Below, one piece after another: positions 1 through 64,000 of a stretch of DNA of 64,000 bases. The stretch is from contig CM049309.1 of the NCBI GenBank assembly GCA_026874595.1, forward strand, positions 15,528,576 to 15,592,575, written 5' to 3'. A model generated the notes under the pieces. The model was not told where the DNA came from. It did not search any database and saw only the letters and a list, made by a program, of their open reading frames with translations. Numbering within the stretch: position 1 is the first letter of the stretch; every line of letters begins with the position of its first letter. The stretch is from Sipunculus nudus. Taxonomy: Eukaryota; Annelida; Sipuncula; Golfingiida; Sipunculidae. Position numbers and translations under genes: made by a program.

Positions 1-1082
1 CACCTCTACAAAAACATGATCTCTTGCCGTAATATTTGTGATAGCAAGAAAATTATCTTATCAGAAGAAAAAGAATTAAAAGAAAAATGTTCTTTACTAT
101 AAAATGAAAATTCCACTTCCCAGAAAATGTTCTTGTCATAAGATATTTCTTTCTCATAGCAAGAAAATTTTGGGGTGTGTATAAATAATTAATCTCTGCT
201 GTCTTTCACAGTGCACGCTTTCATAGAATGTTTATCTCACACAACACATCTTGAGAGACTTTTAAAATAATCTTGGGTATCATCAGCAGACACAGGACTT
301 TAAAAAACAAGTTTCTTACATGAAGCAGGGTTCGAAATTAACCATCAATTATCAACCAGGTGAAGGTGAAATTAAATCAACACAAATAGCAACCACTTAC
401 TGCGGCCCATCAATACGTAATTAATATTTGGCAGTGCCTGGGTTTAAGGTTGTAATACGTTTGAAGACCCTGAGGATATGACGGCTGACCTGTTTGGAAA
501 AATCTCACGTCTTAAACAAATCATTTGTCCGTATTGTATTTATGTGCGTTTTTTATATAAAATCCATGTCGCAGTTCATAGTTCATTATTTCCCTTAACG
601 CCTCTGTTGCATCTTGGGAACAGTTTCAGTTTTGACAAATATATCAGATTTATCTACCTGCTTCCAAATGCTTTTCCTTATAAAATCTATTCTTAAACGT
701 CAAAACGTCACTGGGATTCAGATTAACAATCTCAGATTTAATTGTATATATTGTAGGTTAACAAATTATGTATAGTTATATATCGATGGGACCTAGATCA
801 ACAATCGACAATTTTAGTTCATCTCACTTCTATCCAGAATATCCAACATGTAATCCTCATGTATGCGTTTTATATAACGAGATATGTCAGTCTGACAAAA
901 AATATATATGATCGATAAGTGAGTTGTATACATCACTTGGTGGTTCATACACTCTGGTGGGTTTCCGGTTTAATCCACATATGAGACAGTATCAGTTTTA
1001 TACAACACTATCATCACTGAACAAACGCCTCATCGTCGAGTGCTCCTTTTTACATGTTCCTGTTTAACGCTCTCACGGAGTT
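1..1082. other. 3' flank of the neurensin-like gene
   Basis: No reading frame resembling a known protein was seen. The stretch probably contains the 3' UTR of the minus-strand gene that ends at 1083. A weak minus-strand ATTAAA (plus strand TTTAAT near 970) is the only poly(A)-signal candidate noted close to the stop. The leftmost 180 bases repeat the string ATAGCAAGAAAATT twice and are otherwise unremarkable AT-rich DNA. Confidence 0.4.
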
Positions 1083-1922
1083 TCAGTCTTTGTAGGGTAC
1101 CATTCCCTCTTGCGTCACCACCGATTCCAACGTCTTTCTGTCCGGCTGTACCTCACTGAGTTTTGCAGTATATGGCACAGTCATTTCAATTGGACTTTTC
1201 GGTGGTTTCTCTGGAGAGTGGGCCCGAACCATGAATGGTTTCTCCTTTCTGTCGTCCTCACAGTAGTTGTAGAGGAAACTTGGGAACAGCAGCGCCACCG
1301 TGAGAGTAAGCCCTCCGATACAGAACAAAATCAAACCAACTAACTTGCAAACATTCAGATTAAAGTTGAAGTTGATGGCTTTGCGGTCGATAACTTCTAC
1401 GTTTTCTTCTGTCGTGTTTACGACAATCTGTCGCTGCGGCACCAGATAACCGACAAGAACTCCCACAATTCCAAACACCAAAAAGTTGGCCCCGATCCAG
1501 ACGAACACTTTCCACCAGACGGATGCGCAGCGCCGCCTGCGGGGGAAAGGGTGCAACAGGTATCGCATGTCGTCATCATCCTCGTATATCTCAGGGTCCC
1601 GATAGAAGTGAGTGTCGTAAAAGTGGTCAAGATAAGATTTCACTCCGAAGGAATATGGACAACCGGACGTCCGGCGAGGTTCTCCAGGTTGGTCCTCCCC
1701 TTCTTCATCTACCTTATCCAAAGATGGATTCCGTTTCAGGCGTTCCCGCTTTCCAACCGGGCGTTTATGCTGAGGGGCGTCGCCATTGCCATCACTGACG
1801 TTACCTTTGGTTGAATCTGGACTGCTCTCACCGTCTTCATACTGCCCAGCACCATACGTCGTGTTGTTATTGGCGGCCGTGGTTTCGAGCAAGCCGTCTG
1901 ATTCCCTGACATCAGCAGACAT
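1083..1922 (-). CDS. Neurensin-like two-pass vesicle membrane protein, 279 aa
   Basis: An intact frame runs from ATG (1922-1920) to TGA (1085-1083). The N-terminal ~90 residues are acidic, polar and probably disordered. Residues 92-103 read FGVKSYLDHFYD, close to the YGVRSYLHQFYE-type signature of vertebrate neurensins. A basic RRRRCASVWWKV stretch (128-139) leads into a first membrane helix (about 136-161) ending GYLVP. Residues 162-190 form a short loop. A second helix (about 192-214) begins CKLVGLILFCIGG, matching the family's KLxGxxLFCIGG block. The ~65-residue C-tail is charged and proline-rich. No signal peptide is seen. Vertebrate neurensins are about 195-204 residues, so the extra length is mostly the N-terminal region. 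Known members are neuronal small-vesicle proteins linked to vesicle transport and neurite growth; that role here is inferred from family membership. The high GC and conserved blocks leave little doubt it is a real gene. Confidence 0.88.
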   Translation of the reverse strand: MSADVRESDGLLETTAANNNTTYGAGQYEDGESSPDSTKGNVSDGNGDAPQHKRPVGKRERLKRNPSLDKVDEEGEDQPGEPRRTSGCPYSFGVKSYLDHFYDTHFYRDPEIYEDDDDMRYLLHPFPRRRRCASVWWKVFVWIGANFLVFGIVGVLVGYLVPQRQIVVNTTEENVEVIDRKAINFNFNLNVCKLVGLILFCIGGLTLTVALLFPSFLYNYCEDDRKEKPFMVRAHSPEKPPKSPIEMTVPYTAKLSEVQPDRKTLESVVTQEGMVPYKD

Positions 1923-1993
1923 GATTTTTTTTTCTTTTTTGTAAGCAGAGGAAAGTTGATCTGGATCTGGTCGCTAAATGCTTGGCTCTTCTG
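1923..1993 (-). other. 5' UTR segment and splice acceptor of the neurensin-like gene
   Basis: Reading the minus strand, a pyrimidine-rich run ending TTTTTATTTCAG occupies the bases down to 1991-1993 and is followed by AAGAGCCAAGC and a purine-rich leader to the ATG at 1922. This fits a 3' splice site, so the coding exon probably begins at 1990 with a 68-base untranslated leader. The upstream exon has not been placed with confidence. The GC-rich patch near 10.85-10.99 kb is one candidate. Confidence 0.5.
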
Positions 1994-3565
1994 AAATAAA
2001 AATATAACATATCATGTACAGTCTGTTCCAGTATTTAAAGATGTACCAAATGATCATAGATATATTCTAAATTTCTTTGCAAATTTCTCTGAAAAATAAA
2101 TATGCAGACAGCCAAGAGATATAAACGCTGGTATTTTGGTTTAGTAAAAAGCGTGGTTTGCAAATTATGTGAAAGCGATGTCATCCTTGCAGATTCATGA
2201 CTGAAGCATTAAAACGGTGTCTAAATATTTGCTCATGTCACAGTTTTCATCCACCTTGAGCTTAAGCTTTTGTGGTTATTATTTTATAGCGTGACTCCGC
2301 TCAATTAATATGTATTTTTGAAAATAAACACTCCATAATTTATTTAGTGGGCAGCTGGTATATGGGCTAAAAATAAAATATTGACAGTTCTACTGAACCC
2401 AAATTCAACGTGAATACTACACAGAAACAAAGGCTATCGCCAAGCATTGCTCCCCTGACAGTGCTATAGAGTTAAAAGTCAATATGAATGTATATGTTGA
2501 AGGGCAGCCAGACAGAATCGTTAACTTCTTTGCAGCAAACTATTGCTTCTCCTTGATTTCCCACTTGATTTCTCACACGGATAAAACAAAACAACACAGT
2601 AAATTATGTCTTAAATCACCAAATGGTCGAAAGGTCTGTCCGAATTTGGAATGGTTGCTATTACTAAGCCAAAACATGACCATATTGCCAGTCTATGAGG
2701 TATGCGATGTACTAAGTTATGGAGGGTTGCGGGTTTCTCAACTTCGCCGGTGCTTAACTACCTCCATCTCCTAATTCGCAGAGGCCCTGGTTACTAACTA
2801 CGTGACTTGCCTAAGAGCCATAGGGTGGCGTCTACAACATAGGCCCGCTACCTAGACAAGTGATTTTATGTTCCAAATCTGACCCATCGGGCCGCCTTAA
2901 TCTTTATAATCCGGGCATTACTAGGGAAGTACACATATGGTGCAGAAGGGGTGAGCCTATTTGATGGTATATGAAATATCCTACAAATTGACATAAGTAT
3001 GCCATGACTTTATATTACACAAAAACAAAGGCTGTCTCCAAGGACAAACAGCACGATTGGGTGCCCCTTCACATGAGCATGACTCCCACTTATCAAACTG
3101 GATCTGGACGAGCGGTCATTCACTTCACATAACCAAATGAATTATACCCTGGCGCATTATTGGATGCATTACCGAACAAATGAATTACTATCCCCGCACT
3201 AAATCTAAAATATTTCAGCCTGCAGCGCTTTGCATCACTGATAAACTGACAACAGAAACATCTGCTGGCGGGCCCTGTCCCAATCACCACTCTCCAGTGA
3301 ATAATAAAGGTAATTGGTGACCATACACCCGGGGAAGCTCTTTGGTAGAGCCAGGAGGCCCTTATATATAAATAATCCATGAAATCATCACTGGAACAGC
3401 CATGGTGACTCAACAGTTAAGGTATAAATATTATCTAACGTGAAATTGACCCCTAATTTTCCAGTTTTAAATGGAAAATGTTCAACAGTATTTGGCAATT
3501 CTAATTTTTTAAAATTTTGTTCCCTCGGTGAAATAATTGAATTTCATTGATCACGTATATTAAGC

Positions 3566-3567
<2 letters not shown>
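1994..3567. other. Intergenic or 5' intron, no feature recognised
   Basis: AT-rich sequence with frequent stops in all frames. No domain, transposon end or RNA gene was recognised. It may belong to the first intron of the minus-strand neurensin-like gene. Confidence 0.4.

Positions 3568-3617
<50 letters not shown>
3568..3617. repeat. (AT)n microsatellite
   Basis: About 50 bases of uninterrupted alternating AT. It produces apparent Ile-Tyr repeat reading frames on both strands that should not be read as genes. Confidence 0.97.
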
Positions 3618-3620
<3 letters not shown>

Positions 3621-3647
3621 GACATTTCCGTTGTCAATTCTTTTTAT

Positions 3648-3765
3648 TAGATATGTATTGGACTCGAACTCGAGGAAGTTGGACTTGGATTCTAGCGCCG
3701 AGGACTCTGATTTGGACTTGGATGGTTTGGAGTCGCCTGCATCACTGGTGGTAGTTGCTTCATAA
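3648..3765. repeat. GACTC/GACTTGG-rich transposon end
   Basis: Short direct repeats of GGACTC, GGACTTGG and GAGTC lead to CATCACTGG at about 3746-3754. The same subterminal motifs and terminus appear in the element at 35822-36225 and in the patch at 30417-30880, so this is probably one end of a family member. The opposite end was not found. Superfamily is unassigned; hAT elements often have this kind of subterminal repetition. Confidence 0.4.
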
Positions 3766-3780
3766 GATAACTCCCGCAAT

Positions 3781-4092
3781 CATGAACGGAATCCCATGAA
3801 ATTGTCAGGGCACATCTTGAATGGGCCAATGAACAATCGATGAGATTTTTGTGTGGGTCTGGCTCATAATCCGGATACAGGAAGGGCTTCCAAGAATATC
3901 ACAAATGAACCAGGGAATATAAGGGCCGAATAGATTAATGCAAACATTTGTTTTGGGAGGGGGGAGGGGGACTATTCGCCAGTTATCTTGGGAAAATAGG
4001 CCAATAGATGAATGAAAACACGAGTTGCGGAGTATCCCTCGTTAAACACCGTCCACCAGGCAGAGGCCTGCATTCCTAAGAATGCATATTTC
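3781..4092 (+). repeat. Dispersed repeat, copy 1 (partner at 11762-12022)
   Basis: Shares ordered blocks with 11762-12022: TGAACGG..TCCCATGAAATT, TCAGGGCAC, GTGTGGGTC, GGCTCAT, CCGGAT, then GAATGAAAACAC, GTTGCGG and GAATGCATATTTCTA. This copy carries an extra G-rich block near 3954-3972. The alignment is colinear and diverged. No terminal repeat or coding capacity was recognised. Confidence 0.7.
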
Positions 4093-4707
4093 TAGTTTAT
4101 GAATGTGGGCTTGTCACTCTATGATTTACTTTTTGTCTCTTACATACACACATGTTAGATATTTTATATAGTAATATAAAGCATAATACAACACTACTGA
4201 GGGTACCCAACCAGAGGTGAATTAAGATTCCGGAATTCGGTGCACATTCACTCAATGTGTCCTCAATCTGGTTAGAAGACGAGAAAATATTAGTTTCTGA
4301 CGCGATGTCTGCTATTCATGATAAAGGTCATCGATTAGTCACAATAAGAAGAGTATGACCACAGACGTGCTGCTTTTAATGGCCTCCACCAGAACACATG
4401 TGGACCATGATCTACAAGGCATATTAAGACATATTTGATCTATATGATAGGTTGTCCATATTTGTGACACCCCAGAAAACATGTTGACGTTGGGGCCACG
4501 TTGGCTGTAAGGAGATGTATCGTCGTTGGGAAACGTACGTTTGGTTCACACACAAAATGGTTGGTATATGCCGACCGAACAGAGCTGCTTGCTGTATGTC
4601 GCTCAACTATTATATAAACGGCCTCGTCAAGTGCATCATTTTGTTTGTGTTTTAATATAAACGCTACAAAGCACCTTTATATTGATACGGTGTTGTTATT
4701 TTTTTAA

Positions 4708-5499
4708 GGGACAATCACCTATAAAGCATGTTGAAGTAACACGAAAAATAGTTTCTTCTCTTAACAGAAAAATATGTATGTGCCAAAATATTGCCTTGAC
4801 ACTGTTTACTAGCACCTGTAAACGCGTGTTAAATACAGTGGACCGGGCGCGATCACAGGTGTCAACCTTAAAAACAGCGCGTGGGTACGTGTGCATCGCG
4901 GAGCCATAACACGTGTCAATCAGGAGATGCCCTGACTGACTTGACCCAAAAAAATGTAATACATGTTCCCGCTGATTGAAACACCGCGTGTTGTGGCTCA
5001 CAATCGGGCCTCCAGTCAGGCGAGGTTGTTATGGTAAACAGACACAAGTGGAATGTGTTTACTAAAACATAGAGCCATAAGGGGGCAGGACGTGGCCTCG
5101 TGGTTAAGGCTTTTGACTTCGGATCTGAAGGTCCCCGGTTCCTACCCCGCTGGTGCCTCAATGGCACAATGGTTTAATCTCCCTTCAACCTCAGAGATTC
5201 GCTTTAATATCTTAACAGCAGGTTATGACTTCTGGATTATTCCTAACCCCGTGCACAGAAAACCTGAAAGGTTTAATAATAACATATCATCCTTATCGTA
5301 TGGATCATCCTCATTCAATAGACAGTGCCAGGGACCTATCCTTAAAGAAAAAGGAAAAAACAACAACAACAACAACAAAAAACAGCCGTATGTGAGGTAC
5401 TGAGACTGTGTGCTGAAATTGTTTTTCTGGGACACTTATAAAGCAAACTGAACTGATAGTGTGAAAGAATAGGCATAGTATTGCGTCTACTTATCTCCC
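4708..5499. mobile_element. TTAA-type TIR element, copy 1, carrying a nested SINE
   Basis: Bounded by TTTAA-GGGA on the left (4703-4711) and TCCC-TTTAA on the right (5496-5504), which suggests a TTAA-class target duplication (piggyBac- or Kolobok-like cut-and-paste elements). Its interior aligns along its length with 60758-61245: shared blocks include AATAAAGCATGTTGA-like, GTGTCAAC, CAGGAGATGCCCTGACTGACTTG, ATACATGTTCCCGC and GTAAACAGACACA. The length difference of about 304 bases is accounted for by the SINE at about 5081-5385. It has no transposase frame, so it is non-autonomous. Confidence 0.7.
5081..5385 (+). mobile_element. tRNA-derived SINE
   Basis: The head carries a pol III box A (TGGCCTCGTGG, 5093-5103) and a box B-like GGTTCCTACCC (5137-5147), spaced as in a tRNA gene. 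The body ends in an A-rich (CAA)n tail at about 5352-5385. The element at 60758-61245 lacks exactly this block, so the limits come from comparing filled and empty sites. It is not a functional tRNA, because the arms do not continue into an acceptor-stem partner. Confidence 0.75.
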
Positions 5500-5504
5500 T
5501 TTAA

Positions 5505-5891
5505 TGGTTTGAACTGTAATGTTTTATTAATATATCTAACTTCTGTTCTGGAATAAAATGGAGGAGTATTTGTTTTTTCCACAACTTTTATTTTTTTTTT
5601 AACTTAAAAAAATTACTTTTTAGCAGCTTTTATCTCTTTTTACCTCCGTAAAAACAAACCTTTATGTATTATTAATTTGTTTTTGATTACTTTTAAATAT
5701 TTTTTTATTGACTAGTATGTTTTATTTTATACTGCTATCTACGGGCCCTCCAGTATGTCTGTCTTACGTTTTGATAACGTTAGCTTACGAAGGTATATAT
5801 CAATGAATATGTATCTGAGAAAGCCAAAGGAAACTGTTGTCCATATATAACTTTCCGGTTAAAATTGGCACGTATTAACACCCCCGAGTGG
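5505..5891. other. AT-rich spacer, nothing recognised
   Basis: T-rich and A-rich runs without an open frame or a recognisable element. Confidence 0.4.
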
Positions 5892-7543
5892 CAGGGTTGG
5901 GGTAATTGTAATGTGTAATAGTAATTACCTGTAATTAATTGAATTTTTCAAGTATTTGAATGTAATTTGTAATTTAACAAAATTCAATTACAATTAATTG
6001 TAATTGTAATGATTACAAGGGTTAAAATAGGTGTAATTTCAATTACTTTTCAATTACTTTCCAAATTCATGACATAGCACCATACCTTATACCTCATTCC
6101 TTTGCACTGTTTATTAAAACACTTTTGGGTAAGGATTATAAGCTATTATTATTGAATAAATGGTACCCATATATATAATAAATATAGTAATTAGTATGCG
6201 TTTTAAGTTATACTGGTCTTTTATTTTGCAAATGCTTCCACTGCAATGTAGATAAAGTAACAAGCTTCCATAATGTACACCTGTCCAGAGCTACACTACA
6301 AAAAGTGTGGGCTTGCTACATTTCACTCTTTCACTAAAATGGAGGCTGGAACATACTCATACCGATCTGATTATATCAGTGTTTATCTGCTAATTAGCAG
6401 ACACTGAGGGAGTCACAGGAACAGAAGAGGCTAATGATCTGGGATGCTGATATCAGAATTACCTCAAGTCAATAACCCGTGAGGTAAATAGAGATAGGTA
6501 TCAAGATAGCAGAGTTGTCTTAGTTGGCTGGCTCTAACATTTGAACAGTCTCTACTGTTTCCTATGACCAGAGACTCTGGGCAGTGTATAATGGTTTTAC
6601 TATCTATCATACATAAGAAGATAACCATTGTGAATGCACTGGATTTTCATTACCCTTTCCTATCAATAATTTCAATTTCATTGCATCAAATAGTCATATA
6701 TTTTATATTCACCATGAATGCATGAATATATTTTTATATGAAATATTCACATGTTATTTTTGCATCAATGAGTTTAGTGAAATCACATTGGATTTAATTC
6801 CAATTCAATGTTTATGACATAACTTTAATCAGCATTGATAGTAAAGAAATTAGGATTTATGAGTGGATTCATGTATAGGATTACTGTATAGGATTAAGGT
6901 AGCCCCTAATAAGATTTTCCATCAGCAGAAGTTTGAACCTGCAACAATTATTACCACATGTGCTCTAACTGGTCAGATGCCAGTGTTATCAAAAAGCAAT
7001 CCTGATAAAAGAAAATTAGATGGATTTTTTTGCACAAATGACTTTAAGATCATATGTTTAAAATATAGTTTACCCATATGTGCTTTCAGGTATCTCTATT
7101 TTGTGTCAAAACACTTATTCAGCAAATGTTTCAATCCCTGATACTATAAACAATACACGCAATGTTCATATATGATAATGACAGCCAGTTTTGCCTTGCC
7201 ATAAGAGTAAAAAAGTGTAAATTTCAAAATAATGCAATGATATATTATCATAAGTATAGCTATTGTGCACTTTAATATATGACACCAGACTGGATATGTA
7301 TTGTTTGCAGTTTTTCCTTTCATAAATTTGACAGTTGGCCTTTCTGCCATGATACTTTACATGAACCATGCCTCTGTATATTATAATTATTTGTAAATTA
7401 ATTAAATGTAATTAATTACTTTTTAAAAGTAATTATAATTTAATCATTAATTTAAGTAATTTGCAATTTTAATTGTAATTGGGATTTTTGGAAGTAATTG
7501 AGATTGTAATGATTACTTTTCAATGTAATTGGCCCCAACCCTG
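5892..7543. mobile_element. Non-autonomous hAT-like transposon, long copy
   Basis: Starts CAGGGTTGGGGTAATTG and ends CCCCAACCCTG in inverted orientation. The subterminal regions are packed with TGTAATTG/CAATTACA repeats in both orientations. It is flanked by near-identical 8-bp direct repeats, CCGAGTGG (5884-5891) and CCGTGTGG (7544-7551), the target-duplication length expected of hAT elements. The interior of about 1.3 kb shows no transposase-like frame. A shorter relative at 51300-51992 shares both ends and the flanking interior blocks. Confidence 0.85.
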
Positions 7544-7998
7544 CCGTGTGGGGATGAATGTTAGGTCGCGCTGACTCATAAACCAGGATACATTTTATAT
7601 ATCACAATCCTCAAATCAACAAAGATGAAGTCATCATTAGATAACTATAGATATAGATGATGATATTTTAACGTTACAGTTGCTAATCACAAGTTAACGT
7701 GACACTAAATAGGTCTGCTTTCCATATTTGTAAGGTGGTTTTCCACAGGTCGGTTACCCCGCAGATAAACACATTATGAATCCATCTTTAATTGCCCATC
7801 TCTATCCAAAGTTACGAACTAAATACATTCATTGTGTAGACCGTGGGCCCGATTGATTGTCTGGAGGGGTAGATTCACGGTATTTAAATGTATACGGTTT
7901 CCATTACCTGTGGCACAATAAAACCATTCTGCTGTAATTTCATCCGTCAGACACAGACTCTTTTATGAGAATTTTTTTTAATGATTGTCGGAGTCACC

Positions 7999-8130
7999 TG
8001 GTACTGCGGTTGGTTTCATATTCGCGAGTTTGAATTTTCGCGATTTTGACTATTTCGGTGTATTCAATTTTCGCGTTTTCACTTTTTCAGTGTATATTTT
8101 TTTTCAGAACAGAAAGCTAACCACAGTATA
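7999..8130. repeat. TTCGCG-rich short dispersed element
   Basis: Begins ACTGCGGTTGGTTTC, has an interior of TTCGCGAGTTTGAATTTTCGCG, and closes near AACCACAGTA (8119-8128), an imperfect inverted match to its start. Related TTCGCG blocks occur at 15605-15993 and 43384-43495. Confidence 0.5.
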
Positions 8131-8211
8131 CAGCTGACAGTAGAGTAGAAGGGAGCAAAGTTCGGTTTATACATATCCTCTATATTCACTTTATATATCA
8201 TTATCATCCTA

Positions 8212-8282
8212 CTATAATTTAAGGATTAGGGCGTGGTAAAAAATTGTTATTCCAGTCTAACTTTGCCGATACATGTCCCCTA
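8212..8282 (+). repeat. Short dispersed repeat, copy 1 (partner 9101-9171)
   Basis: Blocks TATAATTT, GGCGTGG, GTTATTCC and GCCGATACATGTCCCC recur in order at 9101-9171 with modest divergence. No function is apparent. Confidence 0.6.
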
Positions 8283-8302
8283 ACCACTAAACTAAACTGC
8301 AA

Positions 8303-8369
8303 CAGGGGTGTAGCCAGGATTCTGGGAGGGGAGGGGGCCGAAATATTGGACAAAATAAGACACCTGAAG

Positions 8370-8468
<99 letters not shown>

Positions 8469-8784
8469 AAACACCTGACATAAAGAAATATCAGTTGTAC
8501 AAGAAGAATAAATAATGAAATATCATATTTGCAGAATCAAACCTAATGAAATATTGATATGAAATTAGCAAAAATAAATACATTAATTACTGCATATGCT
8601 ATGCTTTATATTGAAATAAACCCCAAATTTGCAGATGCGAGTGACAGGAATTTCATGTTGTTTAAAGAAAATTTTATCATTATTAGACTAAGTGAAATTC
8701 CCGGAGGACGGGAAGTACTAGATACGAGCGGGGAAAGGGAGGGGCCATCTGCCCCCCCCCCCCCCCCCACTTGCTACGCCTCTG
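8303..8784. mobile_element. TIR element with CAGRGGYGTAGC ends
   Basis: The left terminus CAGGGGTGTAGCCAGG and right terminus CTTGCTACGCCTCTG are inverted copies, followed inside by G-runs and C-runs respectively. TGCAA (8298-8302) and TGCAG (8785-8789) flank it as a possible 5-bp target duplication. The interior holds a (CT)n/(AT)n microsatellite and no coding frame. The termini resemble widespread hAT-like MITEs; I am less sure of the superfamily. Confidence 0.6.
8371..8468. repeat. (CT)n followed by (AT)n microsatellite
   Basis: A compound simple repeat inside the TIR element at 8303-8784. Confidence 0.95.
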
Positions 8785-10829
8785 TGCAGATAGATTCTCG
8801 CCTGGGCGCTGTCCTCGGAGGGCTCTACACAATACAACCAGAACATATCCCAGTACTTACATATAATGCATGGAAAAGGAATACTTGAAACAGTCTTGCT
8901 TGTAATAAATTGGTTCATGTCATTACAATATTAAAATTCATGTATATGCCTTGCCGTCTTCTGCTCCATAAAATATATCTCCATCATTTGAAACGTAAAG
9001 GTTGACACATTGTGGTAAGCTATTTTTGATGTTACGTTTGTGGCATAGACATATGCTACTAGTAGTTGATTTAGAATGTAGGTTAATTGTCCTATATCCC
9101 ACTATAATTTGGAGATTTGGGTGTGGAGCAGTAAAAGCGTTATTCCGCTACTGTGCCGATACACGTCCCCTGCCATCAAAATCTTAATAATTTCCCCTAG
9201 TTCTTGTAATATTTTTGTGTTGTAACCTGACAAGTTTTTTTCTCACAGTTTCTCGAAACTGCTCATTGGGCTATTATTTTGCGTACACACGTAAACCCGG
9301 AAATCACAGGACGTATGTCGGAATTATGTGTAAACGGCTAGCAAATATAGCGGGCGTTTTAGCTATTTGGGATTTTATCCTATTATTTAAGGGATATTTA
9401 TTTACATTATATATAAACGAAAAAAATTGAAAATTAAATCAAAAGAATCAAAGGAAATGGAAGAATTAACACTATAAAAAGAAATGGCACACATTCGGAC
9501 AAATAAATATACATACATATTGACAAAAAAAATAATATGGATGTTTCTCCTGTATATGTGTTGATATGTATATCTGAACATGCGTGCAGTACGTTAAACT
9601 GAAAAACATATACCCGTTCTTGCTTGGGTAACCTTTCGGAACCTATATGGTTCTTGTAGGAGCCTCTTGGCTCAACCTTATGGTTATGTGTGGTTAAAAT
9701 ATAAGAACCTTTTTTAGGGTTTTTGTGTTACATATTCTGTTCACTTAAGGCTGGTAATGTTTCCTGCGAATGGAAGCCAGAACTGGGGGGGGGGGTGTGT
9801 TAAAGGACCTTACAATATTAATTCGTATTAAACTAACTACTTAGCACCACTATTAGCCAAAGATAAGCCCTTGAAACTTTCATAAACATAGGTAATGCAA
9901 AGATGCAAAGAACCACCGTCAGTGACTATTTTTTGTTTCTCAACATGGCCGCATACACCGTGTTTACTAACAGCTTGTAAATAAACAAGGTTGTGCACTT
10001 GTCACAGAAACATCATAATGATTTTTTTTTAGCAGGAACTACCTCTTGTTCTTCAATATGTTCTCAAAGATGACAAGATATGACACACAAAAATCTACAG
10101 ATACGGCAGGTGAATAGCTGGATTTAAGCTGCAGTATGTTTACATTTATACACAGTCCTGTGTGCGAGGAATGCGCCCAAGATTGCACCACAGTCAGTTT
10201 TTCAATAATTATCCAGCATTTTTGAGTGTTTAATTAAGTTTATAATTAAGCTAATTTAGTCTGAGATTCATGCGATTCGGCCTCTCAACTTTACATTGTA
10301 GTTTGAGAGTGTGGTTGTAAACACTGTTGATTTCTGAAGACATATTTGTCACATTTATAACGTGTTTTAATACCTTGATAGATTCTGATTTGTATACTAT
10401 ATCTCTAGTTAATTTATTAGCACTTGGATCACATAATTTGTGTTTAACGGAAATAATATACAATACATAATGATTGATAATAAACATTTGATAAACTCTT
10501 GGTGACCTTAAGTATATTCTTGTTTTTGTAATAATCAACGTTATTCAGAATCGTCCTAAACGAAAATAGTGTATTAAAGACTTATTATTCAACATTTTAA
10601 AACGTTCTTCGTATTTGCATACCATTCTGTTTGTATTCTTAAGCAGAGAATAAAAGCCTGTTCGTGACAATAAGTCATGCAGAAAATCTGGTTCATTCAA
10701 TGTGTATACAATTCTTTCAAAATGTTCCTAATCAAATACAGATTGCCTTATAAATAACAAATCGGCGAGTCGTGGGAGACAAAAATTAAATCAGGCAAAT
10801 TCATGGTTCTGTCTCTCTATGAATTAGCC
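8785..10829. other. Intergenic, no gene recognised
   Basis: AT-rich, and stops close every frame quickly. It contains the second copy of the short repeat (9101-9171), a palindromic GAACCTATATGGTTC near 9640 and a short G run near 9786. No coding or RNA feature is supported. Confidence 0.4.
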
Positions 10830-10990
10830 CTATATAAGAAGAAGCATATGTCTGCTGGAAGATGTGCCGTTTCCAAGGCAACATCCTCCGAAATCCAACA
10901 CTTCTGTGATCACGGCCTCGGTGCCCCCCGCGGGTGGCCGGCGACCGGCGGCGCTAATCCCAACGTGTGACGCACAACAACGCCCACTCT
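10830..10990. promoter_or_regulatory. GC-rich island with X-box-like motif, candidate promoter
   Basis: A local GC-rich patch in AT-rich surroundings. It holds CTATATAAG at about 10829, an RFX X-box-like inverted repeat GTTTCCAAGGCAAC (10869-10882), a GC-rich core CCGCGGGTGGCCGG and a CRE half-site GTGACGCAC (about 10967). It could be the distal promoter or first exon of the minus-strand neurensin-like gene, whose coding exon has an upstream acceptor. It could also be an enhancer or a promoter of something unannotated. No transcript evidence is available from sequence. Confidence 0.3.
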
Positions 10991-11214
10991 CCACCTTTTC
11001 CTGGATACAGTTCATTTTCTTCTTTTAAAATAAACCAAAGAAACTCCAGTCAGGGGTTATACAGTAAACCTAAGATACCTGAAGTTATACCTGAGGTTAT
11101 ACCACGCACGAAGTGTTGAAACAGTACCGAGACACAATTAGAAAAGGTGATTGGGTTTACAGGCAACTATTTATGTTAAATCTTATAAGTCCGGCTTTGT
11201 AAACATCATAATAA

Positions 11215-11215
11215 C

Positions 11216-11274
<59 letters not shown>

Positions 11275-11303
11275 GTTTTTTACACACACAGATATATATA
11301 GAC

Positions 11304-11362
<59 letters not shown>
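11215..11362. repeat. (AAT)n and (AT)n microsatellites
   Basis: About 60 bases of (AAT)n to 11274, then a short unique spacer, then (AT)n from about 11309 to 11362. Confidence 0.96.
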
Positions 11363-11366
<4 letters not shown>

Positions 11367-11761
11367 GTTTCCTTATTTATGTTTTCTGGAGTCATATTGT
11401 TTTTACATTTTTACTTGAATTTGATAGTTTAGACTCTTAGACTCATGTGTGTGTGTGCTTTCAGGCCGTCATGTTGCATTTAATTTATATTCGAATCTTC
11501 AATTAAGTATTAAATTCAAGAAGAATCATGTGGGTTTTTTTTCGGATGTACAATATATTCTAATAAGCGAGTCCTAAAAAACAGAACTGAAATCTGAAAC
11601 TTTTTGGGATCTCGAGTTACCTCAAAGGTGCTGAAAGCTAGACAACTCAAGCTCACACAGCAATCCATGACGCATACCGCCTTCGACCGAGTGTCTCATA
11701 TGCGCTCATTCCCGTTCGTGTGTGTATGTGTCGTGTTTGTTCACAATATAACTCACACAAT

Positions 11762-12022
11762 CTGAACGGTGTCCCATGAAATTTTCAGGGCACCTCGGGG
11801 ATAGGGCAATTAAAGAATTAGAATTTGGTGTGGGTCCGGCTCATGGTCCGGATCCAGGAAGGATTTCCAGGTTTACTCACAAATGTGCAGGTTCATATGC
11901 ACGATTGAACCTGGGATTATGCGCCAATAAGTGAATGAAAACACAGGTTGCGGGGTACCCCACCTAAAGGACCGACTATATGGCAGAGCCTTGCATTCGC
12001 CAGAATGCATATTTCTATTTAG
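11762..12022 (+). repeat. Dispersed repeat, copy 2 (partner at 3781-4092)
   Basis: Colinear with copy 1 from GTCCCATGAAATTTTCAGGG through GAATGCATATTTCTA. It lacks the G-rich insertion of copy 1 and includes an extra CACAAATGTGCAGGTTC block. Confidence 0.7.
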
Positions 12023-12587
12023 GTAAATATCGGACTTTTGATATTGGAAAGAATAAATGTGGGAAAGAATAAATGTGTATTCCACAAAATCTGGTGAACA
12101 GATGATGTTGAAAAAAAAAAATAATAATATCGTGGACAGGCAAAGCTTTCCAAAGAATAATTATATATGAGTCTATTAGGTATATCAATGTTTTTTTTAA
12201 TCTGATTTATTCTTTATTCTTATTCCTTATCTGGTTTGTATTTATCAATATACTTTTGTCAGGAAAGGCTTGAATGTGAGGCTCAGTGGAAGTGTTACAT
12301 GTACCTTCAAACCCAAGGAAACCTCACAGACGCAGATCACTGGATGTTTAGGATATGATGTCTGACAAACGAAAAGCCCTGTTTTAGGAGATATCCGTTA
12401 TGTACGGCTGCAATGTCGGATCTGATTGACACTGAATAGAATTTTAACAATGCCCGTCTGACGCTATTTTATATAATATTTAACCCATGAGCCTGAATGA
12501 ATGAAATTATGTATATAAGTGATGTATATTTAAGATTAACATGTCATGACGTAATAGCAGACAAGACTTTTATTAACGGATCCAGTC

Positions 12588-12632
12588 CCCCCCCCCCACC
12601 CCCCACCCCCCCCCCCCCCCACCCCCACCCCC
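12588..12632. repeat. Poly-C / CCCCCA tract
   Basis: C-runs interrupted by single A residues. This is a simple repeat and an assembly-sensitive tract. Confidence 0.9.
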
Positions 12633-15604
12633 GGAGAATTAAGAATAATATTAATGGTATAGCCGTGTGTAGTAAAAGATTAAGAGTGACGCCTTTTAGA
12701 TACAATAAGTTAGCCTAACTAACTTGTGATAATAAAAAAAAGTCTATCTATAAAGCGTCACTCTTCCTCTTCACCTACACATCGACAAAAGACTAACACG
12801 GTTTTACCATTAATTAATATACTAGACTAGGCAGAATATCAGAAAATGTGCATTTTCAAAGTTCTGAAGGCAAATCATGTTAATGCATGGTATACGGTCT
12901 TTTCAGGGGGCAATGAACGGTGCAGGATCCAAATCATACTATATGGCCAGCTGGCAAATGGACCAAATTGCTTCAAAATTTTTGGTTTCCATGGCAACCT
13001 GTGTTGATTATCCAGTAATTCTTATGTTTAAATAAATGCCCATAACTTTGTTGATTTTAAAACATAAAACATCGCAGTAAACACTAAAATGTAGCAAATT
13101 AATTTATTGTTTCCTGCAAGTGCAGTTCTGTGACATTGCATAAATTACACACTATGCTGTATGCAAATATATGCAAAAATTTTCGTTAAATTTAACTCTT
13201 TTTCCCCAAAAAAATATCTTTAAATCCGTCCTTCCTACAAAATAAAACTTCCTTCAGTTTACCATTTATTCTGGTAAAAGTACACATTACTCGAGATACA
13301 AACTTATGATAATTTCTAACTTTTTTCTAATATTTTCATACTTATGAATATTTATACACCATAAATCATCTACATCTGTAAATTACAGGCCGGGACATGT
13401 ATCCACAAGTGAACAATTCCTTATAAATATTCCTCACAATGTACAATGCTCCTAGATTTTTCAGATGTTGATCAAAATCAAACAGTTATCTGTTGAAGTT
13501 TTTGTTTCATAAAGGAGCACAGAATGCCAATATCTTGAATATGCAAGCATATCCATGCTTAACCAAACAGCCAACATTTATCCAGTTTTCACTTCTGGAT
13601 ATGAATGAAGCCCAACATTTAACTCGTCAGAAAATAATATATGATTTTGGAGAAATAATACAATTAATAATGACAAGCAAAAATTTTTCTAATATTCTGA
13701 TAAAATTTGTTAACACCATACCTGAATGCATTAAAAAAAAACCAAGACGCCGCATGTTGTGACATTATATGGTCTGATATTGTATTTATACAAAACCACT
13801 CAATTAACTTACTGGTGTTTACTCACCCCCCCCCCTGAAAAAAAGTTAAGTTTTTTTCTACATTTACCTTCGCGCAAGAAGAGTATTGATTTATTAAAGA
13901 AGTTAGACAGATTCTTCACATCTTAACAAATCTCAGAGTCTGTACTTGTATCTTGAATTCGCAGGGTTTTTTTTCTCCATGATTTACAATAAATACAAAA
14001 CAATAAAGAGTAATTAAAAATCCATATGAAACTTCATTCCATAATTAATACGCCCATGCAAGGTCTTGTTTGCCTGTAGCTGCGAGAAATGCCAATCGTA
14101 ACCATGACAACCTTAAAGCTTATTATAGCAAGGATGAAGAGGCTATTCATCAAGCTGTGTCTGTGACCAAAAACATTCTGAGTTATAAGACCAGCTAACA
14201 AATTGATGTTACAAGCGGAGATAGAACAGTGTGACCAAAAATTTGTGCGATTCCAAGAAACAGAATATTTAAACCCCGTATACATCAAAGTACCGTAAGT
14301 TTTCACTCATAAACCTAGCGTGTATCATGCTGTCTTGCTGGTGCATGGGGATAATTGACCTCCCTAAGGTGTTGGGAGTAGACAACAGAGCCACAACCGG
14401 GTCTAGACGTGGGAGGTATTTTACTCTACCTTTGGTTTGTCTGTCAGCAAATTAACACCCAAAAAAAATCTGAAAAGATTTTATTTAAGATTTCTGGGAG
14501 GTCCGGAAAACACCCAAGGAATAATTCATTAATTTCGGAGGTAATTTGGATCACCACAATAAATAAATAACAAGAATTCTCTCACATTGTCACGGCTACT
14601 TCATTATAACAGAGCTACTGATTGTAATTTTTACTTGACTTGTACTGGAAGTGACCTGGGAAAGGGTAGTTGAACCATCCAGATTTGTGTGCGTATGTGA
14701 GGCAGCGGGTGGGGTGGGGGGGGGGGGGTGGGGGGTGGGTGATGCTTTTTCCGACATCTTGTTAAAATTATTTTTGATTTCTCCCGTTTTTTGTAAATTC
14801 TTTGCAGGGGCCATGCAGTGGGATGTATCGATGTTCCCCGCTGTGTGCCGATTAAAAACACGCCTCAATTTTTCAGTGATTATGGGTAGAGAAATGATTT
14901 TCCCACAATGAGTACTCGTGAATGTTTTGTGATAAGGACTCAAATTTATCTATGTACAATATTCATGGAATAGCTAAACTTTGGGTTTTTTTAAACAGAT
15001 CTTACACGTTATCAATAAGACCGTCACGGATTTATTTTTTGTTTTGCTATTCCGATAAACCTCCAAGTAGAGGCTGATGTGTGTTCATTTTGCCTCCCAA
15101 ACTCAATCAGATTTTGTATTTTTTTTTAACTTTTAAGCTTTTGAGAAAATCAATGGCATTCACGGGAAAACAGGTAGACCCCTAAATTTATATTTTTGTT
15201 GTTTATTCTTTTAATCGTTTGATTTAGGAAGATGAAATGAAATACCATCTTTAACTTTTGATACATGTTCGTGTACAAAAAATATCTTGAGGTTATTCCT
15301 TTACGTTGAGTAAACGACTTAACGTGTTACATTCAATTATTTTGGATAACATACATAACCTCACATATGTCGTGTACATACAGACTCCATATACAGCCGG
15401 TCATGTTTAATTGAATATCGAATTTGTCAACCGATTATATTCATTTTATTAAGTAGACATAGGAAAAGGTTTTGGTTTTCATTATTTAATACAATTAATT
15501 CAACGGGATAAACAATCATACGATATAGCAGGGCCGCCAGTAGCTGGCGAAAGTTTGTTCAGAAGTTGAAGCTCCTACCAGGAAAGTCATATAAAGTATC
15601 AATA

Positions 15605-15993
15605 TACTTTGGCTGGCTTCATATTGGCGGGGTTCGAATTTCGCCTTTTCGCCTTTTCAGTGGTTCGCGAGGATCTTCGCGTACTCACCGCGTACAAACA
15701 CTGACACAGAGTTTATCCATTATTATATGAATCAGTTATATCAATTAATATGTGCACATAATTTGCAAGGGGACAAAAGGGAACATCGACCGATTGGAAA
15801 TCATTATTAATTAATAGCGTTAATTTGATATATCATTGATTATGGCAATTTTTCAACATATGTACAAAATCTTTCATTATTCATAAAATCAGTATTTTCT
15901 CTTGTCTTCAATGATGGGACCTTTTATTCACGATGGTTGTATTTTCGCGATAATTCCCCTTCATGAAAACCCTCGCGAACAAAAAATACGGTT
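15605..15993. mobile_element. TTCGCG-type MITE candidate
   Basis: The left part (GGCTTCATATTGGCGGGGTTCGAATTTCGCC region) matches the start of 7999-8130. The right part (GATGGGACC..CATGAAAACC..CGCGAAC, ending TACGGTTGTGG) matches 43384-43495. Ends are inferred only from this cross-comparison, and no clear target duplication was found. Confidence 0.45.
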
Positions 15994-16699
15994 GTGGATA
16001 GACTCGTGCTTCTTAAGACAATGTTGCTTATGAAGAGCGTAATGAACGTGGGCGTGTATTAAAAGGAGCTCTTAGAGGTATAATGGAACTGGACCATGCA
16101 TGTAGATACTTATATGTGAAGAGGAGAATTTGTATGTAATACGCTGTGGAATCGGGAGCCAATGAAGTAATCTGAGTACTGGTGTAATGTGAGTCCACAT
16201 CCTGGATTTGGAAACCCTATGACCATCAGTATTTTTTTTAATTTAAATGGTCTTCAATGTGTTGCCGGCTGTACGCTCTTTGCAAGTTTGTGGGACAAAG
16301 ATTATTAATCAATTCTGGCCCTACGCACCCGGATAATCCTTTGTGAAGTGTTATGGAATGGACATACCTATACCTTTGACGACAGCTTGCTTGTATAATG
16401 ATTCCCGTTGGCGTACGAAGCTATACAAAGTATATGGAAGGTTGCATGGGGAGTCCGGACGGGTTGGTGGGGTAGGTGGTCATATCATCGTTACTATTTA
16501 TAAAATTATAAATAAGTAATTTAAAGCAATTGAAAAAATAATTTTCTTTGGTGTCAGAAGGAAACCTTTATCGCATGATATCAGGAATTTTAAGCTATGC
16601 AGGTGACGATATTGGCGATGCCAACTCGGAGTGTCCTGGCAGGGTTTTTTTTTCGGGCATGGACTATGCTGCTGCGCTTGTTTACGGACGTTCTTAAAC

Positions 16700-17065
16700 A
16701 CCATTACACTGAAGTCACCGGGGACTATAAATAAGTCCGTCTCAGTGCCCGTGTTTGCCTGTTTTCCTGAAATACTTTTACATATGAGATACAAAATTAA
16801 AAGTTCTGACCCAAAGGTTACAGTAGCTGTTCCGCCGAATGCCTGGGTGAAAAATAATGTTTTTCCTTATACTGAATTTGTCTGAGACAAATAATAAAAT
16901 TTATGAGAACAGTCAACAATGTTTGCTACACTTTCACCGGTGAAACAAACCATTCCAGTAGAACAAGTCGGACATTCTTACAAAATCTTTGTCTTATAAA
17001 CTATTGTCTTACAAAAGCTTTCATTGAGGTAAGTAATGTCCAGCTGTACCGAAGTGACGTCATCT
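16700..17065 (+). repeat. Diverged dispersed repeat, copy 1 (partner 62640-62960)
   Basis: Ordered matches include CAGTGCCCGTGTTTG versus CAGTACCCCTGTTTG, AAAAGTTC..CCAAAGGTT, GCTGTTCCGCCGAATGCC versus GCTATTCCACCGAATGCC, and TGAGACAAATAAT versus TGAGACAGATAAT. Both copies are followed within about 200 bases by a TGACGTCA palindrome (17055-17062 here). Confidence 0.6.
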
Positions 17066-17112
17066 TGGGTCCATCGACATAATCAAAGCCACAGGGTCGC
17101 AAAGTAAATACT

Positions 17113-17447
17113 TTAAGGCAAGAAAAAAAAATAAAAGGTATGGTTCTCGGGCACCGCCCGAATCAATTTTAAACCCCCGCATCAAAAATTTTTATTTTGA
17201 TTTCAATAGAAACGCACCAATTTCGAGCTGCAGCCGCTCAGACATTTCTTTCAAGTAGAAAAAATCATACACTTTCCTTTGTTTTGTAGTGTTGTTACTT
17301 GTTTAGCAAAATAAATCTATTATTTTAATGCTTTTCCCTTTTCATTTTTATCGAAACATACCAAAAAATTTTAAAAAAAAAAACAAAAATTGCATTGATT
17401 TCTGAAAAAAGTGCCTGAGAACCATACCTTTTTTTTATTTTGGCCTA
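17113..17447. mobile_element. TIR MITE with GGTTCTCGGGCAC ends, copy 1
   Basis: The left terminus TTAAGGC..AAAGGTATGGTTCTCGGGCAC is repeated inverted at the right as GTGCCTGAGAACCATACCTT..GGCCTAA, with arms of roughly 40 bases. The AT-rich interior includes ATCGAAACATACCAA. There is no coding capacity. An inverted relative is at 17875-18229. Confidence 0.75.
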
Positions 17448-17539
17448 ACTACATATATCTTTACAAAAAAGTCGGCGAACATCTGCATCACTGCATCTCC
17501 ACCACTGCATTATTTCTTGAAGGCAGCCAAAAGACAAAC

Positions 17540-17866
17540 CCTCATTTGTAGTGTTCAGCGAAGCGATAGGCAGTATCATGCGATTATTCTCATTTTATAC
17601 CCTGGTGTTAACCAGACCATGTGACTGCTGCACCTGCGGGCCCTGAATGTGTATTCGCCCCAATGGCTGGGCCATACCACCGAAGAACCTTCGAAAGTGG
17701 CACTCAGTGAGTGAGTGAAACACGGTCATTGGGCAAGGCCTTCCAATTAACCGCCTGGATGGGGACCGCCTGTGAAAAAATCTCACTGCCTCGGGTGAAC
17801 TCGAACTCGCGATATCACGGCGTTGAGTCCTGTGCTCTACCCTTAGCCTAAGAAGCCAGTTATAAA
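17540..17866 (-). mobile_element. tRNA-derived SINE, minus strand
   Basis: On the minus strand the head reads TAGGCTAAGGGTAGAGC (box A; plus 17834-17850), and box B GAGTTCGAGTTC lies at plus 17797-17808. The box spacing is that of a tRNA gene. The body continues through GCCTTGCCCAATGACC and a (CACT)n-like patch. The 3' limit is uncertain. It is not a working tRNA gene, because the sequence after box B does not close an acceptor stem. Confidence 0.65.
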
Positions 17867-17874
17867 GAGGAGCA

Positions 17875-18229
17875 TTTAGGCAAAAAATAAGGTTTGCTTC
17901 TCAGGCATTTTTTTTTTTTTTTTCATAAATCAATTTGGGCGGGCGATTTTTTTTTTAAATTTATTGGTATGTTTCGATAAAAATGTCAAATGATAAGGGA
18001 AATCAAGATAAGAAATGATTTATTTTGCTAAACAAGTAAAAGAACCACATAAAAAAGGAAATTTTATCAAAATTGTATGATGTTATATATTTAAAATGAA
18101 ATGTCCTTGCGGTTGGAGCTCAACATTGGAAAGTTTTTATTGAAAATCAAAATAAAAATATTCGATGCGGCGGTTTAAAATTTACGCGGGCGGTGCCTGA
18201 GAACCACACCTTTTATTTTTTTACCTTAG
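17875..18229. mobile_element. TIR MITE, inverted copy 2
   Basis: Begins TTTAGGCAAAAAATAAGG..CTTCTCAGGCA and ends GTGCCTGAGAACCACACCTT..CCTTAGG. Its interior carries TTGGTATGTTTCGAT, the reverse complement of the matching block in copy 1, so the two elements lie head to head. Confidence 0.7.
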
Positions 18230-18300
18230 GTGGGCGCAGGGACGCGCAACAGAACAGTGGCGTCAATTGTTCTTATATAGTTAACTTATAAATGGAACTG

Positions 18301-18400
18301 AAGTCTATAATTCTATTTATCAATATATTTCATTTGCAATAAATAAATATTATTCTCTGAATAGTGGGGGATGATTACATTGACCATCTCTCATTGCCGT
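18301..18400 (+). repeat. Short dispersed repeat (partner 21289-21395)
   Basis: Shares ATTTATCA.TATATTTCATTTGCAATA, TTCTCTGAATAGTGGGGG and GATGATTACATTGAC with 21289-21395. Both copies are followed by G-rich runs ending GGGGGATATAT. Confidence 0.65.
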
Positions 18401-18935
18401 AAAGTGTGTGTGTTTAGGGGGATATATCCCCATCCTCCCTATACTGATGCCCCTACAACAGAATAATATACGCGTAATACCGAGAGCCATCGCTGGATTT
18501 TGCATGGCCGTCTTCCCTATATAATTCCGCTTGTGAGAGTTATGTATTAAGTCCACTAGATCTCCCGGCCCGATTGTTTACCAGTGTCAGGGTACTCAGC
18601 GCCCCCTTTCCCCTCATACCCGCCCCTGGTATAGAATTTGAGACGTTTTGAGATACGCATTGGGACCTAGAAGACTTTTGCAGCCTTACTCGCAGTTACA
18701 TCAATGGTATCACATGCACCAGCGTTCAATAAGAAATGATCGACGCATTAGTTTCCATTTTAAGCAAACCACGTATCATTCGAAACACAAAAGAAAAGAT
18801 CAATTTCTCGCCTTCAGTCAGTTTTTTAATCTTTTTTAAAATTTATATTTAATAAATAATATATGTTAAAACAGCTCATAAGTATATTGATTATTAATCA
18901 ATACATTGTATTGATTAACAATACTTAAAATATAA

Positions 18936-18990
18936 TATATATATATATATTTATATATATATATATTTATATATATATATATATATATAT
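18936..18990. repeat. (AT)n microsatellite with TTT interruptions
   Basis: Alternating AT broken by two TATTTATAT units. Confidence 0.95.
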
Positions 18991-19941
18991 TATCTTGTTA
19001 TGCTTTAAAGATTTATTTCATATATGGCTGTCATTATAACTGTATAATGGGGCACAGACACACTTTCATACATAACGTACGGTTCTCCTCTACACGTTTT
19101 TTCCTGAACAACAGACAAATACGTTGGTTTTATTTTCAGGTCACAAAGAGTGGGATTTAGTAGCGTTCCCTACGGTACCCACAGATTCGGCTAAGTGTTT
19201 ACGGCCATTAAGTGAATAAGGCCATTAACTCACGTCCACCTGGCCTTCGTACATCCCTTGCAATACGTTACAAGTCCGATAAGTGTAGATTTACATGAAA
19301 TATCTCTGAACATTTTAAATTCTATTTATTTACCTGTAAATATTTGGTTTATATCGTAAAACAGACTGCGGTTGTTGTTATTTTAACTGAAAGACAGTTA
19401 ACGTAAGGCACGTTGTAGGCGGGCATTCACCGGCTTATTTAGCACACTGACTAAATAGAGCTTCACAGACCGAAGTCCTCTAGCCAGCGGATTTGCAGTG
19501 CCAACTGGGTTTTGTGAAAAACAAATCATGCAAAGGCAAGCTCCTATATATATTTGATATGAACGTAAAGATTTATTGCACACGGCATTAAACAATGTTT
19601 TGTGCGAGCATTATGCAAATACATAATTTATCCCATTAAAGATGTTTACTTCAGAGACCACCTGCTTGCTACGCCAACCTCTTCCGTAGATAAAGAATTT
19701 TACTACGTAAACATAGTTGGTGGATGTTAACATGGACTTTGTGATTAAAAAATGTAATTTGACCAATATAACCCATACAAAACCAAGTGAAACATACGTC
19801 CAGATGGTAAGAGAGTACAATCACTCACCTCTCTCACTGCTACCACAGCGCCATTTTCATCGATCGAGCGCCTGGCGTGGGAGGATCTGTTTCGTCTATT
19901 GATCCAAGTCGCTCTGCCCGGAAATTCCTGGAAGGCTGGAA

Positions 19942-19967
19942 GGACGCTAACTGCTAGCGTCCCCTAG
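19942..19967 (+). other. Hairpin followed by CTAG
   Basis: GGACGCTA (19942-19949), loop ACTGC, TAGCGTCC (19955-19962), then C and CTAG (19964-19967) followed by T. This resembles a Helitron-type 3' end, but the spacer is only one base and no upstream body was identified. It overlaps the first CTCF-like motif. Confidence 0.3.
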
Positions 19968-20024
19968 TGGCTACATTTAGAACTATATCTAAAAATTCAC
20001 GTTGTTGTCAGCGACATCTGGTGA
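19956..20024 (-). promoter_or_regulatory. Two CTCF-like motifs in tandem
   Basis: The minus strand of 19956-19970 reads CCACTAGGGGACGCT, 14 of 15 positions matching the bilaterian CTCF core CCASYAGRKGGCRSY. The minus strand of 20010-20024 reads TCACCAGATGTCGCT, matching 13 of 15. Same orientation, start-to-start spacing 54 bases. Binding is inferred from motif resemblance only. Confidence 0.3.
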
Positions 20025-21198
20025 CTATATATATCATGAACGCCAAAGGCTGGTTTAAACATGGTTTATTTAAATCCAAGTTTTGATATAGTTGATTTTA
20101 ATGTTATTAGTATATAAAATAGTTCTTTGGCATTTTCGCATTCTTTTCCCATCATAGAATAATCACAGTTGCATTTCTAAAGAACCAGTTTTGTACAATC
20201 TTATCTGGATGAAAAATTTAAAGTTGTGAATGAAACACATCTTATCTATTTATGATCAAATACAAAATATTTATTCAGATTTAGAGGCCTAGCACATTAA
20301 GCAAAGTCTGAATTTCAGAGTACTCAAAATCCCATTTCTGTGAGAGAATATAGGCTCGCGTATATCCCAATTTCAGAATTAGTGTTACCCTCCGATGTAA
20401 CACGGAGCAACGGCCCCTCCTGGATCATTGTTGAAGCTTGTCTGAAAAGCTACTTATAGCAACGGCCTCCCTGGATCATTGTTGAACTCAAGAGCTGAAA
20501 TTCTCTCCAAGTGCCGCCATCAAAACAAATTCACCCTGAAATATTTTAAAACCTAGCATTCGTACTAATATTCAGCGTTCCCCCTTAAACCCCCCCCCCC
20601 CCCCCAACGAGGATCCGCTGGGCAGACCTAACCTCTTCAGGTAGTTGTTCTCTCACTACTTTGCAGTGATGAGGGACATGGCGTTACCACTACATCATGG
20701 TGAGTTTACCGAGTGGACTGCATTTGGTATGAGTAAAGTATAATATATTTGCCTTTTATATTGTATATTTGCTTTGTATATTGTGTATTTTCATAGTATA
20801 TGTGTATTTTTATCTTATGTATACTACTGATATGTTCACTACTTCCAAGACCCTATTAGAAATCGGTTCAATATGCTAATTGAGCATCCTGGTATATATC
20901 TTTGTATTATATATAAAATTTACAACAATAATAACCTCTTTGCCCCGCCCTGTTATATGTTCCAGTATCGCACGTGTACCCCGACCAATCCTATTGTGCA
21001 CCCGAGGACAATAGGATCAGTGTCAGTCTTTCACATGCCCCCCCCCCCGAATCGCACAAAGCATAATCTCATAATCTCGTAAAGTCTCGGCTTTTCAAAC
21101 CACGCCGTTAGCTTCATTCTAACCACATTCACCTGATGATCGGGTCGCATCCCGTGAAACAGACTGTTGTGAATTAACAGTGTTGTTTTTCTTCAGAG

Positions 21199-21260
<62 letters not shown>
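21199..21260. repeat. (AT)n microsatellite
   Basis: About 60 bases of alternating AT. Confidence 0.97.
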
Positions 21261-21264
<4 letters not shown>

Positions 21265-21288
21265 TTAGCGTGTTTATAACACATTTCA

Positions 21289-21395
21289 AATATCAAAATG
21301 TTTAATTTTATTTATCACTATATTTCATTTGCAATATGTAAATAATGTTCTCTGAATAGTGGGGGGCGGGGATGATTACATTGACAACCACCCCC
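21289..21395 (+). repeat. Short dispersed repeat (partner 18301-18400)
   Basis: Colinear with 18301-18400; followed here by C-rich and G-rich runs (21390-21432). Confidence 0.65.
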
Positions 21396-21598
21396 ACCCC
21401 CACCCACCCCCTTGCCAAAAAGGGGGAGGGGGATATATACTAACTAATATAAACGAAAAATCAATAAGACGTAAAAACCCCTAAAATGGTAAATGTGAAT
21501 GTTTGGGTGCATGAATTCAGGTTGGTTGGGAAAGGGTACTGAACCTCTGTTGCAGAGATCTGAAATGCAGTTTTTTATTGATGCGTTATATCTATATC

Positions 21599-21599
21599 T

Positions 21600-21686
<87 letters not shown>
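21599..21686. repeat. (CT)n then (AT)n microsatellite
   Basis: A compound simple repeat like that at 8371-8468. Confidence 0.96.
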
Positions 21687-21696
<10 letters not shown>

Positions 21697-21884
21697 TTTG
21701 AGTGTATGGTGGGAACCTACTGGAATATCGCCTATCTATTAAGACTCGAAAGCATTCAAACTGTTTTAATCTGACCTGTCTAATAAAATTGTGAAAAGAC
21801 TACTTAATTTTGGTCTCTCCCACGGGTTGTCTTATAACATAAGTTTCACTGTTTACATGTTAATTTTTAGTTCACTTTCTAAAT

Positions 21885-23920
21885 TTATGCCATGGCGCAG
21901 CGTCCGTTGTCCACTCTCCATCGTCCACCGTCTGTTACCAAATATCTCAACAGCCACAGTAGCTGCCTTCATGAAACTTTGCAGAATTACTGATCATTGG
22001 ATGAACATGCAAAACTAACCTTTTGGTGTCGCCACCTATGTTGACCTACTTTCTGTCGGCCAAAATGGTCTTTCTAACTTCTTTCAAGATAAACCAAAAT
22101 GTATCAGTATTTTGGCATTCATATCATAGTCAACTGTTCCTTAGAGGAAGGGGAATAATTTGAGTATAAATTAAGTCAAGCCATTTTCAAGATAGCATGT
22201 CTACGAAACTTCAAATTGTGTCGATCGCAAAATTTGACAACTTGATGTGTTTCCATACAATATGTATTGTCTGTGTTGTGCTACTTTCAACAGGCTGTAA
22301 TGGTCTTTTCTGCTTTTCCAAAATATGTCATAAAGTATAAATATTTTGGCTTTCATATCATAGTATATAATTGCTTAAAGAAAGAGGAAAAATATATGCA
22401 TCAATTTAGTAACATTATTTTCAAGAAGGCGTCTCTAGCGAACTTCATATTGTGTCGATCGCAATATTTGACAACTTGAGGCGTTTCCATACATGTATTG
22501 TCTGTAACCAAATATCACAGGAACTGCTGCATCCTTCAGAGCGGAATTTCATAGGAATATTGATCATGCATGTAACTGCTAAATGATTTTGACGCCACCT
22601 GTATTGCGCTACTTTCTGCAGGCTGTAATGGTATTTTCTGGTTTTATTTCCCAAGATTTGACATAATGTATTAATAATTTTTGCTTGAAGACAGCGGAAT
22701 TAAATGAGTATACATTCAGTCAAGTTATTTTCAAGATGGCATCTCTACAGAATTGTTTCGATCGCAAAATTTGACAACTTGATGTGTTTTCGTATGTGGT
22801 GTATTGTCTGTTACCAAATATCTTAGGACCTGCTGAAGCCTTCAGTATCAAATTTCACGGGAACATTTATCATGTGACTGCTAAATGAATTTGACCTGCA
22901 GGTGGCGCTACCTGTGTTGTGCTACTTTCAGCAGGCTGTATTGGTCTTTTCTGCCTTTTCCATAATGTCATTAAGTATTTTTTTGTTATAATCTGCCAAA
23001 AAAGAGTCTCCTCTACAGCGTATTGAGCATAAATTGTGCATATCCATCCTGGACTCTTCAATCTTGTACTCAAGACTGGTGGCACCATCTACAATCTTTT
23101 TTCCCATGGCGTCCATCGCTACATTTTCTTTGGATGAAAATTGCTCATATCTCAGAAGTGGTTGAAGGTATTGGTCTGAAATTTGGCATGTCCATCCATC
23201 TTGAAAAGTTTTTTTTTTCAAAAAAAACCACACAGGTGGCGCCACCTACTTTCCTTTTTTCGTAGAATAAATAAATGCCTTTTTATGAGGTATGATTTGC
23301 CGTATTGGTCTTTAACTGTGCATATCCATATATATCTTGAACTCCTCAAACTTGCACTCAAGACTGATGGCGCCATCTGCAGTCGTTTTCCCCATCGGAA
23401 TCCATCCGTACATTATCTGTGAATGAAAATTGCTCATATTTCAGGAATGATACAATGTATTTGCTAAAATTTGGCATGTGCATCCATCTTGGAAAGTTTA
23501 TTCGTAAACCACACAGGTTCCGCCACCTACCTTCCTGTTTTCGTAGAATAAATTAATGCCTTTTTCTGAAGAGTGATTTGCCGTATTGGCCTGATATTGC
23601 ACATGTCCATAGATCTTAGACGACTCCATCTTGTACTCAAGACTGGTGACGCCATCTACAATAATTTTTTCCGCGGCATCCGTACATTTGCTTTGGGTGA
23701 AAAATTGCTCATATCTCAGGAGTATTGGTCTGAAATTTAGCATGTGCATCCATCTTAGAAAGTTTACTCGTACACCGGACAGGTGGCACCACCTACCGTG
23801 TGCAATGGGACAGTGTCAACTTGGTATGGAATGAATGGTATTTTCACATTCAATTTTTTCTTTTTTTAAATCACCCTCCATCGTGTACAGTAATTCACAG
23901 AGTGAACATAAGACCCCTAG
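21885..23920 (+). mobile_element. Helitron-like tandem-array element (family B)
   Basis: Opens with a GTCC/CGTC-rich leader (21900-21940). Diverged units of roughly 240 bases follow (shared TGTCGATCGCAAAATTTGACAACTTGA and CAGGCTGTAATGGTCTTTTCTG), then about three units of ~280 bases (23000-23780) containing GCTCATATCTCAG and GGTGGCGCCACC-like blocks. The right side has a small hairpin TTCAC-aga-GTGAA (23894-23906), then ten bases and CTAG (23917-23920). The arrangement of leader, tandem core, hairpin and CTRR is typical of non-autonomous Helitron/Helentron-like elements. It has no Rep/helicase frame. Confidence 0.5.
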
Positions 23921-24033
23921 ATCTCTTGTTATTTATACCCAGGCCAGGAGGAGACGACCCACCTTTGTTTGTATATATAAATTGATAACTGGCATATATC
24001 ACGATGGTTTCAAGGTGGATGACATGTCGGTCA

Positions 24034-24111
24034 CGCAAACAAAGGAATAATAAGCACGCCGCAAACAAAGGAATAATAAGCACGCCACAAGCAAAGGAAT
24101 AATAAGCACGC
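24034..24111 (+). repeat. Three tandem 26-bp units
   Basis: Three nearly identical copies of a unit containing AAAGGAATAATAAGCACGC. Far too few, and without spacers, to be a CRISPR array. Confidence 0.9.
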
Positions 24112-24117
24112 AGTAGC

Positions 24118-24292
24118 GTACATTTTAAGTTGCGTTATTTTTCACTTGCCCACATATTACTGGGTGATAAATGATTAAAAAAAGCCATGGGAAATGTTAC
24201 CTGTCTATAGCGGTCTACTCTATGTCGTATTATGGCTCACTTATCACCCAGTGACTAGAATTGCGACGCACACTCATTACAGCAGCGTGATA
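24118..24292. mobile_element. Small inverted-repeat element
   Basis: ACTGGGTGATAAATGA (about 24159) is answered by ACTTATCACCCAGT (about 24239-24252), and the outer TGCGTTATT has an imperfect partner at AATTGCGACGCA (about 24261). This fits a diverged MITE of about 170 bases; termini are uncertain. Confidence 0.4.
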
Positions 24293-24699
24293 AAGTACAA
24301 TTATTAGACTTGTTATTAGAATCTTTCAGACTGGCCATTTTATCTGGATAATTTTAATGGAAAAGGGAAAATCAGAATTTAAAGAGTGTGGAACAGGTAT
24401 GCGTGTATTATCGGTTTGATATTAGGATGATAACCTGTATTTATTTTACTCTAAAAGCTGTGAGTGGGGACAAAAAAAAGCCGTGCAATTAAATTGCAAT
24501 TTGCTTTCTAATTCTAGGGAGAAATTGTAAATGGACTTTATCTACATACATATAATCTAAAGAAATAAAAAAAACATTTTTTATTAAATATAGTTAAACT
24601 CTAGACTCTAAAGTCATCAAACTGCATTATTTTGGGTATTCATGAAAACGGACGTACCTATAGGTAGTAATTATGGCTGCTGTTTGTGAAGGAGATATA

Positions 24700-24701
<2 letters not shown>

Positions 24702-24777
<76 letters not shown>
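24702..24777. repeat. (AT)n microsatellite
   Basis: About 75 bases of alternating AT. Confidence 0.97.
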
Positions 24778-24779
<2 letters not shown>

Positions 24780-24879
24780 CCTAAACTAATCCTCCATTCT
24801 GTTTGATTCTTTGGTCTAAAAAGAGGACGAGACCTATGAGTCTTGTCAGTTTTGTCTGAGCCCTGTAAAGGGCGGAGTC

Positions 24880-24990
24880 ACTTACTGTCTTGTGATTGGT
24901 TGACAAGTCAGGTGGTCACCTGACTGACCAATGGACATGCATTGACTGGTATAAGAAGAAAGGAGGGAAGTTACAAAGAATTATCAAATC
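24880..24990 (+). promoter_or_regulatory. Promoter-like cluster with paired CCAAT boxes
   Basis: GATTGGTTGAC (about 24894) and GACCAATGG (about 24926) are inverted and direct CCAAT boxes around the palindromic GTCAGGTGGTCACCTGAC. A TATA-like GGTATAAGAA lies at about 24949. Downstream is a GC-richer stretch (25090-25350) with no recognised protein. It may be an LTR, a solo promoter or chance. Confidence 0.25.
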
Positions 24991-24999
24991 AACCCTGCT

Positions 25000-26320
25000 A
25001 TTCCTCCACAGCAACTTAACTACTTTTAGATACTGAGCCTCTATTTCATGTGTTTTAGGCCTACATATTTTGTTGGTTCTCTTCGACAAATATGATCCAA
25101 GCGCGTCTGTTAACTATAAAAAGACCGCGTGGCCGACGGTACGATGTACGACAGCCCGTGCCTGTTGGAACCACCTCTTCGTTTGCCGCACAATAACGAG
25201 CTTCATATTAGCCATCATATTCTGATAAGAAAATGTGAACACGTCTCTTGTTACCGGCCGGGGTTTATGTTAAGTCATTGCAGCAATGATATCGACAGTG
25301 TACGACACCTGGTGGCCTATTTGATCACTAATTCCAGGCCTAGCAAATGTAAATGACCGAGGCTAAATAAAGATGTGCTTCGCATACCACAATTGTGTAT
25401 ATATATCGAAGCATATATATCGTCATCGAACATATACATGGTGTACATCCCCTGAATGAAGATAAGGGAATGCTGGATATTTGCAAACTAAACAATTGCG
25501 AAATGTCCCTTTCTTGTTCTAACTTGACTGTTAACTTTTTGAAAGCATGAGAGTATTAGTATATATTCGAATTCTTTCACAAAAAAAGAGGAAAAAAGTG
25601 CTGCTGAAAAAGAGTGAAAAAAGTGTAATTAGCGTTATTATAAGGAAATCCTCAAAAGAAGTGAATCTTTTAAGAAAGAGTGATTTGGAAGACAGGATTT
25701 CAGGAAACAGAAATATTCTGGTTTTATTGACACCAGTTTTTATCTTCAGCGGCAAAACTCATGACTTGCACGAGGGGCACAGTTTGAGGCATTTAGGGCA
25801 TGTCATCTCACTATCGACTTCGCGACTATCGACTTCACGAAGCTCAAAATTACGGTTTTCTGCTCTTAGCTCACACAATATAGGTCACAGTGACCTAATT
25901 TTAGCCTGAGGACTCAAAGGAGTCTTGTCAAGCACCTTCCTGGATGTCATGTATTATAGAAGGTTCTAGGTCCTGCAGTAACGCTTTGTGCCCTGCCTGA
26001 CTGTCTGGGTGATCATATTCACAGTTTCGGCCAGTTACTTGCCGAATACCAGTCCCTGAACCTGCTTGGAAATAATGTTAGAAGATTCTAGGCCTAACGG
26101 TTACAATATGTTCGTGGTATGACCGTCTCCATGGAAGCTCAAAATCATGTTTTCGGCCAAAAGCTACCAGGATATTGATACTCGATCCAACATACACAAT
26201 TTGTGTCCTATCTGACTGCCTGGATACTAAAATTCATTATTTTGGTCTATAGCTTGTAGAAAATGGGTGTTGCGCTAGAAGATTCAAGGACTTATGATCT
26301 GTGCATTAAATTGTTTACAC

Positions 26321-26325
<5 letters not shown>
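25000..26325. other. Unassigned, locally GC-richer stretch
   Basis: 25090-25350 has a more balanced base composition than its surroundings. It contains short open frames (for example from ATG 25091, 34 codons) without recognisable homology. A CTCF-like ACGACACCTGGTGG (25302-25315) lies inside. The frame at 25547-25909 (120 codons) is Lys/Ser-rich and unrecognised; I do not call it a gene. Confidence 0.35.
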
Positions 26326-26373
<48 letters not shown>

Positions 26374-26425
26374 TTGATTATAGACATAGAAAACTGTACA
26401 TGAGTGGTATAAGGGAGGTGTTGCA

Positions 26426-26483
<58 letters not shown>
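26326..26483. repeat. Two (AT)n microsatellites
   Basis: Alternating AT at about 26326-26371 and 26427-26483, separated by a unique 55-base spacer. Confidence 0.96.
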
Positions 26484-26489
<6 letters not shown>

Positions 26490-26949
26490 AATATATTTAC
26501 ATATATGTATCATATTTCACATGGAATTGGACTTTATAATTTTTTTTCGGTTTATGTTTCCACAAAAAAAAATGAACTAGAGTGATCTGTTCAATAAATT
26601 GCTATCGGCACATCTATGAGCACCCTCGACGCAGCAATGACGTAAGCTTTAACTGATTCTTCCATACAAATGCTTCGTATTGCTGACCCTGTACGTCCAA
26701 AATTTTCAAGGAAGAATAAAAGCATGTTTGCATGTCAACAACAAGTCATTTCTAAATTTAATGACTGACATCACACTTTGCACCAGCCAATCACGTCAGG
26801 GCCAAGTCTTTGTGCAAATATTTCTGGCTGCAAACCCATCACATTACAAACCCACATGCGGGTACGTGTTAGCTGGCGTGAACGACCATCGGTTCATGAG
26901 GACACAGCTTTACAACGGTGGCGGCACCTGGTATCTACTAGAAATATTA

Positions 26950-27097
26950 CGGGAACTACCGCCTGAAACCACGCGGTAACTAGTCACGTGACATCCGGGT
27001 TAGCTACGAGGAGAGTTTGTTTCGACAGGAGTCTTGAGAATTCTACATCACACAGGCGTCCGGGGTGGGAGGATTCCTTCTAATCTGATCGAAACAG
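26950..27097 (+). other. ELOC: Probable promoter and non-coding exon 1 of Elongin C
   Basis: A GC-richer patch contains an E-box CACGTGAC (26985-26992) directly before an ETS-like CATCCGGG, then a purine-rich leader ending CGAAACAG/GTAAGC, a strong splice donor at 27098. Its position upstream of the first coding exon, whose acceptor at 31606-31607 precedes only 21 bases of leader, supports a 5' untranslated exon joined by a 4.5-kb intron. The start site is not determinable, and the exon assignment is inference. Confidence 0.5.
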
Positions 27098-28212
27098 GTA
27101 AGCTACAGGCCCCTGAAAGCTTTATTTATTCGATCCGGCATGTCTATGCTAATAAAAAGGAGAAAGAACAAAGAAATTGCGCCGTAAAATGACTGAAGCG
27201 ATGTCCTGTTTTGTTTGACGTTGGGTTCGGGCCACATGCGTTGACACAAAACAGATATTGCATGCTTCACTGGAAAACTATTGTGCTAAATATAAGAGTG
27301 ACGCATCAGAAAATTTTAATCGATTATTGACCAAACCTGGGTGCTCCTATGAATTATTTGCAGCATGAATTGATCTGGAAAATGTGTGTCCAGTGACGTG
27401 ATAATGTTTTGGTTTCCGTACCGGCAACTGGCCATTTGAGACATTCCATTGACCAGGTGCTTCAGAGGTTGGAATGTTGTTTGTTTTGCCAGTTTTAGTA
27501 ACTATTTCAATATTACCAGTGTCTGTGGCAGAACATGTGATGTAGTCATTATATTCACAACATCATATTGCTTAAAAGAATTCACCTTATACTCACTAGG
27601 GTATCTATTCATTGAAGTTTTGGACCGAGTATAGAATCCTGTCTTCATTTCCAAGATGGGTCCAAACTGACTAGACCATCTCATATTTGGGAGTAGTCCA
27701 TAAGAATGAACTCCTCAATTGCTTTTTTTTTTCAGTGACTGACGCATTGTGGAGTCCATAGATTGCACCTGCAGTTAACTGTGATTATAACACTCAATAC
27801 ACAACTGTGAGATTTAACATATATCCATTGATTAATGTTCAGTACATCTATGTGTATTGTATATTTGACCACTAGAAAACATTACTGTTCTGTTCTCAGC
27901 CCTATTTTGCACCAAGGAATTTCAAATATGAACATAATAGTACACAGACCTAAAGCCTTATACAGGACTGCCACCAAATGCAAGATGTCTACCGGGGCTG
28001 TTAATGCTTCAATTCTCTCTGGACAAATATTATCAGCTGTTGATGTTACAGGTGCTTCATGCATTCCAGAATGGTTATTTTTTATTACAGGCCTTTCGAC
28101 ATACATTATGTGGACAATGGTTGGCTAAACCCATAGGAAATATCTTTATTTTATTTCCTTTCTAAGAGTAACAGATCGTATCGTGCTGTAACCCCAGTTA
28201 GCCCTTTGGTGG

Positions 28213-28251
28213 GCCGGCGACGCAACAGAAACCTGAAACCTGTTGCGTCGG
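28213..28251. other. GC-rich hairpin
   Basis: CCGGCGACGCAACAG is followed, after an 11-base AAACCTGAAAC loop, by CTGTTGCGTCGGCGG, a 15-bp stem with one mismatch. Outer TTAGCC and GGCTAA could extend it with gaps. It may be a foldback element; no target duplication was identified. Confidence 0.6.
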
Positions 28252-28433
28252 CGGCTAATTTCGGAGCTACTTTAGAATGCGGGCTTCGCTTCTATTAAGG
28301 AAATTATAATAAAACTGTCTCCTCTCATTCCCTACTTTAACTCCTACTTTTCTCCTGTAGATGTCCCTACACTCAACTCTTCTAACATTAACAACTACTA
28401 AGCATCAGAAGTCGCCTGAATCGGGAATCGAAC

Positions 28434-28946
28434 CTACTAGGCTTGGGTCAAGTACATGTACTTGGTACTTGTACTCAAGTACAAAATTTTCAGTACTTGG
28501 CCTGTACTTGTACTTGGTACTTGTAGAAGAAGTATTAATTTCATAAACTATTACCAACTGCTACGAAAGGCCATAAAAACTATCACCCTGGATTACCTAA
28601 AATAAAAAAAAACAATTCAGCAAAGTCAAGCAGCAATTCATGCATCAGTGCACCATTTCTTGTGTAATTATATATATATCTGTGTAATAGTGTATAGAAA
28701 TACTGAAAGGCAATCAAGACTGTCACCCTGCATTACAAAGAATAACAAAAAAACTTTCAGCAAAATTGGAGCATCAACCCACCTTTTTTGTGTACCAGTA
28801 CTGATATCTGACTGTATAACAGTGTGTATTATAAAGGTAATTGTTTTTTTCAATAAATATTCAGAAAAATTGCTTTTTTAATATTTTTAATTAAAAGTAC
28901 TTGTACTTGTACTCAAGTACAGACCCCTTGTACTTGTACTCAAGTA
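28434..28946. mobile_element. GTACTTG-rich TIR element
   Basis: Both ends are dense in GTACTTGTACTCAAGTAC-type repeats in inverted arrangement, enclosing about 370 bases of ordinary AT-rich DNA. The left end is GGGTCAAGTACATGTACTTGG; the right side has AAGTACAGACCCC and a further GTACTCAAGTAC. It appears to have landed in a GGTTCGATTCCC-type (SINE box B, minus strand) sequence at 28418-28433. Confidence 0.6.
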
Positions 28947-29065
28947 CAGGGTTGGGTTTTAGGCTGCCCAAAACCTGTTTTTGGCAGGGCAGAACCTAAA
29001 ACCTGCCTTTAACTGCCTAAAATAGGTTATAACCTGCCTAAAACTGCCTTTAACTGCCTAAAACC
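28947..29065. mobile_element. hAT-like terminus with TTTTAGGC/AACCTGCC subterminal repeats
   Basis: Starts CAGGGTTGGGTTTTAGGC, followed by many AACCTGCCT/ACTGCCTAAAA units. An inverted terminus of the same style lies at 32884-32998. No matching 8-bp duplication was found at the two outer edges (CTCAAGTA versus ACTTAAAA), so they may be independent copies. Confidence 0.5.
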
Positions 29066-30259
29066 TTGTTTACCTTCATCTATGACTTGCAATTTAACTA
29101 TGTTTTATTGTTACACAGCTAAATGCATTAAAGAAATATGCTCAACAAATTAAAAAGTGAGGAACACTTAATTCAAACTGAACAAATTAAATCATGATCC
29201 AAAAAAAAAAAGAAACAAATTAATACAACACTACTTCAGGTTTTCCATATGAACACAGTTTTCTGACTGTTTAGCATGTATCTCCAAATTATGTTCTCAG
29301 GTCTCCTATTTTTGTATGCCATGACTGCCAATTTATAAAAGAATGCTCATACTGTTAGCTTATAACCAGATACTTTGATTGGCTTTTTGATCACAAGGGA
29401 TTAAATTTTATGCAATCAAGTTTTCCTGAATTTAAAAAGTTGTTTCCATTTATACTGATGAAAAGTCATATATATTATGTAGAGTAGTCTCACTAACATA
29501 TCATGTATGCTTTGTATGCCTGTATCTTCATATAGCAAAAAGCAAAGGATTGATTCTATAAATTATGTACAGATCTTTACTGCTAGCCATAAACTAAAAA
29601 TATGATAATATCGTTTACATTATCTGATAGTGAACAAGAATTTCCACTAGTTGTTTATTCCCTCAACCAAGTCATCCCTTGTCATATTTTAAAATTTTGT
29701 GCACATACTTATTGTCTATATATTGATGGAAATGCTCTGTTAACTGTATTATGAGACTGTGAAAATGGAACCCTCATGAAACACTATAATTGTTATAAAA
29801 CTGAAAAATGCGAAAATATATTGCAGTGAATATGTTATAAACCAATCACTTTTGGGCCACGTGTTCGACCTAAAGGGTCTGAAATACCAACATGTCATGG
29901 TCCGGGGCCATGACTGCATCACCCAGTAGAAGTTGACTCAAGAACAGTTTTCAGGGCAAGGGCTTTGATTGCATCATCCTAGTCATGTATAGAAGTTCAC
30001 ATGAACTTCTACTGGGACACAGCAGTAGGATACACCATCTATTTTGTATAACAAATTGATGTTATACCTAGAAAAGACGCATTTGCATAGTGTTGTTATA
30101 ACTGTCAGTCAGAATAAGGGGTTAACAGGGATAAATTTTTTTTTTCAAATTTATGACACCTGAAAACATTTTATACAAAAATTCCAATTTCTTCAAATGT
30201 AATTTTTTCCGAATAATTTTATATTCATATTTACTAAACTGCCAGATCATCAACCAGCA

Positions 30260-30408
30260 GCCCGCCCAGCCCCTACATCATTAAGGCCCGCCCCACACTT
30301 TCTTAGATGTAGCCCGCCAAGCCCCGCAAAGATTCCTATGCGGGGGACCGCGGGCTGCAGGCCCCCGCGGGCTGCGGGTCAAAACCCGCCCCGCGCAGGG
30401 CCCTACTA
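30260..30408. mobile_element. GC-rich transposon end (CCCGCC repeats, CGCGCAGGGCCCTA)
   Basis: A run of GCCCGCC, GCGGGCTGCGGG and CCCGCCCCGCGCAGGGCCCTAC typical of one terminus of a GC-rich hAT-like family. Its partner end was not located. Confidence 0.4.
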
Positions 30409-30416
30409 GCTAGTTG

Positions 30417-30880
30417 AGTCAGAGTGCAAGCCACTCAAGAGTCTGAGCTCACCATCTTCGAGTCCAAGTCTTTTTGAACTGGAGTCCAAGTCCAGAATAC
30501 TTTTGTTTTAGTTTACCTTTGAGATTATCATGTGTGTTTTGTATTTCAGACAAGCTTTTTATTTTTATTTTGAATAACATTTAAGTTCCAATGCAGAGAT
30601 TGAGTTTGGTTTGAGTATAACATTTTTTGTAATATTATGTCACTAGTTTGCTCATGGTAGTCTGTATGGTTGGTTTCTAAATTGAATTTCAGGCCTTGGC
30701 AGACACATTTTTTTTCATGCTGGACTGGGGATGGACCTGGCCTGATTTCTCGAGTCCTGGTGTTGAGTATGAGCCAAGGAACTGTGAGTCTCAATGTTGA
30801 GTATGAGTCCAGGAAGCTTGAGTCTGAAATCCTAAATGAGTGGACTACATCACTTGTCACAAGTATTACATTTTCACCTG
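30417..30880 (+). repeat. GAGTC-rich dispersed repeat (relative of 35822-36225)
   Basis: Contains repeated AGTCCAAGTC and GAGTC and the block GATGGACCTGGCCTGATTTCT, matching GATGGACTCAGCCTGATTTCT at about 36120. Frames here are artefacts of the repetition. Confidence 0.55.
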
Positions 30881-31607
30881 ATATTTTTTTTTTGGGTCTT
30901 GACCTAATTTTCTTGCAATTTAGCCTGTTTGAGCTATCCCTATAACTTGCAGGTAACAGGTAGCTGGAACACTTGGGAGGGGAAGACTTCCCTTGTACTG
31001 AACAAGTGGAGACATTTTGAGTCTGGCTTCTTCTTGATAGATGAAGGTCCAATTACCACCAAAATTTCTCACAAGATTGATCCCTATCTTGTGGCTGTCC
31101 TCTCAGTCTCTTCCTATTATATTTCCATAGCCTTATCAAACCATGACTGATTTGACCTGGTTAGCCTGTCAGAGCTGTCATGGGTCTGCATCTTTTTTAC
31201 AGACTAAAATTCAGATGTCACAAGTTGTGAGCCACAATGAAGGGCATACCACCAGTTATAAAAACAGGCAGTCTGGTCATTGTGATGTTGTTTCTGCATT
31301 GTTTTCAATCTCCTGACATGTTTTGTTAAAGTTTGTTAAATCAGCATGTGAATAACATAGTTGAGCACTAATTTTAAGAAAACAATTATTCTTAGATTTT
31401 CACACAGTTGTGATAAAAAATCTGTTATTTTTTTTAAATCAAATTTATTTCCATTCTTGCTGAAGAATGTGTATCCCCTTAGATTTGAATGCAGAGAGAG
31501 GAAACAGGAAGGTCTTGTTGTGTTATTTAACAAATACCACACATTTGGTGGCTAATATATCATTTGTATAATATATTATAATTATATGAATTGTATTGTA
31601 CTTGCAG

Positions 31608-31628
31608 GTGACAGGCCCCGCCATAAAC
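31608..31628 (+). other. ELOC: Elongin C 5' UTR in exon 2
   Basis: The acceptor TTGCAG ends at 31607; 21 bases of leader precede the ATG at 31629. The reading frame stays open upstream into the intron, but that upstream part is not needed and is removed by splicing. Confidence 0.75.
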
Positions 31629-31797
31629 ATGTCTGACCCCAAGTCAGAAGGTGGGGAGGAGGAGAAGACATACGGGGGCTGCGAGGGCCCGGACGCCATG
31701 TATGTCAAACTTATCTCATCAGATGGACACGAATTTATCGTCAAACGACAGCATGCCCTTACCTCTGGAACTATCAAGGCTATGTTATCCGGACCTG
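31629..31797 (+). CDS. ELOC: Elongin C, first coding exon (residues 1-57, part)
   Basis: Encodes [20 protein letters not shown], then [33 protein letters not shown] and SGP, ending one base into a Gly codon before the donor GTAAGC. This is nearly identical to human Elongin C from EEKTYGG onward, with about seven extra N-terminal residues. Elongin C has a BTB/POZ-Skp1-like fold. It pairs with Elongin B as the adaptor of Cullin-2/5 ubiquitin ligases, binding BC-box proteins such as VHL and SOCS, and is also part of the Elongin (SIII) transcription elongation complex. This exon supplies the first beta strands and the helix [11 protein letters not shown]. The start is chosen because it is the first ATG after the acceptor and gives an acidic N-terminus like that of relatives. 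Confidence 0.96.
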
Positions 31798-32036
31798 GTA
31801 AGCTCTTGAGCAACTGTGTTAATAACAGCACAAACTAGAAATCTGTATTCTAAGGAATGCAAGCCTCCACCATGTGTGGAATGCTTCGCAAACAGTGTTT
31901 GCATTATAAGCAGTGGATGTACGCTGCAGTCAACTCAGATCTCAACTTGTATAACCACTGCTTTGTTTAACAAGATTTAAACATGTGACACCTGCTCTTA
32001 TTGGTTCGATAACACAGGTTTAGCCATTGGGCCAAG

Positions 32037-32126
32037 AATCAGACCAGCAACGTGTCCTGGTGTAATCAGACCAACAATGTGTCCTGGTGTAATCAGACCA
32101 ACAATGTGTCCTTGTGTAATCGGACT
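32037..32126 (+). repeat. Three tandem 27-bp units
   Basis: Units start with AATCAGACCARCAAYGTGTC and repeat at 32037, 32064 and 32091, with a partial fourth at 32118. Confidence 0.9.
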
Positions 32127-32883
32127 AAGGAGGGCAGAAATCAAATTGTTTATAATTTGGAGCTGGATGCACAATGTGATACCAAGTTCACATTGGTATG
32201 CTTACAATTCTTTGCCCTGCATGCATCCTAGTGTTCAAACCCTGAAAATCTTGCTATAAAATGCAGCTATTAAGTGATTAACCTGAGACCGGCAAGTGCT
32301 GGAATCACATGTACCTCTTGATTTTTTTACCTTAATATTGACCAATAGGCAAACATTTAATCTGTGTGCTTCAAAAAGGTGTTATGAAAAGGGTAAGAGT
32401 CTGTGATAATTTAATTTTCCTAGAAAAAGGGTACATTCATTTGAGATTTTAACATTTGCTTACTCTTTAGTCATATCCTTGATGTAGACACTCCAAGAAT
32501 TGTCTGCTGTGTCATGATTTTTTTTTTAACTAGTTATTAACTGGTCTAATCAAGCATGGCCTCCCCCTCTGATACCCTGCTTTACTAGAGGCATACTTCA
32601 GGCTCTAATACATCATTAAAGGTAGCAGGTCCCTCATCAGGAAACCCAAAGGGCCCTGATAATGAAATTACCTTGGCCAATGAAACTATGAGCCACACAA
32701 ACATGATCTCATGCTCAAGAAACCTATACAGGCTCTTTGAAGACTGCATGATGCCAGCAAACAGGAAATCATGCATTACTAATACATAAAACCTTCCAGA
32801 AGCACAGCAAAGCCTTATGACTGCGTCAACCCAGCCACTTTGGTAGTTTTATAGATTTTTAAGTTAAAAATTTAAAACAAATA

Positions 32884-32998
32884 TAGGTTTTAGGCACTTT
32901 TGGTGCCTAAAACCTGCCCAAAACCGGTTTAGGGAGGGCAGTTTTAACCAGGTTATAACCAATGGTTAAAACTGTACTGTCAAAACTTGCCAACCCTG
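32884..32998. mobile_element. hAT-like terminus, inverted relative of 28947-29065
   Basis: Carries GGTTTTAGGCAC, GTGCCTAAAACCTGCCC and AAAACCGGTTTAGGG, and ends GCCAACCCTG at 32998, the inverted form of CAGGGTTGG. Family membership is clear from the shared subterminal units; pairing with 28947 is unproven. Confidence 0.5.
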
Positions 32999-33160
32999 AC
33001 TTAAAATGATTAGGTATTTTTTCATATTTAATCCCTTGTATTTATACCATCTGCTGACAGAAAACATATTTGTTACCACAAGTAAAGCAGACATTACATT
33101 ATTTTTTTCCTTATGTTTGTTACAACTGCTCTTGACATCATAGGAAAACAGAAGTATATT

Positions 33161-33796
33161 GCAGGATGTGAAAGATCTGTCACAAACCTGTTGTAGAAAA
33201 TCATAGAATATCCCAGGATGTGAAAGATCTGTCACAAACCTGTTGTAGAAAATCTTAGAATATCGCAGGATGTGAAAGATCTGTCACAAACCTGTTGTAG
33301 AAAATCATAGAATATCGCAGGATGTGAAAGATCTGTCACAAACCTGTTGTAGAAAATCGTAGAATATCCCAGGATGTGAAAGATCTGTCACAAACCTGTT
33401 GTAGAAAATCATAGAATATCGCAGGATGTGAAAGATCTGTCACAAACCTGTTGTAGAAAATCATAGAATATTGCAGGATGTGAAAGATCTGTCACAAACC
33501 TGTTGTAGAAAATCATAGAATATCCCAGGATGTGAAAGATCTGTCACAAAACTGTTGTTGAAATCATAGAATAGCAGGATGTGAAAGATCTGTCACAAAC
33601 CTGTTGTAGAAAATCATAGAATATCGCAGGATGTGAAAGATCTGTCACAAACCTGTTGTAGAAAATCGTAGAATATCCCAGGATGTGAAAGATCTGTCAC
33701 AAACCTGTTGTAGAAAATCATAGAATATCGCAGGATGTGAAAGATCTGTCACAAACCTGTTGTAGAAAATCATAGAATATCGCAGGATGTGAAAGA
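33161..33796 (+). repeat. 52-bp minisatellite, about 12 copies
   Basis: Unit: AGGATGTGAAAGATCTGTCA followed by CAAACCTGTTGTAGAAAATC and ATAGAATATCGC. Units repeat every 52 bases, with one shortened unit near 33541-33576. Variant positions (CGC versus CCC before AGG, ATCATAG versus ATCGTAG) show the same order in units 3-6 and 9-12, pointing to duplication of a multi-unit block. It contains BglII-type AGATCT in nearly every unit. Confidence 0.97.
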
Positions 33797-35821
33797 AACA
33801 TTTGTGTTATGTCTTGATGTCTTGTAGGATACTCCAGTTGTACCATAAATGTATTAGTGTTGATCACTGGTTCCTTGATCATAATTGATCATTGACAGCA
33901 TATCAGCAACCGATGATCATATATAAGTCCCTTTTGAGAAGTTTTGAGAATCAGTTGTTATTTCAGACTCCGTCATCAGTAAAAGTTTGTTTGCATATAT
34001 TTTATTAAAGAGTAGCTTTCATCATTATAAAGCCGAATCTTACGAAAAACTTGGTTATTAATAGATTATGGCAATGCAAATCATTCATGGGATCCTCTGC
34101 ATCAGCCAACAGATCATCAATTATAATCAGTCATGGGTCCCAGCACTAATATGCATGATGACACTTTATTAATATTTACAATGATATTTAGTGGAAGCTG
34201 TGTGTATTTGTCTCAAGCTGAAATATGAAGTGAATTCTTGTGATTATTTTAAATGACTGTAACAGTGCATATATCACAGCTAAGAACATCATAGGAAACT
34301 AGATAACCAAGCGATCAGTTTAGCCTCCACTTAGACTGCAATTTGAGTGATAATGGGGAATTGGCTATGGAGTGTACAACTACAGAAATTAGGTGAGCTA
34401 TGTCTTAATTTAGTAACCAAAGGTCAGTTTTTGAAAGTCAGCACTATTTGAGATGAAGCGCAGGCAAAGGCTGGACAGAAAAAGGGGAAAAAAAATCTGT
34501 AATCAGTGGGGAGAGACTTCAGAAGTAGAAAATAATTGGCCCTTGTGAAGCTTGGATCTTTACAGAAATTTACTGTCACTATTTCAACATTTGTGCACAT
34601 GGGACATCTCTTATCATGTTCTTTTGTTGGCTTCATGTTCAGAGAATCTGAGATTATGCTAAATAATCCAGAAAATGGACATTTTATACTTAAAAATTAA
34701 ATGCTGTTAACATCCTTGTTTTGTGTCATATCTTTTAAGTTACAGTGATATAAGTTTTATGCATGCACCAGTAGCTTTGAATAAGTGGAAGGCACTATTT
34801 ATAGCCTATTTTCACTGAGAAATTTTACTCTGTATAAGTTTTGTGTTGTTCAGATGTGCTTTCCCTCCCTTACAATTTTTTTACCAACTGTAATTGTAAA
34901 CTGAAAGATTATGGACATATATGGTATTTGTCAGTATTTAATCTGCCTCTCAGCCAGATAAGCATTAAAACTATGCATAAATATTCAGTTACTGTAAATT
35001 AGGTCACAGTGAACTATTTATCCAAATGCTCATAATCTAGTCAGCTGCAAATCACAGGGTTTGATTTAAAACTCATATCAGTGTTGCCTTTTGTGTCTTT
35101 TCTTTTAGGACATATCAAACCACAATTGACCTGACAATTTTGGATTATTCGCAGACCAAATACAGATGCATGCTGTGTAGTTTAAAAATTTGTAAAAGGC
35201 AGTCTTGCTCAGCTGTCAGTGTGGTTTTACCTATGGCCCTGTGGGACTGTATCAATAATAAATGAACTCAGTCGATATGACCTTTCCTGTCAGTAAAAAC
35301 ACAAATGAAGGTAGCATCCCTGTAAACAAATCCTCTCACACCTGACACAGTGTTCCTAAATGAAGCTGCCCATGGAGTGCATAAATATGTACGGTAGAGC
35401 GTTGTTTATCCGAAAAAGCTAGGGGACAATTTTGTTTTCAATAAATAATTGTTTGGTTAAACATCTCCACAGGATTTACTGTGATTGCCAAGTACCAGGT
35501 TTTATTTAAAACTTACAGACACAAACATTGAAGCTATTCCACAGTATACCTTGGCAACATTTTTCTGTGAATTCCATCAATTTAATCATTGGACCATCTG
35601 AAATGCATTGGAATTATTGCTAATTGGTCATGGAAATTGAATCTGTATTACTCATTGCAGCTAATATCTATAACTGCATGGAATTAAATAATCTTTTACA
35701 CCAATTTCCAGATGTTTTCATTGTTTGGATATTGGATGAACGATCAATTGGTTAAAGCTGGTAACTTAATGATCACTAGAAATAAATTGTTATAGGGATA
35801 TGTATCTGATGTTAGCAATAC

Positions 35822-36225
35822 TGATGTAGTCCTGTCACAAGATCCTAGTGCAAGTCCAGTCCACTTGAGTCTGAGTAAGTGAGTATGAATCCTTCAGGTT
35901 TGGGTCCAAGTTCACCTTCTTTAAGTCAGAGTCCAATACAAATCTCCTTTAAAGAAATTTTTATTAAAAACTTAGATTATTATGATTCTTTTATCGAAGT
36001 ATATTTGCCTTTCACTTAATATTCATTCACACTTTGCTCCTGAAGCAGAGCTAAAACTTAATTTTTTGGCAATGTTCTGTTAGTAGTAAGCCCATGTGTG
36101 TATTTTTTACCAGACTTCAGATGGACTCAGCCTGATTTCTTAATAACTTAATTTGTATCTTAAATTATTCTGTGTCTCAACAAAGCTGACTTTAGTCTCA
36201 GTCTGAATGAGAGTCCAACATCACT
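35822..36225. mobile_element. GAGTC-subterminal TIR element
   Basis: The left end CTGATGTAGTCC and right end GAGTCCAACATCACTG are inverted relatives; subterminal AGTCC/GAGTC motifs occur at both ends. Flanks TTAGCAAT and GCTGCAAT share five of eight bases, a weak hint of an 8-bp duplication. There is no coding frame. Relatives are at 3648-3765 and 30417-30880. Confidence 0.5.
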
Positions 36226-36308
36226 GGCTGCAATTCTAAAATCTTAAAGGTGCCTATTAATCTGCCTTTTGAAAAAGAATATGTGATTTCTTGCTTCCTG
36301 TGTGTATA

Positions 36309-36493
36309 CAGTGAAACCTCGTTGCGTCTAATTCGTTTTAGTCATATACATTTGCTTATGTCGAAGTTACAGACTCGATATTCCGGACAACTCTAGTTAA
36401 ACTATTACCAAATAAAACCTGCTTGTGTCAAACCACGGATGTATCAAAGTTTTCTGAGGGTCCCTTCGACTTTGACACAACAAGGTTTTACTG
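36309..36493. mobile_element. 185-bp pogo/mariner-like MITE
   Basis: CAGTGAAACCTCGTTGCGTC at the left is matched inverted by GACACAACAAGGTTTTACTG at the right, and both edges abut TA (36307-36308 and 36494-36495). This is the pattern of Tc1/mariner/pogo-class elements with TA target duplication. Confidence 0.75.
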
Positions 36494-37213
36494 TATTTTG
36501 GTGATCTATGATTAATTTGGTCATGAAAAAATCTTCTAATGCCTCTGTGAAGGATGTATGAACTTGTTTATCAACAACATGTTTGTAAACACAGCAATGC
36601 TGACAGACAGGGAAAAACATATAACCTAGGGTGGTAGGTTGCATATATGCCGAGGTAGAAAGCTTGTTTTGTTGCAAAACAACATTTGCTTAGCTCTATC
36701 TTATCTGACTTGCCACCAGATGCCCTTGTTGAATTTTTTTTGTGGGGGGGGGGGGGTGAACCCCACCTAATATATTGAACATGTTGATATAAACAAAACA
36801 AGCAGCCTGTGTGTTGTGATATTCATGTTTACTGATCTATTTTTGTAAATGCTCAAAGGGATTACCTTTATTTTATAAAAGTCAGATAAGTGATTGGGCC
36901 CCTTTAATGTCAACCTGTTAATTTGTGCAAAAAAACTGATGCAGTGATGGCAGACTCCTCTTCTGAAAGAGCTGTCAGTCACAAGATAGTTATACCTTTT
37001 AGTAATGATATTTACATTAAGTGTGATTTGTTGAAGCATCTAGTGCTAGAAAGGTTTCCATTGTGTGCTGACCTTTTTGGACTGAGTGGCATTTTTAACC
37101 CAATGGGACAATGGTTTCAAGGAGTCACTACCTGTGTATTGTTGTGCTGAATGTCCTGAAACCATTAAATGCCTCATATCTGAATTATAATTGTTCTCTC
37201 TTATTTTTTCCAG

Positions 37214-37262
37214 GTCAGTTTGCAGAGAATGAAACAAATGAAATAAATTTTAAGGAAATTCC
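37214..37262 (+). CDS. ELOC: Elongin C, second coding exon
   Basis: A 49-base exon between TTTTTTCCAG and GTGAGT. With the carried-over base it encodes GQFAENETNEINFKEI and the first two bases of Pro, matching human Elongin C (GQFAENETNEVNFREIP) with two conservative changes (Val to Ile, Arg to Lys). This is the loop and strand region that contacts partners next to the Elongin B/BC-box surface. It is easily missed by ORF-based annotation because of its size. Confidence 0.96.
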
Positions 37263-38631
37263 GTGAGTATTCTGTTCTTTAATTCTTAACATCTTTAAGT
37301 TTGTCATTTCCAGCTGTACTGTGATATGGTGTATTGAGTGAATGCAGCATGATATTTACTCCTAATGCAGTGGTTGTACAGTGCAGTCATTCCAGATCTA
37401 CTTCACTTTAACCACTGCTTTAGTCCATTTCTTGTTGTCCATTTCCAGTATCACAAATGTACCTGATACCAGGTACAGGTATTAGGTACTTACAACTCAT
37501 GACAGCAAGCTTAGTTACAGGTACATTTTCTCTTAATTGTATACTTAGCTACAGGTAAAAGTACCTTACCCTAGCCCAGCCCTGGATAATCTTACTATAC
37601 AAAGTAGAGCTTTGTAAAAGTGAAGGAGACACAGAACGACTGCAATATATAAACACTGTATGAGGAGTGTAACGACAGCTCGTTTATCAGTGATTGTGTA
37701 TTTTAGTTGGTTTTTATTAAAAGCCTATATTAGGAATTTTTAACACATTATTTCCAAATTTTTGGTTCTAAAATAAGAAGAAATGTATACTTAAGAATAA
37801 GGCATATAGAGTTTAATAACCAATAAATATAACTTGTTTTCCCGGCAACGTCATGAAAGTCATGCATAATGTCATGGCTTGAGATAAAATTTGAGCTTAT
37901 AAAGTTGACTTTAAGACACAATGACCCTTATTTTTCTTAAATCATACATCCTCTCTATGTTGCATAATATTACTTTTGTTTATAGTTGTTTTAAAAATCG
38001 TAAAAAATGCCATTTACAAAATACCTAAAATACACAATTACCCATTTATCAGTGCAAATTTTGGTTTTCTTAAAATGCAGTTACAGAAAAAATGTTTTTG
38101 CTTTGTGTTATGTTATACCATACCATATGTTTGACTTAAAACAAGTAGAAAAAATGAATAAATAATGCAATGCTAAAATCAGAGGGATGTATGCATTTTA
38201 ACACAACATTGTAAGTTTTATTGACCTACTCACACAATCTTGACAAGTTATTTACCTGCTTACTTGTACAATTTATGTGATTTCAGGCATGCTCTGCTTA
38301 AATATAATTGAACTCGTTAAATAATTCCAGCTAAAGAGCATTCTTGTCACTCCTCTCTGATGCATGTATATTAATAAAGCCTGTTTATCTAAAAACCGTT
38401 AGTAAACACTGTACATCACCCAATGTTGACAAACAGAAAGACCATACAACTGGAGGTGGTTGATTGAATATGTGCAGGAATTGAAAGGCCACCAGTAGGA
38501 AAATGCCACTTGTAAAACTCTTATTCACTGGACTTCCAGATGTCTTTCTTAAATGTGTTTGGTTTATTTTTGCAGGTTCCCTACATATTATAAAAAGTGG
38601 ATTAAACAAAACTAGACATTTGTTCTAAGAG

Positions 38632-39310
38632 AGGGCAGACCTCTGCCAAGGCAGATTAAAACCCCCCATATTGCATTAAAAAAAATGCAGCGTTTTTCCT
38701 ATAAAAAATACCTGGATCCAGAGGGTGATCTGGATCACCCTCAAAATTTAATCAATTGTTCCTTCTGTCATTGCCCAGCTCTCCTTAATCTTACATGATA
38801 ATCTGTTAATAACTTTTTTTACGCCTGTCATATGATGAGAATATTAAGGTATACCCACCATCCATCAACTTTTATTGTCGCCATGATACCTTACCAGGGC
38901 TTTGATGGATTTTCACGAAACTCCATTCTAATTACCAACAAATTATCTCGCCCGACTTCGATTATGGGCAATATTCACACACATTTAATAAGGTCATGGG
39001 TCACTAGGCTACTAAGTGGTGTTGTCACAATAAATTACGAAGAATATGAAGGATATTGATAAATCTTTTTTAATGAATAAAATATCTCACCTAAGTTCAA
39101 TTTCCAGCAAAATATATGCATATTTAATGAGGTCAGAGGTCACCGCACTTTGGTGACTTACCTTAATCCTCTGGATTTTCATGAAACTCATACATATTTA
39201 CCAGTAAAACTTACCTGAATTACATTATCATCAAAATTGAAGCATATGTTATGAGGTCAGAGGTCACCAGATACACTATGGGTGTATTATGCACTTTTGC
39301 AGTGCTCTTG
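38632..39310 (+). mobile_element. Tandem-repeat element, family E copy 1
   Basis: Opens with the palindromic GGCAGACCTCTGCCAAGGCAGA (38634-38655), then CCTGGATCCAGAGGGTGATC. Units of roughly 125 bases follow, each with ATGAAACTC, a TTACCAA/TTACCAG block and GAGGTCAGAGGTCACC. It ends with the hairpin GCACT-tttgc-AGTGC (39291-39305). A copy lacking the leader lies at 44560-45235. No coding frame. Confidence 0.6.
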
Positions 39311-40365
39311 TTATAAAAAGTTCAAGGGGTTATCATTAGTTAATATACTTCAGATGTCAGAATAGGCACAGCCAATCAGAACTACCCAAATCATCCGCTC
39401 ACAGATAGTGTGCTCAGACCGTGACCTGATAGTACCTTGTGGTCTTGAGCAGATCTGAACATTAATGGTTAACTGCTTGCCTGAGGCAAGTGAATAGTGG
39501 TAGGGCAGCTTAAATCACCTCCTGCTTGCCCCACTGCATGTGACTGTGCAGCTGCAATTGGGTCCAACATAAACCTTAACCCAAAGGCCTAAAAAAAGAT
39601 TTTAGTGTTCTTGAATTCAGTCAGTGATTTTTGTAGGGCAAGTAAAAGTTCATGTAGATCAAGGTAATGAGCTAGATGTTACTAGCTAAACTGGGCAAGT
39701 ACTTTCAAAAGTTAATGTTGAGCCCTGTAGAGTAACTGTTCACTCACTGTGGTTGTTCTCATATCAAAGATAGTCGCAGGAAAGCAGTATTTGAAAAAGT
39801 GCTAATTGATGAAGCCAGCTAAATTACTCTGTTCCACTACCACTGCAAGACACTTGCCCTAATGACAGAAAGAGAAAAATTTGTGACACTTGGTATTATA
39901 CCTGCTTATGATACAAATATCATTCACTGAATGGCCTTGTTGACTTTTCTATAACCAGTGTAATATATCCATGTTAACAGATGTATAGGCCCCCTGAACT
40001 TTGAATTTATATGAGGGCCTTATATACCTTCTTCTGTCTGCACAGAACCATAAACTTCCTTCTGGTTCAGCTTGGCCCAACCAACTGGAGGACCAACATA
40101 ACTTTGGTTTTAACCAATTAAACTTTGGTCAGTGCGCCAAACACTGATGATATTTGTTGTTATGAAAAGGATGTCAATATTTTCAACGGGAATGTAATTG
40201 GAATTGATTAAAATTGTTTCAATTGGAATTGATAATTTTCCTAACATTCCATGGTTAGCTTCATATTTGCAGTGTTAAGATTTCATGATTTTCATGTTTT
40301 CAGTGTTTCATGACTTTCATTTTCCTGATCTCAAAAATCAATATACCTTTACACAGAGTAAAACC

Positions 40366-42917
40366 ATTATAAGTGAACCTTTGAGCTTATGCGAGGGCGC
40401 GCGTCGTCCGTCCATCGTCAGCCGTCCGCCGTCCAGGGCTGGCTTTCCGCCGTCCAGGGCTGTAAGTCAGAAACCCTCAGAGCTAGCAGCTCCAAATTAC
40501 ATGTAAGAATTAGTCACATGTAAAATTTGGTGCCCTGGAGCTTATTATTTGGTATCTGCATTAATTTAGATTTTATAGAGAAAAAGCTTAAAAACCTTAA
40601 AAATCTCATCTCTGAAACTGTCCAGCCAAATTGTCCAATATTTCACAGAAATGGTCCCTTGAACAATCTCTCTACAGTTTGTTCGAGTGGTTCCAGTTCG
40701 GAGATTTTTGGCCGAGTTACAGGAGGTTGAACTTAGTCATCTGTCAAAAAAAGCACACTAAAATTAAAATCTCAGAAACGGCTAGAGCTATAATCACCAA
40801 ATTTAATACCAATGTTTGTCACATATGTCATATCTTATTTTGAGGTATTGGTGGCGCCACCTACATGGATGTGTTTTTTACAAGCGAAAATGTAATTTTA
40901 AACTCTTCTAGCTTATACACTGATTTATGATGAAACTGTTAAGCTGATTGGTTTAAACTTTACAAGAATTATTCTATGGTAGGGTTCTGCCAGTTTTATA
41001 AGAATAGATTGGGTAAGTACAGTTTTAAAAAAACATTGCTTTCTGTATTTGAAAACAGACTTGACAACATGCTGACTTTCAGCAGCCAAGTCAAGAGGTC
41101 ACTCAGTACAAAAGGTGGGGTCCAGACATCAGCATGGCAACTGACCTGGCTCGGGGGGGGGGGGGGTGTCTAGACAATGTGTCTAGATGTCTAGACACAG
41201 TGTCTAGACATCTAGACACAATGTTTAGATGCAGAATTCCCAGATTATTGGAACTATATATTTCAACTGTTTGAAAAAACTTGGTTTTTTTTCAGCAAAT
41301 AGGGTTTATCATCAGGTCACATGTGAACTGCTGCGCCCTGATTTTTGGTTGACCTCTGACCTTACCTTGCTGCCCAGCGTCCATTTGAGCGTCTGTTTCC
41401 ATACATAAACCCGCATATCTCAGGAACCGTTTGACCGATCAGGCTAAAAATTTTGCACAAATGTAGCCCTTTGATAGCTTTATAATATACACTTAAAATG
41501 GTGGCGCCACCTGCAACCATTTTTGCACAGCATCCATAGGTTCATCTGACTTGAAATAATATTACTCGTATCTCAGCAGTGATTTGACATATCCACCTGA
41601 AAATTTGCAGGTTTATACACCCTGGACGGCTTTCTCGATTTTATGACAGCTGGCGCCACCTACATTCATGTTTATGCTGCAGACATCCAAGCTCATATCT
41701 CGGGAACCGACTGACCAATTGGGCCAGAATTTTGCATGTGTATAGATCTCACATAGCTCTTTATCATAGGCAAAACTGATTGCACCACCTGAAACCATTT
41801 TTGCACAGCATCCATCTGTTCATTTGCATTGGGATAATATTACTCATATCTCAGCAGTGGTTTGACTTTTCCACCTGAAATTTTGCAGGTTTATACATCC
41901 TGGACAGCTTTCTTGATTTTATGACAGGTGGCGCCACCTACATTCACGTTTACTCTGCAGACATCCAAGCTCATATCTGGGGAACTGTTTGACCGATTGG
42001 GCCAAAAGTTTGCATGTGTATAGATCTCACATAGCTCTTCATCATAGGCAAAACTGGTGGCGCCACCTGAAACCATTTTTGCACAGCATCCATCTGTTCA
42101 TTTGCATTGGGATAATATTACTCATATCTCAGCGGTGGTTTGACTTTTCCACCTGAAATTTTGCAGGTTTATACATCCTGGACAGCTTTCTTGATTTTAT
42201 GACAGGTGGCGCCACCTACATTCACGTTTACTCTGCAGACATCCAAGCTCATATCTGGGGAACTGTTTGACCGATTGGGCCAAAAGTTTGCATGTGTATA
42301 GATCTCACATAGCTCTTCATCATAGGCAAAACTGGTGGCGCCACCTGCAACCATTTATGCACAGCATCCATCTATTCTGCCTTGGCGTACAGTCACTCAT
42401 ATCTCAGCAGTGGTTTGACTTATCCACCTGAAATTTTGCAGGTTTATATATGCTGGAAAGCTTTCTTGATTTTATGACAGAAGGCGCCACCTACATTCAG
42501 GTTTACTCTGCAGACATCCAAGCTCATATCTCGGGAACCGCTTGACCGATTTGGCCAAAAGTTTGCATGTGTATAGATCTCACATAGCTCTTCATCATAG
42601 GCAAAACCAGTGGTGCCACCTGCAACCACTTATGCACAGCGTCCATCTGTTCATCTGCCTTGGGATATAATCACTCATATCTCAGAAGTGGTTTGACTTA
42701 TCCACCTGAAATTTTGCAGGTTTATACATCCTGGACAATTTTCTCGATTTATGACAGGTGGCACCACCTACCTTCACATTTACACTGCAGACATCCATGC
42801 TAATATGCAACACACCTCACTCTATTCCCCTTGCCACTTAATCCATACCTCACTTCACCCGTCCCACTCTGATTTCAGCGGATACACGTAGTCGCTTGTC
42901 GACTACCAGTATTCTAC
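40366..42917 (+). mobile_element. Composite Helitron/Helentron-like element, plus-strand copy
   Basis: 5' part (family C): GTGAACCTTTGAGCTTATGCGA, a CGTC/GTCC-rich leader, and a block with GGCCGAGTTACAGGAGGTTGA. 3' part (family A): paired subunits of ~129 and ~149 bases, period about 278, each centred on GGTGGCGCCACC (about 41504 to 42758), with GCTCATATCTC and TTTGACCGAT blocks between. The terminus is hairpin GTAGTCG-cttgt-CGACTAC (42888-42906), seven bases, then CTAC (42914-42917), apparently a decayed CTAG, followed by T. The same order occurs inverted at 52785-57262. No Rep/helicase is present, so it is non-autonomous. Confidence 0.6.
41178..41220. other. Perfect 43-bp palindrome
   Basis: A 21-base arm from TGTGTCTAGATGTCTAGACAC (41178-41198) is perfectly complementary to 41200-41220 around a single central base. 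It is built from TCTAGA units, preceded by a G run (41152-41166) and another TGTCTAGACA. It is capable of cruciform extrusion. Confidence 0.97.
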
Positions 42918-43032
42918 TTAAAATTTGATAAAACAAAAGCTCCAGTATCTTAATAACTAATGCCTTGATTGCCATGATTCTGGGATATATATTGATCATG
43001 GAGCGTTTCATCAGTTCCTGCAGACTGGATAC

Positions 43033-43067
43033 ACATAGTCGCTTGTCGACTACCCATATTATTCTAG
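43033..43067 (+). mobile_element. Solo Helitron-like 3' terminus
   Basis: Repeats the terminal hairpin of the composite element, here as CATAGTCGCTTGTCGACTAC, followed by CCATATTATT and CTAG (43064-43067) then TTTT. The sequence upstream differs from family A, so it is a related element or a fragment. Confidence 0.55.
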
Positions 43068-43383
43068 TTTTAAAATGTCCTAGTCTGAACCTTGCAGGTC
43101 TGAAATGTCCATTTTGCTGAAGTCATAACGACTAAGGTAGATATGCAGGACTTAAAAGGATCAGTATTAAATTTTAAAAATAAACCTCCATTCATACTCC
43201 CAAACTTTGCACAGGTTCGCATTAGGCCTGTAGGCCTTGTTTTTTTAATTAATAAAATAAAAAATTATGGTCACAAAGTCTAATGAACAAAAATGTTTGT
43301 TAATGGCAGACAGTTGAAAAGATCTTATACCATTTAAAATATCAATCTTTGATGAATCTATTCATAATGGATACCTTTTATTT

Positions 43384-43495
43384 TGCATGTGATGATGGGA
43401 CCACTTATTCATGAAGGTTTTCCTTTGCTGATATTCCCCTTTCGTGGATATCGCAAATTTGAAACCTTTGTGAACAAAAAGGCAACCACAGCATT
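43384..43495. repeat. TTCGCG-type repeat, right part
   Basis: GATGATGGGACC, TTCATGAAGG, ATTCCCCTTTCGTGGA, GAACAAAAAGGCAACCACAGC align with the right half of 15605-15993, with several CG to CA/TG changes consistent with decay of methylated CpG. Confidence 0.55.
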
Positions 43496-43532
43496 GAATT
43501 GAACTGCAGTTTTCATACAACACCATATCTAA

Positions 43533-43718
<186 letters not shown>

Positions 43719-44490
43719 CATCCATAAGAGGCTCCCTTTTTTGTGTGCTTGCTAAACATTGCTACCCTAGCCATCATTTGTACTTATGTAGTTGAACTTA
43801 ATCATTACTAAAACACCTAGATCTATTTATATACTGTAGGAAATCGGACCTAATATTGAGGGCATGCACGCGACCCTTGTGTGGGTATCGGAAACAAGCA
43901 GGTGTCTTGGTTGTTCATCATACATATGTATAATAGGTATGCATAGCAAACAAAAAAAAAACTAAATCATACATAACCCCAATGCACATTTCATATACAG
44001 ATATTTCACAGCTTGAGTCGTTTTGAGTAGTTACAAGATAATCGTGCATATTAGTAGTTTTCATACTGTTTTCTCAAGGTGTCGGTGATGGCTGACTACA
44101 TAGTTTGTTAGTCTTTTTGTCTAAAAATCCTGCTTTGCACAGGGATTTTTTTTTTCGTGTCGTGATCATGGGGTGTGATACATAATAACGCTACAAGGGA
44201 CACAAACATTTTGCTTACAGTAAAATACCAACATCCTAAGGTGCCCGTTTTACTCATTACTCTGTTCTAACTTTATCCAGGAAGCTGTGTTTTATTCACT
44301 TTGTGTATTTTATTTTTAAGATTTTTTTTCAACATGCAATGTACAGTCTTAGTTTAAATACCATGGGACTTCTTATTTGATAAACTAAGCTAACCCATCA
44401 TTAAATGGAAAGTTACATATATATGCCTGTATAATTAATTATTGGCTAGTTCAATTCTGTAATAAATGATGTTAAACCACATTCATTTTG
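43719..44490 (+). other. ELOC: Elongin C 3' UTR (inferred)
   Basis: From the stop, an untranslated AT-rich stretch leads to AATAAA at 44461-44466, followed by a T/GT-rich stretch (TTTTGTTCACTGTCTTTTGT, about 44487-44506). This is consistent with cleavage about 20-30 bases after the signal. Confidence 0.5.
44461..44466 (+). terminator. Poly(A) signal AATAAA
   Basis: The canonical hexamer about 745 bases after the Elongin C stop, with a GT-rich downstream element. Earlier alternative signals cannot be excluded. Confidence 0.5.
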
Positions 44491-44559
44491 TTCACTGTCT
44501 TTTGTATTATGAAAGGATTTATCTGCATCTTTAAAATCAAAGGTAGCGTCATTGAATGA

Positions 44560-45235
44560 GTCTCCTTACTCTGGTGGTGGTGTGATGACTTAACAAAAAT
44601 CTGATGGATTTTCATGAAACTCGTATAAATGTTTACCTGTAGAGTTCCTAACCTGAATTCAGTTCTGGGCAAAATTCCCACATATTTAAAGAGGTCAGAG
44701 GTCACCAGACTACTTGGTGTTGTCTCCTTGCGTCTATTAGTCTTTAAAAAAGTGTTAACTTTTAAGGTTGCTGCAGTAACTTGCCAGGGCATTAATGGAT
44801 TTCCACAAAAATTGCACAACTACTAGCCAATAGATTTTCTGACCTGAGTTTGATTATTGGTGAAATCCAAATATTCAATAAGGTCAGAGGTCTCCAGGTC
44901 CTTTTTTTTATGTGCCCACGATAACTTACCAGGGAATGATGCATTTGGATGAAACTTGGTTAATAAGTAATATGAACCAATATAATATCTTGCCTAACTT
45001 TTGATTCCCTGGCAAAATCTATGCATATTTAAATAGGTTGGGGGTCACCTTACCTTTTTGATGTTGTTATGACTTGCAAAAAATTCTGTGGGATTTTCAT
45101 AAAACTCATGAATATTTACCAATAGATTTTTCACGGGAATTAAATTCCCGAGATATTTAATACTAACTGAATGACATCAGAGTTTGCAAGATATACCACA
45201 GACATGTTATGCACCTTTGCAGTGCTCTTGTGATT
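44560..45235 (+). mobile_element. Tandem-repeat element, family E copy 2 (leader lost)
   Basis: At least four units with GATTTTCATGAAACTC, ATATTTA, and GAGGTCAGAGGTCACC spaced by about 120-170 bases. Ends in GCACC-tttgc-AGTGC (45211-45225) then TCTTGTG, as in copy 1. The CCTCTGCC leader of copy 1 is absent. Confidence 0.6.
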
Positions 45236-45279
45236 AATATTCATATCCGCAAAAATTAAGTATTGTGCATTCTATGTTT

Positions 45280-46416
45280 TATGACCGGGTTCCCCTGGCG
45301 CCGCCACTGTGTTCGTTTCCGGAGAACTCCTCTGAGACTACTGGACTGATTTTTCCGAAACTTGCACCAATTATCTGGTCACAGATGTGAACTGGTGTCT
45401 AACCAATTGGCGTTGACCGCTGACCTTTCCTTCACTGCCCAGCGTCCATTTGTGCGTCTGTTTCCACACATAAACCCATATATCTCGGGAACCGTTTGAC
45501 CGATCAGGAAAAAGATTTTGTACAAATGTAGCCCTTGGATAGCTTTATAACATACACAAATAATGGTGGCACAACCTGCAACCATGTTTGCACAGTGTCC
45601 ATCTGTTTATCTGCCTTGGGTTAAATCACTCGTATCTCTGCAATGGTTTGACTAATTCACCTGAAATTCGGCATGCGTATACATCCTGGATAGCTTTCTT
45701 GATATGCAAGTGGCGCCACCTACATTCACTTCACGCTGCAGACATCCATGCTTTTATCTCCGGATTGGTTTGACGTATCTTCCTGAAAATTTGCTTAGTA
45801 TAGATCTCACATCGCTCTTTATCATATGCAAAACTGGAGGGGCCACCTGCAACCATTTTTGCACAACGTCTGTCTGTTTGTCTGCCTTGGGCTAAAATCA
45901 CTCATATCTCATTAGTGGTTTGACTTATCTGCCTTCAATTTTGCGTGCCTACATCAGCTTTATCGTTTTGGGGTTTTTTTGGCAGGTGGCGCCACCTTCA
46001 TTCATGTTAACGCTTCAGACATTCAGGCTTATATCTCAAGACTTGCTGGACATATCCCTCTGAAATTTGTATAGATCTAACATAGCTCTTAATCATAAAC
46101 AAGATTGGTGGCGCCACCTGCCACCATTTTTGCACAGCATCCTTCTGATTTTCTGCTGTAGGATAAAATCACTCATACAAATAGTGGTTCGACTTCTATG
46201 CCTTAAATTTTGCATATGTTTACAACTTGGACAGCTTTCTGGATTTTGTGGTAGGTGGCGCAACCTACATACACATTTCGGCTGCAGACATCCATGCTAA
46301 TATGCAACACACCTCACTCTTGTTTCCCCTTGCCACTCAATCCGTGCCTCACTTCACCTGTCCCACTCTGATTTTGGCGGATACACGTAGTCGCTTGTCG
46401 ACTACCCGTATTCTAG
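45280..46416 (+). mobile_element. Helitron-like element, family A copy 2
   Basis: Starts around GACCGGGTTCCCCTGGCGCC and contains the same alternating subunits, with GGTGGCGCCACC or a near variant at about 45563, 45711, 45837, 45985, 46109 and 46256. The last unit gives way to ACACCTCACTCT, CCTTGCCACT and TCCCACTCTGATTT, then hairpin GTAGTCG-cttgt-CGACTAC (46387-46405), CCGTATT and CTAG (46413-46416), followed by T. The 5' part differs from the composite copy at 40366. Confidence 0.65.
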
Positions 46417-46570
46417 TTTATGTATGCACTATCCCAAAACCCTTGGTGTGCTGTCACAACACTGTAATGTTAAGACAATGTGATGTGTACGATCTACATG
46501 CTCAAGATACAATTAAAGAAGCATTCTCCAGTTGCATAACAATTATCTGTACCAATCACGTGCCTGTTTT

Positions 46571-48466
46571 TATGCCCCCGCCACAAAGTGGCCGGGGCAT
46601 ATAGTTTTACCCATGTCCGTCATTCCGTCCTTCCGTCATTCCGAAATGAAACAGTTGTACGGACTTTTTTCGCAATGCCTGCAGATATTGGCCTGATTTT
46701 TGGTGTGTGGGCAGATATAGACCAGTTACAGATCGGTTTCGCGTTTCGTCCCGGTTGACCTACTTTTGACCGTTTTACGGCTCCTAAACTTAGAAAATTT
46801 CATGAAAAATAGGAATATTCATGACAGATACACATGTACGGACTTTTTTTCGCAATGCCTGCAGATATTGGCCTGATTTTTGGTGTGTGAGCAGATATAG
46901 ACCAGTTACAGATCGAGTTCGTGTTTCGTCCAGGTTGACCTACTTTTTACCGTTTTACGGCTCCTAAACTTAGAAAATGTCATGAAAAATAGAAATATTC
47001 ATGACAGATACACATGTAGAGACTTTTTTTCGCAATGCCTGCAGATATTGGCCTGATTTTTGGTGTGTGAGCAGATATAGACCAGTTACAGATCGAGTTC
47101 GCGTTTCGTCCTGGTTGACCTACTTTTGACCGTTTTACGGCTCCTAAACTTAGAAAATTTCATGAAAAATAGAAATATTCATGACAGATACACATGTACG
47201 GACTTTTTTTTCGCAATGCCTGCAGATATTGGCCTGATTTTTGGTGTGTGAGCAGATATAGACCAGTTACAGATCGAGTTCGCATTTCGTCCTGGTTGAC
47301 CTACTTTTGACCGTTTTACGGCTCCTGAACATAGAAAATTTCATGAAAGATATGAAATTTCATGACAGATACACATGTACGGTTTTTTTTCTCAGTGCCT
47401 GCAGATATTGGCCTGATTTTTGGTGTGTGGACAGATAAAGACCAGTTACAGATCGAGTTCGCGTTTCTTCCTGGTTGACCTACTTTTGACCTTTTTACGG
47501 CTCCTAAACTTAGAAATTTTCATGAAAAATAGAAATATTCATGACAGATACACATGTACGTTTTTTTTTCTCAGTGCCTGCAGATATTGGCCTGATTTTT
47601 GGTGTGTGGACAGATATAGACCAGTTACAGATCGAGTTCGCGTTTCGTCCCGGTTGACTTACTTTTGACCGTTTTACGGCTCCTGAACATAGAAAATTTC
47701 ATGAAAAATATGAAATTTCATGACAAATACACATGTACAGACGTTTTTTCGCAGTGCCTGCAGATATTGGCCTGAATTTTAGGGTGTCGGCAGATATTGA
47801 CCAGTTACAGATGGAGTTCACGTTTTGTCCCAGTTGACCTATTTTTGACCGTTTGACGGTGCTCTAACATAGAAAATTTCATAAAAAGGTGCACATGTAT
47901 GGACTTTTTTTCGCAGTGCCTGCAGATATGGGCCTGATTTTTGGTGTGTAGGCAGATAATGACCAGTTACAGATGGAGTTCTTGTTTTGTCTCAGTTGAC
48001 CTACTTTTGACCATTTGACTGCTCCTGAACATAGAAAGTTTCATGAAAAATATAAATTTTCATAACAAATGCATATGTACTGACTTTTTTTCCTCAATGC
48101 CTGCAGATACCACCCTGTTTTTTTGTGTGGGCAGATAATGACAGTTACAGATCGAGTTTGCGTTTCATCCTGGTTGACCTACTTTTGATTGTTTTACGGA
48201 TCCTAAACATAGAAAATTTCATGAAAGACAGAAATTTTTATGGAAAATGCACATGTATGGACATTTTTTCACAATGCCTGCATATACTGGCACGATTTTT
48301 GGTGTGTTGCTTGATAATGACCCGTTACAGATCAAGTTTGCATTTTGCCCTTGTTGACCTACTTTTGACCATACGACACCTCCTGAACTTAAAAAATTTT
48401 CCAAATTTTACAAATGTTTCTAATTTGCCCAAGGCGGGGGCATTCGTGTCGTTCTGACACATCTAG
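46571..48466 (+). mobile_element. Helitron/HINE-like element with ten ~180-bp tandem units (family D)
   Basis: The left side is a hairpin TATGCCCC..CCAC-aaa-GTGG..GGGGCATA (46571-46601), followed by a GTCCGTCATTCC-rich leader. Ten tandem units start at about 46657, 46836, 47016, 47196, 47377, 47556, 47735, 47897, 48077 and 48255, each with GCCTGCAGATATTGGCCTGA, GACCAGTTACAGATCGAGTT and GTTGACCTACTTTTGACC. The right side is GGCGGGGGCAT (inverted match to the left CCCCCGCC), hairpin GTGTC-gttct-GACAC (48446-48460), AT, CTAG (48463-48466), then T. Divergence rises toward the last units. No coding capacity. The design matches bivalve elements with tandem cores now grouped with Helentron-associated repeats. 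Confidence 0.7.
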
Positions 48467-48469
48467 TTT

Positions 48470-49707
48470 TTTTCTTATTTTCATCTTATTTATTTTATTT
48501 ATCTTTTCATCTTATTTAGTTCATATCCTCTAGTAAACCTTGTATCTTAGATACTAGTTATGACATTTCAACATGAACGCATTTTCTTAACCTAGTGTGG
48601 CAACAGGATGAGTGGTATAAAAATTCTTCATTTTCAACGATAATTCCGTCGTTTTCAAGTGTGTTTGAAAAAGCCATGCCGTAGCTGATCCTGAGGTGCG
48701 ACTGTATGTGTTTACAACAGATTACTTGCGTGCGGCGCACAGACATACCACACCCATGCATAATTTGGCTAGTTGAGCACCTGGGGCCCAAAGAGGTTGA
48801 GCGAAGGGATTATTTCTTAGATCTTAAGCATTTTATGACAGCTTCATATGTTAGTAAATCTTTACCCAACTAGATTTATCTTATTTAATCCCTGAAAAAA
48901 AGTATGAAAAAATATAAAGTCTATCCTAAAAAAAGTATTTTACTTTTAAAAAAGTATAGAGCAGGAGCACTTACAAGTCGAACACCACTACTTTGCAACA
49001 AGACTAACGAGGTAATCCATGCCTTAAATGTATGAATATCTTGTACACAGATATCCTGAGAAAAAGAAGGGACAGTAAAATGCATGCTAATATATTTCAG
49101 GGTTTCCACTCAAAACCTGGTATTAATTTAAGTACTTTTCAGAATATCAAGGGCCATATCCATCAGATTTCATGGACCAATTGCACTTTGAATAAGAAAA
49201 TTTAATGAATGGTGATGATTGCCAATAAAAGTGCTCATGCAGATTGACACTGTTCCTTTGCTGTAGAATTCACCAAGACTTTCACACGAAAAGACTTTCA
49301 TGACCGGGAGAACATAATATTAGAGAAATAATAGGGATACAAAAATTGTTTTGAATTTTTTTTATATTTCACAGATTGAACAGAGCTATTCAAGAAAAAT
49401 GGCCACAGGGCCTACAGTTCCCATCATGATTCATCATAATTCAAGTTCTTATTGTAACAACTGAATGAAAATGATCTGAATACAGCCAGTTAAATGGACA
49501 AACTTGATATAAACAAAGAACTAAATAAAAAAACTTAACTGAATCTGGCTAAGGTTTCTCATAAACGTCTGTATTGACTTAATTCTAATTTAAACAATGT
49601 AAAAATAGAATAGACAGTGAATGCATACAAATTAACAATTATCAAAACAATTGCAGACAATGACATATGCATATATCTTACATTTATATACATATATTTT
49701 ATATATA

Positions 49708-49751
<44 letters not shown>

Positions 49752-51299
49752 TATATATATATAAAATATCAATGTGTGAACATGTATGTTCTATACATGT
49801 TATTTGTCTGAAAATATTCAAGAATTACCAATACATAACACAAGTTATAATAGAAATTATGTAAATTAATTATACAAACATATGAATAAAATAAATATAT
49901 TAACAAATGAAATAATAGTAGAGATATCTTACCTCTGCATGTATCCTTAAAGAAAATATAAAAGTTTTATTACAGTATAAAAAACTATATAATGCAGTAT
50001 TCATATCTTAATCAGAATTCTTGCATTTAAAGGGCATACTTTAAACTTTAAATAGAGATAATTTGGCCCTAGAATATATAAAATAGGAATATATTAAATG
50101 AATATTTATTTAATTACTGACTTTATACCTAAATGGTTGTTTCCCTCTTCCTAAAAGCATTCTATTGCAGCCCTAAATTTGATAGGCCTATGGACCTCCT
50201 TTAGTCACATGACCAACGTATTCTGTTACAAAACCTAAGTTTCAAATTCTGTAACTTTGCACAAACCTGATTTGGAATGGATTTGAAAATGAAATGTTTT
50301 ACCTTTAACAATGAAAGGACGGTGCGATACTTTGGTAAACAAAGCTAGTACATGTTTGTAGTAACATCTTGTTAGCTCTATGGGTATATAAGCAGACCTG
50401 TACAGGCAAAATAAATAGGAAGTGGCTAAACTGCAGGCAGGGGAAATGTACCTTGCCAGCAGTATGGGTAGGCATAGCATTGGCATAAGCTTTAATTAGG
50501 GGACGTGCGAAGATGTTTGAAATGCTTTAATTAGTTATGAATCTTCCCTCCCTGAGCTGTCTCAAGATCACATTTGAATGTCTTTAATTAATTATCTGCT
50601 TATGTTTTGATCTGACATATCTCTAGTTGATTGCGCTTTCTCAAATTTCACTGCCTGTTGGTTTACTTGCTTCTATTTAAGCAACCATTATGCCATAGCT
50701 GCAGTCTTCATTAAATTCACATTAGCTTTCCTTTGATCAAGTACTCGGGTTATCCTTTGATGTTTATACCAAGGTAATTTAAAGGTATAAAACCCCTGGC
50801 AAGATTTACTTCAGACCCAGAACAAGAAGTTTGAACTAAATCACACCAATTTTATCATTGGATAGAACACTACCTGGAAAAAAATCACAACGTAAGAAGT
50901 TTTATCATTTACACCACTTCGGCACTGCCGGCAGTTTAGCTACTTTCATATAAATAAATGGTTTCCATATCCAACCAATGTGTAAGATAAATCCATGATT
51001 TAAATATATCTTCATGCTGATTTTGCTTTCAGTCGGCATCTGTTATTATTCTCAACCTTTTGATAAAATAATCTTATGAATATGTCGGCTTGGAAAAGCT
51101 ACATACACAAAATATAATCCCTTGGCCCTTTTCAGGCCTTAGCTGCAATTGCGTTAATCTGGTACAACGCGCAGTGGGCAGCCATTTGTCTTGCTTCCAT
51201 CTTGCACAGGTTTCAAATAGCAGTCGCAATATAGGAAATCACACCTTCGTTGTAGCAAGTTTCTGTTACTTGCACTCCATGGGGCTTTCAGCTTGCGAT
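48470..51299. other. Intergenic AT-rich DNA, no gene recognised
   Basis: No recognisable coding, RNA or transposon feature apart from an (AT)n tract at 49711-49763. Confidence 0.4.
49711..49763. repeat. (AT)n microsatellite
   Basis: Alternating AT with one AAAT interruption. Confidence 0.95.
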
Positions 51300-51992
51300 C
51301 AGGGTTGGGGTAATTGAAATGTGTAATTATAATAACCTGTAATTAATTAAATTTTTCAAGTAATTGAATGTATTTGAACAAAACTCAATTACAAGTAATT
51401 GTAATTGTAATGATTACAAGTAATTGTAATTGTAATGATTACAAGGGTAAAATAGATGTAATTTCAATAACTTTTCAATTACTTTCCAATTACTTTCCAA
51501 ATTAATGACAGAGCACCGTACCTTATACCTCATTTCTTTACATTTTTATCAAAACACTTTTGGGTAAGGATTGTAAGCTATGATTATTGACTAAATAGTG
51601 TACCCATGTATGTAATATGCATGGTACTTAGTATGCCTTATAGTTATACTGGGCTTTTTTTTTGCAAATGCCTTAACTGCAGTGTAGATAAAGTAACAAG
51701 CTTATATAATGTATATAATGATATATTTTGTTTTTTTTATGCAGTTTTTCCTTTTATAAATTTAATCAGTTGACCTTTCTAACATTACTGATACTTTGAC
51801 ATGAACTATGCATCTGTATATTATATTTTTTTATAAAGTAATTGAATGTAATGAATTACTTTTCAAAAGTAATTGTAATTTAATCATTACTTTGTAAAAT
51901 TTAAGTAATTTGTATTTGTAATTGTAATTGAGATTTTTGAAGTAATTGTAATTGTAATGATTACTTTTTCAAAGTAATTTGCCCCAACCCTG
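51300..51992. mobile_element. Non-autonomous hAT-like transposon, short copy
   Basis: Starts CAGGGTTGGGGTAATTG and ends TGCCCCAACCCTG. Flanks CTTGCGAT (51292-51299) and CTTGTGAT (51993-52000) form an 8-bp target duplication with one change. Interior blocks such as CTTATACCTCATT, AAAACACTTTTGGGTAAGGATT, GTAGATAAAGTAACAAGCTT and GCAGTTTTTCCTTT match 5892-7543, but a central segment of about 0.9 kb is missing. It therefore looks like an internally deleted relative. Confidence 0.88.
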
Positions 51993-52075
51993 CTTGTGAT
52001 CGCACTTTTGCTACCATCGAACAAGTACCAGTCATTGCTGCCAGAGGTCGCTCAGTTCAATAAAGCTGTCACTCC

Positions 52076-52078
<3 letters not shown>

Positions 52079-52157
<79 letters not shown>
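52079..52157. repeat. (AT)n microsatellite
   Basis: About 78 bases of alternating AT, about 90 bases after the hAT-like element. Confidence 0.97.
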
Positions 52158-52161
<4 letters not shown>

Positions 52162-53680
52162 CGACCTTTCAGGTCAAGCAAACGTACTCCAAATCTCATT
52201 ATATTATCATCTAACATAATTGCTTAAGAAAAAAAATCTTAATATAGATTTTCCATAATGAGCCCAATTCCTGGAGGGAAAATGTTTTTTCTATCTATTC
52301 TTCCACTAAAAACATGAGATTGTGTGATTTGTTCAAAAACTATTGGCCCATATATTAGCACTATCAACTCGACAGTGACGTCACACACTGGGAAATCCCC
52401 TGTGACTAAACATTCTAGATCTCAGTAAAAGCACAGTATTTCTGCCAAATTCTCAGTAGAGAATAAAAACAACATGCATTACTAGATCTGAGTTGTTGAT
52501 AAAATTCAGTCCATGATGTCACAGGTGTACCAGCTAACCCAATTAGGGCAAAGTCTGGGATCTGGATGCAATCTTACAATCACACAACAAGGCCTACAGG
52601 CGAACTAATGCGAACCTGTGCAATGAGAATACACCAGGTATAATGCTTCAATGCTAGACCATTACTTTTCAAGAACATGTGTAACATGTATATGAGCAAT
52701 GCAAGTATTAAACACTTGGAACAAGTAAAAATTAAACAAACATCACTGCTGCAATTCTAGCATGGGTGCACACAACACAAAAAACCAGAATATGGGTAGT
52801 CAACAAACGACTACATGTATCCGCCATAATCAGAGTGGGAAAGGTGAAGTGAGGTATGGATTGAGTGGCAAGGGGAAATAGAGTGACGTGTGTTGCATAA
52901 TAGCCTGGATGTCTGCAGCTGAAGTGTGTATGAAGGTTGCGCCACCTACCACAAAATCCAGAAAGCTGTCCAAGATGTATAAACATGCAAAATTTTAAGC
53001 AGCTAAGTCAAACCACTACTGAGATATGAGTGATTTTAGCCAACGGCAGACAAACAGACGGATGCTGTGCAAAAATGGTATCAGTTGGCACCACCAATTT
53101 TGTGTATGATTTAGAGCTATGTGAGATCTATACACATGCAAAATATCAGGGGGATATAACAAACCAGTCCTGGGATAAAAGCCTGAATGTCTGCAGCGTA
53201 TACATAAATGTAGGTGACACCACCTGCCACAAAATCGAGAAAGCTATCAAAGATGTATAAACATGCAAAATTTTAGGCAGATATGTCAAACCACTGCCGA
53301 GATATGAGTGATTTTAGCCCGAGGCAGACAAACAGACGGACGGTGTGTAAAAATGGTGGAAGGTGACACCACCAATTTTGTGTATGATTTAGAGCTATGT
53401 GAGATCTATACATTTGCAAAATATCAGGGGGATATAACAAACCAGTCCTGGGATAAAAGCCTGAATGTCTGCAGCGTATTCATAAATGTAGGTGGCGCCA
53501 CCTGCCACAAAATCCAGAAAGCTATCCAAGATGTATAAATATGCAAAATTTTAGGCAGATAAGTCAAACCAGTACTGAGATATGAGTGATTTTAGCCCGA
53601 GGCAGACAAACAGACAGACGGTGTGTAAAAATGGTGGCAGGTGACACCACCAATTTTGTGTATGATTTAGAGCTATGTGA

Positions 53681-54621
53681 ATGAATGAATGAATGAATGA
53701 ATATTTTATTCAGAAATATAAGGCCTCGGGCCCATAGTTCCATATGTGCATATATCACATGTAGAAAAACAAAATAGACAATGTTTTCAAACTTGAAAAA
53801 CAACATCACAAAGATAAAAGAAATGAAATAATAAACAAATGATAATATGTGATATATGCATTCCAAAATATTAACAAACAAACAAACAAACAAAAAAAAT
53901 CATGTAGAGGTCATTTCAACCATATATATAAATATACATAAATATACGGTTCTCATAAGATTAATAAATATGCAAGTTAATAATTACACATCTGCATGTG
54001 TATACACATATTCTCAATACATATACATGCATAACTACATATTAAGCCATATGTAATCATAAAATATATTTTATAAATACAAATATATCTATATTAATAT
54101 AATTTTAAATAAAACTTTACATATTGAACTCTTTTAATGTGGACAATTTACTTAAATTTTAATATGCATATATAATATTATCTAAATATTGTACTACTCA
54201 GCTACCCAAGGACTCGTTCACAGCTTCCTGCAGATGGTCCGCATGGTAAACTTGCAAAGGGGGCCAAGTAGTACCAAATAGTATTATATCTCAATTGTTT
54301 TTATCCATATATATATAATACACATACATACATATATATACACACATTATATATATATATATTATTTTTACTTGATCAAAATTTACATAGTTTTATTCAT
54401 ATATTAATATTTATAACCAGAGTAAACAAGTGACCGTTCAACTATTTCATATGGATAATCTGTTTAATTTAGTTATTATCTAATGAATTATTTCTCTTTT
54501 TGAAGGCATAGTGTACAAATGCTGCTAAACTATTAATAACATCAGTATTTTTACTTGACATAAGAGATATAAAAGAAAATCTGCCAAATTTAGAAAGGTA
54601 AATATCTCTTAGTTCATTGTA
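53681..54621 (-). mobile_element. LINE 3' fragment inserted in the repeat array
   Basis: Flanked by identical 14-base direct repeats TTAGAGCTATGTGA (53667-53680 and 54622-54635). Read on the minus strand it ends GGGCCCGAGGCCTTATATTT, CTGAATAAAATA and (ATTC)n, i.e. a poly(A)-signal-like AATAAA followed by a tetranucleotide tail as in several LINE clades. The rest is AT-rich 3' UTR-like sequence with no recognisable reverse transcriptase. The GGCCCATAG block recurs near 59358. Confidence 0.75.
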
Positions 54622-55640
54622 TTAGAGCTATGTGAGATCTATACACATGCAAAATATCAGGGGGATATAACAAACCAGTCCTGGGATAAAAGCCTGAATG
54701 TCTGCAGCGTATTCATAAATGTAGGTGGCGCCACCTGCCACAAAATCCAGAAAGCTATCCAAGATGTATAAACCTGCGAAATTTTAGGCAGATATGTCAA
54801 ACCACTGCCGAGATATGAGTGATTTTATCCCACGGCAAACAAACAGACGGATGCTGTGCAAAAATGATTGCAGGTGGCGCCACCAGTTTTGCGTATGATA
54901 AAGAGCTGTGTGAGATCTATAAACCTGCAAAATTTTTGTCCAATCGGTCAAATGGTTCCTGAGATATGAGCTTGGATGTCTGAAGCGTAAATTTGAATGT
55001 AGGTGGCGCCACATGTCATAAAATCAAGAAAGCTGTCAAGGATGTATAAACGTGCAAAATATCAGGTGGATAAGTCAAACCACTGCCGAGATATGAGTGA
55101 TTTTATCCAAAGGCAGATGATCGGATGGACGCTGAACAAAAATGGTTGCAGGTAGCACCACCATTTTTGCGTATGATAAAGAGCTATGGGAGATCTGTAC
55201 ACATGCAAGATTTTCGGCCAATTGGTCAAACGGTTCCCGAAATATGACCTTGGATAACTGCAGCTTAAACGTGAATGTAGGTGGCGCCACCTGCCACAAA
55301 ATCAAGAAAGCTGTCCAGGATGTATACACATGCACATTTTCAGGTGGATAAGTCCAACCAATGCAGAGATATGATTGTTTTTATCCCAAGGCAGATGAAC
55401 AGATGGACGCTGTGCAAAAATGGTTGCTTGTAGCGCCACCATTATAAGTGTATGTTATAAAGCTTTCCAAGGGCTACAATTGTGCAAAATCTTTAGCCTT
55501 ATCGGTCAAACGGTTCCCGAGATATGTGGGTTTATGTGTGGAAACAGACGCACAAATGGACGCTGAGCAGAGAGGAAAGGTCAACCAAAAATGAGGGCGC
55601 AGCAATTCACATGCAGCTACTGCACTGAGTGAACTCTTAA

Positions 55641-55990
55641 CCCATACCTGGCTGAACTTCTTCCAATCCAGGCACTGTGCCAAAACTATTTATAGAGCTG
55701 ACATCATCTTGGCTAAAGGCCAACATCAAGGCACTGGCAATCTGCCAATGGTAAACCAAGTGCTGCCATCTGTACACAAAAGTGGTCCCTACTTGAAATA
55801 ACTTTGAAATTTATTTTCCCAATACATAATGCTTTTCAGCTGACTTTTTGTAAAAAAAAAAAAGAAATCAGGAATATATGTAAAATTATTACGGATGCAT
55901 ACTGAATGCGAAATTAAAATACAGATATATCTCATTGATGGCAAACTCTTGAATTAAGTTGAGTAGGGATACCAAAAATTTATAATCCAC
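55641..55990. other. Interior spacer of the minus-strand composite element
   Basis: Between the family A units and the first recognisable family C unit. No repeat unit or coding frame was recognised; it may be diverged element body. Confidence 0.35.
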
Positions 55991-56648
55991 GTACAGTTGT
56001 CTTTATATAGGCACAGAGAGCTGAAAAGCAATGATTGTAACATTGCCTGGTTTGATGAATAACTTAAATCGTAAATCTAAATTTTTTAAAAGCTTTTAAA
56101 ATAACTTTCTTGTCAATATTACCCAAAGATAACCTGAAATCTAAATGTCTAGTGGCATGATGTAACAGCATCACACAGCTAACATATATTTTAAAATAAC
56201 TCCAATCTCCATAATTAAGCCAAAAATCATTCATGTGGAACCAATAATGACAATTATTATCAGAATTATTGTAGGGATTATTCTTGTAAAATGTTTAACA
56301 AACTGGCTGGCATCAGTCGAAAAACGTTTCGCAGGTTTATAACTCATATAGAAAGATACAGCAAACTGGCTAAGTTAAGCTTCCTGTAACTCAGCCAAAA
56401 AGCATTGAACCAAAACCATTTGAACAAACTTGAATTATCAACATCTGAGGATAATTAATGTGTGAGATTTAAGAATTTGGCCCAGAGGTTTTTGAGAAGA
56501 AGATCTTTGTAGCCACTGAGCTAAATTATGGCTGTTATGGCATATGACTAAATTCAGCTTCCCATATCTTAGCCAAAAGTCATTAAAAGAGACCATTTGA
56601 ACAAACTTCAGAAAGCACTACCCTAGGATCATTTCTGTGTGACATTTT

Positions 56649-56763
56649 GGCAATATGGTTTCAGAGAAGAAGTTTTTTGTAGCCTTCAGTGTGATACAGG
56701 CACTGATGAATATGGTTTCAGAGAAGAAGTTTTTTGTAGCCCTCAGTGTGATACAGGCACTGA
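56649..56763 (+). repeat. 57-bp tandem duplication
   Basis: Two nearly identical copies of a 57-base segment starting AATATGGTTTCAGAGAAGAA and ending GGCACTGATG. Because 57 is a multiple of three, the overlapping frame shows a 19-residue peptide repeat, which is a by-product. Confidence 0.93.
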
Positions 56764-57262
56764 TGACCCCGTACAAAAAAAGGCCGATGCAGGTGCCGCC
56801 ACCAATACCTCAGTTTCAGACATGACCGATGTGACAAACTTTGGCATAAAATTTGGTGATGATAGCTCCAGCCGTTTTTGAGATTTAAATTTTAATATGC
56901 TTTTTTGCACAGTTAACAAAGTTCAACCTCCTGTAACTCGGCCAAAAATCTCCGAACTGGAACTATTCGAAAAAACTTGAGAAAGATTGTTCCAGGGATC
57001 ATTTCTGTGAAATATTGGACAATTTGGCTGGACACTTTCGGAGAAGAAGATTTTTAAAGCTTTTTTTAGCTTTCTCCCTATAAAATCTAAGAAAATGCAT
57101 TTAGAAAAAAATAAACAAAATCCGATACAGTTTATTGGATAACTGATTATTTGCCAAAAAATTGGTGATGCAAGCTCCTGCCGTTTTTGAGATAGCTATG
57201 GTTAACGTACAGACGACGCACGACGCCGCACCATCGCATAAGCTCACAGGTTCGCTAACAAA

Positions 57263-57586
57263 CGCACGTGGAATAGGTTAACTAATTCAGTGGGCCTGTC
57301 AAAGTTGATTTCTTTTTTTTCACTTTAGAAGGCATTGCTCGTTAATCGCAGGCATCCAAGCTAAAACAATCAGTTATGGAGTTAAGAACAAAGTGTTGGT
57401 GGATGCCACCTTAAATTTTTACTTTCAAGGTCATTACCAAGGTCAAACCGAAAATGGGCCAGCCAAGAACGAATTTTCACTTTTGTAGACACTGCTTAAC
57501 TTTCAAGGTCATTTTCAATGCCATTTTCAATGTCAAAGCAAACAAAATTAAACCTTAACCAGTACTGTGTTTCCCCAATAATAAAA
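57263..57586. other. Spacer, nothing recognised
   Basis: Ordinary AT-rich sequence with repeated AAGGTCATT/CAAGGTCA words near 57425-57530; no gene. Confidence 0.4.
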
Positions 57587-57594
57587 CCAAGGTG

Positions 57595-57660
57595 TTAGTC
57601 TCTCCAACAGAAGCCAGGTGCCGCTACCGCTCTGCACCTGGCGTCTGTTGGAGAGACTAA
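57595..57660. mobile_element. 66-bp foldback element with 8-bp target duplication
   Basis: Arms 57595-57621 and 57634-57660 are 27 bases each with one mismatch, starting TTAGTCTCTCCAACAG, around a 12-base loop. The element sits between perfect direct repeats CCAAGGTG (57587-57594 and 57661-57668). The duplication length suits hAT, P or Merlin-type insertion. Confidence 0.85.
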
Positions 57661-57668
57661 CCAAGGTG

Positions 57669-58000
57669 TATTCAGTAACCTTTGGCTCTAGGGTTATGTT
57701 TGTGTCAATTGACACGCACACAAGCCATGTAATAATCATGTCCATAACTTCTTACATTTAAATGAAAGAAAATACAAATTTAAAAGTGTTTTTCTAGTTA
57801 ACACAGTAATTTTTCACTACTCTAAATAAAGAAATATAGAAATGGAGTTAAGGGGTGCTTTATGTGTGTTCCCCAAAGAGTCTTTAACACATTTTGAATT
57901 AGGCCTATAACAAAATAAAAAAATGGCCGTATTTTGTAAAATGCTTGATAATAGCTCCATGAATAACGGGCACTTTTTTCTATAAGTTTACTGTTTTGTG

Positions 58001-58031
<31 letters not shown>

Positions 58032-58770
58032 GAGAGAGAGAGAGTTGTGGTCATCATAAGACCCTGGATGGACGTTTTACATTTAAAGGTAATAGGCGCA
58101 CTGAAAAATGCAAAATGGCTGCAAAGATAGCTGCCACAATGAAGAAAAAGGCGATTGCTCTCATTATATAGTATTCACCATATATTAATGCTTGAATGGA
58201 CCATTGTGTGTTTTAAGTTCAAATACGATAATTTGATGGAATTTATCGCCAACACATGAAACAGTGGGGGTTTATAGTATGACATAACCGACGATGTCAG
58301 TCTAACCGACTTTGCTTTCTTGTCTTTTGGGCTAGCTGTTCATTTTTTTCTGTATACCACTTTTACGAGTCAAACGGAATGAAAACTGGACGGGAATGGT
58401 AACAATATAGCATTTATTGAATATTGCTAATGATCAAAAGGTCAGACATTCCAGCTGGACATCAAAGTTACATCTTTTGGTTGCAAAAATACCAAACTCT
58501 GACACTAAATGTAGGAGGCAACAAATTTATACCGTACATGACTATATATCTTCTATTGGTAACTAGTTTAGACGACAGAGTCTTAAATTAGAACTAATCC
58601 TAGCCTGAAGTATACGCTCAATCACACTTTACCAAGCTCTCACCATGTATAACGGGACAAGGACACGGGTGCCTATGTCTATATATCTTCCTATTTATTT
58701 GTGTAGCTGACTAATTATGTACCTTACTTATTCCTAATTATCGTACCTCATTATATATTACTTTCAAAAG
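57669..58770. other. Intergenic, (GA)n tract only
   Basis: No gene recognised. A (GA)n tract lies at 57999-58044. Confidence 0.4.
57999..58044. repeat. (GA)n microsatellite
   Basis: About 46 bases of GA with one GG interruption. Confidence 0.97.
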
Positions 58771-58771
58771 G

Positions 58772-59060
58772 ATTACAGCTCCATTTGCGTAATGCAGCCT
58801 TTGTATTCTTACCAACGCATATTATCAGCAGGCACCTTGATGATACTTTTACAAAGAGTTAATAAATTAAAGCTCCGTTTTCCTAATGCAACTTACCAAA
58901 TCATCAGCAGGTACCTTGATGTTTCTTTTACAAGGAGTGAACTAATTAAAGCGCTATATCATCCTAATGCAACTTTTGTATCCTTACCAACGCATTTCAT
59001 TAGCGGGTACCTTAATTGTACAACGATGTTACGTTATCAAGGTGTTAATTGATTACAGCT
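58772..59060 (+). repeat. Diverged tandem repeat, three units
   Basis: Units contain AGCTCC..CCTAATGCAAC, CTTACCAACGCAT, ATCAGCAGGYACCTTGATG and CTTTTACAA.GAGT, and are spaced about 80-110 bases with indels. Confidence 0.65.
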
Positions 59061-59327
59061 CCAAACAGCATCGAGGTTTGCATATATCAAGATATTAAAA
59101 GATTATATTAGGGTCTTTCAACTCAAATAAACACAAAATCTTGCACAAACAGCATTCAGCTCGACCAATAATCAAGGTAAGAAAAATGGTGCATGGTATA
59201 TCACCAAACCTGCTAGATGCTATGGTAGAACAAAATAATAAAAATGTATAGCTTTTGAGGGAAAATATCAGTCAAATTACCAAATTAATATTATTTTTAT
59301 TTATTGTTATAACTGTCATCATATGAT

Positions 59328-59480
59328 ATATATATATATATATATATAAATATATAAAGGCCTCCGGCCCATAGAACCAATGACCATGTGGTCATGACGC
59401 TCAGCTGAATTAATATATATTATGTCATTATAATTTATCATATTTTATTCTTAACGCTATAGTAGGCATGGCAGCATGTA
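59328..59480 (-). mobile_element. (AT)n tract and LINE tail fragment
   Basis: An (AT)n run is followed by TATAAAGGCCTCCGGCCCATAG, the same block that sits just inside the tail of the LINE fragment at 53681. It is probably a 5'-truncated copy in the same orientation. Right limit unknown. Confidence 0.45.
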
Positions 59481-59760
59481 CATGCTAGTGTTTTTGAGAT
59501 TCTCTCTTAAAACAGTATAAAGATGATTATACACTAATAAGCACTTTCAGACATGAAACATTAGCAGAATGCGGCCATTTGAGAATTAATCTGCTTCTTG
59601 GCAATAAGAAAGAAAGAAAATAACTTGATATCACTACAAAGGAAGGAGTATAACGACTTAATTTTGTTCAAGAAGCTGCAGTAAAGTTGTCAATACATGT
59701 TAACACTGAGAACAGACTTATATCAAAAGCAAAACAAAAGGTAGCCGTGTCATTGTCACT

Positions 59761-59775
59761 GGTGCCCCCTGGTGG
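59761..59775 (-). promoter_or_regulatory. CTCF-like motif
   Basis: The minus strand reads CCACCAGGGGGCACC, fitting all 15 positions of the consensus CCASYAGRKGGCRSY. Occupancy is unknown. Confidence 0.4.
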
Positions 59776-60127
59776 CCACAGTCGTATAGAAAACAAAAGG
59801 GTTCTTATTTGACCCATGCATAATAAAATTATCAAGTCTGTAGTGCATGCATTCAGACATCTCAGAGAAGAGTGAGAGACAAGCACACAGACAGGACGAT
59901 CAGACTATGCATGTATACAGTGCAGACACAGGGTTACATATTAAGTGCATTCAACGTCCTATGTAGTAAATTATGTACATTTTTTATTCATTGTAAGTTT
60001 ATCAGTTTACAATACTCAATTTACATTTACAATCAACGATATAATTGGATGTTATGGACATCTTTAATGGAAGAAAGTGGCCTTTTACACAAAACAAGGA
60101 AAACACTGAAATGAAAAACCTTGTGAC

Positions 60128-60129
<2 letters not shown>

Positions 60130-60194
<65 letters not shown>
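60130..60194. repeat. (AT)n microsatellite
   Basis: About 65 bases of alternating AT ending at the TIR element that begins 60198. Confidence 0.97.
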
Positions 60195-60195
<1 letters not shown>

Positions 60196-60197
60196 GT

Positions 60198-60505
60198 CAA
60201 GGCCCAGATCCCGATCAGAATAAAGAATCTAATGAAAATACTGGAAATAATAATTAAACTTGAAAAATAATACAAGGACTTGAAAAATAATTCAAGTAAA
60301 TATAATCACTCAATTTATTCAAACTTAGATATTAGTTAAATTATTAAGGTAGAATAATTAACACTGACAACAAACTAGATTAAGATTTGTCATTACCTAT
60401 TAAGTTATAATTTCAGACATTCTTCAGACATATAGGCATGCTCTGAATCTAGGCCAGCCATGAACTGAAGGTCGGCGATTGGTCCAGATCGTGATCTGGG
60501 CCTTG
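60198..60505. mobile_element. 308-bp TIR element
   Basis: CAAGGCCCAGATCCCGATC at the left and GATCGTGATCTGGGCCTTG at the right are inverted copies with one mismatch. Both edges abut AT-rich TATATA sequence, so a TA target is possible but not provable. The interior is AT-rich and non-coding. Confidence 0.7.
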
Positions 60506-60757
60506 ATATATATAAACAGTAGAGCGCCGTTTTTCCGAAAGCGTCGGGGGACAAGCTTTTTATTCGTAAAAACGAACATTCTGAAATGCGGACAGGGGTC
60601 TAGCAGCAAGTTATTACGACAGTTAATGATTAACTTAATGCCATTTTACCCGAGGAACGCGGTGTTTCTTGTCAATATTTGTAATTCACGACCTGGACGT
60701 AAAAATATTGGATTATTGCTGAGCATAATTGGCAAAGATCAGTCTAACCTGATTTAA

Positions 60758-61245
60758 GGGGTCCAATCACCAATAAAGCATGTTGACTTCCCTTTAAAAT
60801 AAATCTGTACCTGCTAAAACATTGCCTTGAAACCGTTTGCTTACTCCTGTAAACGAGTGTTGCAAACAGCGGATCAGGCGTAATGGCAGGTGTCAACATA
60901 AACACAGTGCGTGGGGCCGGATGCAGCGCGAAGCCTCAACACGTGTAAATCAGGAGATGCCCTGACTGACTTGGCCAAAAAAAATTTTAATACATGTTCC
61001 CGCAGGCTGAAAAACCGCGTGTTGCCCCTATTAATCATACCTCCAGTCACGCGGCCTTGAATGTGGTAAACAGACACATGTGGACTGTGTTTACCAACAC
61101 GCACGGTTATAACAAGGTGTTAAACAGTCGTATGCGAGGGAATGAGACTATGTGCTGGGATAGTTCTGCAGGGAAACCTTTGTTTAAAGCAAAACTGGAC
61201 TGATGGTGTGTAAAGATAGGCATAATATTGATCCTGATTATGTCC
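60758..61245. mobile_element. TTAA-type TIR element, copy 2 (empty SINE site)
   Basis: Bounded by TTTAA-GGG (60753-60760) and TCC-TTTTAA (61243-61251). Aligns with 4708-5499 but lacks the SINE: CAAGGTGTTAAACAGTCGTA (about 61117-61137) spans the position where copy 1 has 300 extra bases. Confidence 0.7.
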
Positions 61246-61710
61246 TTTTAAGGATACGTGCGTGCCCTTTTTTCATCAAATTCATTGGAGGGAAAGGTCA
61301 AGTGACATCGCCAAGGAAGACGGTGTTACTTATCGATCTACGGAACTGAAGACCGGGACATATAAAAGCTGCTCGAGCAGAAGCGTTTAATGAATTTTAC
61401 CTCACCAATGCCGATGCGAGTAAACTTCTCAGTTATTTGGCATGACATCCTGTCCCAAGCCGACGAATTTTGCTTGCTTGAGTACAAACGAGATGTGGTT
61501 GATAACAAACAAGTGCTCTTGGATTAACTGCTCAGTTGCTTGCTAGGGGTACAGGGGGCCGAGCGTTGCGGGGCTAGCTGTAGATTTACACCTTTGCCCC
61601 GGCCACAACATCGGCCCAGAACTAATTAATTAGGGACACCACTGGGCATAACACATGACTGCAGGCCTTGTGACTCCCAATTACAATACTCCTTTTAGGT
61701 TTTTACATAC
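61246..61710. other. Unassigned interior of the 60517-61815 element
   Basis: More balanced base composition than the surroundings, with short open frames and no recognisable domain. Confidence 0.35.
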
Positions 61711-61812
61711 TTGAAATATATTTCGGAAATACGAATAAATTTTCGGTTCCCCATTTTAATTTTCGGAAAAACGAATTTTCGGAAATTCGGCATTCGGAAA
61801 TACGGCGTTCTA

Positions 61813-61815
<3 letters not shown>

Positions 61816-61901
<86 letters not shown>
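61816..61901. repeat. (AT)n microsatellite
   Basis: About 85 bases of alternating AT, directly after the TIR element's TA. Confidence 0.97.
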
Positions 61902-61903
<2 letters not shown>

Positions 61904-62640
61904 AAATGGGTTATATAGAGTATACGAAACAAAACTGTTACAAAATTATTATACAGTCACCTCGTCTTTGTGTACAGGCCTAAAGTTTTTTTTTTATTTC
62001 AGACATGAAACATATACATCAACAAGGGAATAAATGTAAATTTTGTCTTGTATACATTGAATTTTATTATTCAGAACAAAAACTTAAGATCACACTGCCC
62101 AGTTCCTTCCTTAAGCCTGAATTTAACAAGAAGCTCAATTTGTAATAAATTTAAATATATTTAAAGTCATGGAAATCAATGATTAAAATAACTAAATCAA
62201 TTAAAAAAGTAATCCAATGTTACATTGTAAATGACAATTAAACCTTTGTTGAGAATATCAAATAAGGCGTTTGCTGCTCAAATAATTTATCAATGCGCTC
62301 ACAGTAATCAACTCTTTTACATTCTTTTCAACTGTTAGTTGGACTTATCCCTTTTCCCTGCTGATAATCAAAATGTCTAACCATAAAATCTCAAAATAAT
62401 AGAAATCTGTTGTGTTATGTTACAATAAGAAATAAATACAATCGTTACATTACATTTCATCTTTACACTTAACCACCACTAATCAGAAACATAACCCTGA
62501 TCTCTGTGTGACTTTAATCGCATTTTCATTCAATGAAGAATCATGAGCAGAACAGTTGTGAGCAACCAATTAAACGACCGTTGTCAATGTAACAGTCAAT
62601 CACCTGACAAGCGGAAAATTTGCAAAATTTGGGCGACTCT
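61902..62640. other. Intergenic, nothing recognised
   Basis: AT-rich sequence without frames or repeats that I can identify. Confidence 0.4.
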
Positions 62641-62960
62641 CCCAACACGTGTAGTCTGTACCAGTACCCCTGTTTGAATGTTATTTTTCCGAAATATGTT
62701 TTATACAAGGGAGACGGTATAAAAAGTTCAAGGCCAAAGGTTGCATGAGCTATTCCACCGAATGCCGACTGAATAATACTGTCTTACCTTGCACTTAATT
62801 CGTATGAGACAGATAATCCAAAATATGGCAAAATACTTCACACTGATTGCGATATATTCAACACCGGAAAACATAGAAATAACTATTCCGATGACGTCAT
62901 ACTCGACCGACCTTTGTTACGTCTTTGTGACGTCACTTTAGTCTTAAAAACAGGTTTCGT
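62640..62960 (+). repeat. Diverged dispersed repeat, copy 2, with two CRE palindromes
   Basis: Colinear with 16700-17065 from CAGTACCCCTGTTTG through TGAGACAGATAAT. Beyond it are two TGACGTCA palindromes (62892-62899 and 62928-62935), where copy 1 has one. Confidence 0.6.
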
Positions 62961-64000
62961 AACCATAGACATGGGAAGCTATCTGAGCGTTTTGGGGCTC
63001 ATTAGCATAATATTATTTATTAATAAGCAGGTCAAGGGAAAGGATAATGTTATGGCTGATGCTCTCTCTTAGAGCTTATAAAAATATTAATGTTTCTTCT
63101 GATATGCGTATATGTTCTTATTTATGTGTTTACAATATTTGCAAATGTTTTGTACTGATAAATGTTATATACTATCTGTCCTATCCAATCTATTGGATTA
63201 CTGATAAGTTATTCCCTTTGGCGCGAGGAGAGATACCGATGCTGAACGACGCCGACCACAAGGATCTCCCCTTTTGCACTGAACCAGCTTGGTGTTCGTT
63301 ATCCAACAAGCAAGGAATATGGTGTTGCTCGTCGTGTACGGAACGGCCTGATCCCGCCGTGTATATTTTTTATCGTTAAACAGGAAGACACTGACTACCT
63401 AGTTGGGCCGAATACTTTGAAAATTCTCGAAGAGGAGTACTTAAGCCCCCCCCCCCCCTTTTTTTTTTATAAAAGTATTCAATTACGAATACCGAATATA
63501 TTCATGAGTATCGTAACCAGCACTTTTAGTTGTTAAACCTATGTCATGAAATTATCCAAAAATGATTATTACTAAACATTCTGGATTTAAACATGAAACA
63601 TTATAGGAAACATTTGAGTCTTAAAAGTGCGGTCACTCATACTTGCTCTCTCAGTCTGGAGAAACTTCCCGGAGATGCTGGACACTAAGCTCTACTGAGG
63701 CTATTTATCTTCAATAAATACTTCCTTGTAAGATTGACAAGGGCAGGAAAAAATGACCCATTGCCATCCCCAAAAATTATGGGCGTTATTTGTAGGTTTC
63801 TTTTAATACTGGTTCTGCCAAGAAGTTAGTGATCTCAGATGACCGGGGAAGTTTTTCTGTAATAACTGTCCCTTTAAAGGCAAAAAAAAAGGATTATAAT
63901 TTGGTGAGGTGATGAAAAATAAGCGGGTATTATCCTCAGAGGATATTTCCATATTCACAAATTAAACCTAATGTTATGCCATATGTTAACCAGTCTCAGA
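62961..64000. other. Window edge, no gene recognised
   Basis: A 110-codon frame at 63047-63379 has no recognisable signature. A poly-C/poly-T run lies at about 63447-63470. A gene beyond the edge cannot be assessed. Confidence 0.35.

Follow-up and report, generated by a model that had tools for sequence, protein, structure and literature searches.

Probable nesting and array fusion between two families of non-autonomous Helentrons in Sipunculus nudus

HINEs and related elements

Among described transposons, the HINEs, or non-autonomous Helentrons, are the closest to the elements considered here. According to the sections of the published account drawn on here (PMC7492417), Cg_HINE of Crassostrea gigas consists of an 11-12 bp inverted subterminal repeat (subTIR), a GTC-type microsatellite, a satellite-like central array, sometimes present as two arrays, and a 3' subTIR with a palindrome, and it enters T-rich sites without target duplication; its autonomous partner is given in the same sections as not found. 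A similar anatomy is described for HINE and DINE-1 in the relevant part of a second account (PMC4067079), with subTIRs located a few bases in from the 5' terminus, a 3' palindrome, T insertion and, in some elements, central repeats. In Helraiser the 3' hairpin acts to terminate transposition, although bypass is possible, as stated in the corresponding part of PMC4778049.

The window analysed here, a 64,000-nucleotide stretch of Sipunculus nudus contig CM049309.1, contains three copies with an anatomy like that of the HINEs. With a probability of roughly 0.8, copies 1 and 2 are HINEs of one family, alpha, that carry a relic hairpin of a second family, beta, copy 3 is a beta HINE, and the arrangement results from nesting and array fusion. 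The kind of element, a protein-less rolling-circle type carrying satellite-like repeats, is already known, and the variant seen here would be one that harbours what is left of another, nested element. The two families have homologous 278-bp satellite-like central repeats, and a transposase was found in neither. Compared with Cg_HINE as portrayed in the sections cited (PMC7492417), the 278-bp monomer is a dimer-like period, whereas that of Cg_HINE is mostly 140-180 bp, and the elements here contain the 3' block of a second HINE, with fusion between the arrays of the two families. The HINE and DINE-1 elements covered in the cited part of PMC4067079 differ in that no link to an autonomous Helentron was found for the present ones.

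Alpha elements in the window

The alpha element runs from a 5' GCGAACCTGTG subTIR through a GTC-rich leader, C units and an array of A units of about 278 bp to a matching 3' CACAGGTTCGC subTIR with a palindrome. Its boundaries are TTAGCGAACCTGTGAGC and CACAGGTTCGCATTAG-GCCTGTAGGCC-TTG, the element starting with TTAGCG and ending with CCTTG, and the inverted subterminal repeats agree at 11/11 positions in copy 2 and 9/11 in copy 1.

Copy 1 (40370-43239, plus strand), the ends of which were set by genome copies, lies within the final intron of the Elongin C gene as delimited by tblastn exons. It opens with the alpha 5' end, where the subTIR is followed by a GTC-rich stretch (40370-40415), and continues with a C-unit leader (40542-40866) that is about 85% identical to 57114-56787 on the minus strand, the longest leader match between copies 1 and 2; the first A region of the two copies is 84.8% identical. 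The A-unit array (41320-42806) has a 278-bp period and is alpha-like throughout, with 4.7 copies of the unit recognised by Tandem Repeats Finder at 41495-42806. It is followed by a beta-derived 3' block with a hairpin (42809-42917), which is internal to the alpha element, and then by a stretch (42918-43064) that is missing from the 16 aligned relatives, in which some 109 additional bases precede another hairpin, a partial one (approximately 43027-43064). Alpha filler common to the relatives (43065-43205) connects the hairpin to the alpha 3' end (43206-43239), which comprises the CACAGGTTCGC subTIR, the palindrome and CCTTG, followed by TT.

Copy 2 (52588-57258, minus strand) is an alpha HINE of another subfamily, and its A array is in two parts, with 2.9 and 2.7 copies of the 278-bp unit (Tandem Repeats Finder). 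The left part is alpha-like (54930-55613, minus strand), and the right part is beta-like and includes the beta 3' block (52787-54930, minus strand). The right part is broken by a retroposon-like insert with a (TTCA)n tail and CACATAGCTCTAA on either side (53681-54622, minus strand), and the alpha 3' end lies at 52588-52623 on the same strand. Windows along copy 2 were compared with pools of 12 alpha loci and 17 beta loci, from which L029 (copy 3 itself) and the misoriented L034 and L042 were left out. Of the 14 windows left of about 54950, 12 are alpha-like, and those right of it are beta-like in 6/6 and 17/17; copy 2 switches from alpha to beta within its array.

The original prediction had proposed a leader, C units, A units with GGTGGCGCCACC and a hairpin in this order, and such an order is present in copy 1 on the plus strand and in copy 2 on the minus strand; the start that it placed near 40366 and 57262 is correct to within a few bases. 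Its reproducible end at 42917 and 52785 is not the end of either copy, the true alpha ends lying 322 and 197 bases further on. Some 290 and 160 bases downstream of the supposed end, copies 1 and 2 have in common a block, TTGCACAGGTTCGCATTAG(TTC)GCCTGTAGGCCTTGTT, which pairs in inverted orientation with the 5' start and forms the end of the genome copies. Homology of the post-hairpin stretches of copies 1 and 2 as a whole was considered and rejected (local score 22, shuffle mean 22.7, with 272 of 500 shuffles reaching the score or more). With as many as 3 mismatches allowed, the hairpin 19-mer is found 4 times in the window and 0 times in 100 shuffles, the fourth match being the partial hairpin of copy 1.

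Genomic relatives and the position of the hairpin

Genome searches scored the best candidates only (about 40), so the counts given here are lower bounds. For copy 1, 20 relatives were fetched from 39 scored places, and one of the 20 (L010) is covered only by sequence that starts inside the element, past its 5' end. A single composite that moves as a unit extending from the leader to the hairpin with its CTRR motif would account for the part order common to copies 1 and 2 and for one locus, L017, which begins like alpha, terminates at the hairpin CTAG and shows no alpha tail over the next 2 kb. However, in 18 of the 20 relatives the sequence extends beyond the hairpin, in 16 of them to the alpha end, and L017 is the only one that stops at the hairpin. 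The hairpin block and the alpha 3' end occur together in 16/20, their coordinates differing by 139-143 in 14 cases and by 123 in the other 2, and the hairpin is internal in amplified copies. For copy 2, at least 18 non-self matches among those listed cross the hairpin and reach query positions 4673-4680, the alpha end, and no listed match stops at it. On the relatives running past the hairpin the composite was rejected, and it is judged quite improbable. L017 itself appears to be a separate fusion rather than a member of a composite family, because its right-hand terminus is that of a standalone beta subfamily. The term composite survives in another sense, that of a beta fragment inside an alpha element, and not as a unit ending at the hairpin.

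Alpha copies free of the hairpin also exist. Four of these (L064-L067) have the same tail as the hairpin-bearing copies, and L018, one of the 20 fetched relatives of copy 1, has no hairpin, yet possesses sequence beyond the hairpin position. In L020 the array is joined straight to TTTTGTGTTG, and at that place L069 has CTAG followed directly by TTTTTGTGTTG.

Insertion sites of alpha were examined through the loci giving both ends, which were 13/20 for alpha and 8/20 for beta. Paralogous empty sites without target duplication were obtained for 5 of the 13 testable alpha loci, and the junction is gap-free within 5 bases in 8 of the 9 alignments printed; for beta, empty sites were found for 0 of 8 joins. 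The base on the 5' flank of alpha is T in 10/13 and A in 2/13. The 11-bp inverted match between the alpha ends might suggest a MITE of the cut-and-paste type, bounded by terminal inverted repeats, but the repeats are subterminal and asymmetric, and the class was rejected on the empty sites without target duplication, which leaves it barely credible. Terminal inverted repeats with target duplications of another superfamily, which the original prediction had named as evidence against itself, did not appear. The alpha 3' AGGCC/GGCCT stem exists in copy 1, and folding of the alpha 3' palindromes is no stronger than that of shuffled sequences (z -1.0 and -0.1). The same applies at the 5' side of alpha (z 0.5 and 1.2), where the nested inverted repeat typical of HINE 5' ends was not seen by folding.

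The beta family

Copy 3 (45243-46416, plus strand) is a beta HINE that is full length by alignment and ends with the hairpin and CTAG, followed by T. It had been taken for a differently started copy of the same element, which is wrong, as it belongs to the second family and has a 5' end of its own, albeit a decayed one with 8 mismatches to the 30-base beta 5' consensus. The beta boundaries are GTATCCGCCAAAAC and TTTTGGCGGATACAC-GTAGTCGCTTGTCGACTAC-CCGTATTCTAG, and the 5' end has the structure GTATCCGCCAAAAC-GAA-GTTTTGCGGATAC, a candidate for the inverted repeat nested at the 5' subTIR of HINEs, with the 5' consensus found within 4 mismatches in 11/20 beta loci. The inverted subterminal repeat TATCCGCNAAAA occurs only at 45244 (plus) and 46372 (minus), in copy 3, with 0.04 expected. 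The exact 38-base beta end has 2,556 occurrences in the 1.43-Gb genome, in comparison to 0 for the reversed control.

The beta 3' end, a 19-nt palindrome 11 nt before CTAG and then T, is like that of Helraiser and canonical Helitrons (PMC4778049, in the part cited), and the beta hairpins fold better than shuffles (z -2.0 to -3.1). A canonical Helitron, with 5' TC, 3' CTRR and A/T insertion, would explain this end, but for beta only. Beta starts with GTATCC, after TT in 8/8 joinable loci, with T on the 3' flank in 7/8, and alpha starts with TTAGCG, so neither has the 5' TC. The 5' flanks in both families are mostly T rather than A, the target being T-rich and not the A-T site described in the same part of PMC4778049, and both have inverted subterminal repeats. 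The canonical class was rejected on the 5' ends and flanks, and is most improbable. The Helentron-type assignment made in the original prediction is instead backed by the inverted subterminal repeats, the 3' palindromes, the GTC/CCG microsatellite leaders, the satellite-like central repeats and the absence of target duplication at alpha empty sites, and it agrees with HINE anatomy as presented in the cited parts of PMC4067079 and PMC7492417.

Nesting, array fusion and the exchange of ends

Beta very probably inserted at a T-rich site next to alpha's own array, in two alpha lineages. Recombination between the homologous alpha and beta arrays would then have eliminated the 5' end of beta and merged the two arrays, so that the beta hairpin survives inside alpha as a relic. 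The resulting elements would have spread by means of their alpha ends, presumably through rolling-circle replication driven in trans by the Rep/helicase of a Helentron. In alpha copies, a nested beta would be expected in front of the flanks TTTTGTGTTG or TTTTAAAATG. A complete nested beta, 5' end included, was not seen in any alpha copy.

Chimeras could also form without nesting if replication begun at an alpha 5' end crossed, in the course of transposition, onto a beta array of homologous sequence and then adopted the beta end. L017, in which 26 alpha-like windows are followed by beta-like ones in 5 of 6, with one tie, and which ends at the beta CTAG, is consistent with such a template switch, as is the bypass of Helraiser 3' ends and formation of new ones reported in the cited part of PMC4778049. 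However, L017 is one locus, and in copies 1 and 2, as in most relatives, the beta hairpin is still followed by the alpha 3' end, an arrangement that requires either another switch, this time returning to alpha, or a nested insertion. Template switching is a possible but rather unlikely alternative to nesting followed by array fusion.

L017, with its alpha start and beta end, is not explained by plain nesting, and it hints at exchangeable ends. It is doubtful, though conceivable, that alpha and beta HINEs sharing only the central satellite swap ends in transposition, an alpha-begun copy switching to the beta array and stopping at the beta terminator. Were this the case, the shared satellite would act as a hub of recombination at which transposon ends are reshuffled, and both types of end would have to be served by a single helper.

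Coding content and the autonomous partner

A Pfam analysis of 5 ORFs of the window returned only a Neurensin domain, and pattern scans of viral contigs and of genome contigs gave 0 matches. Helitron_like_N has 143 matches in the genome. The original prediction envisaged an autonomous Rep/helicase relative sharing the last 40 bases of the element, and none is linked to alpha or beta, no alpha or beta ends being present in the regions of 7 Rep-domain loci examined, 3 of these further out.

Significance

Two abundant HINE families of a 1.43-Gb genome now have both ends and many copies defined, together with empty sites for alpha. The alpha and beta ends provide a means to pursue the missing link to an autonomous partner, a link likewise lacking for the oyster HINEs in the portions of PMC7492417 considered here. 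The homologous satellite arrays of different HINEs can fuse, and a relic 3' hairpin may then be mistaken for a terminus. Tools relying on a hairpin and CTRR would consequently cut such fused elements in the wrong place.

Delimitation of the alpha elements

The alpha family of non-autonomous Helentrons (HINEs) is represented in the window by copy 1 (40370–43239, plus strand) and copy 2 (57258–52588, minus strand), which the original prediction had treated as one composite Helitron-like element running from a leader to a hairpin, with ends at 42917 and 52785, respectively. Repeat and alignment comparison within the window bears out the proposed order of parts in both copies, and the hairpin 19-mer, with up to three mismatches, matches four times in the window versus never in 100 shuffles. 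The hairpin is not the end of the element, however, since a further block common to the two copies, TTGCACAGGTTCGCATTAG(TTC)GCCTGTAGGCCTTGTT, lies beyond it. Within this block, CACAGGTTCGC pairs in inverted orientation with the alpha start, GCGAACCTGTG, with agreement at 11 of 11 positions in copy 2 and 9 of 11 in copy 1. The 10-base core of the pair is by itself weak evidence for inverted pairing, giving four window matches with one mismatch allowed against 1.55 expected. From the hairpin to the tail, the two copies show no relationship in alignment. In copy 1, moreover, about 109 additional bases separate two copies of the hairpin; these bases and the second hairpin (42918–43064, plus strand) are absent from 16 aligned relatives. 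The alpha palindromes and 5' ends fold no better than shuffles, which counts against the HINE reading.

In the genome containing the window (1,426,538,692 bases), the best 39 of 13,418 candidates related to copy 1 were scored and 20 places were fetched. The hairpin block and the alpha tail occur together in 16 of these, their coordinates differing by 139–143 in 14 and by 123 in L016 and L026, where deletions are present. L013 and L023 contain the hairpin block plus part of the filler past it, L018 has filler and tail without the hairpin, and L017 is the sole one of the 20 to stop at the hairpin end. As 18 of the 20 relatives extend past the hairpin, it is internal in them. Flanks outside TTAGCG...CCTTG vary from locus to locus among the fetched alpha loci. 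With copy 2, for which the best 40 of 22,783 candidates were scored, 18 non-self matches cross the hairpin end (query 4478) and reach the alpha tail at query 4673–4680, two of them, separated by 46 kb of a single contig, being possible duplicates; none of the matches listed ends at the hairpin. Two hairpin-bearing matches were fetched (L068 and L069), the latter reading CTAG and then TTTTTGTGTTG. Four more places, all fetched (L064–L067), match just the last ~131 bases of copy 2 and lack the hairpin, and end in the alpha tail like the hairpin-bearing copies. In L020 a diverged alpha array joins TTTTGTGTTG directly, again without a hairpin. The ends and the modular structure of the elements are established.

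Empty sites and insertion flanks

Flanks could be joined for 13 alpha loci and eight loci of the second HINE family, beta. A junction-spanning match, representing a paralogous site without the element, was found for five of the 13 (L009, L018, L021, L022 and L012), that of L012 being weak (69%, within its own locus). Eight of the nine printed alignments show no gap within five bases of the junction, and the alignment of L009 with L028 has a 2-base gap adjoining it. Target duplication, named in the original prediction, with TIRs of another superfamily, as evidence against it, is absent at the alpha empty sites in the printed alignments. For L021 the insertion site is the leader of a different alpha element, the leader of copy 2 itself being among the empty sites of L021. 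The 5' flanking base is T in ten of the 13 loci, A in two and G in one; the 3' flanking base is T in all 13, the pattern used to find that end having favoured T. None of the eight beta joins gave an empty site.

The beta family and the alpha/beta fusion

Beta is represented by copy 3 (45243–46416, plus strand), which ends in a hairpin and CTAG. Its genome search gave at least 46 non-self matches; of those listed, 23 stop within 10 bases past CTAG and 23 begin at query 33–59. The beta 5' end, GTATCCGCCAAAAC-GAA-GTTTTGCGGATAC with at most four mismatches and followed by CCG-rich DNA, is found in 11 of 20 fetched loci and is decayed in copy 3 (eight mismatches). Within the window, the inverted pair TATCCGCNAAAA is confined to the two ends of copy 3, and the exact 38-base beta end has 1,252 + 1,304 occurrences in the genome, the reversed control having none. 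The beta 3' end resembles that of a canonical Helitron in the available text of PMC4778049; assignment of the elements to that class was rejected because their 5' sides do not conform to it.

Alpha- versus beta-likeness was scored per 100-base window against pools of each family. Of the 31 windows of copy 1, 30 score as alpha-like and one is a tie; all 22 windows of copy 3 score as beta-like, one of them by a single bit. In copy 2, alpha-likeness holds for 12 of the 14 windows to the left of ~54950 and beta-likeness for all those to the right (6/6 and 17/17), and FastTree groups its units 3–5 with those of copy 3. L017 is alpha-like for 26 windows and then beta-like in five of six; its beta-like part, at oriented ~3200–3539, halts at the beta CTAG, and no alpha tail follows. 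These switch points within the arrays are established. At its right end L017 has the sequence of an abundant beta subfamily: among the scored matches 39 are non-self (93–96%), and of these 31 end within seven bases past CTAG and the other eight within 17. Of three fetched members two have the beta 5' end, which was not found in the stretch fetched for L063.

Other features of the window

A third HINE-like element (46572–48466, plus strand) has a 5' end of ATGCCCCCGCCAC/GTGGCCGGGGCAT, a GTCC-rich leader, 9.6 copies of a 180-bp unit and a 3' end comprising GGCGGGGGCAT, the hairpin GTGTC-GTTCT-GACAC and ATCTAG|TTT. Copy 2 is interrupted by an insert of ~940 bases (53681–54622, minus strand) with a (TTCA)n tail and a 13-base flanking duplication; it has at least 17 genome matches at 96–99%, all of those listed starting at the same base, which suggests a non-LTR-type element that is full-length and was recently active. 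Directly upstream of copy 2 is a long inverted repeat (57594–57661). Repeats of 288 bp with GGTGGCGCCACC (23039–23797, plus strand) are ~70% like the A units and lie outside alpha and beta as delimited, and a 52-bp tandem repeat occupies 33156–33796 (12.4 copies, 95% matches). By tblastn, Elongin C exons lie at 31659–31823, ~37213–37281 and 43578–43715 (plus strand), placing copy 1 in the last intron and copies 3 and 2 downstream of the gene. At 1083–1973 (minus strand) an ORF encodes a Neurensin/TMEM74 domain (E 4.5e-30).

Proposed mechanism and comparison with known HINEs

The anatomy of the elements agrees with that of HINEs in the available text of PMC4067079 and PMC7492417. The latter likewise leaves the autonomous partner of HINEs unresolved, and proposes recombination between elements with common flanks but different repeats, whereas here the repeat is the common part. 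Outside subscription journals and Repbase, the paper searches listed no fusion of two HINE families via common central repeats. Helitron_like_N has 143 matches in the genome, seven in open frames of more than 2,000 aa. No alpha or beta ends were found near these seven frames, three regions being viewed further out, in regions that stopped short of the ends of those elements. The loci L049–L060, adjoining long Helitron_like_N frames, have long tandem repeats of their own.

We infer that beta entered two alpha lineages at T-rich sites adjoining homologous arrays. Counting against this, no intact nested beta was seen, and plain nesting fails to account for L017. Recombination between repeats would have deleted the beta 5' end, and the alpha/beta fusion may then have multiplied via the ends of alpha, with a Rep/helicase as helper.
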